The notes: generated by a model not told the origin, from the letters alone. Positions 1-64,000 are shown, numbered from the stretch's first letter. The stretch: DNA of 64,000 nucleotides from Bacteroidota bacterium (GCA_019638705.1 JAHBTI010000019.1:1-64000); one strand, 5' to 3'. A program made the numbers and translations.

Positions 1-1118
1 GTTGCCGTGTTGCCGCTGCATAAAAGAGTTGATGAGGAGTTAGCTGTTATGCTTGGTATAGTGCCATATACAGTAATGGCAATGGTTTTGCTGGTTACAG
101 GCATAGTAGGGTGTGTGCCTTGCACGGTATAAACAGTTGTTACCGTAGGATTAACCGCAATGGTTGGTGAATTAGAGCCTGCAAAATTACCAACGGGCAA
201 CCAAGTGTATGAAGACACTCCGTTTGCACTTGCTGTCATGGTTATCGGACTTCCTCCAATACACATTTCAAGAGATGAGGCAGTAACATCTATGGGTATA
301 GATAACGGAGTAATAATGACATAACCGTGTCCTGTATTAACGGGATTGGTTATAAAACCGCTTGCACCTGTCACAATAGTTGTCCCATTGGTTACACCGC
401 CAATGTAGGCTGAACCGCCGCCGCCGCCGCCGTCTACGCCACTACCTGCACCGCGTCCGCCACCATACCAACCGCCACCGCCGCCGCCGCCGTTACCTGT
501 AGTGCCACCACCCTGACCAAATGTTCCGACATCTCCATTAGTAGCACCCGTACCTCCTGCTCCGCCTGCCATTTGAGTGCCGCCGCCTGCAAATGTTGTT
601 GCCGAACCCTGACCACCATTAAGACCTGTTAAGCCGCCGCCATGACCGCCATTTGTGGTTGAATAACCGCTACCGCCACCGCCGCCGGCAACAATAAGTA
701 CTGCTGATTGATTTCCCGATAAAGCACTCAAAACACCTGTTGTTGTTGCAACGTGCGATGCACCGCCGCCAGAGCCACCATAAGTGCCACCGCTGCCGCC
801 ACCGTTATAACATGCCCCTTGGTTGCCGCCTGTAGTTGCACCCCTACATTGACCAACGACTATATATAAAGTTATTGGGGCAGTTGCTACATATATGCCT
901 TTTGAGTATCCACCCTTTGTGGCAACACTGCTGCCTGAATAGCGGTTGCCATCCGCTCCCCAACACTCTATTTGATACACACCTGCCGAAAGATTTACGG
1001 TTTGCACCGCTCCCGTGTAATTGTAAGTGATAGGTGTTTGCGCTTTTGAATTAAAAAGCAACATTGATAACATTAAAGACAATGTTATTTTTTTGATAAG
1101 AGAATAATAATTTTTCAT
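1..1118 (-). CDS. Secreted glycine-rich repeat protein (N-terminal part, runs off the left edge)
   Basis: Reading the minus strand from the ATG at 1118-1116 gives an open frame to the window edge, so the C-terminus is missing. The start encodes a typical signal peptide (MKNYYSLIKKITLSLMLSML, then LFNSKAQ). Residues about 25-270 resemble the glycine-rich region of the ALK/LTK type (Gly_rich family): they begin with YTGAVQTVNLSAGVYQIECW and are followed by long GGG/GGS tracts and a VLIVAGGGGGSG-like segment. After that an Ig-like or PKD-like module begins (CIGGSPITMTASANGVSSYTW). This arrangement is common in large secreted Bacteroidota proteins that carry a T9SS C-terminal signal, but that end lies outside the window. 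It is probably a cell-surface or extracellular protein. Its binding partner is unknown. Confidence 0.85.
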   Translation of the reverse strand, partial: MKNYYSLIKKITLSLMLSMLLFNSKAQTPITYNYTGAVQTVNLSAGVYQIECWGADGNRYSGSSVATKGGYSKGIYVATAPITLYIVVGQCRGATTGGNQGACYNGGGSGGTYGGSGGGASHVATTTGVLSALSGNQSAVLIVAGGGGGSGYSTTNGGHGGGLTGLNGGQGSATTFAGGGTQMAGGAGGTGATNGDVGTFGQGGGTTGNGGGGGGGWYGGGRGAGSGVDGGGGGGSAYIGGVTNGTTIVTGASGFITNPVNTGHGYVIITPLSIPIDVTASSLEMCIGGSPITMTASANGVSSYTWLPVGNFAGSNSPTIAVNPTVTTVYTVQGTHPTMPVTSKTIAITVYGTIPSITANSSSTLLCSGNTA

Positions 1119-1228
1119 CGTCATAAATTTTTGTATATGCGTAGTAAATATATTCCATTAAAATGATAGAGGCAAATTTTGTAAGAGATAAAATTTACGC
1201 CGTTTCTCACATATTTGGATTTTCCTTA

Positions 1229-1236
1229 TAAATTTG
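1229..1236 (+). promoter_or_regulatory. Candidate -7 promoter box for icd
   Basis: TAAATTTG matches the Bacteroidota -7 consensus TAnnTTTG. It lies 21 bases before the ATG at 1258. No well-spaced -33 TTG is obvious. The box overlaps the TTG at 1234 that would extend the reading frame, which argues for the ATG at 1258 as the true start. Confidence 0.45.
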
Positions 1237-1257
1237 CGTTCACTTTTTAAAAATATT

Positions 1258-2487
1258 ATGAGCAAAATTAAAGTAGCAAATCCCGTTGTAGAGCTTGACG
1301 GCGATGAAATGACACGCATTATCTGGAAATTTATTAAAGACAAATTAATCCTCCCTTACCTTGATGTGGATATTAAGTATTACGACCTGGGTATTGAGCA
1401 CCGTGATAAAACCAACGACCAAGTTACCGTTGACGCGGCGGAAGCCATTAAAAAATATCAGGTGGGCATTAAATGTGCCACCATTACTCCTGACGAAGCG
1501 CGCGTAAAAGAATTTAACCTGAAACAAATGTGGAAATCGCCAAACGGCACTATCCGTAATATTTTGGACGGTACGGTGTTTCGCGAACCGATTGTTTGCA
1601 AAAACGTTCCGAGATTGGTTACTAACTGGACTGCGCCAATCATCGTTGGTCGTCATGCTTTCGGCGACCAATACAAAGCCACCGATTTTGTTGTTCCGGG
1701 TAAAGGAAAATTGACCATTAAATTCGTAGGCGAAGACGGAAAAGAAATTGAACACGAAATTTTCAACTTCAAAGGTGCGGGCGTGGCAATGGGTATGTAC
1801 AACACCGAAGATAGTATTCGCGGTTTTGCTTACTCATGCTTTAATATGGCGTTGAGCAAAAAATGGCCTCTCTATCTCTCCACAAAAAATACTATTTTGA
1901 AAAAATACGACGGGCGTTTTAAAGATATTTTCCAGGAAATTTACAATGCTGAATTCAAATCAAAATTTGAAGCGGCAGGGATTGTTTACGAACACCGTTT
2001 GATTGACGACATGGTGGCATCTGCGTTGAAATGGAACGGAAATTTTGTGTGGGCTTGTAAAAACTACGACGGCGACGTGCAATCAGATACCGTTGCGCAA
2101 GGTTTTGGTTCGTTGGGTTTAATGACTTCTGTGTTGGTAACACCTGACGGAAAAATTATGGAAGCGGAAGCGGCACACGGTACTGTAACCCGTCACTACC
2201 GAGAACATCAGGCGGGTAAACCAACATCAACCAATCCGATTGCTTCTATTTTTGCATGGACACGCGGTTTGGAGTTTCGCGGCAAATTAGACGGAAACCA
2301 AGATTTGGTAAACTTCTGCCAAACCTTAGAAAAAGTTTGCGTGGCAACTGTGGAAAGCGGCAAAATGACCAAAGATTTGGCGGTTTGCGCTTTTGGCAAC
2401 AACGTAAAACACGGCGAACATTTTTTATATACCGAAGAGTTTTTGGACGCGCTGGACACAAATTTAAAAGCGGCGTTGGGAAAATAA
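1258..2487 (+). CDS. icd: NADP-dependent isocitrate dehydrogenase
   Basis: The 409-residue product oxidatively decarboxylates isocitrate to 2-oxoglutarate with NADP in the TCA cycle, in the cytoplasm. It matches the homodimeric type II (eukaryotic-like) isocitrate dehydrogenases rather than the E. coli type. Visible features are the early [14 protein letters not shown] segment, the substrate loop [20 protein letters not shown], the acidic metal-binding stretch [33 protein letters not shown], and [17 protein letters not shown] near the C-terminus. The frame can be extended upstream to a TTG at 1234, but the ATG at 1258 fits the family N-terminus and leaves room for the promoter box at 1229. 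It is a single-gene unit: a short repeat abuts the stop codon and a strong hairpin terminator follows. Confidence 0.97.
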
Positions 2488-2488
2488 A

Positions 2489-2519
2489 GCCTCCCCAACC
2501 CCTCCAAAGAAGGGGCTTT
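2489..2519. repeat. Short C/T-rich palindromic intergenic repeat
   Basis: A GCCTCCCCAACCCCTCC half is followed by AAAGAAGGGGCTTT, forming a weak hairpin directly after the icd stop codon. It resembles the repeats at 56019 and 61416 in composition and in its position next to a gene end, though its sequence is more diverged. I infer a dispersed REP-like element. Confidence 0.45.
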
Positions 2520-2533
2520 AGCGTACATTAAAA

Positions 2534-2566
2534 AAGTCCCGAGATTAACTCTCGGGACTTTTTTCT
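2534..2566. terminator. Bidirectional rho-independent terminator after icd
   Basis: An 11-bp perfect stem, AAGTCCCGAGA (2534-2544) with its complement (2550-2560), has a five-base loop. An A tract precedes it and a T tract follows it, so it can end icd on the plus strand and the small minus-strand gene at 2566. Confidence 0.85.
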
Positions 2567-2751
2567 TAGCTTTTTACCAACTCAATATGTTTTACATACT
2601 GCGAGGCTTTCACTTCTAAATTCCGGCTGAAACTCAGAATGTTTTGAATGATGTGCTGCGAGGGGGCTGCAAAATCGGGAAACCCGCTTTTTTGAGGCGA
2701 TTGTTTGGTTTTTGCAGTAAAATCAAGTGTTTGAGTAAAAATTTGTGTCAT
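2566..2751 (-). CDS. Small conserved-type hypothetical protein (61 aa)
   Basis: A 61-residue basic protein starts at the ATG at 2751 and stops just before the shared hairpin terminator. The sequence looks like a genuine small protein: a charged N-terminus, then a predicted helix IIQNILSFSRNLEVKASQYV and a C-terminal valine/lysine/serine ending. I do not recognise a function. Its support is position: it fills the gap between icd and the glycosyltransferase, does not overlap either, and is served by the terminator on its own strand. No promoter was seen. It could still be a chance ORF. Confidence 0.5.
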   Translation of the reverse strand: MTQIFTQTLDFTAKTKQSPQKSGFPDFAAPSQHIIQNILSFSRNLEVKASQYVKHIELVKS

Positions 2752-2838
2752 AGGCAGAATATTTGTTTTTAGCTAATAACGAACTGATGTTTTAATTATT
2801 GTGTGGAGCAAAAAAAATCTCTGTTGTGTTAATATTTC

Positions 2839-2846
2839 TATTTTTG
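2839..2846 (+). promoter_or_regulatory. Candidate -7 promoter box for the first polysaccharide-locus gene
   Basis: TATTTTTG matches TAnnTTTG and ends 13 bases before the ATG at 2860, implying a very short leader. No -33 element at proper spacing was found. Confidence 0.4.
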
Positions 2847-2859
2847 CCCCGTAATTATT

Positions 2860-4542
2860 ATGAGCAAGGACAAAAAAAATGCAAAAGCAGCCGTTGTCAA
2901 AAATCCGACAAGCATTTTTGACAGGGTTGAAAATTGGGCGGAAAAAAATGATAAAAAAATATTTTATACACTCATTGCGCTGTGTTTGTTTTTGTCTTTT
3001 ATTTCCTTTAACGCTCGCATCAGCGAAGCACATGATGATGCCCTGTATTTAGAGGGCGGCTGGCGTTATGTCAATGAATTTCCCAATTATTTTTACACGC
3101 AAAATGCACCGCTTTATCCCATGTTTTTGGCGGTGATGATAAAACTCATCGGTTTTAAACTCATTATTTTTAAATTGATTTCTGTACTGTTTAATGTTTT
3201 TGGCTTTGTGTTTTTCTACAAGGCTTTAAAAGGCAGAGTGCCGGCGGTGGTGTTTTTGCCTGTGGCGGTATTTCAGGCGACAAACTATTTAATTATTTAT
3301 TATGCAAGCATGACGTTTACCGAAGCTTTTTATTTTTTCCTGCAAGGAATTTTCTTTTGGTACGCGGTAAAAGTTTTAGATGAAATAAAAAATAAGGGTG
3401 TAAACATTAAACCTCAATTAAAATTATGGCTGATGTTTGGTTTGAGTTTGTTTTTAATCAGCACCGCCAAAAGTTCGGCTATTGTGGTAATTCCTGCCGT
3501 GTTGTTGTTTTTTGTATTGGAAAAAAATTGGAAAGCAGCAGGCGTTTCTTTAGCAAGCTATTTAATTTTTAAACTTCCATACGAACTGATTGTGAAAACA
3601 GTTTGGAAAGCGCAAAATCAATTTTCAGGGCAGGGAAAAATTTTGTTGCAAAAAGACCCTTACGACAAATCGCTTGGCGATGAAGATTTGGCAGGCTTTA
3701 TACAGCGTTTTGTGGACAATTGCAATTTAGGTTTAAGTAAACGTTTTTACCAATTGCTTGGTTGGCGCGATGAGTGGAGCGTTGAAGTTCACGGCGCAAT
3801 CACCTTAATTACTATTGCAATTATTCTCGTTGGTTTTTGGAAAATATTTAAAGCACAAAATAAGGTCATGATTTTATTGGCTTTGTTTACAGGTGCGCAA
3901 TTGGTTTTATCGTACATTATTTTGCAAGCCCGTTGGGACCAAGCCCGCATTACCTTAATTAATATGCCTGTATTATTGCTGCTTATGTTTTATGCCTTGC
4001 AAAGTTTTACCAAAAAATTTCAGGCGGTTTATTTGGTTATTGCTTTGTTGGTGGCAGGTTCAGTGTGTATGTCGTCATTTAAACGCGGATTTAAAAATTT
4101 TCCTGTTGTGCAACGGAATTTGAAAGGCGATAAATATTTTGGTTACACACCCGACTGGCAAAACTTTTTAAAATGCAGCGAATGGTGCGCCGACAATTTG
4201 CCTGAAACTGCTTTTGTAGCAAGCCGCAAAGCACCCATGAGTTTTGTGTATGGTAAAGGGAAAAAGTTTTTTCCTGTATATAGCGTGGTGAAAAAAGACA
4301 CAGCAACCAATCAATCTAATCCCGACAGTGCATTGGTTTACTTTAAACAAAATGGTGTAACGCACATTATGGATTGCCGTTTGCGTTTAAATCCCAATAA
4401 CCCCACCTACGGCTTTATAAATACGGTGTATAATATTTTGTATCCCATTGCTACGAAATATCCCGAAAAATTAAAGTTAATCCACACCGAAAACTCTGTG
4501 GGTATAGAGGAAGAAGCGTATGTGTATGAAATTATTTATTAA
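2860..4542 (+). CDS. GT-C fold membrane glycosyltransferase (family 39-like)
   Basis: This is a 560-residue polytopic membrane protein with about ten to twelve hydrophobic segments, starting near residue 37 after a lysine-rich cytoplasmic N-terminus. The first extracytoplasmic loop carries an acidic pair in SEAHDDALYLEGGWRYV, the usual catalytic position of GT-C glycosyltransferases of the ArnT/PMT type that use polyprenyl-phosphate sugars. The C-terminal third (from about residue 420) is a soluble domain, as in many such enzymes. It probably transfers a sugar on the periplasmic face of the inner membrane. It is the first gene of the plus-strand polysaccharide locus, and the methyltransferase that follows begins 43 bases downstream. 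The substrate cannot be told from sequence. Confidence 0.75.
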   Translation: MSKDKKNAKAAVVKNPTSIFDRVENWAEKNDKKIFYTLIALCLFLSFISFNARISEAHDDALYLEGGWRYVNEFPNYFYTQNAPLYPMFLAVMIKLIGFKLIIFKLISVLFNVFGFVFFYKALKGRVPAVVFLPVAVFQATNYLIIYYASMTFTEAFYFFLQGIFFWYAVKVLDEIKNKGVNIKPQLKLWLMFGLSLFLISTAKSSAIVVIPAVLLFFVLEKNWKAAGVSLASYLIFKLPYELIVKTVWKAQNQFSGQGKILLQKDPYDKSLGDEDLAGFIQRFVDNCNLGLSKRFYQLLGWRDEWSVEVHGAITLITIAIILVGFWKIFKAQNKVMILLALFTGAQLVLSYIILQARWDQARITLINMPVLLLLMFYALQSFTKKFQAVYLVIALLVAGSVCMSSFKRGFKNFPVVQRNLKGDKYFGYTPDWQNFLKCSEWCADNLPETAFVASRKAPMSFVYGKGKKFFPVYSVVKKDTATNQSNPDSALVYFKQNGVTHIMDCRLRLNPNNPTYGFINTVYNILYPIATKYPEKLKLIHTENSVGIEEEAYVYEIIY

Positions 4543-4585
4543 GCAGTTTTTAGAATTTAGAAATTAGGATTTAGATTTTTTTCAG

Positions 4586-5326
4586 ATGTCTTTCAGCATA
4601 AAACTCGGAAATTTTTTATACAAAAATGCGTTTGGTATTTACAAACCCATGTATGCGGCGTTTAAAAACCGTCAGGATAAATTTGAAATTCAACTTTTAA
4701 AAAAACACATTCGTAAACATGATGTGGTGTTGGATATTGGCGCAAACATTGGTTTTTACGCAACAATTCTTTCAAACATGGTTGGTGAAAACGGTAAGGT
4801 ACATTGCTTTGAACCTGACACAAAAAACTTTTCGCATTTAAAAAATGTAACTAAAAATCGCGCGAATATTGTTATCAACAACAAAGCCGTGAGTTCAAAA
4901 ACCGAAACGCTGAAAATTTACACCTCTAAAAATTTAAACGTTGACCACCGCACTTACAAGCCCGAAGAATACGATGAAGAAATTTCTATTGAAGCGGTAA
5001 GTATTGACGATTATCTCGGTACAAATCAAAAAGTTGATTTTATAAAAATAGACATTCAGGGCTTTGAAATGCAAGCCATACAAGGCATGGCAAAAATTTT
5101 GGAAGCGAACCCAAACGTAAAAATTATTTCAGAATTTTGGGGCTACGGATTAAAAAAAGCAGGGAGTTCGTTAAGTGAATACTACCAGTTTTTGCGCAAT
5201 AAAAATTTTGTTTGTTACCTCTTGGAAAAAAACTCTTTAACCGAACTCTCTTTAGAAAAAGTAAAAACGCTTGAACCTTTGGGCGAAGAGCATTACTTTA
5301 ATATTTTCGCCACACGCCATGTTTAA
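4586..5326 (+). CDS. FkbM family SAM-dependent methyltransferase
   Basis: The 246-residue protein has a Rossmann-type methyltransferase core. The SAM-binding motif is VLDIGANIGFYATILSNMVG (about residues 48-67), followed by an acidic strand end in CFEPDTKNF and later the FkbM-type segment VDFIKIDIQGFEMQAIQGM (about residues 152-170). FkbM proteins methylate hydroxyl groups of sugars or polyketides, so here it likely O-methylates a residue of the surface glycan. The C-terminus overlaps the start of the next methyltransferase by 8 bases, which indicates translational coupling. Confidence 0.85.
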   Translation: MSFSIKLGNFLYKNAFGIYKPMYAAFKNRQDKFEIQLLKKHIRKHDVVLDIGANIGFYATILSNMVGENGKVHCFEPDTKNFSHLKNVTKNRANIVINNKAVSSKTETLKIYTSKNLNVDHRTYKPEEYDEEISIEAVSIDDYLGTNQKVDFIKIDIQGFEMQAIQGMAKILEANPNVKIISEFWGYGLKKAGSSLSEYYQFLRNKNFVCYLLEKNSLTELSLEKVKTLEPLGEEHYFNIFATRHV

Positions 5327-6071
5327 AAAATACCAAATACCGTTTGATTTAGACGACCCAAATGCAACCTTGGCTCACCGCGACATTATTTTACAAAAAC
5401 CATTTTTGAAACGTTTGTATAAAGACTGGTACGAAGTGTTTATTAAAAAAGCGCGTGAAGTAAAAAACGGAAAACATCTTGAAATCGGTTCAGGCGGCGG
5501 TTTTTTGAAAGAAGTGTTTCCTGAAGTGATTACCAGCGATATTTTAAACCTGCCCAATGTGGATATGGTGTTTAGTGCGGAACAAATGCCGTTTAAAAAT
5601 GAAGAACTGGCGAGTATTGTCATGCTGAATGTGTTTCATCACATACCAAAACCCTATTTGTTTTTAAAAGAAGCGGAACGCACGTTGATAAAAGGCGGAA
5701 AAATAATTATGACAGAACCTGCGAATAGTATGCTTGGTCGCTTCATCTACAAAAAATTTCATCACGAACCTTTTGACGAAAAAGGCGGCTTGGAAATTGA
5801 AGCGGGAAATCCTTTATCAAACAGCAATCAGGCTTTGCCTTACATTTACTTTGAGCGCGAAACAGACTATTTCAAAAAAGAATTTCCGCAACTGAAAATA
5901 AAATCCGTGCGTTATCATTCGCCGTTTTCGTACATCATCAGCGGCGGCGTTTCGCGTAGTGCCATGTTGCCTTATTTTTTATACAATACCGTAAAATTTA
6001 CAGAGTGGTTATTCTCGCCGTTTTCAAGGCACTTGGGCTTATTTTACACCATTGAAATTGAAAAAATGTAA
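5319..6071 (+). CDS. Class I SAM-dependent methyltransferase
   Basis: The 250-residue product carries the motif HLEIGSGGGFLKEVFPEVITSDI (about residues 48-70), an acidic SAM contact in DILNLPNVDMVFSAE, and the post-core FHHIPKPYLFLKEAERTLIKGGKIIMTEPA segment typical of Methyltransf_11 proteins. The frame could be opened at 5271, but the ATG at 5319 overlaps the FkbM gene by 8 bases and gives a natural N-terminus (MFKKYQIPFDLDDPNA). Its target is unknown. Position suggests the glycan or its lipid carrier. It ends this small group, and a 223-base gap precedes pseB. Confidence 0.82.
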   Translation: MFKKYQIPFDLDDPNATLAHRDIILQKPFLKRLYKDWYEVFIKKAREVKNGKHLEIGSGGGFLKEVFPEVITSDILNLPNVDMVFSAEQMPFKNEELASIVMLNVFHHIPKPYLFLKEAERTLIKGGKIIMTEPANSMLGRFIYKKFHHEPFDEKGGLEIEAGNPLSNSNQALPYIYFERETDYFKKEFPQLKIKSVRYHSPFSYIISGGVSRSAMLPYFLYNTVKFTEWLFSPFSRHLGLFYTIEIEKM

Positions 6072-6102
6072 ATTTTATTTTGAGAAAATGTTATTGCGTA
6101 AA

Positions 6103-6115
6103 ATTCCGAAGGAAT
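6103..6115. repeat. Short inverted repeat ATTCC-GAA-GGAAT
   Basis: A 13-base palindrome lies in the 223-base gap between the methyltransferase and pseB, followed by AT-rich sequence. It resembles small dispersed Bacteroidota repeats but there is only one copy here. It is too short to act as a terminator. Confidence 0.25.
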
Positions 6116-6188
6116 GATATGATGATAATAGACCTCTTTAGGGGTTAAACGCCTAACAAAAAAATCAGATAAAAATTAAACAGTTTCT

Positions 6189-6196
6189 TATATTTG
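6189..6196 (+). promoter_or_regulatory. Candidate -7 promoter box for the pse operon
   Basis: TATATTTG matches TAnnTTTG exactly and lies 98 bases before the pseB ATG, giving a leader of roughly 90 bases. No clear -33 TTG is at the expected spacing. It would be the main promoter for the tightly packed genes that follow. Confidence 0.4.
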
Positions 6197-6294
6197 CCGC
6201 GCTTTAAACATCTCAAACAGCGCAATCTGCATCGTGCTTTTTTCTGTACTGTTTTGAGGATAATTGATTGTTAAAAATAATACAGCAACTGAAT

Positions 6295-7308
6295 ATGTTG
6301 AACAACAAAAGTATTTTAATTACAGGCGGCACAGGCTCTTTCGGAAAAATGTTTGCAAAACTCATTTTTGAAAGATACCCCAATGTAAAACGCTTGGTCA
6401 TTTTTTCGCGCGACGAACAAAAACATTATCAAATGGGAATGGAATATCCTGAAAATAAATACAGAGCCATTCGTTATTTTGTGGGTGATGTGCGCGATGA
6501 AAGTCGCTTAATCAGCGCCTTTGAAGGCATTGATATTGTGATACACGCTGCCGCCATGAAACACGTTCACATTGCAGAATACAATCCTATGGAATGTGTG
6601 AAAACAAATATCCTCGGCGCGGAAAATGTGATTAATGCTGCGTTTAAAACAGGCGTGAAAAAAGTTGTTGCACTCTCAACCGATAAAGCTGCTGCACCAA
6701 TTAATTTATATGGTGCAACAAAATTGGCTTCCGATAAATTATTTATTGCCGCCAACAACATTAAAGGAAAGCGCGATTTAGCGTTTTCGGTGGTGCGCTA
6801 CGGAAACGTAATGGGCTCTAACGGTTCGGTGATGCCTTTCTTTTTGAAAAAACGCAAAGAAGGTGTATTGCCCATTACCGACAAACGCATGACACGCTTC
6901 AATATTTCGTTGGAAGACGGTTGCGAAATGGTGTTTAATGCCATTGAAAATGCCTGGGGCGGAGAAATTTTTGTTCCGAAAATTCCGTCTTATAAAATTA
7001 CAGATGTGGCAACAGCCATTGCGCCCGAATGTAAACAAGTGGAAGTTGGTATTCGTCCCGGTGAAAAACTGCATGAAGAAATGATTACCGCTTCCGATTC
7101 ATTTAACACATTAGACTTAGGAAAATATTACGCCATTTTGCCGCAACAACCTATTTTTGATGTGGAGGCTTACAAAAAACATTTTAATGCCAAAGAAGTT
7201 CCCGCACAGTTTTGTTACAATTCAGGTACAAACGACCAATGGGAAACTATTGAAAGTTTGCGCGCTTTGGTAAAAAAACACGTTGACCCAAGTTTTGATT
7301 TGAAATAA
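6295..7308 (+). CDS. pseB: UDP-N-acetylglucosamine 4,6-dehydratase (inverting)
   Basis: This is the first enzyme of CMP-pseudaminic acid biosynthesis. It converts UDP-GlcNAc to UDP-2-acetamido-2,6-dideoxy-beta-L-arabino-hex-4-ulose. The 337-residue protein begins MLNNKSILITGGTGSFGKMF, the NADP-binding GxxGxxG motif of the SDR fold. It has HAAAMKHVHIAEYNPMECVKTN and ALSTDKAAAPINLYGATK, in which the usual SDR Tyr-x-x-x-Lys appears as YGATK and the Met-Lys pair of PseB/FlaA1 enzymes is present. A longer frame from 6268 exists, but the start at 6295 matches the family. The gene is 3 bases from pseC. Confidence 0.96.
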   Translation: MLNNKSILITGGTGSFGKMFAKLIFERYPNVKRLVIFSRDEQKHYQMGMEYPENKYRAIRYFVGDVRDESRLISAFEGIDIVIHAAAMKHVHIAEYNPMECVKTNILGAENVINAAFKTGVKKVVALSTDKAAAPINLYGATKLASDKLFIAANNIKGKRDLAFSVVRYGNVMGSNGSVMPFFLKKRKEGVLPITDKRMTRFNISLEDGCEMVFNAIENAWGGEIFVPKIPSYKITDVATAIAPECKQVEVGIRPGEKLHEEMITASDSFNTLDLGKYYAILPQQPIFDVEAYKKHFNAKEVPAQFCYNSGTNDQWETIESLRALVKKHVDPSFDLK

Positions 7309-7311
7309 ATT

Positions 7312-8496
7312 ATGAGTTTTAAAATCCCCTACGGCAAACAATTTATTTCGCAGGAAGACATTAATGCTGTTGTTGAAACCTTGCAATCCGATTTTTTAAC
7401 GCAAGGTCCAAAAATTGCCGAATTTGAAAAAGCATTTGCGGAATATATTGGTTGCAACTATGCCATAGCTGTAAGTAACGGAACAGCGGCTTTGCATTTG
7501 TGCGCTATGGCTCTTGATGTAAAAGAAGGACAAAAAGTTATTACCACGCCAATCACCTTTGCAGCTTCTGCCAACTGTGTGCGCTATTGCGGTGGCGAAG
7601 TGGTGTTTGGCGACATTGACACCGAAACCTATTTGTTGGATATAAATTCAGTAAAAAAATTATTGGAAGCATCGCCAAAAGGAACATATCAAGGTATTAT
7701 TCCCGTTGATTTTGCAGGCAGAGCCGTGAATTTGGAAGAATACAAAAAATTAGCCGATGAATATAATTTGTGGATAATTGAAGATGCCTGCCACGCACCC
7801 GGCGGATATTTTATTGACAGCAAAAACAAAAAACAACATTGCGGAAACGGCAATTTTGCCGACTTAGCCATTTTTTCCTTTCACCCTGTAAAGCACATTG
7901 CAAGCGGTGAAGGCGGAATGATTACAACCAATGACGAAAAGTTGTATAAAAAATTACTCACACTTCGCACACACGGCATTACAAAAGAAGAAAAACACTA
8001 TTCAAACTCAATAGAATTTGCAGGCGGAAAAGACAGCTATCCGTTTTGGTATATGGAAATGCAGGAGTTGGGCTATAATTATCGCCTCACCGATTTTCAG
8101 GCAGCGTTGGGTATTTCGCAACTGAAACGTGCCGATGAAGGATTAAAAAAGAGAAGAGAAATTGCTGCGAAATATCAGCAAGCATTTTCCGGAAAAAATT
8201 ATATCAAAGGGCAATCGGGCGTGGTGGAAGGTCATGCCTATCACTTATACATTATTGAAACTGATGACAGATTAGGTTTGTACAATTATTTGCGGAGCAA
8301 ACATATTTTTGCGCAAATTCATTACATACCTTGTCATTTAATGCCATACTACAAACAATTTGGCTGGAAAGAAGGCGACAGAGAAAAATCAGAAAATTAT
8401 TACAAACATTGTTTAAGTTTACCGATGTTTCCGACTTTGACAAACGAAGAACAAGATTATGTAATTAAATCCGTTAATGAATTTTTCTCAAAATAA
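7312..8496 (+). CDS. pseC: UDP-4-amino-4,6-dideoxy-N-acetyl-beta-L-altrosamine transaminase
   Basis: This PLP-dependent aminotransferase of the DegT/DnrJ/EryC1 family performs the second step of pseudaminic acid synthesis, aminating the PseB product with glutamate. The 394-residue sequence shows FLTQGPKIAEFEKAFAEYIG, the PLP-phosphate contact VSNGTAALHL, the acidic IIEDACHAPGG (Asp contacts the pyridine nitrogen) and the Schiff-base lysine in FSFHPVKHIASGEGGMITT (about residue 196). Late motifs NYRLTDFQAALGISQL and IHYIPCHLMPYY are typical of PseC. It overlaps pseF by 20 bases. Confidence 0.96.
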   Translation: MSFKIPYGKQFISQEDINAVVETLQSDFLTQGPKIAEFEKAFAEYIGCNYAIAVSNGTAALHLCAMALDVKEGQKVITTPITFAASANCVRYCGGEVVFGDIDTETYLLDINSVKKLLEASPKGTYQGIIPVDFAGRAVNLEEYKKLADEYNLWIIEDACHAPGGYFIDSKNKKQHCGNGNFADLAIFSFHPVKHIASGEGGMITTNDEKLYKKLLTLRTHGITKEEKHYSNSIEFAGGKDSYPFWYMEMQELGYNYRLTDFQAALGISQLKRADEGLKKRREIAAKYQQAFSGKNYIKGQSGVVEGHAYHLYIIETDDRLGLYNYLRSKHIFAQIHYIPCHLMPYYKQFGWKEGDREKSENYYKHCLSLPMFPTLTNEEQDYVIKSVNEFFSK

Positions 8497-9172
8497 TTTA
8501 TGTATTATTCCTGCCCGCGGCGGAAGTAAACGCATTCCAAGAAAAAATATAAAAGATTTTTTTGGCAAGCCCATTCTCGCCTACTCCATTCAGGCGGCAA
8601 CAGAAAGCAATTTATTTAAAGAAATTATTGTTTCAACCGACGATGATGAAATTGCTGAGATGGCGAAAAAATTCGGCGCAACTGTTCCGTTTATGCGCAG
8701 TGCTAAAACCTCTGATGATTTTGCTACCACCGTTGATGTGATTGAAGAAGTTGTTTCTCAATACAAAAATATCGGTTTAACTTTTGACACTACTTGTTGT
8801 ATTTATCCTTGTGCGCCTTTTGTAAACGCAAACAAAATTACAAACGCATTCAATTTACTCAACGAAAAAAAATTTGACAGCGTGTTTCCTGTTGTGGCAT
8901 TTGGTTTTCCTGTGCAACGCGCGTTAAAATTGTCAGAAGAAAAATTAAGTTTTATTCAACCTGAATATGCTTTAAGCCGTTCACAAGATTTGGAAAAAGC
9001 CTATCACGATGCGGGACAATTTTATTGGATAAACACCAACTCATTTCTTTCCACGAAAAAAATTGTTAGCGATAATTGCGGCGCAATTGTTGTTTCAGAA
9101 ATGGAAGCACAGGACATAGACAACGAAAGCGATTGGAAATTGGCGGAATTAAAATATCAATTACTTAAATGA
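8477..9172 (+). CDS. pseF: Pseudaminic acid cytidylyltransferase
   Basis: PseF activates pseudaminic acid with CTP to CMP-pseudaminic acid, the donor for glycosyltransfer. The 231-residue protein carries the CMP-sugar synthetase nucleotide-binding motif IIPARGGSKRIPRKNIKDF at residues 10-28, followed by GKPILAYSIQAA and STDDDEIAEMAKKFGA. PseF-type features are YPCAPFVNANKITNA and YHDAGQFYWINTNSFL near the C-terminus. The start lies inside the end of pseC (20-base overlap), and the stop overlaps the next start as ATGA, so this is a coupled operon. Confidence 0.95.
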   Translation: MNFSQNNLCIIPARGGSKRIPRKNIKDFFGKPILAYSIQAATESNLFKEIIVSTDDDEIAEMAKKFGATVPFMRSAKTSDDFATTVDVIEEVVSQYKNIGLTFDTTCCIYPCAPFVNANKITNAFNLLNEKKFDSVFPVVAFGFPVQRALKLSEEKLSFIQPEYALSRSQDLEKAYHDAGQFYWINTNSFLSTKKIVSDNCGAIVVSEMEAQDIDNESDWKLAELKYQLLK

Positions 9173-9741
9173 CACCGTTCCCGAAAACATACCGAGTGCT
9201 GACAAAGAATGAATTTGTGATGAGTAATTACAAACTTATTCCCATTCGTTACGAAGACCGAATGTTGATTATGAAATGGCGCAACGAGCAGATTTATCAT
9301 TTGCGTCAGGCAAAACTTTTAACCGAACCAGACCAGGAAAATTATTTCAATAACGTTGTTTCAAAATTGTTTGAGCAAGAAAAACCCGGACAAATTTTGT
9401 TTTCGTATTTGGAAAATGATGTGTGTATTGGTTACGGCGGTTTGGTTCACATTAATTGGATAGACAAGCACGCGGAACTTTCCTTTATCATCAATACCGA
9501 ATTGGATAAAAAAGAATTTCACAAACATTGGGGCATTTATTTGGATTTGATTGAACAAGTTGCTTTCGGTGAATTGAAATTGCATAAACTCTTTACTTAT
9601 GCTTTTGATTTACGTCCTCATTTGTACGAAGCTATTGAAGCGAAAGGCTATGAAAAAGAAGCCGTGCTGAAAGAACATTGTTTTTTTAACGGTGAATTTA
9701 AAGATGTGATTATTCATTCAAAAATAGATAGAAAATTATAG
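9169..9741 (+). CDS. GNAT family N-acetyltransferase of the pseudaminic acid locus
   Basis: A 190-residue GNAT-fold acetyltransferase, with LIPIRYEDRMLIMKWRNEQI as beta1-alpha1, ILFSYLENDVCIGYGGLVHINW in the core sheet and a C-terminal LKEHCFFNGEFKDVIIHSKI. The ATG at 9169 overlaps the pseF stop as ATGA. A second ATG at 9220 (MSNYKLIPIR) is possible. It occupies the place where pseG often lies in pse operons but shows no GT-B-like PseG sequence. It may be the C4 N-acetyltransferase or a later N-acyl modifying enzyme; the other GNAT at 10691 looks closer to PseH. Confidence 0.8.
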   Translation: MTPFPKTYRVLTKNEFVMSNYKLIPIRYEDRMLIMKWRNEQIYHLRQAKLLTEPDQENYFNNVVSKLFEQEKPGQILFSYLENDVCIGYGGLVHINWIDKHAELSFIINTELDKKEFHKHWGIYLDLIEQVAFGELKLHKLFTYAFDLRPHLYEAIEAKGYEKEAVLKEHCFFNGEFKDVIIHSKIDRKL

Positions 9742-9803
9742 CTTTGTGTGTTGATGAAAAAATAAGTTATAGCAAAATTTGCGATAACTGAACGGACTAC
9801 AAA

Positions 9804-10658
9804 ATGACACAACAGGAAATTGTAATATATAAGCCCTCTGATGATATTTCTTCTCAAATTGAAGTACGCATAGAAGAAGAAACTGTTTGGCTTTCACAAG
9901 CGCAAATGGTTGAGTTGTTTGCCGCTACAAAACAAAATATCAGTTTGCACATAAATAATGTGTTTAAAGAGCGGGAATTAGACGAAAAAGCAACTGTCAA
10001 GTATTCCTTGACAGTTCAAAAAGAAGGGAACAGAACCGTAAAACGCAAAGTATTATTATACAATCTTGATGTTATTATTTCCGTTGGCTATCGCGTAAAA
10101 TCTCAACGAGGCACACAATTCCGTATTTGGGCAAACAGAATTTTGAAAGACTATCTTTTAAAAGGTTATGTCATACATCAGCGCATTGACAGAATTGAAA
10201 AAAAAGTGCTGCAACACGAGCAACAAATAGAAGCACTGGTAAATACGGCTTTACCGCCAAAAGAAGGAATTTTTTATGACGGACAAGTTTTTGATGCGTA
10301 CAGCTTTGTATCAGGTATAATTAAATCCGCAAAAAAATCCATTATTTTGATAGACAACTATATTGATGAAACTGTTTTAATTTTGCTTTCAAAAAGAAAA
10401 AAAGATGTTGCGGTAAAAATGTTTACCAAAAACATTTCCAAACAATTACAGTTAGATGTTACAAAGTACAATGCTCAATACGGAAATATAGAAGTAGTCG
10501 GATTTTCAAAATCGCACGACCGTTTTTTGATTATTGACCAACAAGTTGTTTACCATATAGGAGCTTCGCTGAAAGATTTAGGAAAAAAGTGGTTTGCTTT
10601 TTCAAAAATAATGCTTGATTCACGGCAATTAATTGCACAACTAAATAAAACAGATTAA
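9804..10658 (+). CDS. RhuM family protein with C-terminal PLD-like module
   Basis: The 284-residue protein has a RhuM/Fic-associated-type N-terminal region (about residues 5-130) with EIVIYKPSDDISSQIEVRIE, TVWLSQAQMVELFAATKQNI (helix-turn-helix-like), LLYNLDVIISVGYRVKSQRG and WANRILKDYLLKGY. A short coiled segment follows, then an alpha/beta module (about residues 160-280) with IIKSAKKSIILIDNYIDETV and HDRFLIIDQQVVYHIGAS, which resembles a half phospholipase-D-like site in which His-x-Arg replaces His-x-Lys. Such proteins are often accessory and have been linked to virulence or defence islands; their biochemistry is uncertain. It sits between two pse acetyltransferase genes with AT-rich gaps of 62 and 32 bases, so it looks inserted into the operon. 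Confidence 0.85.
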   Translation: MTQQEIVIYKPSDDISSQIEVRIEEETVWLSQAQMVELFAATKQNISLHINNVFKERELDEKATVKYSLTVQKEGNRTVKRKVLLYNLDVIISVGYRVKSQRGTQFRIWANRILKDYLLKGYVIHQRIDRIEKKVLQHEQQIEALVNTALPPKEGIFYDGQVFDAYSFVSGIIKSAKKSIILIDNYIDETVLILLSKRKKDVAVKMFTKNISKQLQLDVTKYNAQYGNIEVVGFSKSHDRFLIIDQQVVYHIGASLKDLGKKWFAFSKIMLDSRQLIAQLNKTD

Positions 10659-10690
10659 AAACTTATTATTTACTCAAAAATAAATAAAAC

Positions 10691-11242
10691 ATGAACGACA
10701 TTACTCTTTCTGAATTAACCATAGTTGATATTGAACTTGTCCGAAATTGGCGAAACTCACCTGAAGTTTCTCAATATATGTATACTGATGCCGAAATAAC
10801 AGCAGAACAACAATTAAATTGGTTTAAAAAAATTTCTGTTGACCAATCGTGTAAATATTGGATAATAGAATATGAAAATAAAAAGTTAGGCTTAGTAAGT
10901 ATTACAGGAATTGATAAAACATTAAGCAGTTGTTATTGGGCGTTTTATCTTGGCGATACGAGTGTTCGGGGCGGCGGCATAGGTTCAAAAATTGAGTACA
11001 ATATTTTGCAATATGTTTTTAACAAGTTAAAATTAAACAAACTGCGCTGCGAAGTATTTGTTTCTAATGATAAAGTTATAAAAATGCACGAAAAATTCGG
11101 TTTTAGGCGAGAAGCCTATTACAGAGAACATTGCATTAAAGGCGAAAATAAACTCGATGTTGTCGGACTTGGCATTCTAAAAAGCGAATGGCAAATTATA
11201 GAACCCTTGATGAAAGAAAAAATATACGGAACAAAAAATTAA
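10691..11242 (+). CDS. pseH: UDP-4-amino-4,6-dideoxy-N-acetyl-beta-L-altrosamine N-acetyltransferase
   Basis: A 183-residue GNAT protein with the family hallmarks LTIVDIELVRNWRNSPEVSQYM at the N-terminus, YWAFYLGDTSVRGGGIGSKIEY as the acetyl-CoA pyrophosphate loop (here RGGGIGSK), and LNKLRCEVFVSNDKVIKMHEKFGFRREAYYREH. The pattern matches PseH, which acetylates the C4 amino group of the PseC product using acetyl-CoA. It lies six bases before pseI. A second GNAT gene is at 9169, so the division of labour between the two is not certain. Confidence 0.85.
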   Translation: MNDITLSELTIVDIELVRNWRNSPEVSQYMYTDAEITAEQQLNWFKKISVDQSCKYWIIEYENKKLGLVSITGIDKTLSSCYWAFYLGDTSVRGGGIGSKIEYNILQYVFNKLKLNKLRCEVFVSNDKVIKMHEKFGFRREAYYREHCIKGENKLDVVGLGILKSEWQIIEPLMKEKIYGTKN

Positions 11243-11248
11243 AAAGAA

Positions 11249-12280
11249 ATGAAGTTTATTGAAAACGATAAAGTTTTTATTATAGCCGAACTTTCTGCCA
11301 ATCACGGCGGGCAATTGGAGATTGCAAAAGAAACCGTTCGTGCGGCAAAACGTGCAGGTGCTGATGCAATCAAACTGCAAACTTACACGGCTGATACAAT
11401 TACACTCAATGTGAAAAATGATTTGTTTAAAATAAAACAAGGCACGCATTGGGACGGACAGTATTTGTATGATTTATACGCCGACGCTTCTTTGTCGTGG
11501 GATTGGCACAAACCTTTGTTTGACGTGGCAAAAGAAGAAGGTTTGATTTGTTTTTCTTCGCCATTTGATAAAACTGCTGTTGATTTTTTGGAAACATTAA
11601 ATGTTCCTGCATATAAAATCGCTTCCTTTGAAATCACCGACATTCCTTTGATTGACTACGTAGCTTCAAAAAAGAAACCGATTATCATTTCAACAGGCAT
11701 TGCAAGTTTGGAAGACATTGAACTGGCTTTGGAAACCTGCCGAAAAGCGGGAAACAACGATATTACTTTATTGCAATGCACTTCTGAATATCCGGCAGTG
11801 CCCGAACACGCCAATTTGCTGATGATACCCGATTTAAAAAAACGTTTCAACGTAAAGGTGGGTTTAAGCGACCATACCATGGGCATTGAAGCTCCTGTAA
11901 TTGCAACGGCTTTGGGCGCAAAGGTGATTGAAAAACATTTTATTTTAAATCGTAATATAGAAAGTGCAGACGCACATTTTTCATTAGACGAAACTGAATT
12001 TAAACAAATGGTTGATGCCGTTCGTTTGGCAGAAAAAATGTTGGGCAAAGTGAATTATGAATTAACCGACAAAAAATTGAAAAGCCGTGAGTTTTCACGT
12101 TCTTTGTTTGTTGCCGAAGACCTAAAAAAAGGTGAAATGTTTACAGAAAAAAATGTGCGCTCCGTTCGTCCCGCTTATGGTTTACACACTAAATATCTGA
12201 AAGATGTGCTCGGTAAAAAAGCAAAAAATGATATTGAAAAGGGAACGCCGTTAAACTTTGATTTAATTGAAAAAGCATGA
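11249..12280 (+). CDS. pseI: Pseudaminic acid synthase
   Basis: PseI condenses 2,4-diacetamido-2,4,6-trideoxy-L-altrose with phosphoenolpyruvate to give pseudaminic acid. The 343-residue protein has a NeuB TIM-barrel (about residues 1-265): FIIAELSANHGGQLEIAKET, GADAIKLQTYTADTITL, the PseI-like GTHWDGQYLYDLY, SSPFDKTAVDFLE, LQCTSEYPA, VGLSDHTMGIEAP and KVIEKHFIL (metal-binding His). A SAF/antifreeze-like domain follows (about residues 285-343; SRSLFVAEDLKKGEMFTEKN). It is preceded by the two GNAT genes and overlaps the next gene by four bases (ATGA). Confidence 0.96.
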   Translation: MKFIENDKVFIIAELSANHGGQLEIAKETVRAAKRAGADAIKLQTYTADTITLNVKNDLFKIKQGTHWDGQYLYDLYADASLSWDWHKPLFDVAKEEGLICFSSPFDKTAVDFLETLNVPAYKIASFEITDIPLIDYVASKKKPIIISTGIASLEDIELALETCRKAGNNDITLLQCTSEYPAVPEHANLLMIPDLKKRFNVKVGLSDHTMGIEAPVIATALGAKVIEKHFILNRNIESADAHFSLDETEFKQMVDAVRLAEKMLGKVNYELTDKKLKSREFSRSLFVAEDLKKGEMFTEKNVRSVRPAYGLHTKYLKDVLGKKAKNDIEKGTPLNFDLIEKA

Positions 12281-13035
12281 ATTTTTTAAAGAAAATAATC
12301 ACGTTGAAACTTTGTTTTTTGTTTCCGACATGGTCAGTTTTTTGGCTTTTAAATCTGCTCGGACATAAAGTAAGCGCGAAAAGTAAAATAGGTTTTTCTT
12401 TTCTTTGGATGCAAGGAAAATTGGAATTGAACGAAACTTCTCGTATCGGGCATTTCAATATTATTCGCATTAACAGTTTGACTATTCAAAAAGGCGGCTA
12501 TATCGGGAAATTCAACAACATAAAAGGACCGATTGAAATTAGTTTAGCCGAAAAAGCTGCCATCGGAAACTGGAACAGCATTTATCGCGCTCCCAATGGT
12601 GTTACTTATGGAAAAGCGGTTTTAAAAATCGGCAGTCTTTCAAAAATTACAACACATCACCGATTGGATTGCACACGCAGCATTACGATTGGCAATTACT
12701 CAATCATTGCAGGCAACGAAAGTCAATTATGGACACACGCTTATTATCACGACAAAGAAGGCGTGGGAAGGTTTAGAATTGACGGAGAAATTTTTATCGG
12801 TAACAATGTTTATGTGGGTTCGTGTTGCATTATTAACGGCGGCGTAAGCATTGCAAACGCGGTAACAGTGGGCGCGGGCGTTTGTGTTTCCAAATCGCTA
12901 ACCGAAGCAGGAACTTATGTCAATCAAACATTGCGGTACATTCCAAAAGATGAAACAGACCCGCGATTGAAATTTAAAAAAGTAGAAGGCTTTACTCTTT
13001 GCGAAGATGTTTACGAAAAAAAAGATAAAGCCTGA
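12277..13035 (+). CDS. Left-handed beta-helix (hexapeptide) acyltransferase
   Basis: The 252-residue protein has many imperfect hexapeptide turns, for example IGHFNII, IGKFNNI, IGNWNSI, IGNYSII, IGNNVYVGSCCIINGGVSI and VTVGAGVCVSKS, which build the left-handed beta-helix of O- or N-acyltransferases. The hydrophobic N-terminus (about residues 8-28) may be membrane associated. It starts inside the pseI stop codon, so it probably acetylates the nonulosonate or another sugar of the same glycan. The substrate is not visible in the sequence. Confidence 0.8.
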   Translation: MNFLKKIITLKLCFLFPTWSVFWLLNLLGHKVSAKSKIGFSFLWMQGKLELNETSRIGHFNIIRINSLTIQKGGYIGKFNNIKGPIEISLAEKAAIGNWNSIYRAPNGVTYGKAVLKIGSLSKITTHHRLDCTRSITIGNYSIIAGNESQLWTHAYYHDKEGVGRFRIDGEIFIGNNVYVGSCCIINGGVSIANAVTVGAGVCVSKSLTEAGTYVNQTLRYIPKDETDPRLKFKKVEGFTLCEDVYEKKDKA

Positions 13036-14288
13036 TGCTGAATTTTCTGAAAACAAAATATACAAAGTCAAAAGGATTGGTCATTTATTTTTTTCTGACT
13101 TATCTTGACAGAGCCGTTTCTTTTGCCTTGCCGTTGTCCATTTTGTTTTTACTCAAAGACAAAGAACAATACGCTTTTGTGGAAGTTGTTTTTTCTTATG
13201 CTACCATTGCCGTTATAGCCGTAGAACTCGGCATGAGCAGTTTTCTTTTTTACGGCTACAAGCACGCCGAAGACAAAGAAAAATTTACATTAAACGCCGT
13301 TGTAAATTTCAAGTTTTTGTTACTGATTTATTGCGCACTGTCTGCTTTGCTTTTCTTGGGCGCGTTTTTTTATGATGAAAATTTACTTTCTCTTTTTCTG
13401 CTCATCAGCATCAGAACGCTGTTTACGCTCTACTTAAATTTTAATACCAATATTTTCAGATTAAAAGATAATCCTGCGGGCATTTATCTTACTTCTATTT
13501 TAATAAATGTTGCTTCGTTTTTTTTGCTCATGGCGGCTGATTATTTTTCGTGGCAACATAAAATCGTTTACTTTTTCTTGCCTGCGTTTATATTAATCGG
13601 CTTTGTGTGTGTAAAATTTATTGTGCTTGAATTTCGTTTATTCAATTTCAAATTGTTTCAGAATTTTTTGTCGCAATCGCTGCGCTATTCATGGGCAATT
13701 ATTTTAAATGCTTTTGCCATGAGCTTTATAAATAATTACGCAAAAATTTACGCTTACGGAAATTTATCGGCACAGGAAATGGTGCAGGTTTCATACGTTT
13801 TACGAATAGGATTAATTATTCAACTCACCCACTCTGCTTTTGCTTCGTATTTTTCAAAATCATTGTTTATGGATACGGCGCACAAATTAAATTTCAAAAT
13901 TCTGAAACAATACAGTGCGGTGCTTTTATCGGCGGCGTTTATGGTTTTATTAATTATTTTAGCAACCAATTATTTTTTCAGTTCTCAAATAACTGTTCCG
14001 TTAAGTATGTCCACTTTTTTATTTCTACTGTACATTGTATTATGGTGTTTTGTTGCCTATCTTGAAATTTATTTTGGTGTAATGAACGCAAATAGAAAAG
14101 TATTGTATTATTCTGTTATTTCATCGCTGGTTTACATTACGCTTTTAAAAATTTTCGGAAATGTTGGTGTATTTGAACTTTCTGTTTGTATGGCAAGCGC
14201 GGGAATTTTAAATTTACTGCTCGTTATTTTCGGCTTGCAAAAACTAAATGTGCTAAACCTGAAAAAACAAAACATACCGAATGAATAA
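13035..14288 (+). CDS. Polysaccharide flippase-like membrane protein (Wzx-type)
   Basis: A 417-residue protein with about twelve hydrophobic segments and few charged residues outside short loops. It begins FLTYLDRAVSFALPLSILFL and contains FLSQSLRYSWAIILNAFAMSFINNYAKI, the style of polysaccharide-export (PST/MATE-like) flippases that translocate undecaprenyl-linked repeat units across the inner membrane. Its start shares one base with the upstream stop, and its stop overlaps the next start by 8 bases. The Wzy-like and ligase-like genes downstream support a Wzx/Wzy pathway. It is shorter than many Wzx proteins but within range. Confidence 0.78.
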   Translation: MLNFLKTKYTKSKGLVIYFFLTYLDRAVSFALPLSILFLLKDKEQYAFVEVVFSYATIAVIAVELGMSSFLFYGYKHAEDKEKFTLNAVVNFKFLLLIYCALSALLFLGAFFYDENLLSLFLLISIRTLFTLYLNFNTNIFRLKDNPAGIYLTSILINVASFFLLMAADYFSWQHKIVYFFLPAFILIGFVCVKFIVLEFRLFNFKLFQNFLSQSLRYSWAIILNAFAMSFINNYAKIYAYGNLSAQEMVQVSYVLRIGLIIQLTHSAFASYFSKSLFMDTAHKLNFKILKQYSAVLLSAAFMVLLIILATNYFFSSQITVPLSMSTFLFLLYIVLWCFVAYLEIYFGVMNANRKVLYYSVISSLVYITLLKIFGNVGVFELSVCMASAGILNLLLVIFGLQKLNVLNLKKQNIPNE

Positions 14289-15633
14289 ATCTGTGAATAT
14301 TTGCTTTGTTGCCAATTTTTATAAAACATTTTTGTTTCACGAACTCTCTAAAAAATTAGCAGAAAAAGACATAAACGCATTTTGGATTGTTACCAAATTA
14401 GAGCAATACAATTTTTTGAAACAACATTACCGCAGCGAAAACATTTTATACATCAACAGAACGTTTATCAAAAAAACAAACCAAACAGTTGATGATTTTC
14501 GTTTAAACGAATTGGTTTTTGGCGACCGTGTGTTTAAACACGAATTAAAAAACGGCTTGGATTTTCTTACCAATATTCAAAAACCTGTTTATGATTTTCT
14601 TTTGCAAAACAACATTCGTTTTGTGTTTGGAGAAATTACCTGGGCACACGAATTGCTCATTCAGCGCATCACCGAAAAACGAAAAGAATTAAATTGCCGC
14701 TATCTGGAAGCTGCCGTTGTGAGAATTCCGAACAAGCGTTTTGCATTTTTTACGGGAGGCTGTCAGGCTTCCATGCTTGAATTTGATGAAGCGACAAACA
14801 ATGAAATTATTACGCTGGAAAAACCTACGTATTTGAAACTGAACGACAAAATTGTTGCCAAAAAAAGTTCGTTTGCAGGGAAATTTAATCGCCTAAAACG
14901 TTTTTTAACGGGAGAAAATATTGAAATCAATGACCCGAACGTGATTACAAAAACTTCTGTCAGATTTAAGGTGATGAGCAAAGAAGAGTTGAACCGCATT
15001 ACATACAAACGCATTAAAACCCTAAGCTTTTCCGAAATAGAAAACGACAATTTTATTTTTGTTGGATTTCACAAACAGCCCGAAGCCTCTATTGATGTGA
15101 GCGGCAGATATTACGAAGACCAGTCAAAAAACATTATTAATCTTTGGCGTTTGTTGCCGCAGGGTTGGAAAATTGTAGTGAAAGAACATACCAACGCCAT
15201 TGGCGACAGAAGTTATTCTTTTTACAAAAAACTGTTGGCTTACCCCAATATTGTAATGGTGCATGAAACAACAGACTCAAAAAAACTGATTGAAAAATGC
15301 AAATTGGTGGCTACGGTTACAGGAACAATGGCTTACGAAGCAGCCATGATGAAAGTGCCTGCCATTACGTTTTCAAATGTGTTTTTTAACCGATTGAATT
15401 ATTGCAAATATGTGAGCTTAGACGATTTAAGAAAATACGACAGCTTAAATACCTTGGTAAATGAACTAAAATCTCAACCCGACAACCGTTTGGAGTTTAG
15501 CAATTACCTGATGAAAAATACCTTTGACGGTTATATCAGCGATTATGTTTCTGATGCTTCCGTAATGAGCAATGAAAATCTTGAACAGGTGGGTGCGGCG
15601 TTTGTGAAACTGATAAACAAATACGGAGAATAA
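14281..15633 (+). CDS. Capsule-synthesis-type glycosyltransferase (KpsC/KpsS-like)
   Basis: A 450-residue soluble protein. The C-terminal half resembles capsule polysaccharide biosynthesis proteins: FIFVGFHKQPEASIDVSGRYYEDQ, LLPQGWKIVVKEHTNAIGDR, and the nucleotide-sugar pocket LVATVTGTMAYEAAMMKVPA followed by ITFSNVFFNR. Related KpsS-like proteins in Acinetobacter capsule loci have been assigned as pseudaminic acid transferases. By analogy, and because this gene follows pseI and the flippase, it may attach pseudaminic acid from CMP-Pse to the glycan. That role is an inference. It overlaps the flippase gene by 8 bases. Confidence 0.72.
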   Translation: MNKSVNICFVANFYKTFLFHELSKKLAEKDINAFWIVTKLEQYNFLKQHYRSENILYINRTFIKKTNQTVDDFRLNELVFGDRVFKHELKNGLDFLTNIQKPVYDFLLQNNIRFVFGEITWAHELLIQRITEKRKELNCRYLEAAVVRIPNKRFAFFTGGCQASMLEFDEATNNEIITLEKPTYLKLNDKIVAKKSSFAGKFNRLKRFLTGENIEINDPNVITKTSVRFKVMSKEELNRITYKRIKTLSFSEIENDNFIFVGFHKQPEASIDVSGRYYEDQSKNIINLWRLLPQGWKIVVKEHTNAIGDRSYSFYKKLLAYPNIVMVHETTDSKKLIEKCKLVATVTGTMAYEAAMMKVPAITFSNVFFNRLNYCKYVSLDDLRKYDSLNTLVNELKSQPDNRLEFSNYLMKNTFDGYISDYVSDASVMSNENLEQVGAAFVKLINKYGE

Positions 15634-15655
15634 AAACAACAAAAAGATTTATAAG

Positions 15656-16948
15656 ATGAAAAAACTTATTTGTTTATTTTTAGTTGTATTGTCTTTTACA
15701 AATCTTGGATTTTTTAAAATAGGCTCTGCCGTTTTTACCCTGTTTCATGCTTTGTTTCCGATAGTTTTGTTTTTTTTACTGTTTATAGGTGTAGCCAAAA
15801 AACGCCTTGTTATAAAAAAGCCGCCTTTGTATTTTATGTCTGCTGTTTATATCTGCGTAATTAATCTGATGTATTATGACAGTATCAAACATTCATCATT
15901 TGTTTTTTCGCTCATTATTTTATCCGAATTACTTCTCATATATAATTGCGTAAAAAAACTTGACATAACAGATATTAAATGGATTGTAAAAGCAATTATT
16001 CTGATTTATTTTATCAACATTTCAATCACCTCCGTTCTTATATGGACACAACATTACCCGCAGGGTTTTTTAAGTAAAATTTTTGCGATTTATTTTTTTG
16101 ACGGGCGTATCCGACCTTTCGGCTTTTCAAGCGAACCTTCTTATGCCGCAATAACTATTGTATTTAGTTTATATCTGCTTTTAAAATCCGATAATTTTAC
16201 CTATCAAAAATCTGAAATGAAATGGTATGTTATGGCAATGATTACTGTTTTGCTTACAGGTTCTGCGTATGGCTATCTATTTTTGGCACTTGTGCTTATT
16301 TATTTTCTTATTACAAGCGGGGTGTTTATTCAAAAACTTTCTCTTATCATAAAAAGCAATGTGCTTTCAAAACGAGAATTGATACTAGTTCCGATTATCG
16401 CGCTTATCTTAATCATCGCTGCGTTAAACCGTGCAGATTTCAGCAAAAATAAATCCATAAAGCGTTTAACCACATTATATACGGCTTTAACAACTTCCGA
16501 TGAAGGACTTTCAGAAACGCTGAAACACACGGCTTATGTGGACGGAAGCGCAAGTATGCGAATTACGCCGACACTTCATTTGATAGATGATTTTAAACAA
16601 AGTGATTTAAAATATGTTTTATTTGGCAGAGGAGCAGGACAATCCGTTCCGTTTTTTTCTTCCAAATACAACGTAAATGCAGGCGACAGTTTAGTTATTG
16701 TTTTAGGATTTATACCCTCATTTGTATATAACTACGGACTTATAGGAGCTTTGCTGTTCCTGTGTTTTTTCTTTTATATGTTCCCAAAACGAAAACTTAT
16801 GCTCGTTATTTTATTTCTGCTGATGTTACCGAATGCCGACTTCAATACTCAATTATTTTTGTTTATCCTTTTTAGTGTAATGGCGGCAAAACATATTGAG
16901 GAAATTCAGCAACAACAAGTAAAATATTTAACACATGAAAAAAATTAA
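15656..16948 (+). CDS. O-antigen polymerase-like membrane protein (Wzy-type)
   Basis: A 430-residue protein with ten or more hydrophobic segments. A periplasmic loop between residues about 265 and 335 contains charged sequence, with SMRITPTLHLIDDF and KYVLFGRGAGQSVPF. Earlier, FFDGRIRPFGFSSEPSYAAI is the kind of loop seen in Wzy polymerases. It probably joins repeat units on the outer face of the inner membrane. The start is 22 bases after the upstream stop and the end overlaps the GT4 gene by 14 bases. Wzy proteins are too diverged for a confident symbol. Confidence 0.7.
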   Translation: MKKLICLFLVVLSFTNLGFFKIGSAVFTLFHALFPIVLFFLLFIGVAKKRLVIKKPPLYFMSAVYICVINLMYYDSIKHSSFVFSLIILSELLLIYNCVKKLDITDIKWIVKAIILIYFINISITSVLIWTQHYPQGFLSKIFAIYFFDGRIRPFGFSSEPSYAAITIVFSLYLLLKSDNFTYQKSEMKWYVMAMITVLLTGSAYGYLFLALVLIYFLITSGVFIQKLSLIIKSNVLSKRELILVPIIALILIIAALNRADFSKNKSIKRLTTLYTALTTSDEGLSETLKHTAYVDGSASMRITPTLHLIDDFKQSDLKYVLFGRGAGQSVPFFSSKYNVNAGDSLVIVLGFIPSFVYNYGLIGALLFLCFFFYMFPKRKLMLVILFLLMLPNADFNTQLFLFILFSVMAAKHIEEIQQQQVKYLTHEKN

Positions 16949-18023
16949 AATCTTTGTTGATGCTCATGTGTTTGATAATTCCTTTCAGGGAACAACAACG
17001 TACCTGAAAGGGCTTTATTCTGCACTTGTAAAAAACGAAAATTTTGAAATTACACTGGCGGCAGAAAACACCGAAAAATTAAAATTGTTTTTTACTGATG
17101 AGCGTTTTCGTTTTATTCAATTGAAAACACGGTCAAAATACAAACGTTTGGCTCTTGAAATTCCGAAATTATTGAAAGAACATAAATTTGATTACGCACA
17201 TTTTCAATACATCACACCGCTTGTAAAAGTGAGAAATTGCAAATACATCAACACCATTCACGATTTGTTGTTTCTTGATTTTCCGCAGTATTTCCCCTTT
17301 TCATACCGCTTTACAAAGAAACAGTTGTTCAAATTTTCGGCACGCAAATCGGATATTATTTGCACCGTTTCCGACTATTCAAAAAACGCGCTTATCAGGC
17401 ATTTTCATATCTCGCCCGAAAACATTGTGATTACGCCCAATGCCGTTGTTATTTACAACGAAAGTTATGTAAACGTAAAAGCAAAATATAATTTGGATAA
17501 ATACATTTTGTTTGTAAGCCGCGTTGAGCCAAGAAAAAATCATTATCTCCTGCTAAAAACGTTTGTTGAAATGGAATTGTATAAGCAAGGTTACCAACTG
17601 ATTTTTATAGGCAGAAAAAACGATGTAACAAGCGAAAATTATTTCAACTATTACCATGCTCTGCCTGATGAAATAAAAAAACGGGTGCTTCATTTTGAAA
17701 ATATTTCTCACGATGATTTGTATGGTTTTTACAGATATGCCGACCTTTTTGTTTATCCGTCGTTGGCTGAAGGTTTTGGTATTCCACCCTTAGAAGCTGC
17801 TATGGCAGGTTGCAAAGTTATTTGCAGCAATCAAACTGCCATGAGCGATTTTGATTTTTTCGGTAATTATTTATTTAATCCAAACAATGAAAACGAGCTG
17901 AAAGAAAAAATTGAAATGGTGTTAAACGACAAACTTTATAATTTCAACTATATCAAGCAAGCGATTGAAAAAAAATATAATTGGGAAATTATTGCCAAAA
18001 ATTTTGCAGTAAGATTGCAATAA
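16935..18023 (+). CDS. Glycosyltransferase family 4 protein
   Basis: A 362-residue GT-B-fold glycosyltransferase. The N-terminal domain includes a GTTTYLKGLYSAL acceptor loop and YINTIHDLLFLDFPQYFP. The C-terminal donor domain shows ILFVSRVEPRKNHYLLLKTF and the E-x7-E motif in YPSLAEGFGIPPLEAAMAGC. These are retaining enzymes that use nucleotide sugars such as GDP-mannose or UDP-sugars, acting on the cytoplasmic face of the membrane to build the repeat unit. It overlaps the upstream polymerase gene by 14 bases. Confidence 0.88.
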   Translation: MKKIKIFVDAHVFDNSFQGTTTYLKGLYSALVKNENFEITLAAENTEKLKLFFTDERFRFIQLKTRSKYKRLALEIPKLLKEHKFDYAHFQYITPLVKVRNCKYINTIHDLLFLDFPQYFPFSYRFTKKQLFKFSARKSDIICTVSDYSKNALIRHFHISPENIVITPNAVVIYNESYVNVKAKYNLDKYILFVSRVEPRKNHYLLLKTFVEMELYKQGYQLIFIGRKNDVTSENYFNYYHALPDEIKKRVLHFENISHDDLYGFYRYADLFVYPSLAEGFGIPPLEAAMAGCKVICSNQTAMSDFDFFGNYLFNPNNENELKEKIEMVLNDKLYNFNYIKQAIEKKYNWEIIAKNFAVRLQ

Positions 18024-18042
18024 CTAAATTTGAAACCGTTCG

Positions 18043-19824
18043 GTGAAAAATTTTTATTCCATACTTGAATACATAAAGGAGAACAAGCTCAAAAGCCTTG
18101 CGCTGTGTTTGTTTCTTGCAGGGATTTTAAATTTTTATTTTTTCACCAAATACCAAGTTTCAGAACCTTTCATTGAAAAAATTTCTTTGCAATCCGATGT
18201 TCGTGTACAGGACATTCTTATTTATGCTTCCGCAGAAAACAATGATGAAATTGATTTTTCAAAACCAATAAAACCTGCAATAGAAAACGATAAGCTTGTT
18301 TTTACGCTTGGAGAAAAAACAAGATTATTCAGAATTTATATTGGAAACGATTACGAAAAAGTTTCTGTCGGAAATGTTGAATTATTTCATTCAGACCATA
18401 CAGAAAACTTATCCATTAAGGATTTTAAACTGAATGAAATTTTTGCTTTAGGAAAAATAAAACCAAGTAATATAGATTTTTCATGCCATGTAAATTCTCA
18501 TTTTGAATTAAAGAGACAACTCATCACAAGACAAGAATGCCTTGTTTCCGAAGTTTTAATTTTTGTGTTCAGCTTATTATTTAGTTTTTTGGTAATAGCT
18601 GCATTTCACAAATTGTTTGATTTCAAAATCAACAAAACAAATTACAAACTGGCTTTAGCTTGTGTCTTTTTTATATCCATTTTTCTGCCGCAACCAATTT
18701 TCAACGTTGCATTTATGCTGTCTTTTTTCTTTATAGTTCGTGATTTTAATTACAAAATATTTTTTTCAAACAAAACTGCTCTTTTGTTTCTCTTATATTT
18801 CCTTGTGTTTATGGCAAACAATGTGTTTCTTTCACAAAGTTTCAATAAACCGTTTACGGAAACCATGTTGCCTTTTTTCTTTTTACCGTTTTACTTTGCT
18901 TGTTTGCCGCACAAAAATTATTTGCCTGCATTTGTGTTTGGCGCGTTTACGGTAAGTTTGTATTTCTTTTTCACTTCTGCCATTGACACGAGTTTATATC
19001 ACGATTTGAGTTATTTTTCTTTTGACAATTTTTCCAAATACGTTCACCCAGTTTATTTCAGTTATCTCTTATTTTTTTGCATTTGTTATATTGAATTGTC
19101 AAACGATTTTTCATTCAACAAAACACTTATTCAAGCGGTGTTATTATTTGCTTTAATTTTTTGCGCTTCTAAACTAATTATAAGTCTTACTGTTTTATTT
19201 TATGCTTTCCGGTTTTTCAGAAAAAAACAAATTTTGGGTTGGACGGTTGTGGCATTAAGCATTATTGCCGTGCTGTTTTTCTCGCCAACACGCAAACGTT
19301 TTCAGGAAGTTTTCAGTCCCGAAAATCTAAGTGTGTTACATGAAAATCCCGTACAACGGCACGACCCGCGTATTAACGGCTTAACCATTCGTTTAATTAT
19401 TTGGCAGGAAACCTTGTCTTCATTTGAAACTGCAAAAGACATTTTTTTTGGCAAAGGCGTAGATAAAAATGCCGCACAACTTTTAGAAAACCGTTTAAAA
19501 AATCGTGGCTTGGAGCGCGGGCACACAAAATACGACCCGCATAATCAGTTTATTGCCACCTGCTATAAAACGGGACTTGCCGGATTAATTGTTTTGTTGG
19601 GCATTTGTTTTATTACATTTTATTACGCCATAAAAAATCGCAATACTTTACTTTTATGCGCTGCGGTTTTATTTATTTGTGCCATGTTTACCGAATCGGT
19701 TTTACAAAGAGTAACGGGTATTTATTTTTTTATTTGTATTTTGTCTTTACTTTCGCTTTCACTAAAAACTCCCGGTTATCAAATTGAAAATAGCCATACT
19801 CGGAACAAGAGGAATTCCCAATAA
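18043..19824 (+). CDS. O-antigen ligase-like membrane protein
   Basis: A 593-residue protein starting at a GTG codon. One N-terminal transmembrane segment (residues about 17-35) precedes a soluble part (about 35-165), then about ten further hydrophobic segments. The large periplasmic loop near residues 425-510 contains RINGLTIRLIIWQETLSS, FFGKGVDKN and the histidine-bearing YDPHNQFIATCYKTGL motif of the Wzy_C/WaaL superfamily. It may ligate the finished glycan to a lipid or protein acceptor. The extra N-terminal domain is unusual and unrecognised. The gene overlaps the next one by 41 bases. Confidence 0.75.
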   Translation: MKNFYSILEYIKENKLKSLALCLFLAGILNFYFFTKYQVSEPFIEKISLQSDVRVQDILIYASAENNDEIDFSKPIKPAIENDKLVFTLGEKTRLFRIYIGNDYEKVSVGNVELFHSDHTENLSIKDFKLNEIFALGKIKPSNIDFSCHVNSHFELKRQLITRQECLVSEVLIFVFSLLFSFLVIAAFHKLFDFKINKTNYKLALACVFFISIFLPQPIFNVAFMLSFFFIVRDFNYKIFFSNKTALLFLLYFLVFMANNVFLSQSFNKPFTETMLPFFFLPFYFACLPHKNYLPAFVFGAFTVSLYFFFTSAIDTSLYHDLSYFSFDNFSKYVHPVYFSYLLFFCICYIELSNDFSFNKTLIQAVLLFALIFCASKLIISLTVLFYAFRFFRKKQILGWTVVALSIIAVLFFSPTRKRFQEVFSPENLSVLHENPVQRHDPRINGLTIRLIIWQETLSSFETAKDIFFGKGVDKNAAQLLENRLKNRGLERGHTKYDPHNQFIATCYKTGLAGLIVLLGICFITFYYAIKNRNTLLLCAAVLFICAMFTESVLQRVTGIYFFICILSLLSLSLKTPGYQIENSHTRNKRNSQ

Positions 19825-20881
19825 CTACGGCGGATTTGAACAATTTGCAGAATATCTGTCTGAAAAACTGGTTGCCAAAGGACATGAGGTTTCTGTATAT
19901 AATTCTCACAATCATTCTTATCAAGAAAAAAAATGGCGTGGTGTAAGTATCATTCACAAATTTGACCCCGAATATAAAATAGGAACAAAGGGGCAGTTTA
20001 TTTACGACTTAAACTGCATACTTGACAGCCGAAAACGGAATTTTGATATCATCTTGCAGTTAGGCTACACCAGTAGTGCCGTTTGGAATTTTTTGTTTCC
20101 TCAAAAATCAATTATTCTTACCAATATGGACGGTTTGGAATGGAAACGCACGAAATACAGTAAAAGGGTACAAAATTTTTTAAAGTATGCCGAAAAACTT
20201 GCCGTAAAAAAAAGCCATGTATTAATTGCAGATTCTTTGGGCATAAAAAAATACCTGAAAGAAACTTACAATGCCGAATCCGAATACATTCCTTATGGTG
20301 CAAACACGTTCAGTAATCCAAATTCCCGCATCCTTGCAACATACCATTTAGCAGAAAAAAATTACGATATGCTGATTGCCCGCTTAGAACCCGAAAACAG
20401 CATTGATATTATTTTAGAAGGCGTTTCAAGAAACAAAACCGGCAGAAAATTTATTGTTATCGGAAACAACAAAACAAATTACGGACAATATTTAACCGAT
20501 AAATACAAAGGCTTTGAAAACATTGTTTTTCTCGGGTCTATATATGATATGGAGGCGGTAAACAACCTGCGTTATTTTTCTAATCTTTATTTTCACGGGC
20601 ACACCGTTGGCGGAACAAACCCCTCTTTGCTGGAAGCCATGGCAAGCAATGCCTTAATTGTTGCCAATAAAAACGATTTTAATGCATCTATTCTCGGAAA
20701 TGATGCGTATTATTTCAGCTCGTCAAGCGATGTGGAAAACATAGTAAACTTAATTTCTAAAAACCAAACCGAAGAAAAAAAATTAAACGCCAACCTCACA
20801 AAAATTAAAGAAAAATACTCTTGGGATATTATTTTAGACAGTTACGAAAAACTGTTTATTAAAAGTATGCTTAAAAATTAA
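19784..20881 (+). CDS. DUF1972-type glycosyltransferase (GT4-like)
   Basis: The 365-residue protein starts at TTG 19784 within the end of the ligase-like gene, giving LKIAILGTRGIPNNYGGFEQF, the hallmark N-terminus of DUF1972 glycosyltransferases (rhamnosyltransferase-like). The motifs TNMDGLEWKRTKYS and HVLIADSLGIKKYLKE follow, and the C-terminal GT4 donor domain has YFHGHTVGGTNPSLLEAMAS. It probably adds a sugar to the growing repeat unit in the cytoplasm. Its stop codon lies in a TTAA shared with the opposite-strand stop of the Wzz-like gene, and it closes the plus-strand locus. Confidence 0.88.
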   Translation: MKIAILGTRGIPNNYGGFEQFAEYLSEKLVAKGHEVSVYNSHNHSYQEKKWRGVSIIHKFDPEYKIGTKGQFIYDLNCILDSRKRNFDIILQLGYTSSAVWNFLFPQKSIILTNMDGLEWKRTKYSKRVQNFLKYAEKLAVKKSHVLIADSLGIKKYLKETYNAESEYIPYGANTFSNPNSRILATYHLAEKNYDMLIARLEPENSIDIILEGVSRNKTGRKFIVIGNNKTNYGQYLTDKYKGFENIVFLGSIYDMEAVNNLRYFSNLYFHGHTVGGTNPSLLEAMASNALIVANKNDFNASILGNDAYYFSSSSDVENIVNLISKNQTEEKKLNANLTKIKEKYSWDIILDSYEKLFIKSMLKN

Positions 20882-21771
20882 GCAGCGTTTATTTTGCCGT
20901 TTTTTCTCAAAAATAAAAACAACAAGCCTGCTGCATAGCCGGCAAGCGCGCTGAAAAACGAATAAAACTTGTACCCGCGATTAACAGGCACATCATTTTT
21001 GTTAAAGCTGATGACCACCTGAAAACTGTTATTCAACGCTTTCTTTTTATTTACCTCAAGTAGTTTTTCGTATGAAAACTGCGCACGCTGATAAATGTGA
21101 ACAGGATTAATCGGTTCGCCTAAAATAATGCCCGTGCCGTTGCCTCTTGGAATAATTGCCTGATTAACGATGTTTTTTAAACTGTCTATTTCTCTTATTT
21201 CAGCCGTTACACGCTGTTCCATTTTATCAAGCGATGTTTGGTCTATCTCTTTTAATTTTGAAGCATACGCGTTGTTTTCCAAATAATCCAAAATGCCTGT
21301 TTGCAACTCAGGCAAAATTTTATTGTCATAAATTTCAACCCCTACTTTAAACGGAAGCATTACCTTAACCGAATCTTTATATAATTTTTCAAAATTACTG
21401 CTGAAAGGATAGTAGCTGAAACTTTTTACCGAACCCGCAATGTTTATATCAATGTGCAAAGCATCGGCTAAGGCTTCGTTTATGCCATCGTCCGTAATGT
21501 ATAAATTCAAGTTATCTATCATTTCCCTGCAAAAATCGTTTTCAAAACGAACGTGAGAAACAGTAAGTTCGGAAGCGTAATATGTTTTTTGAAAATTGCG
21601 CAACAAAATACCCGCTCCAATTCCCAAAAACACAAACGGTAAAAGAACAAGTGCTTTTTTGAAAGAAAAATTAATTAGCCAAGCCATGCTTCTAAACAAA
21701 GAAAGCACTCCGTTTTTCAGAGCTTTAATAACATATACAATATCTAAATCATCTTGCTTGTTGTTTTCCAT
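20878..21771 (-). CDS. Wzz-type chain length determinant protein
   Basis: The 297-residue protein has the two-transmembrane layout of polysaccharide co-polymerases: a first segment near residues 35-60 (KALVLLPFVFLGIGAGILL), a periplasmic alpha-helical domain, and a second segment near residues 270-292 (FFSALAGYAAGLLFLFLRK). The middle part contains TGILDYLENNAYASKLKEID and a predicted coiled coil. It would regulate chain length set by the Wzy-type polymerase encoded on the other strand. It lies 33 bases downstream of the methyltransferase gene 21805-22773 on the same strand and may be co-transcribed with it. Confidence 0.78.
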   Translation of the reverse strand: MENNKQDDLDIVYVIKALKNGVLSLFRSMAWLINFSFKKALVLLPFVFLGIGAGILLRNFQKTYYASELTVSHVRFENDFCREMIDNLNLYITDDGINEALADALHIDINIAGSVKSFSYYPFSSNFEKLYKDSVKVMLPFKVGVEIYDNKILPELQTGILDYLENNAYASKLKEIDQTSLDKMEQRVTAEIREIDSLKNIVNQAIIPRGNGTGIILGEPINPVHIYQRAQFSYEKLLEVNKKKALNNSFQVVISFNKNDVPVNRGYKFYSFFSALAGYAAGLLFLFLRKNGKINAA

Positions 21772-21804
21772 AACTAATTTTAAAGTTGCTAAAGTAACAA
21801 TTTA

Positions 21805-22773
21805 TCATTTCACTTTTTTGGCTGCCACCATCATTTCTTCGCCAATATTAAAGCACGAAAGTGTGTTGTAAATAATGTTATGAAAAAACACAAACAGTTT
21901 CATTTGCCACAGTGGTTTGTTGGTGAATTTATTAAAATAGTGCTGTCGTTCGGCGGCGTTAATGCTTGTATTGGTTTCGCGTAAACTTTGTTTTTTATTG
22001 CCTTTCAGCTTTTTTATTAAAGGCAATAAGGTGTACATGATAAATAATTTCAGCTCAAACGACGATTTTATTTTTTGTACTTCGTAGCCGTGATTAGCCA
22101 AAATTTGCGTAATGGTTTTTTTACCGAAATAGTTCACATGGTCAAGCCCCATCATCTTCCATTTGTCTTTGTGGCGGCGGGCAAAATAGCTGTCAATTTG
22201 TGGCACTTGCAAAATAAGGTAGCCGCCCTCTTTGGTAAGTTTGGCGCATTTGGCTAAAAACTCATCGGCTTTGTCAATGTGTTCTAAAACGTCCCACATG
22301 GTAATGACATCAAACTTTTTTGTTTCGTCCATTTCAAAAAAGTCAATATGTTCCACAGGCAGTTTTAAATCGTTTACGCAATACAAATAGGGCTGCTCCG
22401 AAATTTCAATGCCATGCACATCGTAGCCTAATTCTTTTCCTGCCAGCATAAAATGCCCCCAGCCTGCGCCTAAGTCAAACAACGTTCCGCTCTTTACAAA
22501 TTTTTGAATGAATTTAAACCGCAATTTGTGTCGCTGAATTTTTATCCAGTTGTTTCCTGCACGCACGGCAGCCGTAACATCGGCGTTTTTATACTGTGTG
22601 TATTCAATTTTTTTGCGGTAATACGGCGGAATAAAATGAAAAGAACAGTCGTTGCAAGTTACCACTGCAAAATTTTCTTTTTGGCAGTTTAATTGAAATT
22701 TGCCGGAATTTGTATTACCACACACACAACATCTGATTTCTTCCGCCATAAAAGCGGGCAAGTGGTCTGACAT
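21805..22773 (-). CDS. Class I SAM-dependent methyltransferase with zinc-ribbon-like N-terminus
   Basis: A 322-residue protein. The N-terminus has Cys pairs (IRCCVCGNTNSG and VTCNDCSFHFIPPYY) that look like a small zinc-binding knuckle. The methyltransferase core follows, with LFDLGAGWGHFMLAGKELG, then VITMWDVLEHIDKADEFLAKCAKLTKEGG, a typical Methyltransf_23 pattern. A later region carries MMGLDHVNYFGKKTITQIL. The frame can be extended upstream to 22884, but that would lie inside the coiled-coil gene, so the ATG at 22773 is preferred (a downstream ATG at 22749 is also possible). It likely methylates a sugar or lipid-linked intermediate. Confidence 0.82.
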   Translation of the reverse strand: MSDHLPAFMAEEIRCCVCGNTNSGKFQLNCQKENFAVVTCNDCSFHFIPPYYRKKIEYTQYKNADVTAAVRAGNNWIKIQRHKLRFKFIQKFVKSGTLFDLGAGWGHFMLAGKELGYDVHGIEISEQPYLYCVNDLKLPVEHIDFFEMDETKKFDVITMWDVLEHIDKADEFLAKCAKLTKEGGYLILQVPQIDSYFARRHKDKWKMMGLDHVNYFGKKTITQILANHGYEVQKIKSSFELKLFIMYTLLPLIKKLKGNKKQSLRETNTSINAAERQHYFNKFTNKPLWQMKLFVFFHNIIYNTLSCFNIGEEMMVAAKKVK

Positions 22774-22783
22774 AACAATCTTT

Positions 22784-24817
22784 TTACTTTTTTGTTTCTG
22801 CTTCAAACACGTTTTCCGTAATAGGGTCGCCGTCCCGGTAACAAGAAATTCCTCCCCATTCAAATCTTTTCTTTTCGTAAACAAAGGCTTTTTTGTTTTT
22901 TACCAACACGCGCTTTATAATTACAAAACCATCTCCCGGAACAATTTCTTCCGTTACGCCCTCAGGGTATTTTGCCAACAACTGTTTTTGGCGTTCATTT
23001 ATTTCCTCAGGAGTTTCTTCTTTTGGTTTAGCAGCGGCTTCGGCTTTTTGTTTAGCAGCTAACTCTGCGGCAGTTCTCTCTTTTGCTAATTTTTCGGCTT
23101 TTGCTTTCGCATCGGCATCAGCCTTGGCTTTTGCCGCAGCAGCCTGTTCTGCTTTCAGTTTCGCTTCGGCATCGGCTTTTTGTTTGGCTGCCAGTTCTGC
23201 TGCCGCTTTTTCTTTCGCTAATTTTTCCGCTTCTGCCTTAGCTTTGGCTTCCGCATCGGCTTTTTCTTTGGCTAAACGTTCTGCTTCGGCTTTTGCCTTA
23301 GCTTCCTGTTCAGCTTTCAGTTTTGCATCGGCATCGGCTTTTTGCTTGGCTGCCAGTTCTGCGGCGGCTTTTTCTTTTTCCAACCTTTCGGCTTCTGCCT
23401 TAGCTTTGGCTTCGGCATCGGCTTTTTCTTTCGCCAAACGTTCTGCTTCGGCTTTTGCTTCTTGCTCTGCTTTCAGTTTTGCATCGGCTTCGGCTTTTTG
23501 CTTGGCTGCCAATTCTGCTGCTGCTTTTTCTTTCGCTAATTTTTCCGCTTCTGCCTTAGCTTTCACTTCGGCATCGGCTTTTTCTTTCGCCAAACGTTCT
23601 GCCTCGGCTTTTGCTTTGGCTTCTGCATCGGCTTTTTCTTTTGCCGCAGCAGCCTGTTCTGCTTTCAGTTTCGCTTCGGCTTCGGCTTTTTGTTTGGCGG
23701 CTAATTCCGCTGCTGCTTTTTCTTTCGCTAATCGTTCCGCTTCTGCCTTAGCTTTGGCTTCCGCATCGGCTTTCTCTTTGGCTAAACGTTCTGCATCGGC
23801 TTTTGCTTTAGCTTCCTGTTCTGCTTTCAGCTTTGCATCGGCATCGGCTTTTTGTTTGGCTGCAAGTTCTGCTGCTGCTTTTTCTTTCGCTAATTTTTCC
23901 ACTTCTGCCTTAGCTTTGGCTTCCGCATCGGCTTTCTCTTTGGCTAAACGTTCTGCATCGGCTTTTGCTTTAGCTTCCTGTTCTGCTTTCAGTTTTGCAT
24001 CGGCATCGGCTTTTTGTTTGGCTGCAAGTTCTGCTGCTGCTTTTTCTTTCGCTAATCTTTCGGCTTCTGCCTTAGCTTTGGCATCGGCATCGGTTTTTTC
24101 TTTGGCTAAACGTTCTGCATCGGCTTTTGATTTTGCCTCATCGGCTACTAAAGCATTAATTATATCTGTCTGAGATTTTGGATAAGCCTCTTCCGGTTTT
24201 ATTTTAGAGGCTTCGGCATAAGCGTTCAAAGCCTCCTGCCACTTTTTTGTTTTATAGGCTTTATCGGCATTTTTAACCGCCGCCAAATACAAATCCTCTT
24301 TTCGTTTTTCTTTTTCTTTGGCTTCTTTTTCGGAGGCTTTTATCCCCTCCATGCCGCTAATCATTTGGGCTAAATAATTTTTATCGTATTCAAACGTTTC
24401 TTTTGCTGCGCTGTAACTGTATTTGGTGAGCGGCAAATTCAACAGAGAATAATCAACCCCCTCCATTTTTTTAAACAGAGAAAGGCTTGCCTCAATAATA
24501 GGAAGCGGAGTAGCCAACCTTTCTTGCGGAACACCGCGCGTGTTTACAGCAAAACGTTTTGAAACATACTCTTCTTTTGAAACTGTAACCAAAAACTCGC
24601 CGTCTAAGGGAACTAAAAACTCATAATCGCCTTTATAGTCGGTTACAACGGTGTTTATTACCTTGCCGTTTTGCGTAACCTGTACGGTAACTCCCGACAA
24701 ATTTCTTTTTTCGTCGGTTATATTGCCTTCAAATTTTAAAGTGGAAGTGGTTTGTGTAAAAGAAAAAAAACTGTGCAGTAATGTTACGGTTAAAAAAAAT
24801 GCTCTGTTAAGACCCAT
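22784..24817 (-). CDS. Secreted protein with regulatory-like domain and long Ala/Lys/Glu-rich coiled-coil repeats
   Basis: The 677-residue protein starts with a signal peptide (MGLNRAFFLTVTLLHSFFSF, then TQ). A carboxypeptidase-regulatory-like beta-sandwich follows (about residues 25-110; GNITDEKRNLSGVTVQVTQNG). Residues about 160-220 look like a tetratricopeptide-like helical pair (ADKAYKTKKWQEALNAYAEA). From about 225 to 590 it is almost entirely A/K/E/D/L in a repeat near 54 residues, with units such as AERLAKEKADAEAKAKAEAE and AAELAAKQKADADAKLKAEQ, about six full copies and one degenerate copy. A conserved-looking C-terminal block (about 600-677; YPEGVTEEIVPGDGFVIIKR) follows. It is probably a periplasmic TolA-like alpha-helical spacer. 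Its function is unknown. Confidence 0.85.
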   Translation of the reverse strand: MGLNRAFFLTVTLLHSFFSFTQTTSTLKFEGNITDEKRNLSGVTVQVTQNGKVINTVVTDYKGDYEFLVPLDGEFLVTVSKEEYVSKRFAVNTRGVPQERLATPLPIIEASLSLFKKMEGVDYSLLNLPLTKYSYSAAKETFEYDKNYLAQMISGMEGIKASEKEAKEKEKRKEDLYLAAVKNADKAYKTKKWQEALNAYAEASKIKPEEAYPKSQTDIINALVADEAKSKADAERLAKEKTDADAKAKAEAERLAKEKAAAELAAKQKADADAKLKAEQEAKAKADAERLAKEKADAEAKAKAEVEKLAKEKAAAELAAKQKADADAKLKAEQEAKAKADAERLAKEKADAEAKAKAEAERLAKEKAAAELAAKQKAEAEAKLKAEQAAAAKEKADAEAKAKAEAERLAKEKADAEVKAKAEAEKLAKEKAAAELAAKQKAEADAKLKAEQEAKAEAERLAKEKADAEAKAKAEAERLEKEKAAAELAAKQKADADAKLKAEQEAKAKAEAERLAKEKADAEAKAKAEAEKLAKEKAAAELAAKQKADAEAKLKAEQAAAAKAKADADAKAKAEKLAKERTAAELAAKQKAEAAAKPKEETPEEINERQKQLLAKYPEGVTEEIVPGDGFVIIKRVLVKNKKAFVYEKKRFEWGGISCYRDGDPITENVFEAETKK
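23050..24140 (-). repeat. Tandem DNA repeat of about 162 bp inside the coiled-coil gene
   Basis: This region encodes the A/K/E-rich repeat of the 22784-24817 gene. The unit is near 54 codons, with copies differing by a few substitutions and some length changes (52 and about 64 residues). Synonymous differences between copies (for example gcatcggctt versus gcttcggctt on the plus strand) indicate that the copies are not freshly duplicated. Confidence 0.8.
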
Positions 24818-24889
24818 GTGTGAGATGTCTGAAAATAATTATTAAAATTTAAGGGATAAATTTACAAAAAAATTAAGAAGGTATTTTTA

Positions 24890-26023
24890 ATGCACTTATC
24901 CAAAGATTTCAACCATAGTTACTGGGAACTTAAACAGTACTTTTCGCAGTTTGATTTAATTATTGTGGGCAGCGGCATTGTAGGCTTGAGTGCTGCCGTT
25001 TCTTTTAAAGAAAAAAATAAAAAAGCGCGGGTACTGGTTTTGGAAAGAGGCTTTATGCCAAACGGAGCAAGCACAAAAAATGCAGGCTTTGCCTGTTTTG
25101 GCAGCCCAAGCGAGTTGCTTGACGATTTACAGAAAATGAATGAAGATGCCGTTTGGAAAACCGTAGAAATGCGTTGGCAAGGCTTGCAACTGCTAAGAAA
25201 AAGACTCGGCGATAAAAACATTGGTTTTAAAAATTACGGCGGCTACGAATTGTTTGAAAACAAAAATTTATATGAAAATACTTTGTACAATATTCCGTAC
25301 CTCAACAAACAAATAAAGTCTTTGCTGGGGTTGAAAACGTGTTACGAGGAAACTCCGGAAACAATAAAACAATTCCATAAAATAAAAGGTGCTTTTGTCA
25401 ATCGTTACGAAGGGCAAATTGACACAGGCTTGATGATGAACAACCTTGAACAGTTGGCGAGAGAAAAAGGTATTTTAATTTTGAATAATATCAATATTTT
25501 AAAAATTAAAGATGGGGATTCTCATGTTGAGTTGGAAAGCAAGTCGGGAGTTTTTAAATCACAAAAAGTAATTGTGGCTACCAATGGGTTTGCAAAACAA
25601 TTATTAAACATAAAAGATGTGCAACCCGCCAGAGCACAGGTGTTAATTACCAAGCCAATTAAAGATTTAAAAATAAAAGGCGCATTTCATTTTGAACAGG
25701 GATATTATTATTTCAGAAACATTGACAAATGCATTTTGTTTGGTGGCGGCAGAAACCTTGATTTTAAAGGCGAAACCACCGGTGAGTTGGGTTTAAACAA
25801 AAAAATTCAACAGCAATTAGATAAACTTTTAAAAGAAAGAATTTTACCAAACACAGGTTTTGAAATAGAACACCGCTGGAGTGGCATTATGGGTGTGGGC
25901 AAAGAAAAAAAGCCGATAATTGAATTTACGGATAAAAACGTATTAGCGGCAGTTCGTATGGGGGGCATGGGCATTGCCATTGGCTCTTTGGTGGGCGAAA
26001 TTGCCGCGCAAAAACTATGTTAA
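24890..26023 (+). CDS. FAD-dependent oxidoreductase (DAO/glycine-oxidase superfamily)
   Basis: The 377-residue protein has the FAD dinucleotide-binding motif LIIVGSGIVGLSAAVSFKEK at residues 23-42, then VLVLERGFMPNGASTKNAG (the ribose-binding Glu and a DAO-type loop). The C-terminal part has IEHRWSGIMGVGKEKKPIIE and VRMGGMGIAIGSLVGEIAAQ, the conserved FAD-closing glycine-rich loop of the DadA/GlpD/YgaF family. It probably oxidises an amine, amino acid or 2-hydroxy acid; the exact substrate is unclear. It is divergent from the coiled-coil gene across a 72-base gap. A TAAATTTA sequence close to the -7 consensus precedes it. Confidence 0.85.
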   Translation: MHLSKDFNHSYWELKQYFSQFDLIIVGSGIVGLSAAVSFKEKNKKARVLVLERGFMPNGASTKNAGFACFGSPSELLDDLQKMNEDAVWKTVEMRWQGLQLLRKRLGDKNIGFKNYGGYELFENKNLYENTLYNIPYLNKQIKSLLGLKTCYEETPETIKQFHKIKGAFVNRYEGQIDTGLMMNNLEQLAREKGILILNNINILKIKDGDSHVELESKSGVFKSQKVIVATNGFAKQLLNIKDVQPARAQVLITKPIKDLKIKGAFHFEQGYYYFRNIDKCILFGGGRNLDFKGETTGELGLNKKIQQQLDKLLKERILPNTGFEIEHRWSGIMGVGKEKKPIIEFTDKNVLAAVRMGGMGIAIGSLVGEIAAQKLC

Positions 26024-26031
26024 TTTTATAA

Positions 26032-26499
26032 CTTGGCTTAATTCCTTTTACCATTGCAGCTTTGCAAGATGAGTATAAAATTGTAGCGCAACAACAAGAA
26101 CAATTAGCAGCGCAACAACAACAATTAACTCAACAAGCGCAACAAATTCAAGAACTCCAAAACCAAATTGCTGCTTTGCAACAACAAAAACAAGCTGCAC
26201 CAACAGGTATTGAGCAACTGAACTCTAATAGCAGCAATGGTTTCTATATGGAACAAAATATTCCTAATCCGTACAGCGATGAAACGACTATTAAATACGC
26301 CTTGCCTCAAAGTGTAAATAGTGCTTACATGGCGGTTTATGATTTAAGCGGCAAACAATTGGCTACGTTTCCTATGGAAAAAGGCGGCACTTCTTTAACC
26401 ATAAGCGGCAGAGATTTAGCAGCAGGTATTTATTTGTATTCTATTATTGCTGACGGCAAAGTAATGGGTACAAAACGTATGGTTGTGTCAGGTAAGTAA
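26032..26499 (+). pseudogene. C-terminal remnant of a T9SS-sorted protein of the tail-fibre/S74 type
   Basis: An open frame runs from 26032 (just after an in-frame TAA at 26029) to 26499 with no ATG or other convincing start. It reads LGLIPFTIAALQDEYKIVAQ, then a glutamine-rich coiled coil (QQQEQLAAQQQQLTQQAQQI), then a T9SS type A sorting domain: MEQNIPNPYSDETTIKYALP, YDLSGKQLATFPM, SGRDLAAGIYLYSIIADGKV. The LGLIPFTIAALQ opening is how the C-terminus of long T9SS proteins with a tail-fibre (S74 intramolecular chaperone) domain continues, so only the tail is left. A TTG at 26062 could start a 145-residue product without a signal peptide. I treat it as broken. Confidence 0.7.
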
Positions 26500-26512
26500 T
26501 CTTTTCTTTAAT

Positions 26513-26557
26513 AAAAGTCATTCGGAAATTAATTTCCGAATGGCTTTTTATTTTTTT
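26513..26557 (+). terminator. Strong rho-independent terminator
   Basis: CATTCGGAAA (26519-26528) pairs with TTTCCGAATG (26533-26542) around a TTAA loop. The stem extends by a further A/T region into a long T tract (26545-26557). It ends the oxidoreductase/remnant unit. Confidence 0.88.
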
Positions 26558-26562
26558 GTAAC

Positions 26563-29500
26563 TTGGTACTCATAATTCATTACTATAGCTTCATTTTGTG
26601 TAGTATAAAAACATATTTTCTCATTTTCTCTCTTTTTGTTTCAACGCTTACTTTTGCTCAAAATGAAGGTTCAAAATGGTATTTTGGTCAGTATGCTGCT
26701 TTGGATTTTATGACTAATCCGCCAACAACTTTAAATAACAGTACCATGACTGCGAATTCGGGTAGTGCAAGTATGGCAGATGGAGCAGGTAATTTATTAT
26801 TTTATACAGATGGTAGCACTATTTGGAATCAAAATCATGCGGTTATGGCAAATGGTACAGGCTTATACGGTACTGGTACTACTCATTTGCAACCTGCATT
26901 AATTATTCAAAATTCTGCTAACAGTAGTTTATACTATGTAATTACAATTAATGCTTTTTCAAATGTTTCACCTTATGGTTTATATTACTCGGTAGTAGAT
27001 ATGAGTTTAGCGGCAGGTATGGGTTCAGTAACTGTAAAAAATGCTACTCTCATTGCAGGTGTAGTCGCTGAAAAGTTGGCAGCAACAAAGCATTGTAATG
27101 GCACAGACTATTGGATTATGTGCCATGACCAGACAGGAAATAATTTTAATGCTTTTTTACTTACGGCAGCAAATATAAATACTACTGCTGTTGTATCTGC
27201 GGTAGGTACGGCATATTCGTTGAGTGGTTTGGGAAGCGTTTACATTGGGCAACAAGGACAAATGAAATTTTCACCTAATGGCAGAAAGTTAGGAGTTGCG
27301 GTAAGTAATAGTAGTCCTAATGTTTTTTCTTCATTTGAGTTGTTTGACTTTGACGCTTCTACAGGTGTTGTTTCTAATTCTTTATCTTTATTAAGCGCAA
27401 CAACTTCACTTTATGCTTCTGGTTGCGAATTTTCTCCCGATAATTCTAAATTTTATGGGACAAAATACACTTGGGATAGTTATAGCCATATATTCCAATG
27501 GGACTTATGTGCAGGTTCAGGCACTGCAATAGCAGCTTCTTTAAGTTCAGTTGCTATTACCCCCACAGCAACTATAAGAGCAGCCATGCAATTAGCTCCT
27601 GACGGGAAAATTTATGTGGCAAGATTTGGGGCGCAAACTCTTGGGGTTATTCAAAATCCAAACATAGCAGGTGTTGGTTGTAATTATGTAGATGCGGGGC
27701 AATCTTTATCTCCCAAGTCATCGTCAAATGGTCTTCCTAACTTTCCTTCTTCTTATTTTTATCAAAATCCTACATTAACACTTTCTCCATATACATACAC
27801 AACTAATGGCTGTCAAATAGTTTCTTTTACTGCTCCGCCCATACCTACAATATCGGTCAATTGTGTTAATGGTTATTCTATGAATACACAATGGAATTTT
27901 GGAGATATAACTTCAGGTTCGGCTAATACTTCAACATTAAGTAATCCGCAACACTTTTATACAAGTACAGGAACATATACTGCTCAATTCATAATGAATT
28001 ACAGTACCACTTGCAATAGTGGTACTGATACCGTAAAACAAACAATAAACATTACCCAACCTTGCATAACCGTAAATACAAGTTCAGGTTCTTGCTACGG
28101 CGCGGGTTCTGCCACTGCTACCTCCAATGGCGGCGGGGCTTATACTTACACATGGTTGCCTACAAATCAAACAAACTCTGTGGCTTCAAATTTAACGGCA
28201 GGTGTTCACACACTCATTGTGCATGATGTAAACAGCAACTTTACTTACACTATGGGTACTTACACCATAACTACACCGCCCGCCATTACTATAAATATTT
28301 CAAGCAGCAACCCTACCGCTTGTGTAAACAGCAGCGTTACACTTAATGCAAACGCTTCGGGCGGTGTAAGCGGTTTTACTTACACTTGGCAAGGCGTAAG
28401 CGCAAACAACACCTACACCACCACACAAAATACACAAGGCACATACATTTACACGGCAAGCGTAACCGATGCCAATAATTGTACCGCAAGCCAAACTACT
28501 GCACTTACTTTTATACCAAGTCCAACACTAAGCGCATTGCCCAATCAAACCATTTGCCCAAATATTTCTACTACGCTTAGCATAAGCGGTGCAGATACTT
28601 ATACTTGGCAACCAAATAATACCATTTCCAATTCAATTAGTGTCAGCCCAAGCGTGCAAAGCACATACAGCATAACAGGCACAAACACGCTTACAGGTTG
28701 CATAAGCACACAAACAACTACCATTTATATAAAACCAACGCCCACGCTTGCCATAACGCAAGCCTCAATCACCTGCGGCGCGCTTGGTTTTGGCACAGTT
28801 ACGCCAATCGGCGGCATTGGCGCATTTTCTTACACTTGGTCGCCCACTAACCAAACCACCCAAATTGCCAACAATCTAAACACAAGCACTTACACCGTTA
28901 CGGTTTTAGATAACGGCACAGGTTGCACAACCACAGCTACCACGCAGTACACGCCCTTGCAGCCGCTCACAGGGCAACTTAATTATCAAAATTTACTTTT
29001 GTGCAACAGCATAAACACAGGCACAGCCAATTTCAGCAATCTGACTAACGGCTCGGGTACAGAAAACTATCTGTGGACGAACGGAACAATTACACTTACA
29101 ACAAATACCGTAAACACATTGAGCGCAGGTCAATGGAGCGTAACAGTAACCGATGCCCTCACCGCTTGTCAAATAAATTCTGTGTTTATCATTACCCAAC
29201 CGCCTGCATTAACATTAAACATTGTAGCCAGCACACCCACCGCTTGCGCCAATGCTTCTATTGTGCTAACAGGCACAACAAGTGGCGGCACGGGCACAAA
29301 TTATTTATACACTTGGGTTAATGGCGCAAACACCTTTTCACAAACCGTGAGTGAAACGATTGCGGGAACTTTTGTTTATACACTCACAAGCACAGATGAA
29401 AACACCTGTACAATCACAGAAACACACACGTTGGACTTTATACAAAACCCAACACTCACGGTAAGCGACGTAAGTATTTGCCCATTAGAAACCGCCACCC

Positions 29501-31878
29501 TCACCGCAAGCGGCGCAACAAATTATACTTGGACAAGCCCGCAAAACACCAACTCATTTACAAATACATTCGCGGATAATCCTTTAACGACAAGCGTTTA
29601 CACAGTAACAGGCGAAGCCTTAACTTGTACAAGTCAAACAACGGCAAGCATTATTTTAAAACCTGTTCCAACGCTTACCATAACCCCTACAAGCACCGTT
29701 TGTGAAAACCACAGCTTTAATTTTTCAGCAGGCACAGGCACAAGCTATGTATGGAGTGGTGTTTCGGGTTTTGCTTCCAACAATGCAAACAACACAATTT
29801 TATTGGCGCAACCCAATCAAACAGGTTTGTATAACGTAACTGTTACCGCCGCCAACTCTTGTACTGCAAGTACCAACTTCTCTTTAACAGTAAATCCTTT
29901 GCCTGTTATAAACATTTCTCCAAGCTCTCCGAGTTTGTGTTTAAATACCAATGCTGCCACGCTTACCGCCAATGGTGCAGCAGACAGCTATTCTTGGTTT
30001 CCGCAAAATTCTTTGAGTAATGCAAACACGGCAACAACCTTTGCAAGTCCGAATACAAATACAACGTACTCATTAATTACTTCACTCAACAACTGCACGG
30101 TGATGAATACAATGTTTGTTTCCGTAATTCCACCGCCAAGTTTAACCATTTCATTAAGCAGCCCAAGTATGTGCGCACAGGCATTTAACGGCTCGCCCAA
30201 CACCATAACCGTTACCGCCAACGGCGCAACAACATACACACTCAGCACCCCCGATAATATCAGCAGTCCGCCGCCGCCAAATGCAAGCGTGCAAATAAGT
30301 ACCGTGCCGCCTTATGTTCCCACAGGCTTATCAACGGCTACATTATACGGCAGTAACGGCGTTTGTACACTCAGCACAACGGCAATTTTTTCAATTATTC
30401 CAAACCCAACGGTTACAGTAAATAATTACACACCCGTTATTTGTGCAGGACAAAATTTTACATATACGAGCTACGGCGCAAATTCTTATACATGGAACTC
30501 ATCAACGCCGAATTATACCACTTACACATCGGGCAGCATTGCCGTAACCAATCCGAGTATCAACTCCGTGCTTTCCGTTGTAGGAAACAGCTTGGGTTGT
30601 TTATCTCCGCTTGTAACTACAAGCATTACGGTAAATCCCATTCCCGAAGTAGAAATAACGCCAAGCAATACTTATGTGTGTTTGGGAAAATCCGTTCAAC
30701 TCAATGCAAGCGGGACAATCGGTAATTCTTACGCTTGGTCGCCAACTGAAAGTTTAAACCAAAACACAGGAAACACAGTATTTGCAAGCCCCACAACACA
30801 GCAAACTTACACCGTCATTGCAAGTTTAAATAATTGTACCAACTCGGCTGTTGCAAGCGTTTCCATAAGACCATTACCAAATCCAAACATTCAACTCATC
30901 AAAAACGGAAAATGTGCAGGCGACAGCATTGTTTTAAAAGGCAGCGGCGGCATGGGTTATGAGTGGATTTTCCCTAATGGACAAACACTGTGGGGTTTTC
31001 CCGAATTGAGAATAAAAGCAAGCAACGAAAGTTTTTCGGGAAATTATACATTGACGGTTTATGATATTTATTCTTGTTCAAATTCAAAAATACAAAGTGT
31101 AACCATAAATCCATTGCCAACAGGACAAATAAGCACAAACAAATTTGAGGGTTGTGTACCGCTTTGTAATAATTTTTCTTTTAAAGCAAATTCTCAAAAT
31201 TCAATCACAGCCATAAGTTGGCAAATGAACAACAGAAATTTTTCGGGCGAGAAAATAAATTATTGTTTCAGCACGGCGGGAACGCATACAATACAAGCAA
31301 ACGTAAAAGACCAAAATTCGTGTGCCAATAGTTTCACAACGCAAGTGATTGTCTATCCTCAACCGATTGCCGATTTTACATACTCACCCAAAGAACCTGT
31401 TGAAAGTTTGGATAATGTAATTTTTACCAACACAAGCAAAGGCGCAGAAAAATTTGAATGGAATTTTTCGGTCATCAATCAATCATCGCAAGAAAAAAAT
31501 CCTGAAATATTGTTTGAAAACACAGGTACTTATGCCGTAGCTCTTGTTGTGCAAAACGAAAACCAATGTTTGGACACGGCAATAAAATCAATTTACGTTC
31601 TTCCTGATTTTACAATCTTCGTTCCTAACATTTTCACACCAAACAGCGACAACCTCAATGAAACGTTTAAACCAATCGTCAGGGGACAAAAGGAATACCG
31701 TTTTCAAATCTTTAACCGTTGGGGTGCAAAAATCTTTGAAACTACTGATGTCAATCAGGGTTGGGACGGCACATACAGAGGCGAACCCGCAAAAGCGGAT
31801 AGCTATGTTTGGAAAATTACGGTTGTAAATGCTAAGGAAGAAAAGAAATTGCAGGGAACGGTGGTGTTGGAGAGGTGA
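26563..31878 (+). CDS. Giant secreted protein with Ig/SprB-like repeats and T9SS type B sorting domain
   Basis: The 1771-residue open frame encodes a signal peptide (IKTYFLIFSLFVSTLTFAQ), a WD40/propeller-like N-terminal region (about residues 35-410; MADGAGNLLFYTDGSTIWNQ, LAPDGKIYVARFG), one PKD-like module (about 420-510), then about a dozen repeats of roughly 80-90 residues of the Ig-like/SprB type. The C-terminus carries a gliding-motility-associated domain (about 1685-1771; FVPNIFTPNSDNLNETFKPI, FQIFNRWGAKIFETTDVNQG), the T9SS type B signal. It is presumably exported and surface-attached as an adhesin. There is no ATG near the signal peptide: TTG at 26563 or 26596 must serve. Confidence 0.9.
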   Translation: MVLIIHYYSFILCSIKTYFLIFSLFVSTLTFAQNEGSKWYFGQYAALDFMTNPPTTLNNSTMTANSGSASMADGAGNLLFYTDGSTIWNQNHAVMANGTGLYGTGTTHLQPALIIQNSANSSLYYVITINAFSNVSPYGLYYSVVDMSLAAGMGSVTVKNATLIAGVVAEKLAATKHCNGTDYWIMCHDQTGNNFNAFLLTAANINTTAVVSAVGTAYSLSGLGSVYIGQQGQMKFSPNGRKLGVAVSNSSPNVFSSFELFDFDASTGVVSNSLSLLSATTSLYASGCEFSPDNSKFYGTKYTWDSYSHIFQWDLCAGSGTAIAASLSSVAITPTATIRAAMQLAPDGKIYVARFGAQTLGVIQNPNIAGVGCNYVDAGQSLSPKSSSNGLPNFPSSYFYQNPTLTLSPYTYTTNGCQIVSFTAPPIPTISVNCVNGYSMNTQWNFGDITSGSANTSTLSNPQHFYTSTGTYTAQFIMNYSTTCNSGTDTVKQTINITQPCITVNTSSGSCYGAGSATATSNGGGAYTYTWLPTNQTNSVASNLTAGVHTLIVHDVNSNFTYTMGTYTITTPPAITINISSSNPTACVNSSVTLNANASGGVSGFTYTWQGVSANNTYTTTQNTQGTYIYTASVTDANNCTASQTTALTFIPSPTLSALPNQTICPNISTTLSISGADTYTWQPNNTISNSISVSPSVQSTYSITGTNTLTGCISTQTTTIYIKPTPTLAITQASITCGALGFGTVTPIGGIGAFSYTWSPTNQTTQIANNLNTSTYTVTVLDNGTGCTTTATTQYTPLQPLTGQLNYQNLLLCNSINTGTANFSNLTNGSGTENYLWTNGTITLTTNTVNTLSAGQWSVTVTDALTACQINSVFIITQPPALTLNIVASTPTACANASIVLTGTTSGGTGTNYLYTWVNGANTFSQTVSETIAGTFVYTLTSTDENTCTITETHTLDFIQNPTLTVSDVSICPLETATLTASGATNYTWTSPQNTNSFTNTFADNPLTTSVYTVTGEALTCTSQTTASIILKPVPTLTITPTSTVCENHSFNFSAGTGTSYVWSGVSGFASNNANNTILLAQPNQTGLYNVTVTAANSCTASTNFSLTVNPLPVINISPSSPSLCLNTNAATLTANGAADSYSWFPQNSLSNANTATTFASPNTNTTYSLITSLNNCTVMNTMFVSVIPPPSLTISLSSPSMCAQAFNGSPNTITVTANGATTYTLSTPDNISSPPPPNASVQISTVPPYVPTGLSTATLYGSNGVCTLSTTAIFSIIPNPTVTVNNYTPVICAGQNFTYTSYGANSYTWNSSTPNYTTYTSGSIAVTNPSINSVLSVVGNSLGCLSPLVTTSITVNPIPEVEITPSNTYVCLGKSVQLNASGTIGNSYAWSPTESLNQNTGNTVFASPTTQQTYTVIASLNNCTNSAVASVSIRPLPNPNIQLIKNGKCAGDSIVLKGSGGMGYEWIFPNGQTLWGFPELRIKASNESFSGNYTLTVYDIYSCSNSKIQSVTINPLPTGQISTNKFEGCVPLCNNFSFKANSQNSITAISWQMNNRNFSGEKINYCFSTAGTHTIQANVKDQNSCANSFTTQVIVYPQPIADFTYSPKEPVESLDNVIFTNTSKGAEKFEWNFSVINQSSQEKNPEILFENTGTYAVALVVQNENQCLDTAIKSIYVLPDFTIFVPNIFTPNSDNLNETFKPIVRGQKEYRFQIFNRWGAKIFETTDVNQGWDGTYRGEPAKADSYVWKITVVNAKEEKKLQGTVVLER

Positions 31879-32250
31879 AAAACTCTCCCTATCTGGCAAC
31901 ATGACAAATGATTGGAACGTAAACAAGTTCAATAAAAGCCCTTGTTTCAATGCACTCATAAAACTTGTTAAAAAAAATCCGGCTCCATATCTCCCTTTGT
32001 TATCAAATGTATAGACGGATATGAGGTAAATATGCAATTAGAAAAATAGTTGTCGGTCTGAAATTTTTAAGTTTTTAACCCGAACCTTTTTTATTTGCAC
32101 CCGTAAAAATCATTTAAGTATTTAAAAAATTTTGAGTTGATGCAAATCTAAAGATTTGAGGAAATTAAGTCATAATTTTTACTACTTTTGGGGGCTTTAA
32201 AAAAATTAAAATCCCACAAATAAACACTTTAGCACCTTGTAACCTTAAAT
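31879..32250. other. Intergenic region between the two giant surface-protein genes
   Basis: This 372-base, very AT-rich stretch has no convincing gene. Short chance frames are present on both strands but are shadows or lack plausible sequence. It holds the -7 box at 32183. No terminator hairpin is clear after the upstream gene, so read-through into the next gene is possible. Confidence 0.6.
32183..32190 (+). promoter_or_regulatory. Candidate -7 promoter box for the 2462-residue adhesin gene
   Basis: TACTTTTG matches TAnnTTTG and lies 60 bases before the ATG at 32251. A TTTG at 32155-32158 could be the -33 element, but the spacing (24 bases) is longer than usual. Confidence 0.35.
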
Positions 32251-35200
32251 ATGGGCATAAAAAAATATACACTATTACTGTCATTTTTACTTTTCGCGTT
32301 GTGCAATTCTGTATTCGGTCAAAAAAAACAAACGGTGGCAGACACCGGCGCGTTTGATTATGCTTACTGGAATGCGGTAGCCGACAAAATGCAATTTGAC
32401 AAAGCTGGAAAAGAAGAGTTTATTATCGGGCAGAAAGGAAATTACCTTGCAGAACTAAATCATAATCATGTTCATGTAAAAGAAGAAGATATTGTTTGGA
32501 CAAACATTACGCCACAAAATCAAGGAAACGGAAAACACGGCGGTGGTTCTATTAACGCAGCAGGCGATGACTGTAACAATATGGATTTTGAAACGGGTAC
32601 TATTGCCGGTTGGACATTATTGCGGGCAGGTGCAAACACCACAAGTGTAAGCATTGCAAGTGCTAATTTTGGTGCATCAACCAATGGTGTAGATTACGCT
32701 ATTGTAACCGCAGGTGCCGACCCTAATGCTCCTTTTCCACGAGTGTTTCCGGGTGGTAATTTTTCATTACGCTTGGGCAACACAGACAATAACCAAGCAA
32801 GTGGGGCAAGGGGATTTGCAACAAGAGCCCAACAGACTTTTTCCGTGACTGCCGCCAACGCAAAATTTACATACAGGTATGCCGTAGTGCTTAACATTCC
32901 GGGCAACGACAACAGCCATAATTTTGATTTTCAAAAACCACGGTTTATAGCCGAAATAGTTGATGCGGTGGGAGGCATATCTTCTTGTTCTATGTTTTCT
33001 GTAACAGCCGGTGTGGGAGCTACGGGATTTTCATTAGCAACCAATGCTATTCAATACAAGCCTTGGAGTACTGTAATAGCCGACCTTACGCCGTTTATAG
33101 GACAAAACATAACCGTTAGATTTACTGCTTATGACTGCGCCCCAACAGGACACTTTGGTTACGCATATATTGATGCGTACTGTGATGCCTGGGAAGCAGG
33201 TGCTGTTGATACAGTTTGCGTTGGCAGTCCCGTTACTATGTGCGCCCCCGAAGGATTGAGAACTTATACCTGGGCTACTTCGGGAGGCTTGCAGCTTAGC
33301 ACTAACCGTTGTTATTCTACAACCGCAACCGGTTCGTTTGTGTGTTACACCACTTTATTTGCATCAGGGGCAACCACAGCCGTTTGTAACGGGCCAACAT
33401 TTACTCACACCATAGTAAACCGTCCTTCTCCTGTAATTGATTTTACCCCTACGCCGGCAGCTTCCTGTATCAAAAACTTTACTTTTACCAATGGTATGGC
33501 TGCTGTACCACCGTTTAGCGGTCTTATCAGTTCTTTTATGTGGCGGTTTGGCGATAATACTACCAACACAATTTCCCCAAATCCGGTTCATACTTATTCT
33601 GCGGCAGGTACATTTTCTGTAAAACTTAAAGGGACAACTACTTTTGGCTGCTCCGATTCTATTGTAAGAACAATAATTGCCCACCCCGAACCGACAGTTT
33701 CCTTCAATCCACCGTCCTATTGTGAAAACTCGGCAGTTCCCTTTATCAGCACCAGCAGTGTTACTGCCCCTGGTGCTATTACAGGCTACACATGGAATTT
33801 GGGAGGAGGTTCTGTGCCGACATCTACATTGCAAAATCCAGTAAGTGTTTACGCAACTCAAGGCATATATCCAATTACTTTAGATGTTATTACCAATCAG
33901 GGTTGCACAGGTACACTCACTCAAACACTTAATATTCTTCCTCCGCCTTCTATCACTTTTACGGCACAAAACAAATGTGACGTGAACGGAACTGCTTTTT
34001 CGGCTGATACATACACAAACATTACATGGGGCAGTATTACAAGCTACACATGGAATTTTGGAGACGGACAAACCTCTAATGCCGCTATTCCGACACACAA
34101 TTACGCCGCTCCAGGTGCATACACCATAACGTTTGCCGCAACATCGGCAGCTAACTGCACCGCCGTTACAAGTAACAGTTTTTTTATTGCGCCGTCCCCG
34201 AGTGTGGCATTCGCCACCACATCTATTAGTGCTTGTGAACCTCAATATACGTTTGCTCATGTGTATGCCCAAGCCTTAAATACAGGAGTTCTGCCATTTA
34301 TAGGCTTTCATTATTACTGGGATTTTGGCAACTCGGTACCTACTGCCACAAATAACCCTAATAATCCGTACACTTTTCCTGCAATTGGTTCTTACACCGT
34401 TAAGATGATAGGGGTTTCTGAATTTGCAGGGGGAGTTTTTTGCGCTGATACGGCGGTACATCAGATAACCATACACCCGTATCCCAACATAAATATTAAT
34501 GTACCCTCCGAATGTGAAAATGCCGTGTTTACCGTTGTGAGTAATACCACGGCAGGCAGTGGCATTGTAGCCACTTACGACTGGGACTTCGGTGACGGTT
34601 CACCTCACTCTAACCAACCTGCACCTTCACACGCCTATTCTGCTTTTAATACATACACCGTTGATTTACACACCGTAAGCGATGTAGGTTGTGTAAGAAA
34701 TTTCAGCAACGTGATTACGGCATATCCAAACCCTGTGGCTGCATTCTCATACAGCACATTAAACAATTGTTCATTGCCATATACCTACACAAACACCTCT
34801 TCGGTAGCTAATTCGGGAGGAAGTTTTATTTCAGGCTATTTATGGGACTTTAGTGGTGTAGGCACAAACACTAGTGCCGTGTTTCAACCGGGTATTGTCA
34901 ATTTTCCGGCTAACGGCGATTATACGGTAAGCCTTATTGCTATTTCCAATCACGACTGCCGCGATACACTAACTGTAAATATTTTAGTTCACCCCAATCC
35001 TGAAATTGCTTTTGAGGCAGAGCCAAAATGTTTCGGTAATGATGTTCCGATTAGCACGTCCATATCTATTTCTCCAATTCCTAACCCAGGTGCCAGTATG
35101 ACTTACACATGGAATTTTGGGGATAACACCACCACGGGAGTAGCTTCGCCGCCACCACACACTTACATTACAAGCGGCACTTACCTTATTACGTTTACAG

Positions 35201-38200
35201 CAACAAGCAATATGGGGTGCGTGGCTACGGCATCTCAGAATGTTGATGTTTTTCCCATACCTGTTGTTGATTTCACTACAAACCTGAATGTGTGTTTAGG
35301 GGACATAAATACGTTTACCAACACCGCTTCCATTGCATTTCCGGGTGCAATTGTTTCTTACGCCTGGGATTTTGGCGATGGTAATTTTGCTGCCGGCGTG
35401 GGCGGTGGAGCACCTGTTTCAAACGCTTATGCCGCAGTAGGTTCTTATTCGGCAACGTATATAGCCTATTCTGACGAGGAGTGTACAACCGCAGTAACCA
35501 AAACAATAACTGTTCGCCCAACACCAACAGCCTCATTTACCACCAACGGCGGTTGTTTAAACATTGTTTCTAACTTTGTTGATAACAGCACAATTACAGG
35601 TGTGGGCAATAACATTGTTTCATGGAACTGGGATTTTAACGACAACAATACCTCTGCCCTGCAAAATCCAAATTACACTTACACTAATTCAGGCATATTT
35701 ACACCCTCGCTCACGGTAACAACCAACTTCGGCTGTATAGGAGTTGTTTCAAACACATTGCAAATATTTCCGTTGCCCTCTATTTCTTTTGACCCTCCTG
35801 ATGTTTGCACAGGTGTGGTTGTGCAATTTACAAACACGCCCACTGTTCCCACAGGTACTGTAAACTCATTTGTTTGGGATTTTGCCGACAGCACACCTAC
35901 CGTTTCTACGCCTGTACCAAGCCACACTTATGCTACGGGTGCTTATGTGGTTACGGTTACAGTTGGCACAGACCAAAACTGTTTTAACACCAATACCGCA
36001 AATATTTCTGTGTATCCTTATCCTGAAGCTACAATTACGCCGGTAAATAATTCCTGTGTGAATGATATGGTTTCCATTAACACCAACGTTTCCATAACAC
36101 AGGGCGTTGTGGCATCGCACACGTTATCTTATGGCGATGGCGGACAAAGCATTTCTACCACTACTGCACCATATCTTGCTGCACACACCTACACGGCTTA
36201 CAATACATATACCATATCGCTTGCTGCAGAGGGAAGTTTAGGAGGTTGCACCAGAACATTTACCAATACTATTCAGGTTTACCCCAAACCGTTTACCGAT
36301 TTTAATGCCGACAACTTTTGTTTGAATGATGTTACAACATTCACAAACATAAGCACCATTCCTGCAACATACAGCATTACATCTCATCTGTGGGAGTTTG
36401 GCGATGCCTCACCAAATTCCAATTTAAGTTCTGTTACGCATTTATACGCCGGGGCTGGAATGTATGCTGTGAAACTAACAGAGTTCAGTTACATTGATGC
36501 GAATTTAACCTGCTCAACATCTATTGTAAAAACAGTTACCATTAATCCTTTACCTGTTCCTTCATTTACAAACAACAAAGTTTGTGCAGGAACAGCAATG
36601 TCGTTTACCGATACAAGTATTGGCAACAATAATGTTGTCGGTTGGTCGTGGGATTTTGAAAATGTGGGCACAGAAAACAGTTCGTTACAAAATCCTACAC
36701 ATACATACAGCGTGGCAGGTACGCACACCGTAGAATTTACTGCAAGGAACAATTTTGGATGCTCGAGCAGTACATTACAACAAGTTTCTGTTATTTCCAT
36801 TCCGACACCGTCATTTGTTACAAGCAACGTTTGTTTTAATTTGCTTACTAACTTCACAGACCTGAGTACGCAAGATGCAATAGTAACACCAACTAATTTA
36901 TCTTATGCTTGGAATTTGTCTAACGGCGCAACAAGTAACGCGCAAAATCCTGCGCACACCTATACCACCCCCGGAAACTATACGGTTCAATTAACTGTTA
37001 CAAATTTCTCTAATTGCAGCAATGCGTTTACATCAACGTTATCCGTGTATCCTCTGCCTACTGTTTCGTTTAACGCACCTGATGTATGTTTAGGTACAGC
37101 CATTCAGTTTACCAACAACAGCAGCATTTCGTCAGGCACAATAGTGAGCAAGGAGTGGAATTTTAACGACGGAACACCTACGGTATTGGCAAATGCACCA
37201 ACATATACTTACGCTCTTGACGGCGCGTATGTTGTTACACTTACCGCCACCAGCGACCATGGCTGTGTGCAAACCGCCACCGACAACCTTACCGTTCACC
37301 CGTATGCTTCGGCTATAGTATTTCCTGTGGGGGGTACATTCAAATGTATAAACGACCAGGTAACGTTTAATACCAATTTAACTGTTCCTGCGGGAAGCGT
37401 AGCCAGCACGCTGTTTTACGGCGATGGCGCGTTTACCAACTCGGCAGCACAAACTTATACGTCGGCACATACCTATACGACATACGGCACTTATACCGTA
37501 CAGTTAAATACGGTAACGAGTTTGGGTGGTTGCAGCAGAACTTTTACAACCGGTGTTACCGTTTACCCGAGACCGTTTGTGAATTTTGCGGTAAGCAACG
37601 TTTGCCATAACGATACCACCTTATTTACAAATCTGACTACCGTGCCGGGAGGTTATTCGATAGATTCATACCTGTGGAACTTTGGAATTATAGGCGCACC
37701 TAATGCCACCACCACCAATACAAAATTTAAGTACACAAACTCGGGTTCATACAACATTACATTAGTGGCATTCAGCAATGGCTGCTCTTCACAACAGCAA
37801 ACGTTAATTAACATTCGCCCATTGCCTGTGCCTTCATTTACCGCCAACACCGTTTGTGAAGGCTTGCCGACAACCTTTACCAATACAAGCACAGGCAGCG
37901 GAAGTTTATCGCCGCTTTGGGATTTATACAATAACGGACAGGTTTTGGGCACGTTTAACTCTTTCCCTTACACTTACCCTGTTGCCAATACATACAGCGT
38001 TAAACTAACCATTACAACAGCTTTTAATTGTACCGCAAACATTGTTAAAACAGTAACCGTGCTTGCCAAACCAATTCCGTCTTTTACTGCAACCGAAGTG
38101 TGTTTTGGCAACCCTACTTTATTTACCGACCAAAGTGCTGTTGGGTCGGGCATTCAACTAACCTACACATGGACTATGGAAAACGGCGTACCAAACAGTG

Positions 38201-39639
38201 TATTAAACGCCCAAAACCCTTCATATACATACCCTACGGCAGGTTTGCACCTTGTTAAACTCGTTACAAAAAACGATAATCAGTGCAGAGACTCTGTTTA
38301 CAAAAACATTATGGTAAACTTCAGACCAAACGTGAATTTTACCGTGAACACCACTTGCCTTAACCAAAGTACCACGTTCTCTAATCAAACCACTATTCCA
38401 ACAGGCTCTATTACATCGTGGAACTGGGATTTTGACAACGATTCCAACTGGGACAGTCAATTGCTTACGCCAAGTCATACTTATACGGCAGGCGGCATTT
38501 ACTCGTGCATATTGCAAGCTACAAGCAATAAGGGCTGCGTGGCTGCAAAAACAGGAACGGTGTTAGTACACGAAAAACCGACCGCCGATTTCAGTTTCCC
38601 ACGAAGACCCTGCCTCAGCGATGTTGTTGAATATACCAACCTCACCACATCACCAAACGGGTTCATCAGGGGGTATGAGTGGGATTACACATCTGACGGA
38701 ACGGTAGATAATACAACGGCAGAAGCCAAGCACACATTTTCGGTAAACGGCGTGGTGGCTACCAGACTTGCCGTAATAAACAACTTTGGCTGTACCAGCG
38801 TGATAACAAAAACCTTGTACATCAATCCAAAAGCAAAAGCATCGTTTTATGCCGATAAAACAGACGGCTGCCCTGCTTTGTGTGTTATGTTTTCAAATTT
38901 GTCTTCTATTCCGTCAGGTTCTATAACCAACATTGAATGGGATTTTGGAGACGGAGATGTGCCAAGCTACGGACCAAATCCTGTGCACTGTTTTAATTCG
39001 GGTGCTTACGATATTACCATTAAGCTAACCAGCGACAGCGGTTGTGTAACCACACACAATGCCGAAAACTACATAAATGTGCGTAATTTGCCGGTGGCAG
39101 GGTTTAATGTCTTTCCTTCGGAAGTGGACGAAGATGAGCCGAATATTTCCATTGTTTCCAATGCCTCGTCAGATGCAACCTCAGCACGCTATTTTATAAG
39201 CGACGGTGCTAACTTTAATACGTTTGATTTTAACCATACCATTCGTAACCTTGACACAAGAGTGAAACCAATGATAGTGCAGGTAGTAAGAAACCAATAC
39301 GGCTGTGCCGATACCACGTTTAAATTATTAGACCTTAAACCGTCGTTTAATGTTTATGTGCCTGATGTGTTTACACCTAACGGCGACGGACTGAATGATG
39401 TTTTTCAGGTAAAAGGATTGGGAATAAGTAAATTTAATATGAGAATTTTTGACCGTTGGGGACATTTGATTTTTGAATCAAACGACATTAACCAATCGTG
39501 GGACGGCAGAGCAAGAAACAGCGATTCGCCCATAAAAGAAGGGGTGTATATTTGGAAAGCGCGTATAATGGATATTTTCGGGAAAACACACGATTTATCG
39601 GGACACGTTACGGCTCTGATTGATGACGGGGATTATTAA
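32251..39639 (+). CDS. Giant PKD-repeat adhesin-like protein with T9SS type B sorting domain
   Basis: The 2462-residue product starts with a signal peptide (MGIKKYTLLLSFLLFALCNS, then VFGQ). An N-terminal jelly-roll-like region (about residues 110-315; MDFETGTIAGWTLLRAGANT, YRYAVVLNIPG) is followed by about 22 PKD-type modules of roughly 85-95 residues, recognised by cores such as YDWDFGDGSPH, YAWDFGDGNFA, WNWDFNDNNTS and YEWDYTSDGTV. Most repeats are the compact beta-sandwich with the WDFGDG signature, some degenerated (for example YTWTMENGVPN). The C-terminus (about 2370-2462) is the gliding-motility-associated T9SS type B domain: FNVYVPDVFTPNGDGLNDVF and FDRWGHLIFESND. I infer a long surface stalk, probably an adhesin. 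A shared terminator follows. Confidence 0.93.
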   Translation: MGIKKYTLLLSFLLFALCNSVFGQKKQTVADTGAFDYAYWNAVADKMQFDKAGKEEFIIGQKGNYLAELNHNHVHVKEEDIVWTNITPQNQGNGKHGGGSINAAGDDCNNMDFETGTIAGWTLLRAGANTTSVSIASANFGASTNGVDYAIVTAGADPNAPFPRVFPGGNFSLRLGNTDNNQASGARGFATRAQQTFSVTAANAKFTYRYAVVLNIPGNDNSHNFDFQKPRFIAEIVDAVGGISSCSMFSVTAGVGATGFSLATNAIQYKPWSTVIADLTPFIGQNITVRFTAYDCAPTGHFGYAYIDAYCDAWEAGAVDTVCVGSPVTMCAPEGLRTYTWATSGGLQLSTNRCYSTTATGSFVCYTTLFASGATTAVCNGPTFTHTIVNRPSPVIDFTPTPAASCIKNFTFTNGMAAVPPFSGLISSFMWRFGDNTTNTISPNPVHTYSAAGTFSVKLKGTTTFGCSDSIVRTIIAHPEPTVSFNPPSYCENSAVPFISTSSVTAPGAITGYTWNLGGGSVPTSTLQNPVSVYATQGIYPITLDVITNQGCTGTLTQTLNILPPPSITFTAQNKCDVNGTAFSADTYTNITWGSITSYTWNFGDGQTSNAAIPTHNYAAPGAYTITFAATSAANCTAVTSNSFFIAPSPSVAFATTSISACEPQYTFAHVYAQALNTGVLPFIGFHYYWDFGNSVPTATNNPNNPYTFPAIGSYTVKMIGVSEFAGGVFCADTAVHQITIHPYPNININVPSECENAVFTVVSNTTAGSGIVATYDWDFGDGSPHSNQPAPSHAYSAFNTYTVDLHTVSDVGCVRNFSNVITAYPNPVAAFSYSTLNNCSLPYTYTNTSSVANSGGSFISGYLWDFSGVGTNTSAVFQPGIVNFPANGDYTVSLIAISNHDCRDTLTVNILVHPNPEIAFEAEPKCFGNDVPISTSISISPIPNPGASMTYTWNFGDNTTTGVASPPPHTYITSGTYLITFTATSNMGCVATASQNVDVFPIPVVDFTTNLNVCLGDINTFTNTASIAFPGAIVSYAWDFGDGNFAAGVGGGAPVSNAYAAVGSYSATYIAYSDEECTTAVTKTITVRPTPTASFTTNGGCLNIVSNFVDNSTITGVGNNIVSWNWDFNDNNTSALQNPNYTYTNSGIFTPSLTVTTNFGCIGVVSNTLQIFPLPSISFDPPDVCTGVVVQFTNTPTVPTGTVNSFVWDFADSTPTVSTPVPSHTYATGAYVVTVTVGTDQNCFNTNTANISVYPYPEATITPVNNSCVNDMVSINTNVSITQGVVASHTLSYGDGGQSISTTTAPYLAAHTYTAYNTYTISLAAEGSLGGCTRTFTNTIQVYPKPFTDFNADNFCLNDVTTFTNISTIPATYSITSHLWEFGDASPNSNLSSVTHLYAGAGMYAVKLTEFSYIDANLTCSTSIVKTVTINPLPVPSFTNNKVCAGTAMSFTDTSIGNNNVVGWSWDFENVGTENSSLQNPTHTYSVAGTHTVEFTARNNFGCSSSTLQQVSVISIPTPSFVTSNVCFNLLTNFTDLSTQDAIVTPTNLSYAWNLSNGATSNAQNPAHTYTTPGNYTVQLTVTNFSNCSNAFTSTLSVYPLPTVSFNAPDVCLGTAIQFTNNSSISSGTIVSKEWNFNDGTPTVLANAPTYTYALDGAYVVTLTATSDHGCVQTATDNLTVHPYASAIVFPVGGTFKCINDQVTFNTNLTVPAGSVASTLFYGDGAFTNSAAQTYTSAHTYTTYGTYTVQLNTVTSLGGCSRTFTTGVTVYPRPFVNFAVSNVCHNDTTLFTNLTTVPGGYSIDSYLWNFGIIGAPNATTTNTKFKYTNSGSYNITLVAFSNGCSSQQQTLINIRPLPVPSFTANTVCEGLPTTFTNTSTGSGSLSPLWDLYNNGQVLGTFNSFPYTYPVANTYSVKLTITTAFNCTANIVKTVTVLAKPIPSFTATEVCFGNPTLFTDQSAVGSGIQLTYTWTMENGVPNSVLNAQNPSYTYPTAGLHLVKLVTKNDNQCRDSVYKNIMVNFRPNVNFTVNTTCLNQSTTFSNQTTIPTGSITSWNWDFDNDSNWDSQLLTPSHTYTAGGIYSCILQATSNKGCVAAKTGTVLVHEKPTADFSFPRRPCLSDVVEYTNLTTSPNGFIRGYEWDYTSDGTVDNTTAEAKHTFSVNGVVATRLAVINNFGCTSVITKTLYINPKAKASFYADKTDGCPALCVMFSNLSSIPSGSITNIEWDFGDGDVPSYGPNPVHCFNSGAYDITIKLTSDSGCVTTHNAENYINVRNLPVAGFNVFPSEVDEDEPNISIVSNASSDATSARYFISDGANFNTFDFNHTIRNLDTRVKPMIVQVVRNQYGCADTTFKLLDLKPSFNVYVPDVFTPNGDGLNDVFQVKGLGISKFNMRIFDRWGHLIFESNDINQSWDGRARNSDSPIKEGVYIWKARIMDIFGKTHDLSGHVTALIDDGDY

Positions 39640-39678
39640 TAATTTTAAATAGTATCGATAAAATACGGAAACGAAAAC

Positions 39679-39716
39679 AAAAAACCGTAATTCTTTAAAG
39701 AATTACGGTTTTTTTA
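39679..39716. terminator. Perfect bidirectional terminator hairpin
   Basis: CCGTAATTCTTT directly abuts its exact complement AAAGAATTACGG, flanked by six A and seven T bases. It can terminate both the adhesin gene on the plus strand and the LamG gene at 39744 on the minus strand. Confidence 0.9.
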
Positions 39717-39743
39717 CGCTAATATTCTATAAACCTCCTCTGT

Positions 39744-41027
39744 TTATTCTACCTTTATTATCTTTTTTTCAGACAAGCCATTTATGCTCAACACATATAC
39801 ACCTTCCGCCAATTCAGAAAAGTTTAGTTGAAATTCTTCGTACAGTATCTTATCGCTTAAAATTACTTTTCCTGTGATGTTAGTTATTTTGTAATCAGAA
39901 CCTACTAATTTGCTATCAACTTTAATGGTCATAAATCTATTTACAGGATTTGGAAAAACAGACAAGATATTTTCATCATCATTTTCATTAATTCCTGTAA
40001 TATTTTTTACTGTAAGCATAGAGGTATTACTCATATAATGAAACCCACAATCGTCGGCAACTGCACATCTATACATAGCATTATTGTGAGTTTGAGTTAC
40101 GTTGGCAATAGTAAGTACCGATGTTGTAACTCCGCTATAAGGAAAGGAATCCGTTAAAACAGAAAATGATGTATCTAATATTTTTGCCTCCTGCCATTGA
40201 TACGTTACATTGGTATTTGTAGAGATTACTGAAAATTGTGTAGTGCTTGAAATATTTACGGTTTGGTTTGGCGAAACCACCAACAACGGAGTTTGAGTTT
40301 GACAACCTATATAAATAGATGAAATTTCATCGTTTGATAATATTCTATCCCAAATGGCAATGTCATCTATTTTTCCATTCCAATAATAAGAGAGAACGCC
40401 GTACTCACGTCCTGTTCCTATAGTCCACATATCAGAATCGTAACCAATGCTCATACTTACTGTCTGGCTAGTGCTAAAAGCACCATTGATAAATAGCTTC
40501 TGAACATTATTAACATCATCAAATTGAAATACTATATTATACCAAACACCTGTGCTGAAATTAGAAAGGGGATTCAAAAACGGACCATTCCCAATAGGCG
40601 AACCAATGCAACAAAGCCACCCTATATTATAATTGTTATCCTTGCTATACCCCATATAAACGGATTCAAAATAACTATTACCTAAAATATTTTTAGCTAA
40701 AATCGATTTATACGCAGTATTAGGATTAGTATTAAATAGTACCCAAGAAGAAATTGTAAGATTTTTCGGGCGCAAATTTGTTGCATTGTCAAGAATGGAT
40801 ATATAATCATTAACTCCGTCAAAACTATATGCGCTGTTTTGATTATTGAATCTGTCAGTAGTTAATGTTGCTCCATGTACTGTGCCATGATTTTCGTTTC
40901 CGCTATTATCATTGGCATTGCCGCTAAACGGATAAGAGGCTAATAGACCTAATGTGGGAGTGTATTGTGCTTTTACTGCTAAAACTAATAACACCACACT
41001 ACAAAGTAAAGCCGATTTAGTTTTCAT
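39744..41027 (-). CDS. LamG-domain secreted protein with T9SS type A sorting domain
   Basis: The 427-residue protein has a signal peptide (MKTKSALLCSVVLLVLAVKA then Q). A LamG/concanavalin-like jelly roll covers about residues 25-235, with YPFSGNANDNSGNENHGTVH, AYSFDGVNDYISIL, WVLFNTNP and a GKIDDIAIWDRILSNDEISS end. A short Ig-like module (about 245-340; VSPNQTVNISSTTQFSVI) follows, then the C-terminal T9SS type A sorting signal (about 350-427; VFPNPVNRFMTIKVDSKL, LAEGVYVLSINGLSEKKIIK). It is exported and probably binds carbohydrate. The shared hairpin at 39679 ends it. Confidence 0.92.
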   Translation of the reverse strand: MKTKSALLCSVVLLVLAVKAQYTPTLGLLASYPFSGNANDNSGNENHGTVHGATLTTDRFNNQNSAYSFDGVNDYISILDNATNLRPKNLTISSWVLFNTNPNTAYKSILAKNILGNSYFESVYMGYSKDNNYNIGWLCCIGSPIGNGPFLNPLSNFSTGVWYNIVFQFDDVNNVQKLFINGAFSTSQTVSMSIGYDSDMWTIGTGREYGVLSYYWNGKIDDIAIWDRILSNDEISSIYIGCQTQTPLLVVSPNQTVNISSTTQFSVISTNTNVTYQWQEAKILDTSFSVLTDSFPYSGVTTSVLTIANVTQTHNNAMYRCAVADDCGFHYMSNTSMLTVKNITGINENDDENILSVFPNPVNRFMTIKVDSKLVGSDYKITNITGKVILSDKILYEEFQLNFSELAEGVYVLSINGLSEKKIIKVE

Positions 41028-41092
41028 GATTGTGAAGTTGGTAAACGCTAAATTAAATCATTTATACTTCACAACAAAACTCTCTAAAAAAT

Positions 41093-42031
41093 TTAAAAAT
41101 TCACTCTTTCCTTTTCAATCACCAAAGGGCGTTTTCTTACTTGTGTGTGAATAGCTCCAATGTACTCGCCAATAATTCCTATAAAAAACAACTGTATGGA
41201 AGAGAAAAAGAAAATACCAATTACCATAGGTGCTGTGCCAACCTGAAAATTATCCCAATAAATTAATTTATAAACTAAATAACCAATAGCTACAAGAAGG
41301 CTTATAATTGCGGTGAAAAAACCAATAAATGCCGATAAACGCAATGGTATCTTGGAATGATTGACGAAACCAAGCATTGCAAGGTCGTAAAGGGTAAAGA
41401 AATTATTTTTTGATTTGCCAAATTCTCTTTTATCCTGTGTATATTCCAAAGTTTTTATATTCCACCCGTATTCTATCACCATTCCTCTAAAATAAGGATA
41501 AGGGTCATCTATCATTCTCACAACATTTAAAAATTTCTGGTCATATAAACCGAATCCGGTGAAATTGGAAAGTTGATCTATGTTTGAAATTCTCTTAATA
41601 ATAAAGTAAAATATTTTCCGGATAAAAAACATAAAAGGATTTTCTTTGCTTTTTGTTTTAATTCCAAGCACTAAAACAGACCCTTTTTCCCATTCTTTTA
41701 TAAATTTCGGTATCATTTCCGGAGGGTCTTGTAAATCTGCAACCATTGCAATAACAGCTTCGCCTGTACATTGAAGAAGTCCATAATAAGGCGAACGGAC
41801 ATGACCAAAATTACGGACATTGGATATAACCTTCACTCGCCTGTCTTTCTCTGCGATTGTTTTAATAACAGACAGTGTATTGTCTGATGAGGCGTTATCT
41901 ATAAATAAATGTTCAAAATCATAATCTGAAATAGTATTGGTAACTTGGCGTACGCGCAGGTATAAGTTTTCAATGTTTTTTTCTTCATTGTAACATGGTG
42001 TGAATATGGTTATTTTCTTTCGCTCTTCCAT
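41093..42031 (-). CDS. Family 2 glycosyltransferase with two C-terminal transmembrane segments
   Basis: The 312-residue protein resembles polyprenyl-phosphate glycosyltransferases (DPM1/GtrB type). It has TIFTPCYNEEKNIENLYLRV, LFIDNASSDNTLSVI and the metal-binding VAMVADLQDPPEMIPKFI (DxQDPPE). Two hydrophobic segments near residues 225-250 and 260-290 anchor it in the inner membrane. It probably makes undecaprenyl-phosphate sugar for a GT-C transferase or for periplasmic glycan modification. The ATG at 42031 is chosen; an ATG five codons upstream (42046) is equally possible. The next gene diverges on the other strand, 41 bases away. Confidence 0.88.
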   Translation of the reverse strand: MEERKKITIFTPCYNEEKNIENLYLRVRQVTNTISDYDFEHLFIDNASSDNTLSVIKTIAEKDRRVKVISNVRNFGHVRSPYYGLLQCTGEAVIAMVADLQDPPEMIPKFIKEWEKGSVLVLGIKTKSKENPFMFFIRKIFYFIIKRISNIDQLSNFTGFGLYDQKFLNVVRMIDDPYPYFRGMVIEYGWNIKTLEYTQDKREFGKSKNNFFTLYDLAMLGFVNHSKIPLRLSAFIGFFTAIISLLVAIGYLVYKLIYWDNFQVGTAPMVIGIFFFSSIQLFFIGIIGEYIGAIHTQVRKRPLVIEKERVNF

Positions 42032-42072
42032 ATTTTTATAATACATTTACGCCACTAAGATAGTGCTTAAGT

Positions 42073-42822
42073 ATGAATTTAATTCAAAAAAAAATACTCC
42101 GCTTGGGATACAATTTGGTGCGATTATCCAAGCCTTATAAAAAAAATAACCTGACATATAGCAGGGTATTGCCTTTGGCGATTTATTCGCCGTGGTACGA
42201 TGATAAAATATTTCAGGATACCTATAAAAAAATAGCTACAAAATATACATTGGTGGACGAATTCAGGTGTTTTGAACTTTGGAAATTAATTGAACAAACA
42301 AATAAATTAGATGAAACCGCTGCTGTTCTTGAAGTTGGAGTTTGGAGAGGTGGAACAAGTGTAATAATGGCAACTAAACTGAAACTATTGAATTCATCTT
42401 CCGTAGTTTATGCAGCTGACACGTTTGAAGGAGTGGTTAAAACATCGGAAAAAGATGCCAGCTATCGTGGAGGTGAACATGCCGATACAAGTTTAGACCT
42501 CTTTTTCAATTTATATACAAGTCTTGGATTAAAAAATATTAATACACTAAAAGGTATTTTCCCTGAACAAACAGCGAGTCAAGTTCCTACAGATACCAAG
42601 TTTAAATTATGTCATATAGATGTTGATGTATATTTATCCGCCAAAGATGTGCAGGATTGGATTTGGGATAAGCTTATTATAGGTGGCATGATTTTATTTG
42701 ATGATTACGGTTTTAGCTCTACGAATGGTATTACCAATTTTGTGAACGAGCAAATGCTTCTGAATGACCGTGTAATTCTTCATAACTTAAATGGTCATGC
42801 AGTTATTATAAAAATAAAGTAA
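42073..42822 (+). CDS. TylF/MycF-family O-methyltransferase
   Basis: The 249-residue protein matches sugar O-methyltransferases of the macrocin (TylF/MycF) type: YTLVDEFRCFELWKLIEQTN, the SAM site AAVLEVGVWRGGTSVIMAT (about residues 84-102), YAADTFEGVVKT and the metal/His motif KLCHIDVDVYLSAKDV. The DDYG pair near residue 217 (MILFDDYGF) is typical. It probably O-methylates a deoxysugar of the glycan. It is transcribed opposite to its neighbours, diverging from the GT2 gene and converging with the epimerase gene. Confidence 0.85.
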   Translation: MNLIQKKILRLGYNLVRLSKPYKKNNLTYSRVLPLAIYSPWYDDKIFQDTYKKIATKYTLVDEFRCFELWKLIEQTNKLDETAAVLEVGVWRGGTSVIMATKLKLLNSSSVVYAADTFEGVVKTSEKDASYRGGEHADTSLDLFFNLYTSLGLKNINTLKGIFPEQTASQVPTDTKFKLCHIDVDVYLSAKDVQDWIWDKLIIGGMILFDDYGFSSTNGITNFVNEQMLLNDRVILHNLNGHAVIIKIK

Positions 42823-42852
42823 ACACCAGAACAATATTTCGGTTGTTTTAAA

Positions 42853-43866
42853 TCAGTCCGTTTTCAAATTAGGAGTTTGGGTTTCTTTGATAGACTCTTC
42901 AATAGTTGTCCATACGTTTAAACCTAAAGATATGGCTTTGGCAATTGATGGCACATAATTTAATCTCCGTTCTTGTTTTATCGTTCCAAGCACTACCACT
43001 TTTTTTTCAGGTGCCAGTATGTCTCGTACCAATTCAGCCAGTTTTATGATGGAATAAGCTTTGTCAGACCCGACATTATATGGTTCACTTTTTCCGTCTG
43101 CAAGCAATTTAAGTAGCCAAACGGCTAAATCTTGACCATGCAAAAAACTTCTTCTGGCAAGACCGCTGCCATTTATCCGTAGTTCTTTATCATTAAGAGC
43201 CTGCCGGATTAAAATATTTAAAATCAAATGTGAGCCTATCCCAAAGCCTGCAAATGCAAAACAGCGAGCTGTTATCACTTCAAAACCGTTTTCTTTACCA
43301 TAACTGTATGCAAGCATTTCTGAGGCGCGCTTAGCCTCTCCATACACGTTTTCAGTATAGTTGGATTCGGGAGCAGTTGTTAAGTTTTCAGGAATGAAAG
43401 GAATATCTTTTGAAACCTCACCGTAAACAGCACCTGAACTGATTATTAATACTCTTTCGGCTCTGCTGGCAACAATATGCTCTAATACATGATTTGTACC
43501 TGCTACAATTTCATTAAACACAGTAACCGGCTTTTCAAATCCAAGTGGTTTTGTGTTTGCAGCCCCATGAATAAACATATCAAATTTTTCACTCGTGAAA
43601 GGGTAGTTCAATACATCACCTTTAACCCAATTTAGCCAATCAATACTATTGTATTCCGGATTATTTTTTAAAAAAATCTCCGGGTTTCTAGAAAGGAGAG
43701 TAATCCTTATCTGAAAACCGTTTGTGTTGAGCAGATTAAATAATTTCAGCAACCAGTAGCCAAAAAAACCTGTTCCGCCTGTTATAAATATTGATTTGCC
43801 CTTTAATGCGGATAAATTAACTCGGTTAATGATTTGCTCATATTTTTCAGATGTAACAGGTGCCAC
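42853..43866 (-). CDS. NAD-dependent epimerase/dehydratase (extended SDR)
   Basis: A 337-residue extended short-chain dehydrogenase with the cofactor motif SIFITGGTGFFGYWLLKLFN near residue 25, an IHGAANTKPLGFEKPVTVFN segment, the catalytic Tyr-x-x-x-Lys as VYGEAKRASEML (about residues 174-178) and SSGAVYGE upstream. The C-terminal half (RINGSGLARRSFLHGQDLAV, PYNVGSDKAYSI) is like UDP-glucose 4-epimerases and GDP-sugar reductases. It probably modifies a nucleotide sugar in this locus. The product is unknown. It is the last gene of the minus-strand run that starts with YfhO. Confidence 0.85.
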   Translation of the reverse strand: MAPVTSEKYEQIINRVNLSALKGKSIFITGGTGFFGYWLLKLFNLLNTNGFQIRITLLSRNPEIFLKNNPEYNSIDWLNWVKGDVLNYPFTSEKFDMFIHGAANTKPLGFEKPVTVFNEIVAGTNHVLEHIVASRAERVLIISSGAVYGEVSKDIPFIPENLTTAPESNYTENVYGEAKRASEMLAYSYGKENGFEVITARCFAFAGFGIGSHLILNILIRQALNDKELRINGSGLARRSFLHGQDLAVWLLKLLADGKSEPYNVGSDKAYSIIKLAELVRDILAPEKKVVVLGTIKQERRLNYVPSIAKAISLGLNVWTTIEESIKETQTPNLKTD

Positions 43867-43893
43867 TATATAATCATCAATGTTCTGTCAAAA

Positions 43894-45072
43894 CTAATAT
43901 AATTTAATGACTTTATTCGTAAGCCCAAGGGTATTTCTTATCTGACTCTCAATCTCATTTTGATAAGGACGGGTAGAAATAAGAATAGTATCTGTTTTTG
44001 ATTTCAAAGATTCAGGAGATATAACATTAACACCATTCAAACTCTTTCCCTGATATTTTGGATTAGAATCTACAAAAGCAGATATTTTTACATCTCTTAA
44101 TTTGCTGTTTACGAGTAAACGCAACGTTTGTGCGCCGGTACCCCAGACAATTATAGATTCATTTTCACCCCCTATTTTTTCAATAATGGCGTTTATTTCT
44201 TTTTCTTTCGCATGGCACATTTCAACGTAAGCAGCTATATTTTTAGGCGACTCTTTGTCCATCACAAAATTAGTATCAGCAGCAAGTTCTTTCCTAAACA
44301 CAGAAAGGATAGCCGGTGTAACCGTGTTGTGATTAACATTAAGCGGTACTTGTGAAATGTCAACTTTCGAGAATTTATTTTTTTTCATCAGGTTATCCAG
44401 CGAACCGGGTCCGAAGAAGTTAATATGCTCAACGCTAAATTCCTGAAAAGGAGCATCCTGACCATTAAAGTACTGTGAACCATCAGGTACACCAATAAAA
44501 ATATGCCCATCGGGCGTTAATAATTTCCATAATTTTTCCAAGGACTCATCTAGGTCTTTAATGTGTTCCAACACTCCCACGAGTATCAGCATATCTATTG
44601 AGCCATTAGGCAATTCAATATTTGAAATTGTGTTGGTGAGCACATTGATGCCATAATGTCTTTTTGCCGCGGAAGTACACCCCGGCGAAGGGTCTATTCC
44701 CGTGAGGTTCAGATACCCTTCCTTTTTAAACATTGACAACAAAAATCCGGTTGCACAACCCACTTCTACTATATGCATATGTGTATCGGGTAGAAATGGT
44801 TTAAGATATTTTACCATTGCTTCAAATCTCAACCTATCATAATACCCTTCTTTTACCTCAACGGTATTACTTTCATATTTTGACAGTTCGCGATAATAAA
44901 CATCAAACTTTTTTTGGTCAGGAATGTTATCTGCATAACAAAAACCGCAATTATTGCAAGCAACAACATCATAGGAGTCTAACAAGTTAGTGTCTGAAAA
45001 ACCTGAAAAACTCTGATGAAATAATTTTTGATTTTTTTTACCGTCACAAATCGGACAATTTCTTTTTTCCAT
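43894..45072 (-). CDS. Sugar C-methyltransferase-like protein (TylCIII/NovU type)
   Basis: The 392-residue protein has three parts. An N-terminal zinc-binding region (residues 5-45) has CPIC and CNNCGFCYADN. A SAM-binding core follows, with HIVEVGCATGFLLSMFKKEG and LILVGVLEHIKDLDESLEKL. The C-terminal domain (about 290-392) has SIIVWGTGAQTLRLLVNS and ISAFVDSNPKYQGKSLNGVN, typical of the C-methyltransferase C-terminal domain (Methyltransf_13/23/14 order). Such enzymes C-methylate keto-deoxysugar nucleotides. It is followed 27 bases later by the epimerase. Confidence 0.86.
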   Translation of the reverse strand: MEKRNCPICDGKKNQKLFHQSFSGFSDTNLLDSYDVVACNNCGFCYADNIPDQKKFDVYYRELSKYESNTVEVKEGYYDRLRFEAMVKYLKPFLPDTHMHIVEVGCATGFLLSMFKKEGYLNLTGIDPSPGCTSAAKRHYGINVLTNTISNIELPNGSIDMLILVGVLEHIKDLDESLEKLWKLLTPDGHIFIGVPDGSQYFNGQDAPFQEFSVEHINFFGPGSLDNLMKKNKFSKVDISQVPLNVNHNTVTPAILSVFRKELAADTNFVMDKESPKNIAAYVEMCHAKEKEINAIIEKIGGENESIIVWGTGAQTLRLLVNSKLRDVKISAFVDSNPKYQGKSLNGVNVISPESLKSKTDTILISTRPYQNEIESQIRNTLGLTNKVIKLY

Positions 45073-45117
45073 TGATTAAAATTAAATAATAAATACAATT
45101 CAAACTTTATTTAAATC

Positions 45118-46107
45118 CTAAGCCGATAGAATATCTTCAATTCCTATAATACGCTCATTTTCAATTCCGTAAATCATTAAATCCATCTTTATTTCTTCAA
45201 AAAAATCAATAGAAGAAATAAGTATTTTTTCTCTTTTTAATAAGACCTCATCTACTTTCAGATAATTATGTTTAACGTATTCCTTTTTTTCCTCTTTATC
45301 CAATATTCCGATTACATGTTCCATAATCTTATCCACCGGTTTGATAAGTGCCAAAAAATTTCCTCCTGTACCGTAGATATAAAATTTATCTCCACACCTT
45401 TCAATAACTCTTTCTAAAAAATCTGTTTTAACAGCAGGCTTTATCGCCATTACACGAATACAATCATTGTAGCGTGGGGACTCGAATCCTCTCGTTTCCA
45501 TGTGCAGAATTTTTAACCCCACAGATTTCATTAAATGCATCATGGATAGTGGTGAAAAAAAATGAATATGTTCCTGATTTAAATCGTATTCAACATGAGC
45601 ATTACCACTCTGATTCGGCACTTCTATACAAATGTATTTGTTACTAAGTGCCAAGCAATCGGATAAAAATTGTATAGGATTTTGTATGTGCTCAACAACA
45701 TGGAAAAGGCTTAGAACATCGTACCTTGATTTGAATTTACCCAAATCATGTATATCATGGTCATACACATGGTCAAGATTTTTGGTGGCAACGATTTTAT
45801 CCATGGATAGTTCTACACCGTCCACCCGTTTTAAGGTTAATTTTTGTTTGAGATATGCTCCTAAAAAACCCTCGGCACAACCTACATCAATCATCGAACT
45901 AAATTTATACTTTTTCAGAAACTCATACCGTTCCCTATTCTTACGGTCGGTATGCAGCACCCGGTTATTTCTGTTGTGTTTTTCCTTATAGTCTTGCGCA
46001 ATAATATTTTTCCGGAAAAGATGTTGGCAATTACTGCAATTTAACAGCTCATATTTAGTTTCTGTAACCGATTGGGAATTACAACAAGGGCATTTTTGGA
46101 TTTCCAT
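45118..46107 (-). CDS. Class I SAM-dependent methyltransferase, C-methyltransferase-like
   Basis: A 329-residue protein with a Cys-rich N-terminus (KCPCCNSQ and LNCSNCQHLF, a likely zinc knuckle), the SAM core SMIDVGCAEGFLGAYLKQKL and LSLFHVVEHIQNPIQFLSDC, and a later MT-associated segment (KFYIYGTGGNFLALIKPVDK). It is shorter than its neighbour at 43894 but similar in layout, so the two may be paralogues acting on different sugars or positions. The ATG at 46107 is preferred over a TTG at 46119. It is 45 bases from the neighbouring gene. Confidence 0.83.
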   Translation of the reverse strand: MEIQKCPCCNSQSVTETKYELLNCSNCQHLFRKNIIAQDYKEKHNRNNRVLHTDRKNRERYEFLKKYKFSSMIDVGCAEGFLGAYLKQKLTLKRVDGVELSMDKIVATKNLDHVYDHDIHDLGKFKSRYDVLSLFHVVEHIQNPIQFLSDCLALSNKYICIEVPNQSGNAHVEYDLNQEHIHFFSPLSMMHLMKSVGLKILHMETRGFESPRYNDCIRVMAIKPAVKTDFLERVIERCGDKFYIYGTGGNFLALIKPVDKIMEHVIGILDKEEKKEYVKHNYLKVDEVLLKREKILISSIDFFEEIKMDLMIYGIENERIIGIEDILSA

Positions 46108-46143
46108 CTCAACAATCAAAATAATTTTTACACATAAACCAAG

Positions 46144-47970
46144 TCAGGAATTACGAACCCTCAAACTCTCAGGGCTAATATCAACCAACATTTGTTCTTT
46201 TAATTCTTCAATACTCAACAAGGGGGTCATATCTTCCAAAGGCATAGAAATCATACTTCCGTCTGCTTGAGGAATTGCGGCTACTTTAGGAGACAATACC
46301 TCGTTAGGGATTAATTTCACATTTACAATAGCAGGCTTTTGAGAACTAATAGCAGTTGCCAATGTTTTTTCCATTGTTTCCACATTACTCGTTTCATAAT
46401 AATCTAAGCCGTATGTTGCGGCAATATCTTTTAAGTTCGGCAACCACAAGCCCGCTTCAGGTCCTGTTCCTACAAGTCTGCCTTTAAAATAATTATTTTG
46501 TGTGTTGCGAATTGAAGTGTAACCATTGTTGTTTAATACCACCAAGCAAATTGGTAATTGATGTTGCCTGATTGTAGCAAACTCTTGTATATTTAATTGA
46601 AGACTACCGTCACTTTCCACAGCTACAATCGGCTTCATATCATTGCCCACACAAGCACCAATGGCTGCTGGTAAACCATAACCCATTGCACCCAAACCGG
46701 CTGTTAAAAACAGCCTCTGCCCTTTTTTATTTTTAAATACTGTATAAAACGCTTCCACGGCTAAACCTGAGCTTCCTGTTCCTATCAATGTGTTTTCAGG
46801 AATTACATTTGAAAGGGCTAATGCAATGTGATAATGACTTATTACACCTGATGTGCTAAATGGTTTGCCGTCATTAACAGAGTATTTGTTTTTCCAATCC
46901 AAGCATTTTCTTCGCCATTCATCAATACTCAACTTTTTAAGGTTAGATTTGTTTAACAAAGTAAAGAATAGTGTTGCATCGGTAAGAATTTTTTCTTCAA
47001 CAATCATGTCAAGTTTATCCAACTCTTTAATGTCAATATCTACCACTACTTTTTTTGCATTACGTGCAAACTGCTTTGGATTAAAAGCTGTGATAATATT
47101 ATCCAATCTGCAACCAACACTAATTAATAAATCAGAATTTTGAATTGCAAAATTAGGAGCACGCAAAGCAACCGAACCAGGCTTACCTACATTTAAAGGG
47201 TGGTCAAAAGGTAGAAAGTCCATAGCGTTCCAAGTTGCTATCACAGGCATTTGTGTTTTTTCTACAAACTTCTCAAATTCTTGTTTAGCCCCTGAAAGCC
47301 TTGCGCCGTTACCAATTAAAAGAAGTGGGCGTTTTGCGCCATTTATTAATTTTAGCGTTTGTTCAATGCTGTTTTCTAAAGCCACATTATCTTCCTGAAT
47401 TTTTTCCGGAACAAAACCTTTCAATTTTGTTTCATCTATTGGTGCGCCCTGAACATCTAATGGTATGTCAATCCAAACCGGTCCTTTACGCCCTGTGGTT
47501 GACAAATGAATAGCTTTTTCCAATTCGTATTTAATATCTTCAGGCACTTCAATTGTTTTAGCATATTTGGTAATTGTTTTTACCATAGTTACAATATCCA
47601 CTTCTTGCACACCTTTTTGCCGCAAGCCAGAATCTTTAAGAAGGTCTGAACGTTTTGCTTGTCCCGAAATAACCAACATGGGAATAGAGTCTATCCATGC
47701 TCCGGCAACGGGTGTTATTATATTGGTTGTGCCAGGACCCGTTGTAACTACTGCTACTCCAAATGTTTCTCGTACTCGTCCTGCCGCTTCTGCAGAAATA
47801 CCAACAGCCTGCTCATGATGACAAGCGATTGTTTTAATACCGTTTTGTTTGCCAAAAGCATCTATCAAATGCATGGCTCCACCGCCGGGTAATAAAAAAA
47901 CTTCTTTAATTCCTATACTCTGAATATACGCGGAGATAAAATCCGCCACACGAAACACTTCTTTTGACAT
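46144..47970 (-). CDS. Thiamine-diphosphate enzyme of the acetolactate synthase fold
   Basis: The 608-residue protein has the three-domain layout of ThDP enzymes such as acetolactate synthase. The N-terminal domain holds IKEVFLLPGGGAMHLIDAFG and the catalytic glutamate in ACHHEQAVGISAEAAGRVRE (about residue 53), then VVTTGPGTTNIITPVAGAW. The C-terminal cofactor domain has GAMGYGLPAAIGACVGNDMK and the ThDP/Mg motif, here VESDGSLQLNIQEFATIRQH, followed by VVLNNNGYTSIRNTQ. Biosynthetic acetolactate synthases usually have GDG at that site. Relatives in sugar loci act on keto-sugars (YerE adds an acetyl branch). No regulatory subunit is adjacent, so a role in branched-sugar synthesis is inferred over valine/isoleucine synthesis. 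Confidence 0.87.
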   Translation of the reverse strand: MSKEVFRVADFISAYIQSIGIKEVFLLPGGGAMHLIDAFGKQNGIKTIACHHEQAVGISAEAAGRVRETFGVAVVTTGPGTTNIITPVAGAWIDSIPMLVISGQAKRSDLLKDSGLRQKGVQEVDIVTMVKTITKYAKTIEVPEDIKYELEKAIHLSTTGRKGPVWIDIPLDVQGAPIDETKLKGFVPEKIQEDNVALENSIEQTLKLINGAKRPLLLIGNGARLSGAKQEFEKFVEKTQMPVIATWNAMDFLPFDHPLNVGKPGSVALRAPNFAIQNSDLLISVGCRLDNIITAFNPKQFARNAKKVVVDIDIKELDKLDMIVEEKILTDATLFFTLLNKSNLKKLSIDEWRRKCLDWKNKYSVNDGKPFSTSGVISHYHIALALSNVIPENTLIGTGSSGLAVEAFYTVFKNKKGQRLFLTAGLGAMGYGLPAAIGACVGNDMKPIVAVESDGSLQLNIQEFATIRQHQLPICLVVLNNNGYTSIRNTQNNYFKGRLVGTGPEAGLWLPNLKDIAATYGLDYYETSNVETMEKTLATAISSQKPAIVNVKLIPNEVLSPKVAAIPQADGSMISMPLEDMTPLLSIEELKEQMLVDISPESLRVRNS

Positions 47971-47976
47971 AATTTC

Positions 47977-49488
47977 TCAGGAAATCCAATAAGTTAAAAG
48001 AGTTTTTCTGTTTTTGTTTTTGCTGATGCTTTCATCTGTATAAAACGAATCGTTTACAAAATGGGTAGATGAAATTTCTTCTATTACACTTCCTGTTTCG
48101 GTAATAAATGAATGGCGAACACCAGGTTGAATAGTTATCACATCGCCGGGTTTCATTTCGCTTTCTTCACCGTTTAATTTTACTTTTACATTACCATACA
48201 GTACATGAAAAGTTTCTTCTTTTTGATTATGGTATTGCTCGGGGTGAAATTGACCGGGTAGCGAAATGAGTAATTTTTTACAATACTCTCTATTTACAAC
48301 GGTAATCATTGTTAAACCTGTTTCGTAAAATTTTTCAATTCCGTAGTGATGAGAAATTTCCAAATCGGCTTTCTGAGGAATAGTGATACCACTTTCTTTA
48401 AGTAATCTTTTTACTTCACCTGCAATTTCCAATACTTTATCGCTTGAGTTATAACTGGTGGTATTAGTTGTGTTTACTGCTGCATTTGCAGCAATTTCTG
48501 CTTTAGCAGTAAACGTGGTATATTTTGACCAATCGTTGGCTCTAATTTGTCCTTCTGATGCAGGAAAAGCAAAATAAACATCGTTTGTAGAAACTGTTTC
48601 GCCTGCTTTTATATCTCTTTTTACAAATGCCCCACGTTGTAATGACAATAAGCTGTCGCGCTCGTTTTTATTTACAGTAAGCAATCTGTCTGTTTGCCCG
48701 CACATAATAAAGGCTTCTTTGGCTGAGTTCAACCATTTTTCATATTGTTCAGGAGTTGAAGAATATGCATTTAACGGTGCATTTGGAGTAGGAACACCAA
48801 CGTGTTTTTCAAAAATAGAAGCATTTTTTGCTACGGCAATTTTCACAAGGTCTAAATTGTCAGGCTCTTCATGAGTTGAAAAGCCAACGGTTAAACCCGG
48901 ATACCTTTGTTTCAGAAAGTCAAGTTGAGATAAATTCATTTTTTCAATTGGTGTTGGATATTCGCCAACACAGTGCATAATGGCAAATTCTTTGTTTCGG
49001 TGAGAAAGGAAACTTACAACTCTGTCTATTTCTTCAATCGAAGCACCGGCTGTTGAAGCAATAACAGGCTTGTCAGTTTTTACGATACGCTCTAATAATG
49101 ACCAATCTGTAAAAGAGCAACTTGCTACTTTTATTATTTCAAGATTTTGCTCCAAAATAACATCAACTGAAGGTTCGTCAAACGGAGTTGACATAGTGAT
49201 AAAACCATTATTGCGCATTTCTTCCACCAAACGGTTAAAATCATTTCTACTTAACTTAGTTTCAGAAAAACGTTTTACATATTTCACATCATCACGCCCT
49301 TTAAATGAGGGGTGAATAAAAGTGTCCAAATCTCTGTATTGCAATTTAAAAGCAAATTTGAACATTGGAAAATTCCTACATACTTCTCCAAAGGCTTTTA
49401 TTATTGTTATTCCATGGTTTACATCTCCCATGTGATTGTTCGCCATCTCCAGCACAAAAAGTGGTTTATCTGCTATTTTCATATTCAT
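47977..49488 (-). CDS. NeuB-family synthase fused to a cupin domain
   Basis: The 503-residue protein joins three modules. A NeuB-type TIM barrel (about residues 1-265) has FVLEMANNHMGDVNHGITII, STPFDEPSVDVILEQNLEII, VIASTAGASIEEIDRV, IMHCVGEYPTPIEKMNLSQL, TVGFSTHEEPDN and ASIFEKHVGV (metal His). A SAF-like segment follows near 290-330 (RGAFVKRDIKAGETVSTNDV). A C-terminal cupin (about 385-490) has FHPEQYHNQKEETFHVLYGN and MKPGDVITIQPGVRHSFI, with the His/Glu metal ligands of cupins; it looks somewhat like D-lyxose isomerase cupins. NeuB enzymes condense PEP with a sugar. The fused cupin could isomerise the acceptor sugar. The final sugar is unknown. Confidence 0.88.
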   Translation of the reverse strand: MNMKIADKPLFVLEMANNHMGDVNHGITIIKAFGEVCRNFPMFKFAFKLQYRDLDTFIHPSFKGRDDVKYVKRFSETKLSRNDFNRLVEEMRNNGFITMSTPFDEPSVDVILEQNLEIIKVASCSFTDWSLLERIVKTDKPVIASTAGASIEEIDRVVSFLSHRNKEFAIMHCVGEYPTPIEKMNLSQLDFLKQRYPGLTVGFSTHEEPDNLDLVKIAVAKNASIFEKHVGVPTPNAPLNAYSSTPEQYEKWLNSAKEAFIMCGQTDRLLTVNKNERDSLLSLQRGAFVKRDIKAGETVSTNDVYFAFPASEGQIRANDWSKYTTFTAKAEIAANAAVNTTNTTSYNSSDKVLEIAGEVKRLLKESGITIPQKADLEISHHYGIEKFYETGLTMITVVNREYCKKLLISLPGQFHPEQYHNQKEETFHVLYGNVKVKLNGEESEMKPGDVITIQPGVRHSFITETGSVIEEISSTHFVNDSFYTDESISKNKNRKTLLTYWIS

Positions 49489-49511
49489 TATATTCTTCCC
49501 TTTTATTGATT

Positions 49512-50150
49512 TTAATTACTGATTACTCTCATCAACTCCAAAATAGAGTGAATGGCAAATTTAGGATTTTTCTTAATCAAATCTTCTTTTTTTTCGTAAC
49601 CGTAAGTTATTGCTACTGTGATTAGTCCACAAACCTTTCCTGCTTCTATGTCTTTCTGACCGTCTCCAACCATAATCCCCTCTTTTATATTATTTTCTGC
49701 GCAAATTTGCCTAACCATTTCTTCTTTTGAAGTGATTTTTCCTTTTGTTTGGTCGCTTGCTTTTACTGAAGTTATAAAGTTTGACAATTGCTTTTGTGCC
49801 AAAATTTTTAACGTAGGTGCTAAACGCTTGTTTGTTGCTATATGAAGAATATAGTTGTTGTTGTGCAATTGTTTTAATGTTTCGTAAACATGAGGATACA
49901 ACAACGTTTTTTCAAAAGTTGAATTGTCATATACTTCCGAAAAAATATTCTTTGCTTCTGTAATCTTTTTCGCATCACCTTTGTAGATAATTTCCAAAGT
50001 GGCTTGCAAAGTAGCTGTAAGGCTTATGGAATTCAAATCAAGTGGGTCGCTTGGTGGCAATTTTTCACACACTTGTTTAAATGTATCCAAAACCTCTTGT
50101 TTGGAATCAACTAAAGTACCGTCAAGGTCAAATATAATATGCTGAGTCAT
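49512..50150 (-). CDS. HAD-superfamily phosphatase
   Basis: The 212-residue protein has the four HAD motifs: IIFDLDGTLVDS (nucleophile and acid Asp), ILHIATNKR (motif II Thr), a lysine in SDQTKGKITSKEEM (motif III) and GIMVGDGQKDIEAGKVCGL (motif IV). The cap is of the helical C1 type. It resembles phosphoglycolate phosphatase and gives no specific substrate, but its position 23 bases upstream of the NeuB-cupin gene suggests it removes a phosphate from the product of a phosphorylated-sugar condensation, as NeuC/KdsC-type steps do. Stop and start with YfhO are 9 bases apart. Confidence 0.88.
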   Translation of the reverse strand: MTQHIIFDLDGTLVDSKQEVLDTFKQVCEKLPPSDPLDLNSISLTATLQATLEIIYKGDAKKITEAKNIFSEVYDNSTFEKTLLYPHVYETLKQLHNNNYILHIATNKRLAPTLKILAQKQLSNFITSVKASDQTKGKITSKEEMVRQICAENNIKEGIMVGDGQKDIEAGKVCGLITVAITYGYEKKEDLIKKNPKFAIHSILELMRVISN

Positions 50151-50159
50151 TTGATTGTT

Positions 50160-52607
50160 TTACGCTGCTTTTTCAACTTTATTTTTTGCACTAAACTTTT
50201 TTGTATTGAAAAAAAGCAAACCCACAAAAATCACCATAAAGATTAAAGATATAATTATCCCCTCCCTTTTAAAACGAGGCTCAAACTTCAATTCCACCTC
50301 ATTACTCCCCTTTTGCGTAAGCAAACCCGTCAATCCGCAATTCAAACGGTACAACTTTGCTTCTTGACCGTTAATTGTGGCTTTCCAACCTGCATCAAAC
50401 GGAAATGAGAAAAATAAAATTTTTGGCTCGTTTGTGTTTACGCTTCCTGTAATATGGTTTTCGGAAAACTTGGTAACGGAAAAATTATCTTGCTTTAATT
50501 CGTTTCCAAACGCAGCGTAATTATCAAATGTAATTGGCTGCAACGTATCCATGGCATTAAATTTTTGAATGAAAGCAAAACTTTGCAAATCCTCATCATC
50601 AATTACGCAAGCACGAAGCATGGCAAAATCCTTTTGATTAGGCGAAAACTTCATAAAATCGGTGTGCGAAATAACTTTGTTGTATGTTAAACCAAACGGA
50701 AGTGCATATTTATTTTGATACACGCGCACATCACCAAAGGCATGAATAGAATCCATACCCATGCCGCTTAAAGCATTGTCGGTGCGTTTGCTCAACCAAT
50801 ATTTTCCTGCGCACAACGAAAACAACACAGGTCTGTCTGCCAAGCCTTTTGCCCAACGTGTAGAATTTTCATCACTCGCATCAATCACATCTAATTCGCC
50901 CAAAAACTTAATGTAATTTTTTTGATTGAAAGAAAAGTATGACGGCGTTCCGTAAAAACCCTGCACTTTGGCATCGTTAATGCTTCCGTGAATAGCCATG
51001 CCCGAAGCATATTCTTTATTTACGCGGTAGAAACTTTTGTCAATGCTTTTTAAATAGTTTATGCTTTCAACCGTGTAATCGTTGTAACCAACTTTTGCCT
51101 GCAATAATTGTTTGGTCATTACATCGCGTTTGTTTACCGTAATGTTTGAATTGACAAACAGTTCCAACACACACAGCACAAGAATTGCCGTTTTAGAAAA
51201 ATTTTTAATGTTAGCTTTTTGCGTTAATCCAAACAACAAGCCTGAATACGCTAAAATTAAAAACGTTGCAAAAGAACGCAAACCTGTGTTTATACCCTGT
51301 TTAAACTGTGCGTTTGGCGAGTACAATAAAATCAATAAAAACGCGACTGTTATAATCAAAGTGATTTTATTCAACTTACCGTTTTTTTCAATGTGTGAAA
51401 TGGCGCGCACCGCAAACATCAACATAAACAAAACAATTACTAAAGAAAATGTACGGAAATAATCTCCCGTAAACGCCCAAAACGCATAACGGAAAAAGGG
51501 AAACATAATCGGCAAACACAACAAAGCCGTGAGTATGCCGTAAAAATATTTTTGACGTTTATTTAAAGAACTAAAAAATTGCGGAAAAGCCACCAAACTC
51601 AAAATACCGCAGTAAAACAAAGGAGCTTCCAAATAATTTTGCCAACCTCTAAAATTGTTTCCTGTGCCAATCATGTCGCTGCCAAAACTTCTGAAAACCG
51701 TTGTAAACCTCAACACAGGGTCAGCCAAAGCAAACATGGGTTGATTTTGAAGCTTTGCAAAAAAACTTGCTTCGCCGCCCACACGCGGACTTTCGGTGTA
51801 TTGCAACATATCCGCAAACAATTGATAAGAACTTATAAGTACCGCAACCGCAGCAATGCCAATGGTTTTAAGCGTGAACAAAATAAATTGTTTTGTGTTT
51901 TTTTCTTTTACATCGTGGTAGCGAACTATGGCATAGCCAGCCAGCAAAATGGTGTACATAAACAAAAAGAAAGGTTGCAAAAACGCCAACAGGGTAATGC
52001 CAACTGCCAACCACAAAAATTTTCCGTGCTGCAACCAACGTTCAAAACCATAAAGAATAATTGCCGCGTAAAGGGCTTCCACCGAAAAAATTGTCCAGCA
52101 ACCACCAAGAATAACATAGCCCGAAAAAGCGTAACACAAAGCGCCAATCAATGAGGAGTAGTTACCAAGTTTCAATTCTTTTAAAAATTTATAGAATACA
52201 AAACCTGCCAAGAAAATTTTCAAAATCTCAACAAACACCAACACATAAGGAATTGTTTGCTTGTCAAAAAAAGTAACAACAGTTGTAAAAAAATCGCTGA
52301 GGTACATGGGAAATAAATTTTGCCCCATACCCTGTTGAAACGACCAGCCCACAACAAAACCCTCATTTTTCATGTAATCGGACTGAGCGGCAATTCCGGG
52401 GAAATAAATGTTTATGGAATCGCTGCCAATATCGCGAAACAAATACACTTTTTTTAAACTTATAAAATCACTGAACACGAAATAACTTACAAGCATGGTA
52501 ATGCCAAGCAAATAATACAATTCTTTGCCTTTAATATAAGTGTCGTAAAAATTTTTGTCGGAAGCAGGTGCGGCAGTTTTTGCAGCTGATTTATTTTGTT
52601 TGGACAT
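50160..52607 (-). CDS. YfhO family membrane protein
   Basis: An 815-residue polytopic membrane protein with about twelve to fourteen hydrophobic segments. It begins near residue 30 with LYYLLGITMLVSYFVFSDFI, has SYQLFADMLQYTESPRV in an extracytoplasmic loop, and a large soluble region of about 240 residues near the C-terminus before a last transmembrane segment (REGIIISLIFMVIFVGLLFF). It matches the YfhO family (GT-C fold) of bacterial membrane glycosyltransferase-like proteins, which can modify lipoteichoic acid or other surface polymers; the Bacteroidota role is less clear. It appears to head the minus-strand run to 42853. Confidence 0.85.
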   Translation of the reverse strand: MSKQNKSAAKTAAPASDKNFYDTYIKGKELYYLLGITMLVSYFVFSDFISLKKVYLFRDIGSDSINIYFPGIAAQSDYMKNEGFVVGWSFQQGMGQNLFPMYLSDFFTTVVTFFDKQTIPYVLVFVEILKIFLAGFVFYKFLKELKLGNYSSLIGALCYAFSGYVILGGCWTIFSVEALYAAIILYGFERWLQHGKFLWLAVGITLLAFLQPFFLFMYTILLAGYAIVRYHDVKEKNTKQFILFTLKTIGIAAVAVLISSYQLFADMLQYTESPRVGGEASFFAKLQNQPMFALADPVLRFTTVFRSFGSDMIGTGNNFRGWQNYLEAPLFYCGILSLVAFPQFFSSLNKRQKYFYGILTALLCLPIMFPFFRYAFWAFTGDYFRTFSLVIVLFMLMFAVRAISHIEKNGKLNKITLIITVAFLLILLYSPNAQFKQGINTGLRSFATFLILAYSGLLFGLTQKANIKNFSKTAILVLCVLELFVNSNITVNKRDVMTKQLLQAKVGYNDYTVESINYLKSIDKSFYRVNKEYASGMAIHGSINDAKVQGFYGTPSYFSFNQKNYIKFLGELDVIDASDENSTRWAKGLADRPVLFSLCAGKYWLSKRTDNALSGMGMDSIHAFGDVRVYQNKYALPFGLTYNKVISHTDFMKFSPNQKDFAMLRACVIDDEDLQSFAFIQKFNAMDTLQPITFDNYAAFGNELKQDNFSVTKFSENHITGSVNTNEPKILFFSFPFDAGWKATINGQEAKLYRLNCGLTGLLTQKGSNEVELKFEPRFKREGIIISLIFMVIFVGLLFFNTKKFSAKNKVEKAA

Positions 52608-52709
52608 ATACTTTAACTATTCTCTGTTTTTTGAAAGAAGCCTAAAATTAAGTTGAATAAATGCCTTGACAAAATTTTTTTTCGGAAACAAAAACTCAAC
52701 AATAAAAAA

Positions 52710-52840
52710 TTTAACCACATAGTAACAATAGAAAGCATAGTTTCTAATCAGACAATACAACTTCACACATAGTTATGTCGCTATGCGACACTATGTGAGT
52801 TCTTTAAAAACTATGAAAACTCTGTTACTATGTGGTTAAA
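52710..52840. repeat. Nested-palindrome element bounded by an 18-bp perfect inverted repeat
   Basis: TTTAACCACATAGTAACA (52710-52727) and its exact complement (52823-52840) bracket a 131-base unit. Inside are further nested inverted repeats: CATAGTTT/AAACTATG (52736, 52808), CACATAGT/ACTATGTG (52766, 52790) and TGTCGC/GCGACA (52776, 52785) around a TAT loop. The unit could fold into one long interrupted hairpin. It has no coding potential and lies between the YfhO promoter side and the cystathionine gamma-synthase gene. It looks like a dispersed MITE- or REP-like element. Confidence 0.8.
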
Positions 52841-52878
52841 AAAATTGGTACTTTTAAAAACTATTTCAGCAAAATTTT

Positions 52879-54036
52879 ATGTCAGATTTTTCATCGTACA
52901 AATTCGGAACTCGCGCCATACACGCAGGCGCAGAGCCTGACCCAAGCACAGGCGCAGTTATGACACCCATTTTTCAAACAAGCACGTTTGTTCAGGAATA
53001 TCCTGGCAAACACAAAGGTTACGCTTACGCGCGCGGAAAAAACCCAACCCGCGAAGCCCTGCAAAAAAACATTGCCGCTTTGGAAAACGGAAAACATTGT
53101 TTGTGCTTTAGCAGCGGCATGGGCGCGGTGGACGCAGTGATTAAATTATTGCGACCAAACGATGAAGTAATTACAGGCGATGATTTATATGGCGGAAGCT
53201 ACCGTATGTTTACCAAAGTGTTTGCCAATTACGGCATCAAATTTCATTTTGTGGACATGACCAAGGCGAGCAACATTGAAAAATACATCAACTCAAACAC
53301 AAAATTAATTTGGGCTGAAACGCCTACCAATCCTACCATGCAGATTATTGACATTGAGGCTTGCGCAAAAATTGCCAAACAGCACAAGTTAATTTTGGCA
53401 GTGGATAATACCTTTGCTTCGCCTTATTTGCAAAATCCTTTGTCGTTGGGTGCAGACATTGTGATGCACAGCGTTACCAAATATTTGGGCGGACACAGCG
53501 ATGTGATAATGGGCGCACTCATTACCAACGATGATAAATTGCACGAGCAACTGGCGTTTATTCACAACTCCTGCGGCGCAACGCCCGGACCAATGGACAG
53601 CTTTCTTGTGATGCGCGGCATTAAAACGCTACATCTTCGAATGGAACGCCATTGCTTTAACGGAAAAAAAATTGCCGACTATTTAAAATCTCACCCAAAG
53701 ATTGAAAAGGTTTACTATCCGGGTTTTCCCGAACACCCAAACCACAACATTGCAAAAAAACAAATGCGCGATTTTGGCGGCATGATTTCCATTGTGCTGA
53801 AAGATAAAAGCATTGACACTACATTTAAAGTAGCTTCCTCATTTAAAGTTTTTTCTTTAGCCGAAAGTTTGGGCGGTGTGGAAAGTTTAATTAATCACCC
53901 TGCCACTATGACACACGCTTCCATACCAAAAGAAGAACGCGAAAAAGCAGGCGTGGTGGACAATCTCTTGCGTTTAAGCGTGGGCGTGGAAGACGTAGAA
54001 GATTTATTGGAAGATTTAAAACAGGCGTTGGGGTAA
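52879..54036 (+). CDS. metB: Cystathionine gamma-synthase or related PLP trans-sulfuration enzyme
   Basis: A 385-residue Cys/Met metabolism PLP enzyme. It has TRAIHAGAEPDPSTGAVMTP, YARGKNPTREALQKNIAALE, CLCFSSGMGAVDAVIKLL (phosphate contact), VDNTFASPYLQNPLSLGADI and the Schiff-base lysine in IVMHSVTKYLGGHSDVIMGA (about residue 210). The end SLGGVESLINHPATMTHASI is typical of this family. It cannot be separated from cystathionine gamma-lyase by eye. It makes or cleaves cystathionine in methionine/cysteine interconversion. A 6-bp hairpin (54046-54063) follows and may end transcription weakly. Confidence 0.88.
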   Translation: MSDFSSYKFGTRAIHAGAEPDPSTGAVMTPIFQTSTFVQEYPGKHKGYAYARGKNPTREALQKNIAALENGKHCLCFSSGMGAVDAVIKLLRPNDEVITGDDLYGGSYRMFTKVFANYGIKFHFVDMTKASNIEKYINSNTKLIWAETPTNPTMQIIDIEACAKIAKQHKLILAVDNTFASPYLQNPLSLGADIVMHSVTKYLGGHSDVIMGALITNDDKLHEQLAFIHNSCGATPGPMDSFLVMRGIKTLHLRMERHCFNGKKIADYLKSHPKIEKVYYPGFPEHPNHNIAKKQMRDFGGMISIVLKDKSIDTTFKVASSFKVFSLAESLGGVESLINHPATMTHASIPKEEREKAGVVDNLLRLSVGVEDVEDLLEDLKQALG

Positions 54037-54135
54037 GCCTGAAAAATCACCTTTTTTGGTGATGTTGTAATTCAATTCAGAAACGTATATTTAGCAAGGT
54101 AAAATTATCGCACTAAATTTTTTAACCTGACGAAA

Positions 54136-55926
54136 ATGATTTTAAAGAAGACATATTTTGTTATTGCAATGTTATTGCACCTGCTTACACCCGTTGTACA
54201 AGCGCAAAAAACCAATGCACAAGCACAAAAAACCAATCCTCCAAAAGTTGATGTAACCATGGTGAAAGCCGCTTTTATTTTCGGCTTTACCAAATACGTT
54301 TACTGGAATAACGAAGACCGAATGCAAACCTTTAAAATTTGTGTGCTTAACAGCGATGACATTGCACAGCGTTTAAATCAGGTTGCACAAATAAGACAAT
54401 TCAGGAAGGATATTCCCATTGAAGTAATTACATGCCGTTCGGTAAATGATATTAAGCCTTGCCAGATACTTGTGGTAAACGGTGCAAGCAAAGACAACCT
54501 TTGGTCGGCTTACGCAAAAATCCGCAATAAAAACACCTTAATGATTGCCGAGAATTTGGTCGATTACAAAAAGTCAATGGTGTCGTTTGTTGAAATGAAC
54601 GGAAAGTTAAAATACATTGCAAACAAAGTGAAAGTGGACGAAGCCAATTTAGTAACCGCCCCTTTGTTTTACACCCTCGCCATTACAAAAGAAGAGGAGT
54701 GGACTTCGGTTTTTGATAAGCTGAAAGGGGGAGGTAACTTAGACGAGTCTGACAGAAAAGAGATAGAGAAATTGTGGAAGAATTTGCAGCATGATAATGC
54801 AAGTAAAAAGGCATTTATTGAGCAAATGGAAGACAGTATCCGCATAAAAACAGAAGAATTTAACCGCAAAATAACCGAGTACAACGAAGAATATAATAAA
54901 GTGGCTCAAAACATTGAGCAACAAAAAAGAGTGTTGGCAAAACAAGACTCCTTAGTGAAAGTACAGGAATCTGAAATTTATTCTCGCGGAGCTTTAATCA
55001 GCCAGCAAAGAAATGTAATTATGATTATTATCGGACTGGGTATTATTGTTTTGCTCGTGTTATTATTTGCTGTCAGGAGTAATTATCTGCGTAAAAAAGC
55101 AAACAAACTGCTGGAAAAACAAAAAGATGAAATTGCCGAGCAAAAACATTTGGTTGATGAAAAACAAAAAGAAATTGTGGACAGTATTAATTACGCCAAA
55201 CGCATACAAACCGCGCTGATTGCCAACGACAGATTGCTGAACACGCACCTGCCCGAACACTTTGTTATGTATAAGCCAAAAGATATTGTTGCCGGTGATT
55301 TTTACTGGGCTACTCCTGTTAAAGACGGCTTTTTGTACATTACCGCCGACTGCACAGGGCACGGCGTACCCGGTGCGTTTATGAGTTTGCTCAACATCAG
55401 CAAACTGAGCGAAACCATTAATCAACGCGGCATTACCCGCCCCGATGCGGTTTTAAACGATGTAAGGCGAAAAATTATTCAAGCCTTAAATCCCGAAGGC
55501 GTTTTGGAAGAAAGTAAAGACGGCATGGATGCTATTTTGTGTAACCTTGATACCAAAGGGTTGAAACTGCACTATGCTGCCGCCAACAACAGTTTTTGCA
55601 TTGTAAGAAACAACGATATTTTAGTTTGCAAAGCCGATAAAATGCCTGTTGGAAAATATCACGACGACAACGCGGCATTGTTTACCTGCCATGAAATTGA
55701 CCTGCAGCGCGGTGATATGATTTACACTTATACCGATGGTTTTGAAGACCAGTTTGGCGGCGAAAGAGGAAAAAAATTCAAACAACAGCAATTAAAAGAA
55801 CTAATGCTGCGCGTAGCCAAACAATCTATGTTTGAACAAAAATTGGCATTTGAACAGGCATTTCAAAACTGGAAAGGAGATTTAGAACAGGTTGATGATG
55901 TGCTTTTAATTGGCGTGAGGGTTTAA
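54136..55926 (+). CDS. YfiR-domain / SpoIIE-phosphatase signalling protein
   Basis: A 596-residue membrane signalling protein. It has a signal peptide (MILKKTYFVIAMLLHLLTPV, then VQAQ), a periplasmic YfiR-like (DUF4154) domain (about residues 35-195; MVKAAFIFGFTKYVYWNNED, VITCRSVNDIKPCQILVVNG), a coiled coil (about 215-285), a transmembrane segment (about 297-317; IMIIIGLGIIVLLVLLFAVR), a second coiled coil, and a PP2C/SpoIIE phosphatase domain (about 355-596). The latter shows metal-binding DIVAGDFYWATP, ITADCTGHGVPGAFMSLLNI, GMDAILCNLD, YTYTDGFEDQFGG and DDVLLIGVRV. It likely senses a periplasmic cue and dephosphorylates a Ser/Thr-phosphorylated partner, not identified here. A TATATTTA near-consensus box lies upstream. 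Confidence 0.9.
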   Translation: MILKKTYFVIAMLLHLLTPVVQAQKTNAQAQKTNPPKVDVTMVKAAFIFGFTKYVYWNNEDRMQTFKICVLNSDDIAQRLNQVAQIRQFRKDIPIEVITCRSVNDIKPCQILVVNGASKDNLWSAYAKIRNKNTLMIAENLVDYKKSMVSFVEMNGKLKYIANKVKVDEANLVTAPLFYTLAITKEEEWTSVFDKLKGGGNLDESDRKEIEKLWKNLQHDNASKKAFIEQMEDSIRIKTEEFNRKITEYNEEYNKVAQNIEQQKRVLAKQDSLVKVQESEIYSRGALISQQRNVIMIIIGLGIIVLLVLLFAVRSNYLRKKANKLLEKQKDEIAEQKHLVDEKQKEIVDSINYAKRIQTALIANDRLLNTHLPEHFVMYKPKDIVAGDFYWATPVKDGFLYITADCTGHGVPGAFMSLLNISKLSETINQRGITRPDAVLNDVRRKIIQALNPEGVLEESKDGMDAILCNLDTKGLKLHYAAANNSFCIVRNNDILVCKADKMPVGKYHDDNAALFTCHEIDLQRGDMIYTYTDGFEDQFGGERGKKFKQQQLKELMLRVAKQSMFEQKLAFEQAFQNWKGDLEQVDDVLLIGVRV

Positions 55927-55932
55927 TATTAT

Positions 55933-55959
55933 GTAGAGCCGTGAATTGCACGGCTCTAC
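55933..55959. repeat. Palindromic repeat GTAGAGCCGTG with its complement
   Basis: GTAGAGCCGTG (55933-55943), loop AATTG and CACGGCTCTAC (55949-55959) form a perfect 11-bp stem just after the phosphatase stop codon. Similar palindromes are scattered in many bacterial genomes, so it may be a dispersed repeat rather than a specific site. It has no T tract of its own. Confidence 0.7.
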
Positions 55960-55969
55960 TACAAACACA

Positions 55970-56006
55970 AAAAACCTCCGAAAGATTTCTTTCGGAGGTT
56001 TTTTTA
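55970..56006. terminator. Terminator hairpin between the phosphatase and groEL
   Basis: CCTCCGAAAGA (55975-55985) and its complement TCTTTCGGAGG (55988-55998) form a perfect stem with a tiny loop, with a long A tract before and T tract after. It can act for both the plus-strand phosphatase gene and the minus-strand groEL gene. Confidence 0.88.
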
Positions 56007-56018
56007 TTGAGTGCTACA

Positions 56019-56055
56019 AGTCCCTCTCCTTTGGAGAGGGATTTAGGGTGAGGCT
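56019..56055. repeat. Dispersed intergenic repeat copy B, at the end of groEL
   Basis: AGTCCCTCTCC then TTTGGAGAGGG then ATTTAGGGTGAGGCTT: a hairpin-forming sequence whose reverse complement matches the copy at 61416 almost base for base. It ends a few bases before the groEL stop (56058). Confidence 0.75.
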
Positions 56056-56057
56056 TC

Positions 56058-57704
<1,647 letters not shown>

Positions 57705-57765
57705 TTAAAGTTTAATGTTGAAAGTTTAAAGACAAGACTTTGAACTTTCATTTTTGAATTTTGAA

Positions 57766-58044
57766 TTAAATGATTGCATAAATATCGCTTTCGCGCATAA
57801 TGAGGTAATCTTTACCTTCAACTTGCAATTCTGTTCCCGAATATTTTCCGTAAAGTACGGTGTCGCCCGCTTTCACGGTCATAGGTTCATCGGGTTTGCC
57901 TTTGCCTGCGGCAATTACTTTGCCGCGTTGCGGTTTTTCTTTTGCCGTATCGGGAATAATAATACCTCCCGATGTTTTTGTTTCAGCCGGTGCAGGCTCT
58001 ACCAACACGCGGTCTGCTATTGGTTGTATGTTTACTTTTGCCAT
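57766..58044 (-). CDS. groES: Co-chaperonin GroES
   Basis: The 92-residue protein caps the GroEL ring. It contains [40 protein letters not shown], a [16 protein letters not shown] core and the end [14 protein letters not shown]. Its length fits the family. It is first in the groES-groEL operon, with a -7 box at 58088-58095 on the minus strand. Confidence 0.98.
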
Positions 58045-58087
58045 AATTAAATTAATTTATGTGTTTATGATTAAAAACTTTTATCGG

Positions 58088-58095
58088 CAAAGATA
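58088..58095 (-). promoter_or_regulatory. Candidate -7 promoter box for groES-groEL
   Basis: On the minus strand TATCTTTG matches TAnnTTTG, about 44 bases before the groES ATG. No clear -33 TTG or CIRCE-like inverted repeat (HrcA operator) is visible upstream of groES. Confidence 0.45.
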
Positions 58096-58181
58096 CCTCA
58101 CAAACTATGCCACAGGTTTTTTGTCCTGAAAAAATTACAATTTGGCAGAGATTGAAGTGAAATCCTGACAGAATTAAGGTT

Positions 58182-59156
58182 TTATTTTACCCTTTGCCCG
58201 TTTTTATATGTTACCACAAAACAATCCGTAAAACCCTTTTCTATCATTTTAAGACGTTGGTTTAAGGCATCTTCTTTGTTGGTAAATTTACCGTACAGCA
58301 CTTTGTACATACTGTCTTCCTGTACAATTTTTATAACTTTCAAATGTTTTATCAGGGCTTGGTCGGGGTTTTGGGTAAAAGCCCCAATCTGTATGTAATA
58401 CATGGTTTCGGAAGTAAACTCAACAGCTGATAAATGTTCAATATCGTAGGCTTCTTTTTCAAGGGCTTTTGCCAGTGCCAGTATTTTGTCGGCGGTGGTT
58501 TTATCGTTTTCGGCTTTTTGTTTTTTTTCCTGTGCTTTGGCTAATACCGTGCTGCGTTCATCTTCATCTTTAATTTTTTCTGCTTTTTTAATTTCCTTAT
58601 TGGCTTCCAAAATCATGTCTTCCGCTGTTTGCTTTTCTGCCGTTCCTAATCTGTACGCTTCTTTAGCATCTTTTTTAAGTTGTGTGGCTTGTTGCGGAGT
58701 TACGGCTTTGTGAGGCGTTTCGGCAGGTTTGTGTAAAGAATCTTCTTTTACAAAAACGCTTACCGGATTTGCACTTACCTCTTTGCGCTCATCGTTTTGC
58801 AGGTATTCAAATGTTTGAGAGAGTGTTTTTTCGCCAGTTTCATTTCCCGATACCAAAATTAATTTCAGAACCAATTCTGTATCTGTCGGAATTTTGCCCC
58901 AAATAATTTTCACATGGTTTTTATCAAAACTGAATGTTCCGCCCCTGCTTTCGTCAAGTTTTACCGAAAGGCTTTTATCCACCTCCATTTGGTATTTGCA
59001 CAAGCCCTCAATATCTACACTTTTGTTTATTATAACCGTAAACGGAATTTCTGTGTTCAGCGTAACGGTATCGGGCAAGGAAACTGTGATGGCAACCTGC
59101 CCGAATAAAAACGAATGTGTAAAAACCAGTAAGTAAAAAATAAACCGTTGCTTCAT
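58182..59156 (-). CDS. SPOR-domain periplasmic or outer-membrane protein
   Basis: A 324-residue protein. The ATG at 59156 gives a signal peptide (MKQRFIFYLLVFTHSFLFGQ); the frame extends to 59237 but that would include a leader overlapping the promoter box. A beta-rich BatD-like region (about residues 20-140; ITVSLPDTVTLNTEIPFTVI) is followed by a charged helical coiled coil (about 165-245; KEIKKAEKIKDEDERSTVLA) and a C-terminal SPOR domain (about 255-320; MYYIQIGAFTQNPDQALIKH, MYKVLYGKFTNKEDALNQRL). SPOR domains bind peptidoglycan with denuded glycan strands. Its precise partner is not known. Confidence 0.82.
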   Translation of the reverse strand: MKQRFIFYLLVFTHSFLFGQVAITVSLPDTVTLNTEIPFTVIINKSVDIEGLCKYQMEVDKSLSVKLDESRGGTFSFDKNHVKIIWGKIPTDTELVLKLILVSGNETGEKTLSQTFEYLQNDERKEVSANPVSVFVKEDSLHKPAETPHKAVTPQQATQLKKDAKEAYRLGTAEKQTAEDMILEANKEIKKAEKIKDEDERSTVLAKAQEKKQKAENDKTTADKILALAKALEKEAYDIEHLSAVEFTSETMYYIQIGAFTQNPDQALIKHLKVIKIVQEDSMYKVLYGKFTNKEDALNQRLKMIEKGFTDCFVVTYKNGQRVK

Positions 59157-59178
59157 TTTAGTATAGTTTGTGTTAATA

Positions 59179-59186
59179 CAAATATA
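59179..59186 (-). promoter_or_regulatory. Promoter for the SPOR-domain gene (-7 and -33 boxes)
   Basis: On the minus strand TATATTTG (59186-59179) is an exact -7 match, and TTG at 59206-59204 lies 17 bases upstream as a -33 element. The ATG at 59156 follows a leader of roughly 17 bases, which favours that start over the upstream extension. Confidence 0.55.
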
Positions 59187-59250
59187 TTCAGAAAACAATT
59201 TGCCAAGCCTTAAATTACATTTTTCTGCTTTATGCAATATTACAAATATA

Positions 59251-59286
59251 AAAAAAAGCCACTCTTTTCGGGAGTGGCTTTTTCTT
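59251..59286 (-). terminator. Rho-independent terminator after the 405-residue lipoprotein gene
   Basis: AAAAAGCCACTC and GAGTGGCTTTTT form a perfect stem around a TTTTCGG loop, with A and T tracts on either side. It is 20 bases past the minus-strand stop at 59306. Confidence 0.82.
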
Positions 59287-59305
59287 TTTTGTTACAGAAA
59301 AAAAA

Positions 59306-60523
59306 TTATTTACGAAAATCAACAGGATATGAAATGCCTTTTATATACACACTTCCGCTGTTATCGCATTGTGCACCTGAGCCTCTTTCAGAACCTCCGT
59401 AATTAATTTCGCGAGGATACAAGGTATCAGGCGTAAATATTGCTACACCTTCAATAAAAGGGTGAAACTCTTCTTTTCGTGTGGCAGTAACACTACCCGA
59501 AGATGATACCGTAATACCAGAAACCTGGTCAGGGTAGCAGTTAAAGTTTCTTTTCAGCATTTTTTCTTTTGAAATAGTAAGTGTAAACGGTTTGCCGTCA
59601 GAAAGTATTCCGCTCATTTCGCCGTAATAACCCACTTTAACCGAATCTTTTTTAGCAGGGTCAACAAATCCCCATTTTAGTGGCGCATCTGTACCGCCTG
59701 CTCCGCCCGGAATGGGCCATACTGCTTCGGCAAACGTTTTGGTGGTAGTTGCAAGCAACAACACTTTGGTTATATTAATACGGCATTGGGTGATAGTACC
59801 CGGTGTGAAAATTTCGGTGAGGTAGGTATTTGAAGTAGGAACAGTATCTATATGCGCCCGTCCTATTTTAAATGCCCCTGAAATAGTCCACGACAAATCA
59901 TTGTTGGTGCTGCTTGTATGTTTATCGTCAGCTAAATTGTTGACGATTTTAATGCGTGAACCTGCATCACCATCAGCCCAATCAATCGGCGAAACTTCGT
60001 CTATTTTCCAGTCGTCAACTTTATATTGCTCAAAAGTCATATAAGCACTAAAGCCATAACGACGTGCATAAATAGAGTTGCTGTTTACCTTGCTTGGACT
60101 AAGCGGCGGATTGGCTGCATGATTTTTATCCACATTAAACTGCAATGCCACTACGCTGCCCGCACCGCGTCTGCGTCCGTCGGCACAGGTTACAAACGTA
60201 CCGCCCGAGGTTGATATCCAACCGATGCTAAACGCACCGTCCACCTCGCCAGATTGCACTCTTGTGATGTCTGCCGGTACTACCGCGTTAAGCGTGTTGC
60301 CCGAAGTAGCTGGCATATAAAATTTGGGCTGCTGGTCTGTTTCGGCTACAAAACTTACCGCTTGCTCTGCATCAATAAACGCATACAGCGCGTGAGAAAT
60401 TTCAACAGATGTTTCAAGATTTTTGTCTGCTACGGGCGCAGTTCTAACCGTTTTTTTGCAGCCTACGGCAACTATTAGTGCGGATACCGCTAAAATTGAA
60501 AATGTTAAAGTGATTTTTTTCAT
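59306..60523 (-). CDS. Putative lipoprotein, hypothetical
   Basis: A 405-residue protein with a lipoprotein signal (MKKITLTFSILAVSALIVAV, then GCKKT; the Cys is the likely acylation site). The mature part has GAFSIGWISTSGGTFVTCAD, ISHALYAFIDAEQAVSFVAE and VGYYGEMSGILSDGKPFTLT. It is beta-rich and glycine/threonine-rich with no domain I recognise. It is a single-gene unit that ends at a strong hairpin, and is probably anchored in the outer membrane facing the periplasm or surface. It diverges from ispE across a 77-base gap. Confidence 0.8.
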   Translation of the reverse strand: MKKITLTFSILAVSALIVAVGCKKTVRTAPVADKNLETSVEISHALYAFIDAEQAVSFVAETDQQPKFYMPATSGNTLNAVVPADITRVQSGEVDGAFSIGWISTSGGTFVTCADGRRRGAGSVVALQFNVDKNHAANPPLSPSKVNSNSIYARRYGFSAYMTFEQYKVDDWKIDEVSPIDWADGDAGSRIKIVNNLADDKHTSSTNNDLSWTISGAFKIGRAHIDTVPTSNTYLTEIFTPGTITQCRINITKVLLLATTTKTFAEAVWPIPGGAGGTDAPLKWGFVDPAKKDSVKVGYYGEMSGILSDGKPFTLTISKEKMLKRNFNCYPDQVSGITVSSSGSVTATRKEEFHPFIEGVAIFTPDTLYPREINYGGSERGSGAQCDNSGSVYIKGISYPVDFRK

Positions 60524-60600
60524 TTCTTTTTAAATTAGTTTGAGATAAATTCGCTGCAATTTATAAAAATGTTTTGTATCAAACAAAAAATGTTAAACAG

Positions 60601-61428
60601 ATGATAGCTTTTCCTAATTGTAAAATAAATTTTGGCTTGCACGTTATTAATAAAAGAAGCGACGGTTTTCACACAATTGAAACGGTTTTTTACCCCGTAA
60701 ACTGGTGCGATGCTTTGGAAGTGATTGAAAATAAAGGCTCAAAAGAAAGTTTTACTTTTTCGCACAGCGGCTTGCCCATTGACGGTGCTCCCGAAAGCAA
60801 CCTTATTTACAAGGCTTGGAAATTAATTTCAACAGAAAAAAAATTACCCCCCCTAAGCGTGCATTTGCACAAAAACATACCTATGGGAGCAGGTTTAGGC
60901 GGTGGGAGTTCTGATGCCGCCGCGTTTATTAATTTATTAAACACCCAATTTGAGCTTAATTACAGCGAACATGACAGGCTGAACATCGCCTCGCAATTGG
61001 GCAGTGACTGCGCCTTTTTTATAAAAAACAGCCCTGTGCTGGCAAAGGGAAAAGGCAATGAGTTTTCCGATATTCAAATAAATCTTTCAAAGTATTACAT
61101 AGTGTTGGTTTACCCCAACATTCACAGCAATACCAAAGCGGCTTACGAAGGTTTAACGCCCAAAGAACCGCAACATTCGCTGAAAGACATTTTGGAAACG
61201 TATTCTGTAAACGAATGGAAAGATGTTTTGGTAAATGATTTTGAGGTTTCTATTTTCAAAAAATATCCCGAAATAAAAACGCTGAAAGAAACATTATACA
61301 ATTGCGGTGCGCTTTATGCTGCCATGAGCGGCAGCGGCAGCAGCGTGTTTGCTGTGTTTGAAAAACGCCCTGATGTTTCTTTTCCTGCGGAGTACAGTTT
61401 TTATTTGCAAGAACCGGCCTCACCCTAA
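60601..61428 (+). CDS. ispE: 4-diphosphocytidyl-2-C-methyl-D-erythritol kinase
   Basis: The 275-residue GHMP kinase phosphorylates the 2-hydroxyl of CDP-methylerythritol in the MEP isoprenoid pathway, cytoplasmic. It shows FPNCKINFGLHVINKRSDGF at the N-terminus, the ATP loop NIPMGAGLGGGSSDAAAFIN and the C-terminal YAAMSGSGSSVFAVFEK. The ATG at 60601 fits the family; an upstream TTG at 60574 is rejected. The last codons (Ala-Ser-Pro) and the stop lie inside a dispersed repeat, so the C-terminal end is supplied by the repeat. Confidence 0.96.
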   Translation: MIAFPNCKINFGLHVINKRSDGFHTIETVFYPVNWCDALEVIENKGSKESFTFSHSGLPIDGAPESNLIYKAWKLISTEKKLPPLSVHLHKNIPMGAGLGGGSSDAAAFINLLNTQFELNYSEHDRLNIASQLGSDCAFFIKNSPVLAKGKGNEFSDIQINLSKYYIVLVYPNIHSNTKAAYEGLTPKEPQHSLKDILETYSVNEWKDVLVNDFEVSIFKKYPEIKTLKETLYNCGALYAAMSGSGSSVFAVFEKRPDVSFPAEYSFYLQEPASP

Positions 61429-61454
61429 ATCCCTCTCCAAAAGAGAGGGACTTT
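61416..61454. repeat. Dispersed intergenic repeat copy C, overlapping the ispE stop
   Basis: GGCCTCACCCTAAATCCCTC continues into TCCAAAAGAGAGGGACTTTG. Its sequence is the reverse complement of the groEL-side copy at 56019 with few differences. The ispE stop TAA (61426-61428) falls inside it. Confidence 0.78.
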
Positions 61455-61457
61455 GAT

Positions 61458-61465
61458 TAAATTTG
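61458..61465 (+). promoter_or_regulatory. Candidate -7 box for the SCO family gene
   Basis: TAAATTTG matches TAnnTTTG and ends four bases before the ATG at 61470, so transcription would start at or near the start codon and the mRNA may be leaderless. Confidence 0.35.
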
Positions 61466-61469
61466 CGGC

Positions 61470-62099
61470 ATGAAAAAATATTGGTTACTCATTTTAATTC
61501 CCCTTGTGTTTATAGTTTGGTTTTTTGTTTCAAAACAAGAAAATAAACCTCTGCGCTATCTTCCGCACTATGGTGCAAAAAATGCCGTAAAACTAAACGA
61601 CACAAGCTATCACCGTATTCCCGATTTTGAATTTGTAAATCAATACAACGATGTTGTAACTCAGGAAACCGTAAAAAATAAAATATACGTTACCGAATAT
61701 TTTTTTACCACCTGCAAAAGCATTTGTCCTGTTATGAACCGTCATTTACAATCCGTTTATAAAGAGTTTCACAACAATCCCGATTTTTTAATTCTTTCTC
61801 ATACCGTTGACCCTGAAACGGACAGCGTTTCTGTGTTGCGAGATTATGCAGAAATGCACGGCGTTCAGGATAAAAAATGGCTGTTTGTTACAGGCGAAAA
61901 GAAAAAACTATACGAGCTTGCCCGACAAGGCTATTTACTGAATGCAGAAGAAGGCAACGGCGGCGAAGAAGATTTTATACATACCCAAAACTTTGCGTTA
62001 ATTGACAAAAACCGCCATATTCGCGGCTTTTACGATGGCACGGACAGTTTGGAAATTGTGCGCCTGATTCAGGAAATTAAACTGTTGATGAAAGAGTAA
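61470..62099 (+). CDS. SCO family copper-chaperone-like protein
   Basis: The 209-residue protein has an N-terminal membrane anchor (LLILIPLVFIVWFFV) and a thioredoxin-like domain with the metal/thiol motif TTCKSICPVMNRHL (CxxxC) and the distal histidine in DFIHTQNFALIDK. This is the SCO1/SenC pattern, used in assembly of the CuA site of cytochrome c oxidase or in redox defence. It lies in the periplasm, tethered to the inner membrane. It may be read together with ispE, from which it is 41 bases away. Confidence 0.9.
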   Translation: MKKYWLLILIPLVFIVWFFVSKQENKPLRYLPHYGAKNAVKLNDTSYHRIPDFEFVNQYNDVVTQETVKNKIYVTEYFFTTCKSICPVMNRHLQSVYKEFHNNPDFLILSHTVDPETDSVSVLRDYAEMHGVQDKKWLFVTGEKKKLYELARQGYLLNAEEGNGGEEDFIHTQNFALIDKNRHIRGFYDGTDSLEIVRLIQEIKLLMKE

Positions 62100-62100
62100 A

Positions 62101-62132
62101 AAAAATCCCCTCTGCAAATACAGAAGGGATTT
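62101..62132 (+). terminator. Imperfect hairpin after the SCO family gene
   Basis: AAATCCCCTCTG and CAGAAGGGATTT pair with one mismatch around a CAAATA loop. The T tract is short, so it may be a weak terminator. Confidence 0.45.
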
Positions 62133-62232
62133 CAAACACTATGACTTTATAGGACATTGGCTTTGCAGCCTACTAACTGCTAATAAATACGCCATTGCTC
62201 ACCAAGAGGTTGGGTCAATTCCCGAAAAAAAA

Positions 62233-63384
62233 TTAATACGATATTGCCAGCACCGCTTCGCCGCTTACGGCAGAACTTTGATTGTTGCTGTCTTTTACAA
62301 GGCAGTTAAATTTCACCTTAATTTTTTTAGTTGGCTCGCCTTTCTCATTTTCTTTGTAATTGGCTATGTCGGTAATTTCAAACTTGCTGTTGGTTGGCTG
62401 CAACACATCTTTTGAAGAATACACCGTTCCGTCAGGCGCAGTAAGAATAATTGTAACCGCAGGAAAAATTTTAGGGTTTGGCAATGGCGAAAACTCCGCC
62501 GTATAATTGGGATTGCAAATATTTACCCCAACCGTTGAAACAGTTTCTTTTGAAAAAGCTGCACACATATAATTTGCTACGCAGGTATCGTTATTGGCAT
62601 CAATTAATTTTAATACAACTGTGTAGTAGCCCTCCTTTGAATAGGTGTGTTCGGGCGAGGCTTCGGCAGAAACTTCATACGTGTTATCCCCAAAATCCCA
62701 CAGGTATGTGTAAGGTGCTTTGCCTGTGGGCGTGGCTGTAAATTTATAGGTATAACCTCTTTTGCTGCTGCTTGTTTGATTTGCGGTAATTGCCGTTTGC
62801 AAAGGATTTCCCACATCAAAAACATTGTAATAAGAGGTATAGCATTTTCCCTCTGAAAAGAAACTGACCGAATATTTTTTGTTGGCGGATAACGCCACAT
62901 GAGCCTCGTAAGTGTTTACCTGCATGGTATCGCCAAACTTCCAGATGTATTTATTTTCTAAAGATGCTGCCTGAACAGGTGTAAACTTAGCCATATAGCG
63001 CAAAGGCGACTGTTCTGCCACAGTAAAAAAAGCATACTCGCCTGTTTTTAAGCCGTTGTTTTGGGCAATAACATTTCTTGCGGCAAATTCATCAGTATTA
63101 TTAATGAGCAGCGCAACAGAATAGCCGCAATTATTATTGGTGCATGACTTTTGGCATAAATCGGCTTTATATACATAAACACCTTTTGTATCACGATAAT
63201 GCGATGAATTCATGTAATAATTATCAACACCGGCAGCTAATGCCACAGGCGTTCCGTTTATGCTGCACTTTGTATAAAATACAGGCGTGGCATCGTTATT
63301 CGGGTGTTCCTCGGGCAACTTGGTTTTTTTGCAGAAAGTAAAAATTACTCCGCACAACAACATAATATATATACTCTTTTTCAT
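62233..63384 (-). CDS. PKD-domain lipoprotein
   Basis: A 383-residue protein with a short signal of lipoprotein type (MKKSIYIMLLCGVIFTF then C). The mature region has Cys-rich sequence near residues 70-90 (DLCQKSCTNNNCGYSVALLI), a middle region, and a PKD module (about residues 205-280; YTYLWDFGDNTYEVSAEASP, HTYSKEGYYTVVLKLID). It ends without a T9SS domain. It is probably an outer-membrane surface lipoprotein. A beta-barrel protein gene begins upstream on the same strand, 18 bases before its start codon. Confidence 0.8.
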   Translation of the reverse strand: MKKSIYIMLLCGVIFTFCKKTKLPEEHPNNDATPVFYTKCSINGTPVALAAGVDNYYMNSSHYRDTKGVYVYKADLCQKSCTNNNCGYSVALLINNTDEFAARNVIAQNNGLKTGEYAFFTVAEQSPLRYMAKFTPVQAASLENKYIWKFGDTMQVNTYEAHVALSANKKYSVSFFSEGKCYTSYYNVFDVGNPLQTAITANQTSSSKRGYTYKFTATPTGKAPYTYLWDFGDNTYEVSAEASPEHTYSKEGYYTVVLKLIDANNDTCVANYMCAAFSKETVSTVGVNICNPNYTAEFSPLPNPKIFPAVTIILTAPDGTVYSSKDVLQPTNSKFEITDIANYKENEKGEPTKKIKVKFNCLVKDSNNQSSAVSGEAVLAISY

Positions 63385-63402
63385 GTTTAGTTTTTAGTGA
63401 AT

Positions 63403-64000
63403 TTATTTATCAAACAAATGGTATTGCAAGCCAATGCGCACTCCCATTAAATTTTCTTGATTTTTTACGTTTTTATTGTTCTTAAAAATATCGGTAACAC
63501 CGTAAACCAACTCACCATTTAAAAACAGGCGCGGAGCTATTTCGGTTTTGTATGAAGCCGTGAGCATCAGGTTTAAAGAATTTACACCGTCATACAATGC
63601 CGTGTTTTTAACCGTTGTAAAATTTGATTTTGCATTGCCTTCTTTCTCTTGATACGTTTGAACGGTGTTTTTTGCAGCCACCACATAACCCGCATTTACA
63701 CCCAACGCCAAATGATTGGCTGAGTTGAGGGCATAATTTAATTTAAGCGGAACAGCCATGTAATATAAATGATTGCTTGTAATAACGGTGTTGGAGGTAA
63801 CAACGCCAAAGTCATATTCGGTTTTTTGGTTGGTGTAAAATGCCTGATTGATGTTGCGGATATTATAAGTTTGCAAACCTGCACTCACATTTATTTTTTT
63901 GCTGAGATACACGCCGTAATTAAATCCGCCAAACCAGTCTGCGCCGTGTCCGTCTTTGCCCTCCTGGGTTTGCCAGCCCAAAACATAAATACCGCCTAAT
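63403..64000 (-). CDS. Outer-membrane beta-barrel protein (C-terminal part, runs off the right edge)
   Basis: The minus-strand frame is open at 64000 and stops at 63403, giving about 198 visible residues. Alternating amphipathic strands are seen: FNYGVYLSKKINVSAGLQTY, HLYYMAVPLKLNYALNSANH, LALGVNAGYVVAAKNTVQTY and LMLTASYKTEIAPRLFLNGE. The C-terminal strand ends VRIGLQYHLFDK, an aromatic-rich end as in outer-membrane barrels. It resembles the OmpW/porin-like barrel proteins of Bacteroidota. The N-terminus and signal peptide lie outside the window. Confidence 0.82.
   Translation of the reverse strand, partial: LGGIYVLGWQTQEGKDGHGADWFGGFNYGVYLSKKINVSAGLQTYNIRNINQAFYTNQKTEYDFGVVTSNTVITSNHLYYMAVPLKLNYALNSANHLALGVNAGYVVAAKNTVQTYQEKEGNAKSNFTTVKNTALYDGVNSLNLMLTASYKTEIAPRLFLNGELVYGVTDIFKNNKNVKNQENLMGVRIGLQYHLFDK

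Follow-up and report, generated by a model that had tools for sequence, protein, structure and literature searches.

We propose, at a probability of roughly 0.7, that a gene run in a Bacteroidota bacterium makes a long-branched deoxy sugar, in which an ulosonate made by a NeuB-type synthase is grafted by a ThDP enzyme onto a CDP-3,6-dideoxy-4-ketohexose. The ulosonate is better read as a consumed branch donor than as the end product. The run lies in the window, by which we mean the whole 64,000-nucleotide stretch that was analysed, on contig 11 of a 3.22-Mb genome with a reported completeness of 99.94%.

The gene run and its two central proteins

Seven genes on the minus strand, from 52607 down to 42853, follow one another in the order YfhO-HAD-NeuB/cupin-ThDP-MT2-MT1-epimerase (Table 1). 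The gaps between them (9, 23, 6, 24, 45 and 27 bp, in that order) are short, so the run looks like one operon. TylF and GT2 genes lie after its epimerase end. All named genes are open reading frames, and their families were called with Pfam and NCBIfam profiles; both coordinates and families of the gene set at 41093-50150 in a preliminary description are confirmed. The minus-strand run given there is real but larger than stated, since it also includes the YfhO gene. Two of its products had been called C-methyltransferase-like. This holds for MT1, whose nearest solved structures are TcaB9 and 3-C-methyltransferases, but MT2 matched only the generic Methyltransf_23 profile; MT2 may have a tailoring role.

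Table 1 Genes of the run and its flank, with the profile matches on which the family calls rest
Feature	Coordinates	Strand	Profile matches
YfhO-family membrane protein, PgfM-like GT-C candidate	50160..52607	-	PF09586 231 bits; weak PgfM1/PgfM2 matches
HAD phosphatase	49512..50150	-	HAD_2 86 bits
NeuB-type PEP synthase (residues ~1-345) fused to D-lyxose-isomerase-like cupin (~350-503)	47977..49488	-	NeuB 140 bits, Cupin_2 44.9 bits
YerE/JanthE-like ThDP carboligase (predicted)	46144..47970	-	TPP_enzyme N/M/C ~110 bits each
MT2, SAM methyltransferase, Cys-rich N-terminus	45118..46119	-	Methyltransf_23 59 bits; weak solved relatives
MT1, SAM methyltransferase, sugar C-methyltransferase type	43894..45072	-	Methyltransf_23; Methyltransf_14 27.8 bits (above cut-off)
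Extended-SDR epimerase/reductase	42853..43866	-	Epimerase 123 bits
TylF-type O-methyltransferase	42073..42822	+	TylF 69.8 bits
GT2, ArnC/PgfS-like polyprenyl-phosphate sugar transferase candidate	41093..42046	-	PF00535 85.7 bits; PgfS 190 bits (below cut-off)

Several of these genes keep the same company elsewhere (loci from other genomes are given L numbers). In many relatives of the same family the ThDP gene is flanked by YfhO, here the first gene of the run; a GT2 homologue flanks it in many relatives too and lies, in mycobacteria, between RfbF and NeuB/ThDP. Epimerase homologues are near the ThDP gene in many relatives. The HAD gene directly adjoins NeuB also in L055-L057, and the epimerase of proteobacterial loci carries a fused HAD-like segment. 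A 74% identical copy of TylF stands beside the syntenic locus of L055. Elsewhere in the window are an ORF of 2462 aa (32251-39639) with many repeated PKD-like segments, seen by eye, which probably encodes a secreted surface protein, and a separate Pse/Leg-type locus (6268-18023) with its own PseI-like NeuB and a cytidylyltransferase (8477-9172).

The NeuB part of the fusion protein is closest to 3g8r of Chromobacterium violaceum (417 bits), with NmNeuB more distant. In an AlphaFold2 model (pLDDT 92) it forms a TIM barrel that Foldseek matched to 3g8r (TMt 0.94) and also to the 1xuu fold, and the NeuB metal-binding histidines, H206 and H229, are invariant in 29 homologues. Fold and both histidines are shared with the NeuB/PseI/SpsE synthases and 3g8r. 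The protein differs from those synthases in its cupin fusion, in the absence of a CMP-synthetase partner from the ThDP-type loci described here, and in two features of sialic, legionaminic and pseudaminic acid synthases that it lacks: Phe occupies the position of the AFP-domain arginine R314 of NmNeuB, and around E134 the sequence is ASCSFTDW, almost that of 3g8r. These two differences make an N-acetylated acceptor unlikely. Residues beyond ~350 matched the D-lyxose isomerases 2y0o (TMt 0.71, rmsd 1.8, 29% identity), 7nzq (with D-mannose) and 7nzp (with D-fructose), and PF07385 scored 33 bits. At the cupin metal site H420, E425 and H459 are invariant, and isomerase activity is uncertain because the first position is Q or H.

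The ThDP protein has the three-domain decarboxylase-superfamily fold (TPP_enzyme N, M and C), and its nearest solved structure is JanthE (8rph; 375 bits; Foldseek TM 0.90). It keeps the catalytic Glu (HHEQ). The canonical GDG motif is replaced by SDG, here and in many relatives, but GDG does not define the family, because the accepted YerE-like member JanthE has CDG. SDG is common in the NeuB-cupin-linked clade (the window protein, L003, L005-L007, L015, L031, L034, L035 and L137-L145). In a tree of ThDP proteins the window protein falls on the side of JanthE, apart from AHAS (100/100), and is not nested with PpYerE, which we take to be 5ahk. A YerE-like aldehyde-ketone cross-coupling enzyme is predicted.

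We also considered that the protein might be an ordinary acetolactate synthase that serves branched-chain amino acid synthesis and lies near sugar genes by chance. Acetolactate synthase does take the top NCBIfam rank, and the protein is the sole match of its kind in its own genome: a search of the whole genome with the window protein found no other ThDP gene of the AHAS type, and the genome may thus lack branched-chain amino acid synthesis. However, the top-ranked score of 342 bits is below the curated cut-off of 538, the protein is outside the AHAS clade, and its sugar-locus context is conserved. We consider this reading very improbable and rejected it on the score and the tree.

Partners of the NeuB-cupin and ThDP genes in other genomes

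One scan yielded 34 NeuB-cupin loci from many phyla, and relatives added 3. These 37 loci divide into 18 with a ThDP gene only, 12 with a CMP-synthetase gene only, none with both and 7 with neither, several of the last being short contigs (Fisher 3.7e-5). At least three changes between ThDP and CMP contexts are required on a tree of NeuB proteins. In this neighbourhood check the NeuB-cupin/ThDP set co-occurs in many genomes, from Pseudomonadota, Bacteroidota, Actinomycetota, Cyanobacteriota and a few archaeal MAGs, which is more than chance and supports the earlier idea of a coherent sugar pathway using NeuB-type PEP condensation and YerE-type ThDP branching. The pairing also holds from the ThDP side, in draws of ThDP homologues from two phyla with L005 and the window added. 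Twelve homologues were at least 50% identical, and in 9 of the 11 that could be assessed (L141 is cut by a contig end) a NeuB-cupin gene lies at most 215 bp away; the NeuB of L142 was found by tblastn, having been missed by longest-ORF picking, and no adjacent NeuB was found in L140 or L143, whose ThDP proteins are >50% identical. Near most of the more distant ThDP homologues lie CitE-like, DmpG/DmpF or NeuB genes.

The division of the loci bears directly on the proposed end product. The preliminary description saw no CMP-sugar synthetase in the ThDP locus, which is borne out, and supposed that pseF of the other locus, or a gene outside the window, might activate a branched or methylated nonulosonate-like sugar. 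This final sugar is probably wrong, since ThDP and CMP-synthetase genes are mutually exclusive in NeuB-cupin loci, and since the partners of the ThDP gene elsewhere are CDP-glucose RfbF/RfbG/RfbH and interchangeable makers of alpha-ketoacids. CMP activation by PseF of the window is unneeded and contradicts the exclusion, and we rejected it. An acetyl branch, with pyruvate as the donor, fits plain YerE, which is placed in a different part of the ThDP tree.

A related possibility is that the genes serve two separate sugars, with the NeuB-cupin nonulosonate activated by PseF or an unlinked CMP-synthetase and the ThDP enzyme using pyruvate to attach an acetyl branch to a keto sugar. Other loci do pair NeuB-cupin with CMP-synthetases, the other locus of the window does contain a cytidylyltransferase gene, and plain YerE does use pyruvate (PMC12247030). 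We nevertheless think two sugars unlikely: no locus combines the ThDP and CMP-synthetase genes, the NeuB stop is 6 bp from the ThDP start and the two genes adjoin across phyla, the corresponding slots of relatives swap NeuB for aldolases that make 4-hydroxy-2-ketoacids, and the window ThDP protein groups with JanthE rather than PpYerE.

Three loci of the same family (L051, L052, L053) combine NeuB-cupin with a CMP-synthetase, another fate of the NeuB-cupin product, and an L021 homologue of this CMP-synthetase carries a HAD-like C-terminal segment. An apparent CMP-synthetase match downstream of the ThDP gene in proteobacterial loci was discarded, as it covers only the shared HAD-like C-terminal segment and not the cytidylyltransferase domain.

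ThDP-type loci usually have the order RfbF-RfbG-RfbH-NeuB/cupin-ThDP and are surrounded by genes for epimerases, methyltransferases, HAD and Nudix proteins and radical-SAM enzymes. Of these, Nudix and radical-SAM genes, B12-binding radical-SAM ones included, are found repeatedly (L003, L006, L013, L018, L030, L035 and others) but are absent around the window locus. In a stricter count that left out loci cut by contig ends, RfbH was present in the genome for 15 of 18 ThDP-type loci and 1 of 9 CMP-type loci (L036; Fisher 6e-4); the ThDP-type genomes in which it was not found (L025, L031, L035) are small or partial assemblies. Among 150 relatives, 19 had a ThDP match, 33 had RfbH and 16 had both, so that RfbH accompanied the ThDP gene in 16 of 19 relatives and occurred in 17 of the 131 without it (5.6e-10). 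The ThDP gene is in this way associated with genes for CDP-3,6-dideoxy-4-ketohexose. The window's own genome has RfbF (436 bits), RfbG (463 bits) and RfbH (709 bits) in a single run on contig 24, and each exceeds its curated cut-off. We count their location on another contig than the window locus against the proposed pathway.

That location would also fit a ThDP enzyme that uses the ulosonate with a different acceptor, for instance a nucleotide keto sugar made locally by the epimerase-family protein, or a proton, in which case a 2-deoxy-aldose would result. The few ThDP-type genomes that show no RfbH point the same way, as does the Shewanella sfm operon, in which a NeuB protein, a TPP enzyme and a methyltransferase serve to decorate flagellin (PMC3765264). 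However, RfbH tracks the ThDP gene in relatives, RfbF-G-H lies directly upstream in most ThDP-type loci, and the window's own genome keeps RfbFGH, beside which no other dideoxyhexose gene was recognised. We regard a different acceptor as doubtful, and take CDP-3,6-dideoxy-4-ketohexose as the acceptor in what follows.

A proposed route to a branched sugar of 12 to 14 carbons

In the proposed route, the HAD phosphatase and the lyxose-isomerase-like cupin would supply a free aldose from a ketose or ketose phosphate; we propose that the phosphatase frees a sugar phosphate, either ahead of the NeuB reaction or following it. The NeuB domain, to judge from its fold and conserved metal ligands, would join PEP and the aldose into a 3-deoxy-4-hydroxy-2-ulosonic acid, which as a 3-deoxy-4-hydroxy-2-ketoacid would be a fitting donor for the ThDP enzyme. 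Homology, neighbourhood and the tree suggest that the latter decarboxylates the 2-ketoacid and couples the resulting acyl anion to C4 of the CDP-3,6-dideoxy-4-ketohexose that RfbF, RfbG and RfbH would make. The branch ketone might then be reduced by the epimerase-family protein, a candidate for a YerF-type role, in parallel with the ketoreduction proposed for branched octoses (PMC4753412), and MT1 and MT2 (and TylF) may methylate the sugar. By family membership, GT2 could transfer it to polyprenyl phosphate and YfhO could transfer it onward outside the membrane. This would yield an erwiniose/caryophyllose-type sugar of 12 to 14 carbons, with 14 if the aldose is D-mannose and 13 if it is D-lyxose.

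Two known sugars come close to this scheme. ErwE, the erwiniose enzyme, prefers long hydroxylated 2-ketoacids, with CDP-4-keto-3,6-dideoxyglucose as acceptor, and makes no use of pyruvate, and MMAR_2332 has been tied to caryophyllose (PMC12247030). Both share with the window locus the ThDP superfamily, an expected donor of the hydroxylated long 2-ketoacid kind and genes for CDP-3,6-dideoxy-4-ketohexose (PMC12247030), whereas the window locus differs in its predicted source of the donor, a PEP-dependent NeuB with an isomerase-like cupin, in its extra methyltransferases and in the SDG motif. Yersiniose A has the same CDP-4-keto-3,6-dideoxyglucose acceptor and ThDP branching, but YerE takes pyruvate (PMC12247030), and PpYerE and its local homologues lie elsewhere in the tree.

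Caryophyllose is 3,6-dideoxy-4-C-(1,3,4,5-tetrahydroxyhexyl)-hexose, and M. marinum no longer adds it when MMAR_2331, 2332 or 2333 is deleted (PMC5706390). We infer that its branch corresponds to 3,7-dideoxyheptulosonate after decarboxylation and ketone reduction; the carbon logic would fit a C12 branched product of the caryophyllose pathway. In four sampled mycobacterial genomes and L009, compact loci hold NeuB (with or without cupin), ThDP, GT2 and RfbF, with RfbH-RfbG divergent. In L105 and L106 the order is RfbF-GT2-ThDP-NeuB, from which we predict a NeuB-type product for MMAR_2331, the neighbour of MMAR_2332.

The pairing of NeuB with a TPP enzyme is already seen, differently interpreted, in Shewanella oneidensis sfmABCDE, where genes for a NeuB-domain protein, a TPP enzyme and a methyltransferase form one operon and the nonulosonic acid is read as pseudaminic acid (PMC3765264). 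Unlike the window protein, the sfm NeuB has 290 aa, too short for a cupin; an ATP-grasp gene is present, and no RfbFGH is named for sfm in the passages considered (PMC3765264).

Exchange of proposed donor-making genes beside the ThDP gene

Same-family relatives have, between YfhO and GT2 and often next to RfbF-G-H, a slot whose ThDP gene has varying partners: 4-hydroxy-2-oxovalerate aldolase and acetylating acetaldehyde dehydrogenase (DmpG+DmpF) in L086, L090, L091 and L093; an HpaI-type aldolase in L084, L085 and L087; a CitE-like protein in L082 and L083; HAD and cupin-less NeuB in L055-L057; and HAD and NeuB-cupin in the window. To judge from the chemistry of their families, these aldolases and NeuB enzymes yield 4-hydroxy-2-ketoacids, and the CitE-like protein presumably does so too.

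The ThDP tree sorts by donor module. Rows linked to NeuB-cupin fall together, as do those linked to HpaI (100/100); JanthE groups with DmpG/DmpF-linked rows (100/100), same-family rows with cupin-less NeuB group with CitE-linked ones, and PpYerE stands with rows that lie near RfbH or occupy the same slot but have no recognised ketoacid maker. The NeuB label needs two changes on the tree against a shuffled mean of 15.7, and 0 of 500 shuffles were as low, a result that is partly ascertained because most NeuB-linked rows were found through NeuB.

JanthE (8rph, 8rpi, 8rpj; Janthinobacterium sp. HH01) resembles the window protein as its nearest structure, in a neighbouring clade and with a non-GDG motif, but the two are ~33% identical, with CDG in JanthE and SDG in the window, and the nearest relatives of JanthE occur with DmpG/DmpF rather than NeuB. 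The closest found (60-63% identical, CDG) are those of the four DmpG/DmpF-type slots listed above, beside the aldolase and dehydrogenase genes. JanthE accepts 4-hydroxy-2-oxovalerate, although its physiological substrates are unknown (PMC12188165). The position of its relatives beside DmpG/DmpF-type genes suggests 4-hydroxy-2-oxopentanoate as the natural donor of JanthE-type enzymes.

More broadly, we lean towards a widespread modular route to very large branched sugars, in which a nonulosonate-type acid made from PEP by NeuB-cupin, as a bifunctional isomerase-synthase, is joined to a second sugar, a nucleotide deoxy-keto sugar, by decarboxylative C-C grafting with a YerE-like enzyme, the donor module being exchangeable (NeuB-cupin, NeuB, DmpFG, HpaI-type or CitE-like) and the acceptor and branching parts constant. 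The NeuB-cupin and ThDP locus probably belongs with YerE-type sugar branching, the new element being the predicted donor-making enzyme. Word searches of open-licence papers found no literature joining NeuB, YerE and RfbH; a YerE-cluster survey outside that scope may cover part of this. More than 200 YerE-like clusters were reportedly surveyed in 2024 (PMC12247030). For the many YerE-like enzymes that have no known physiological substrate, the scheme names a donor, and hence a substrate, that can be tested, and it would extend the role of the NeuB family beyond the making of CMP-nonulosonates. It leads us to expect branched surface sugars of 12 to 14 carbons in all the groups in which the gene set was found, archaeal MAGs included, and offers enzymes for carbon-carbon coupling of sugars.

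A further type of ThDP locus, often with RfbFGH, carries genes for a CitE-like protein, an SDR and an AroB-related 'cyclizing' sugar-phosphate lyase (L082, L158 and L160-L163; TIGR04425, 401 bits in L082), and may give a carbocyclic branch.
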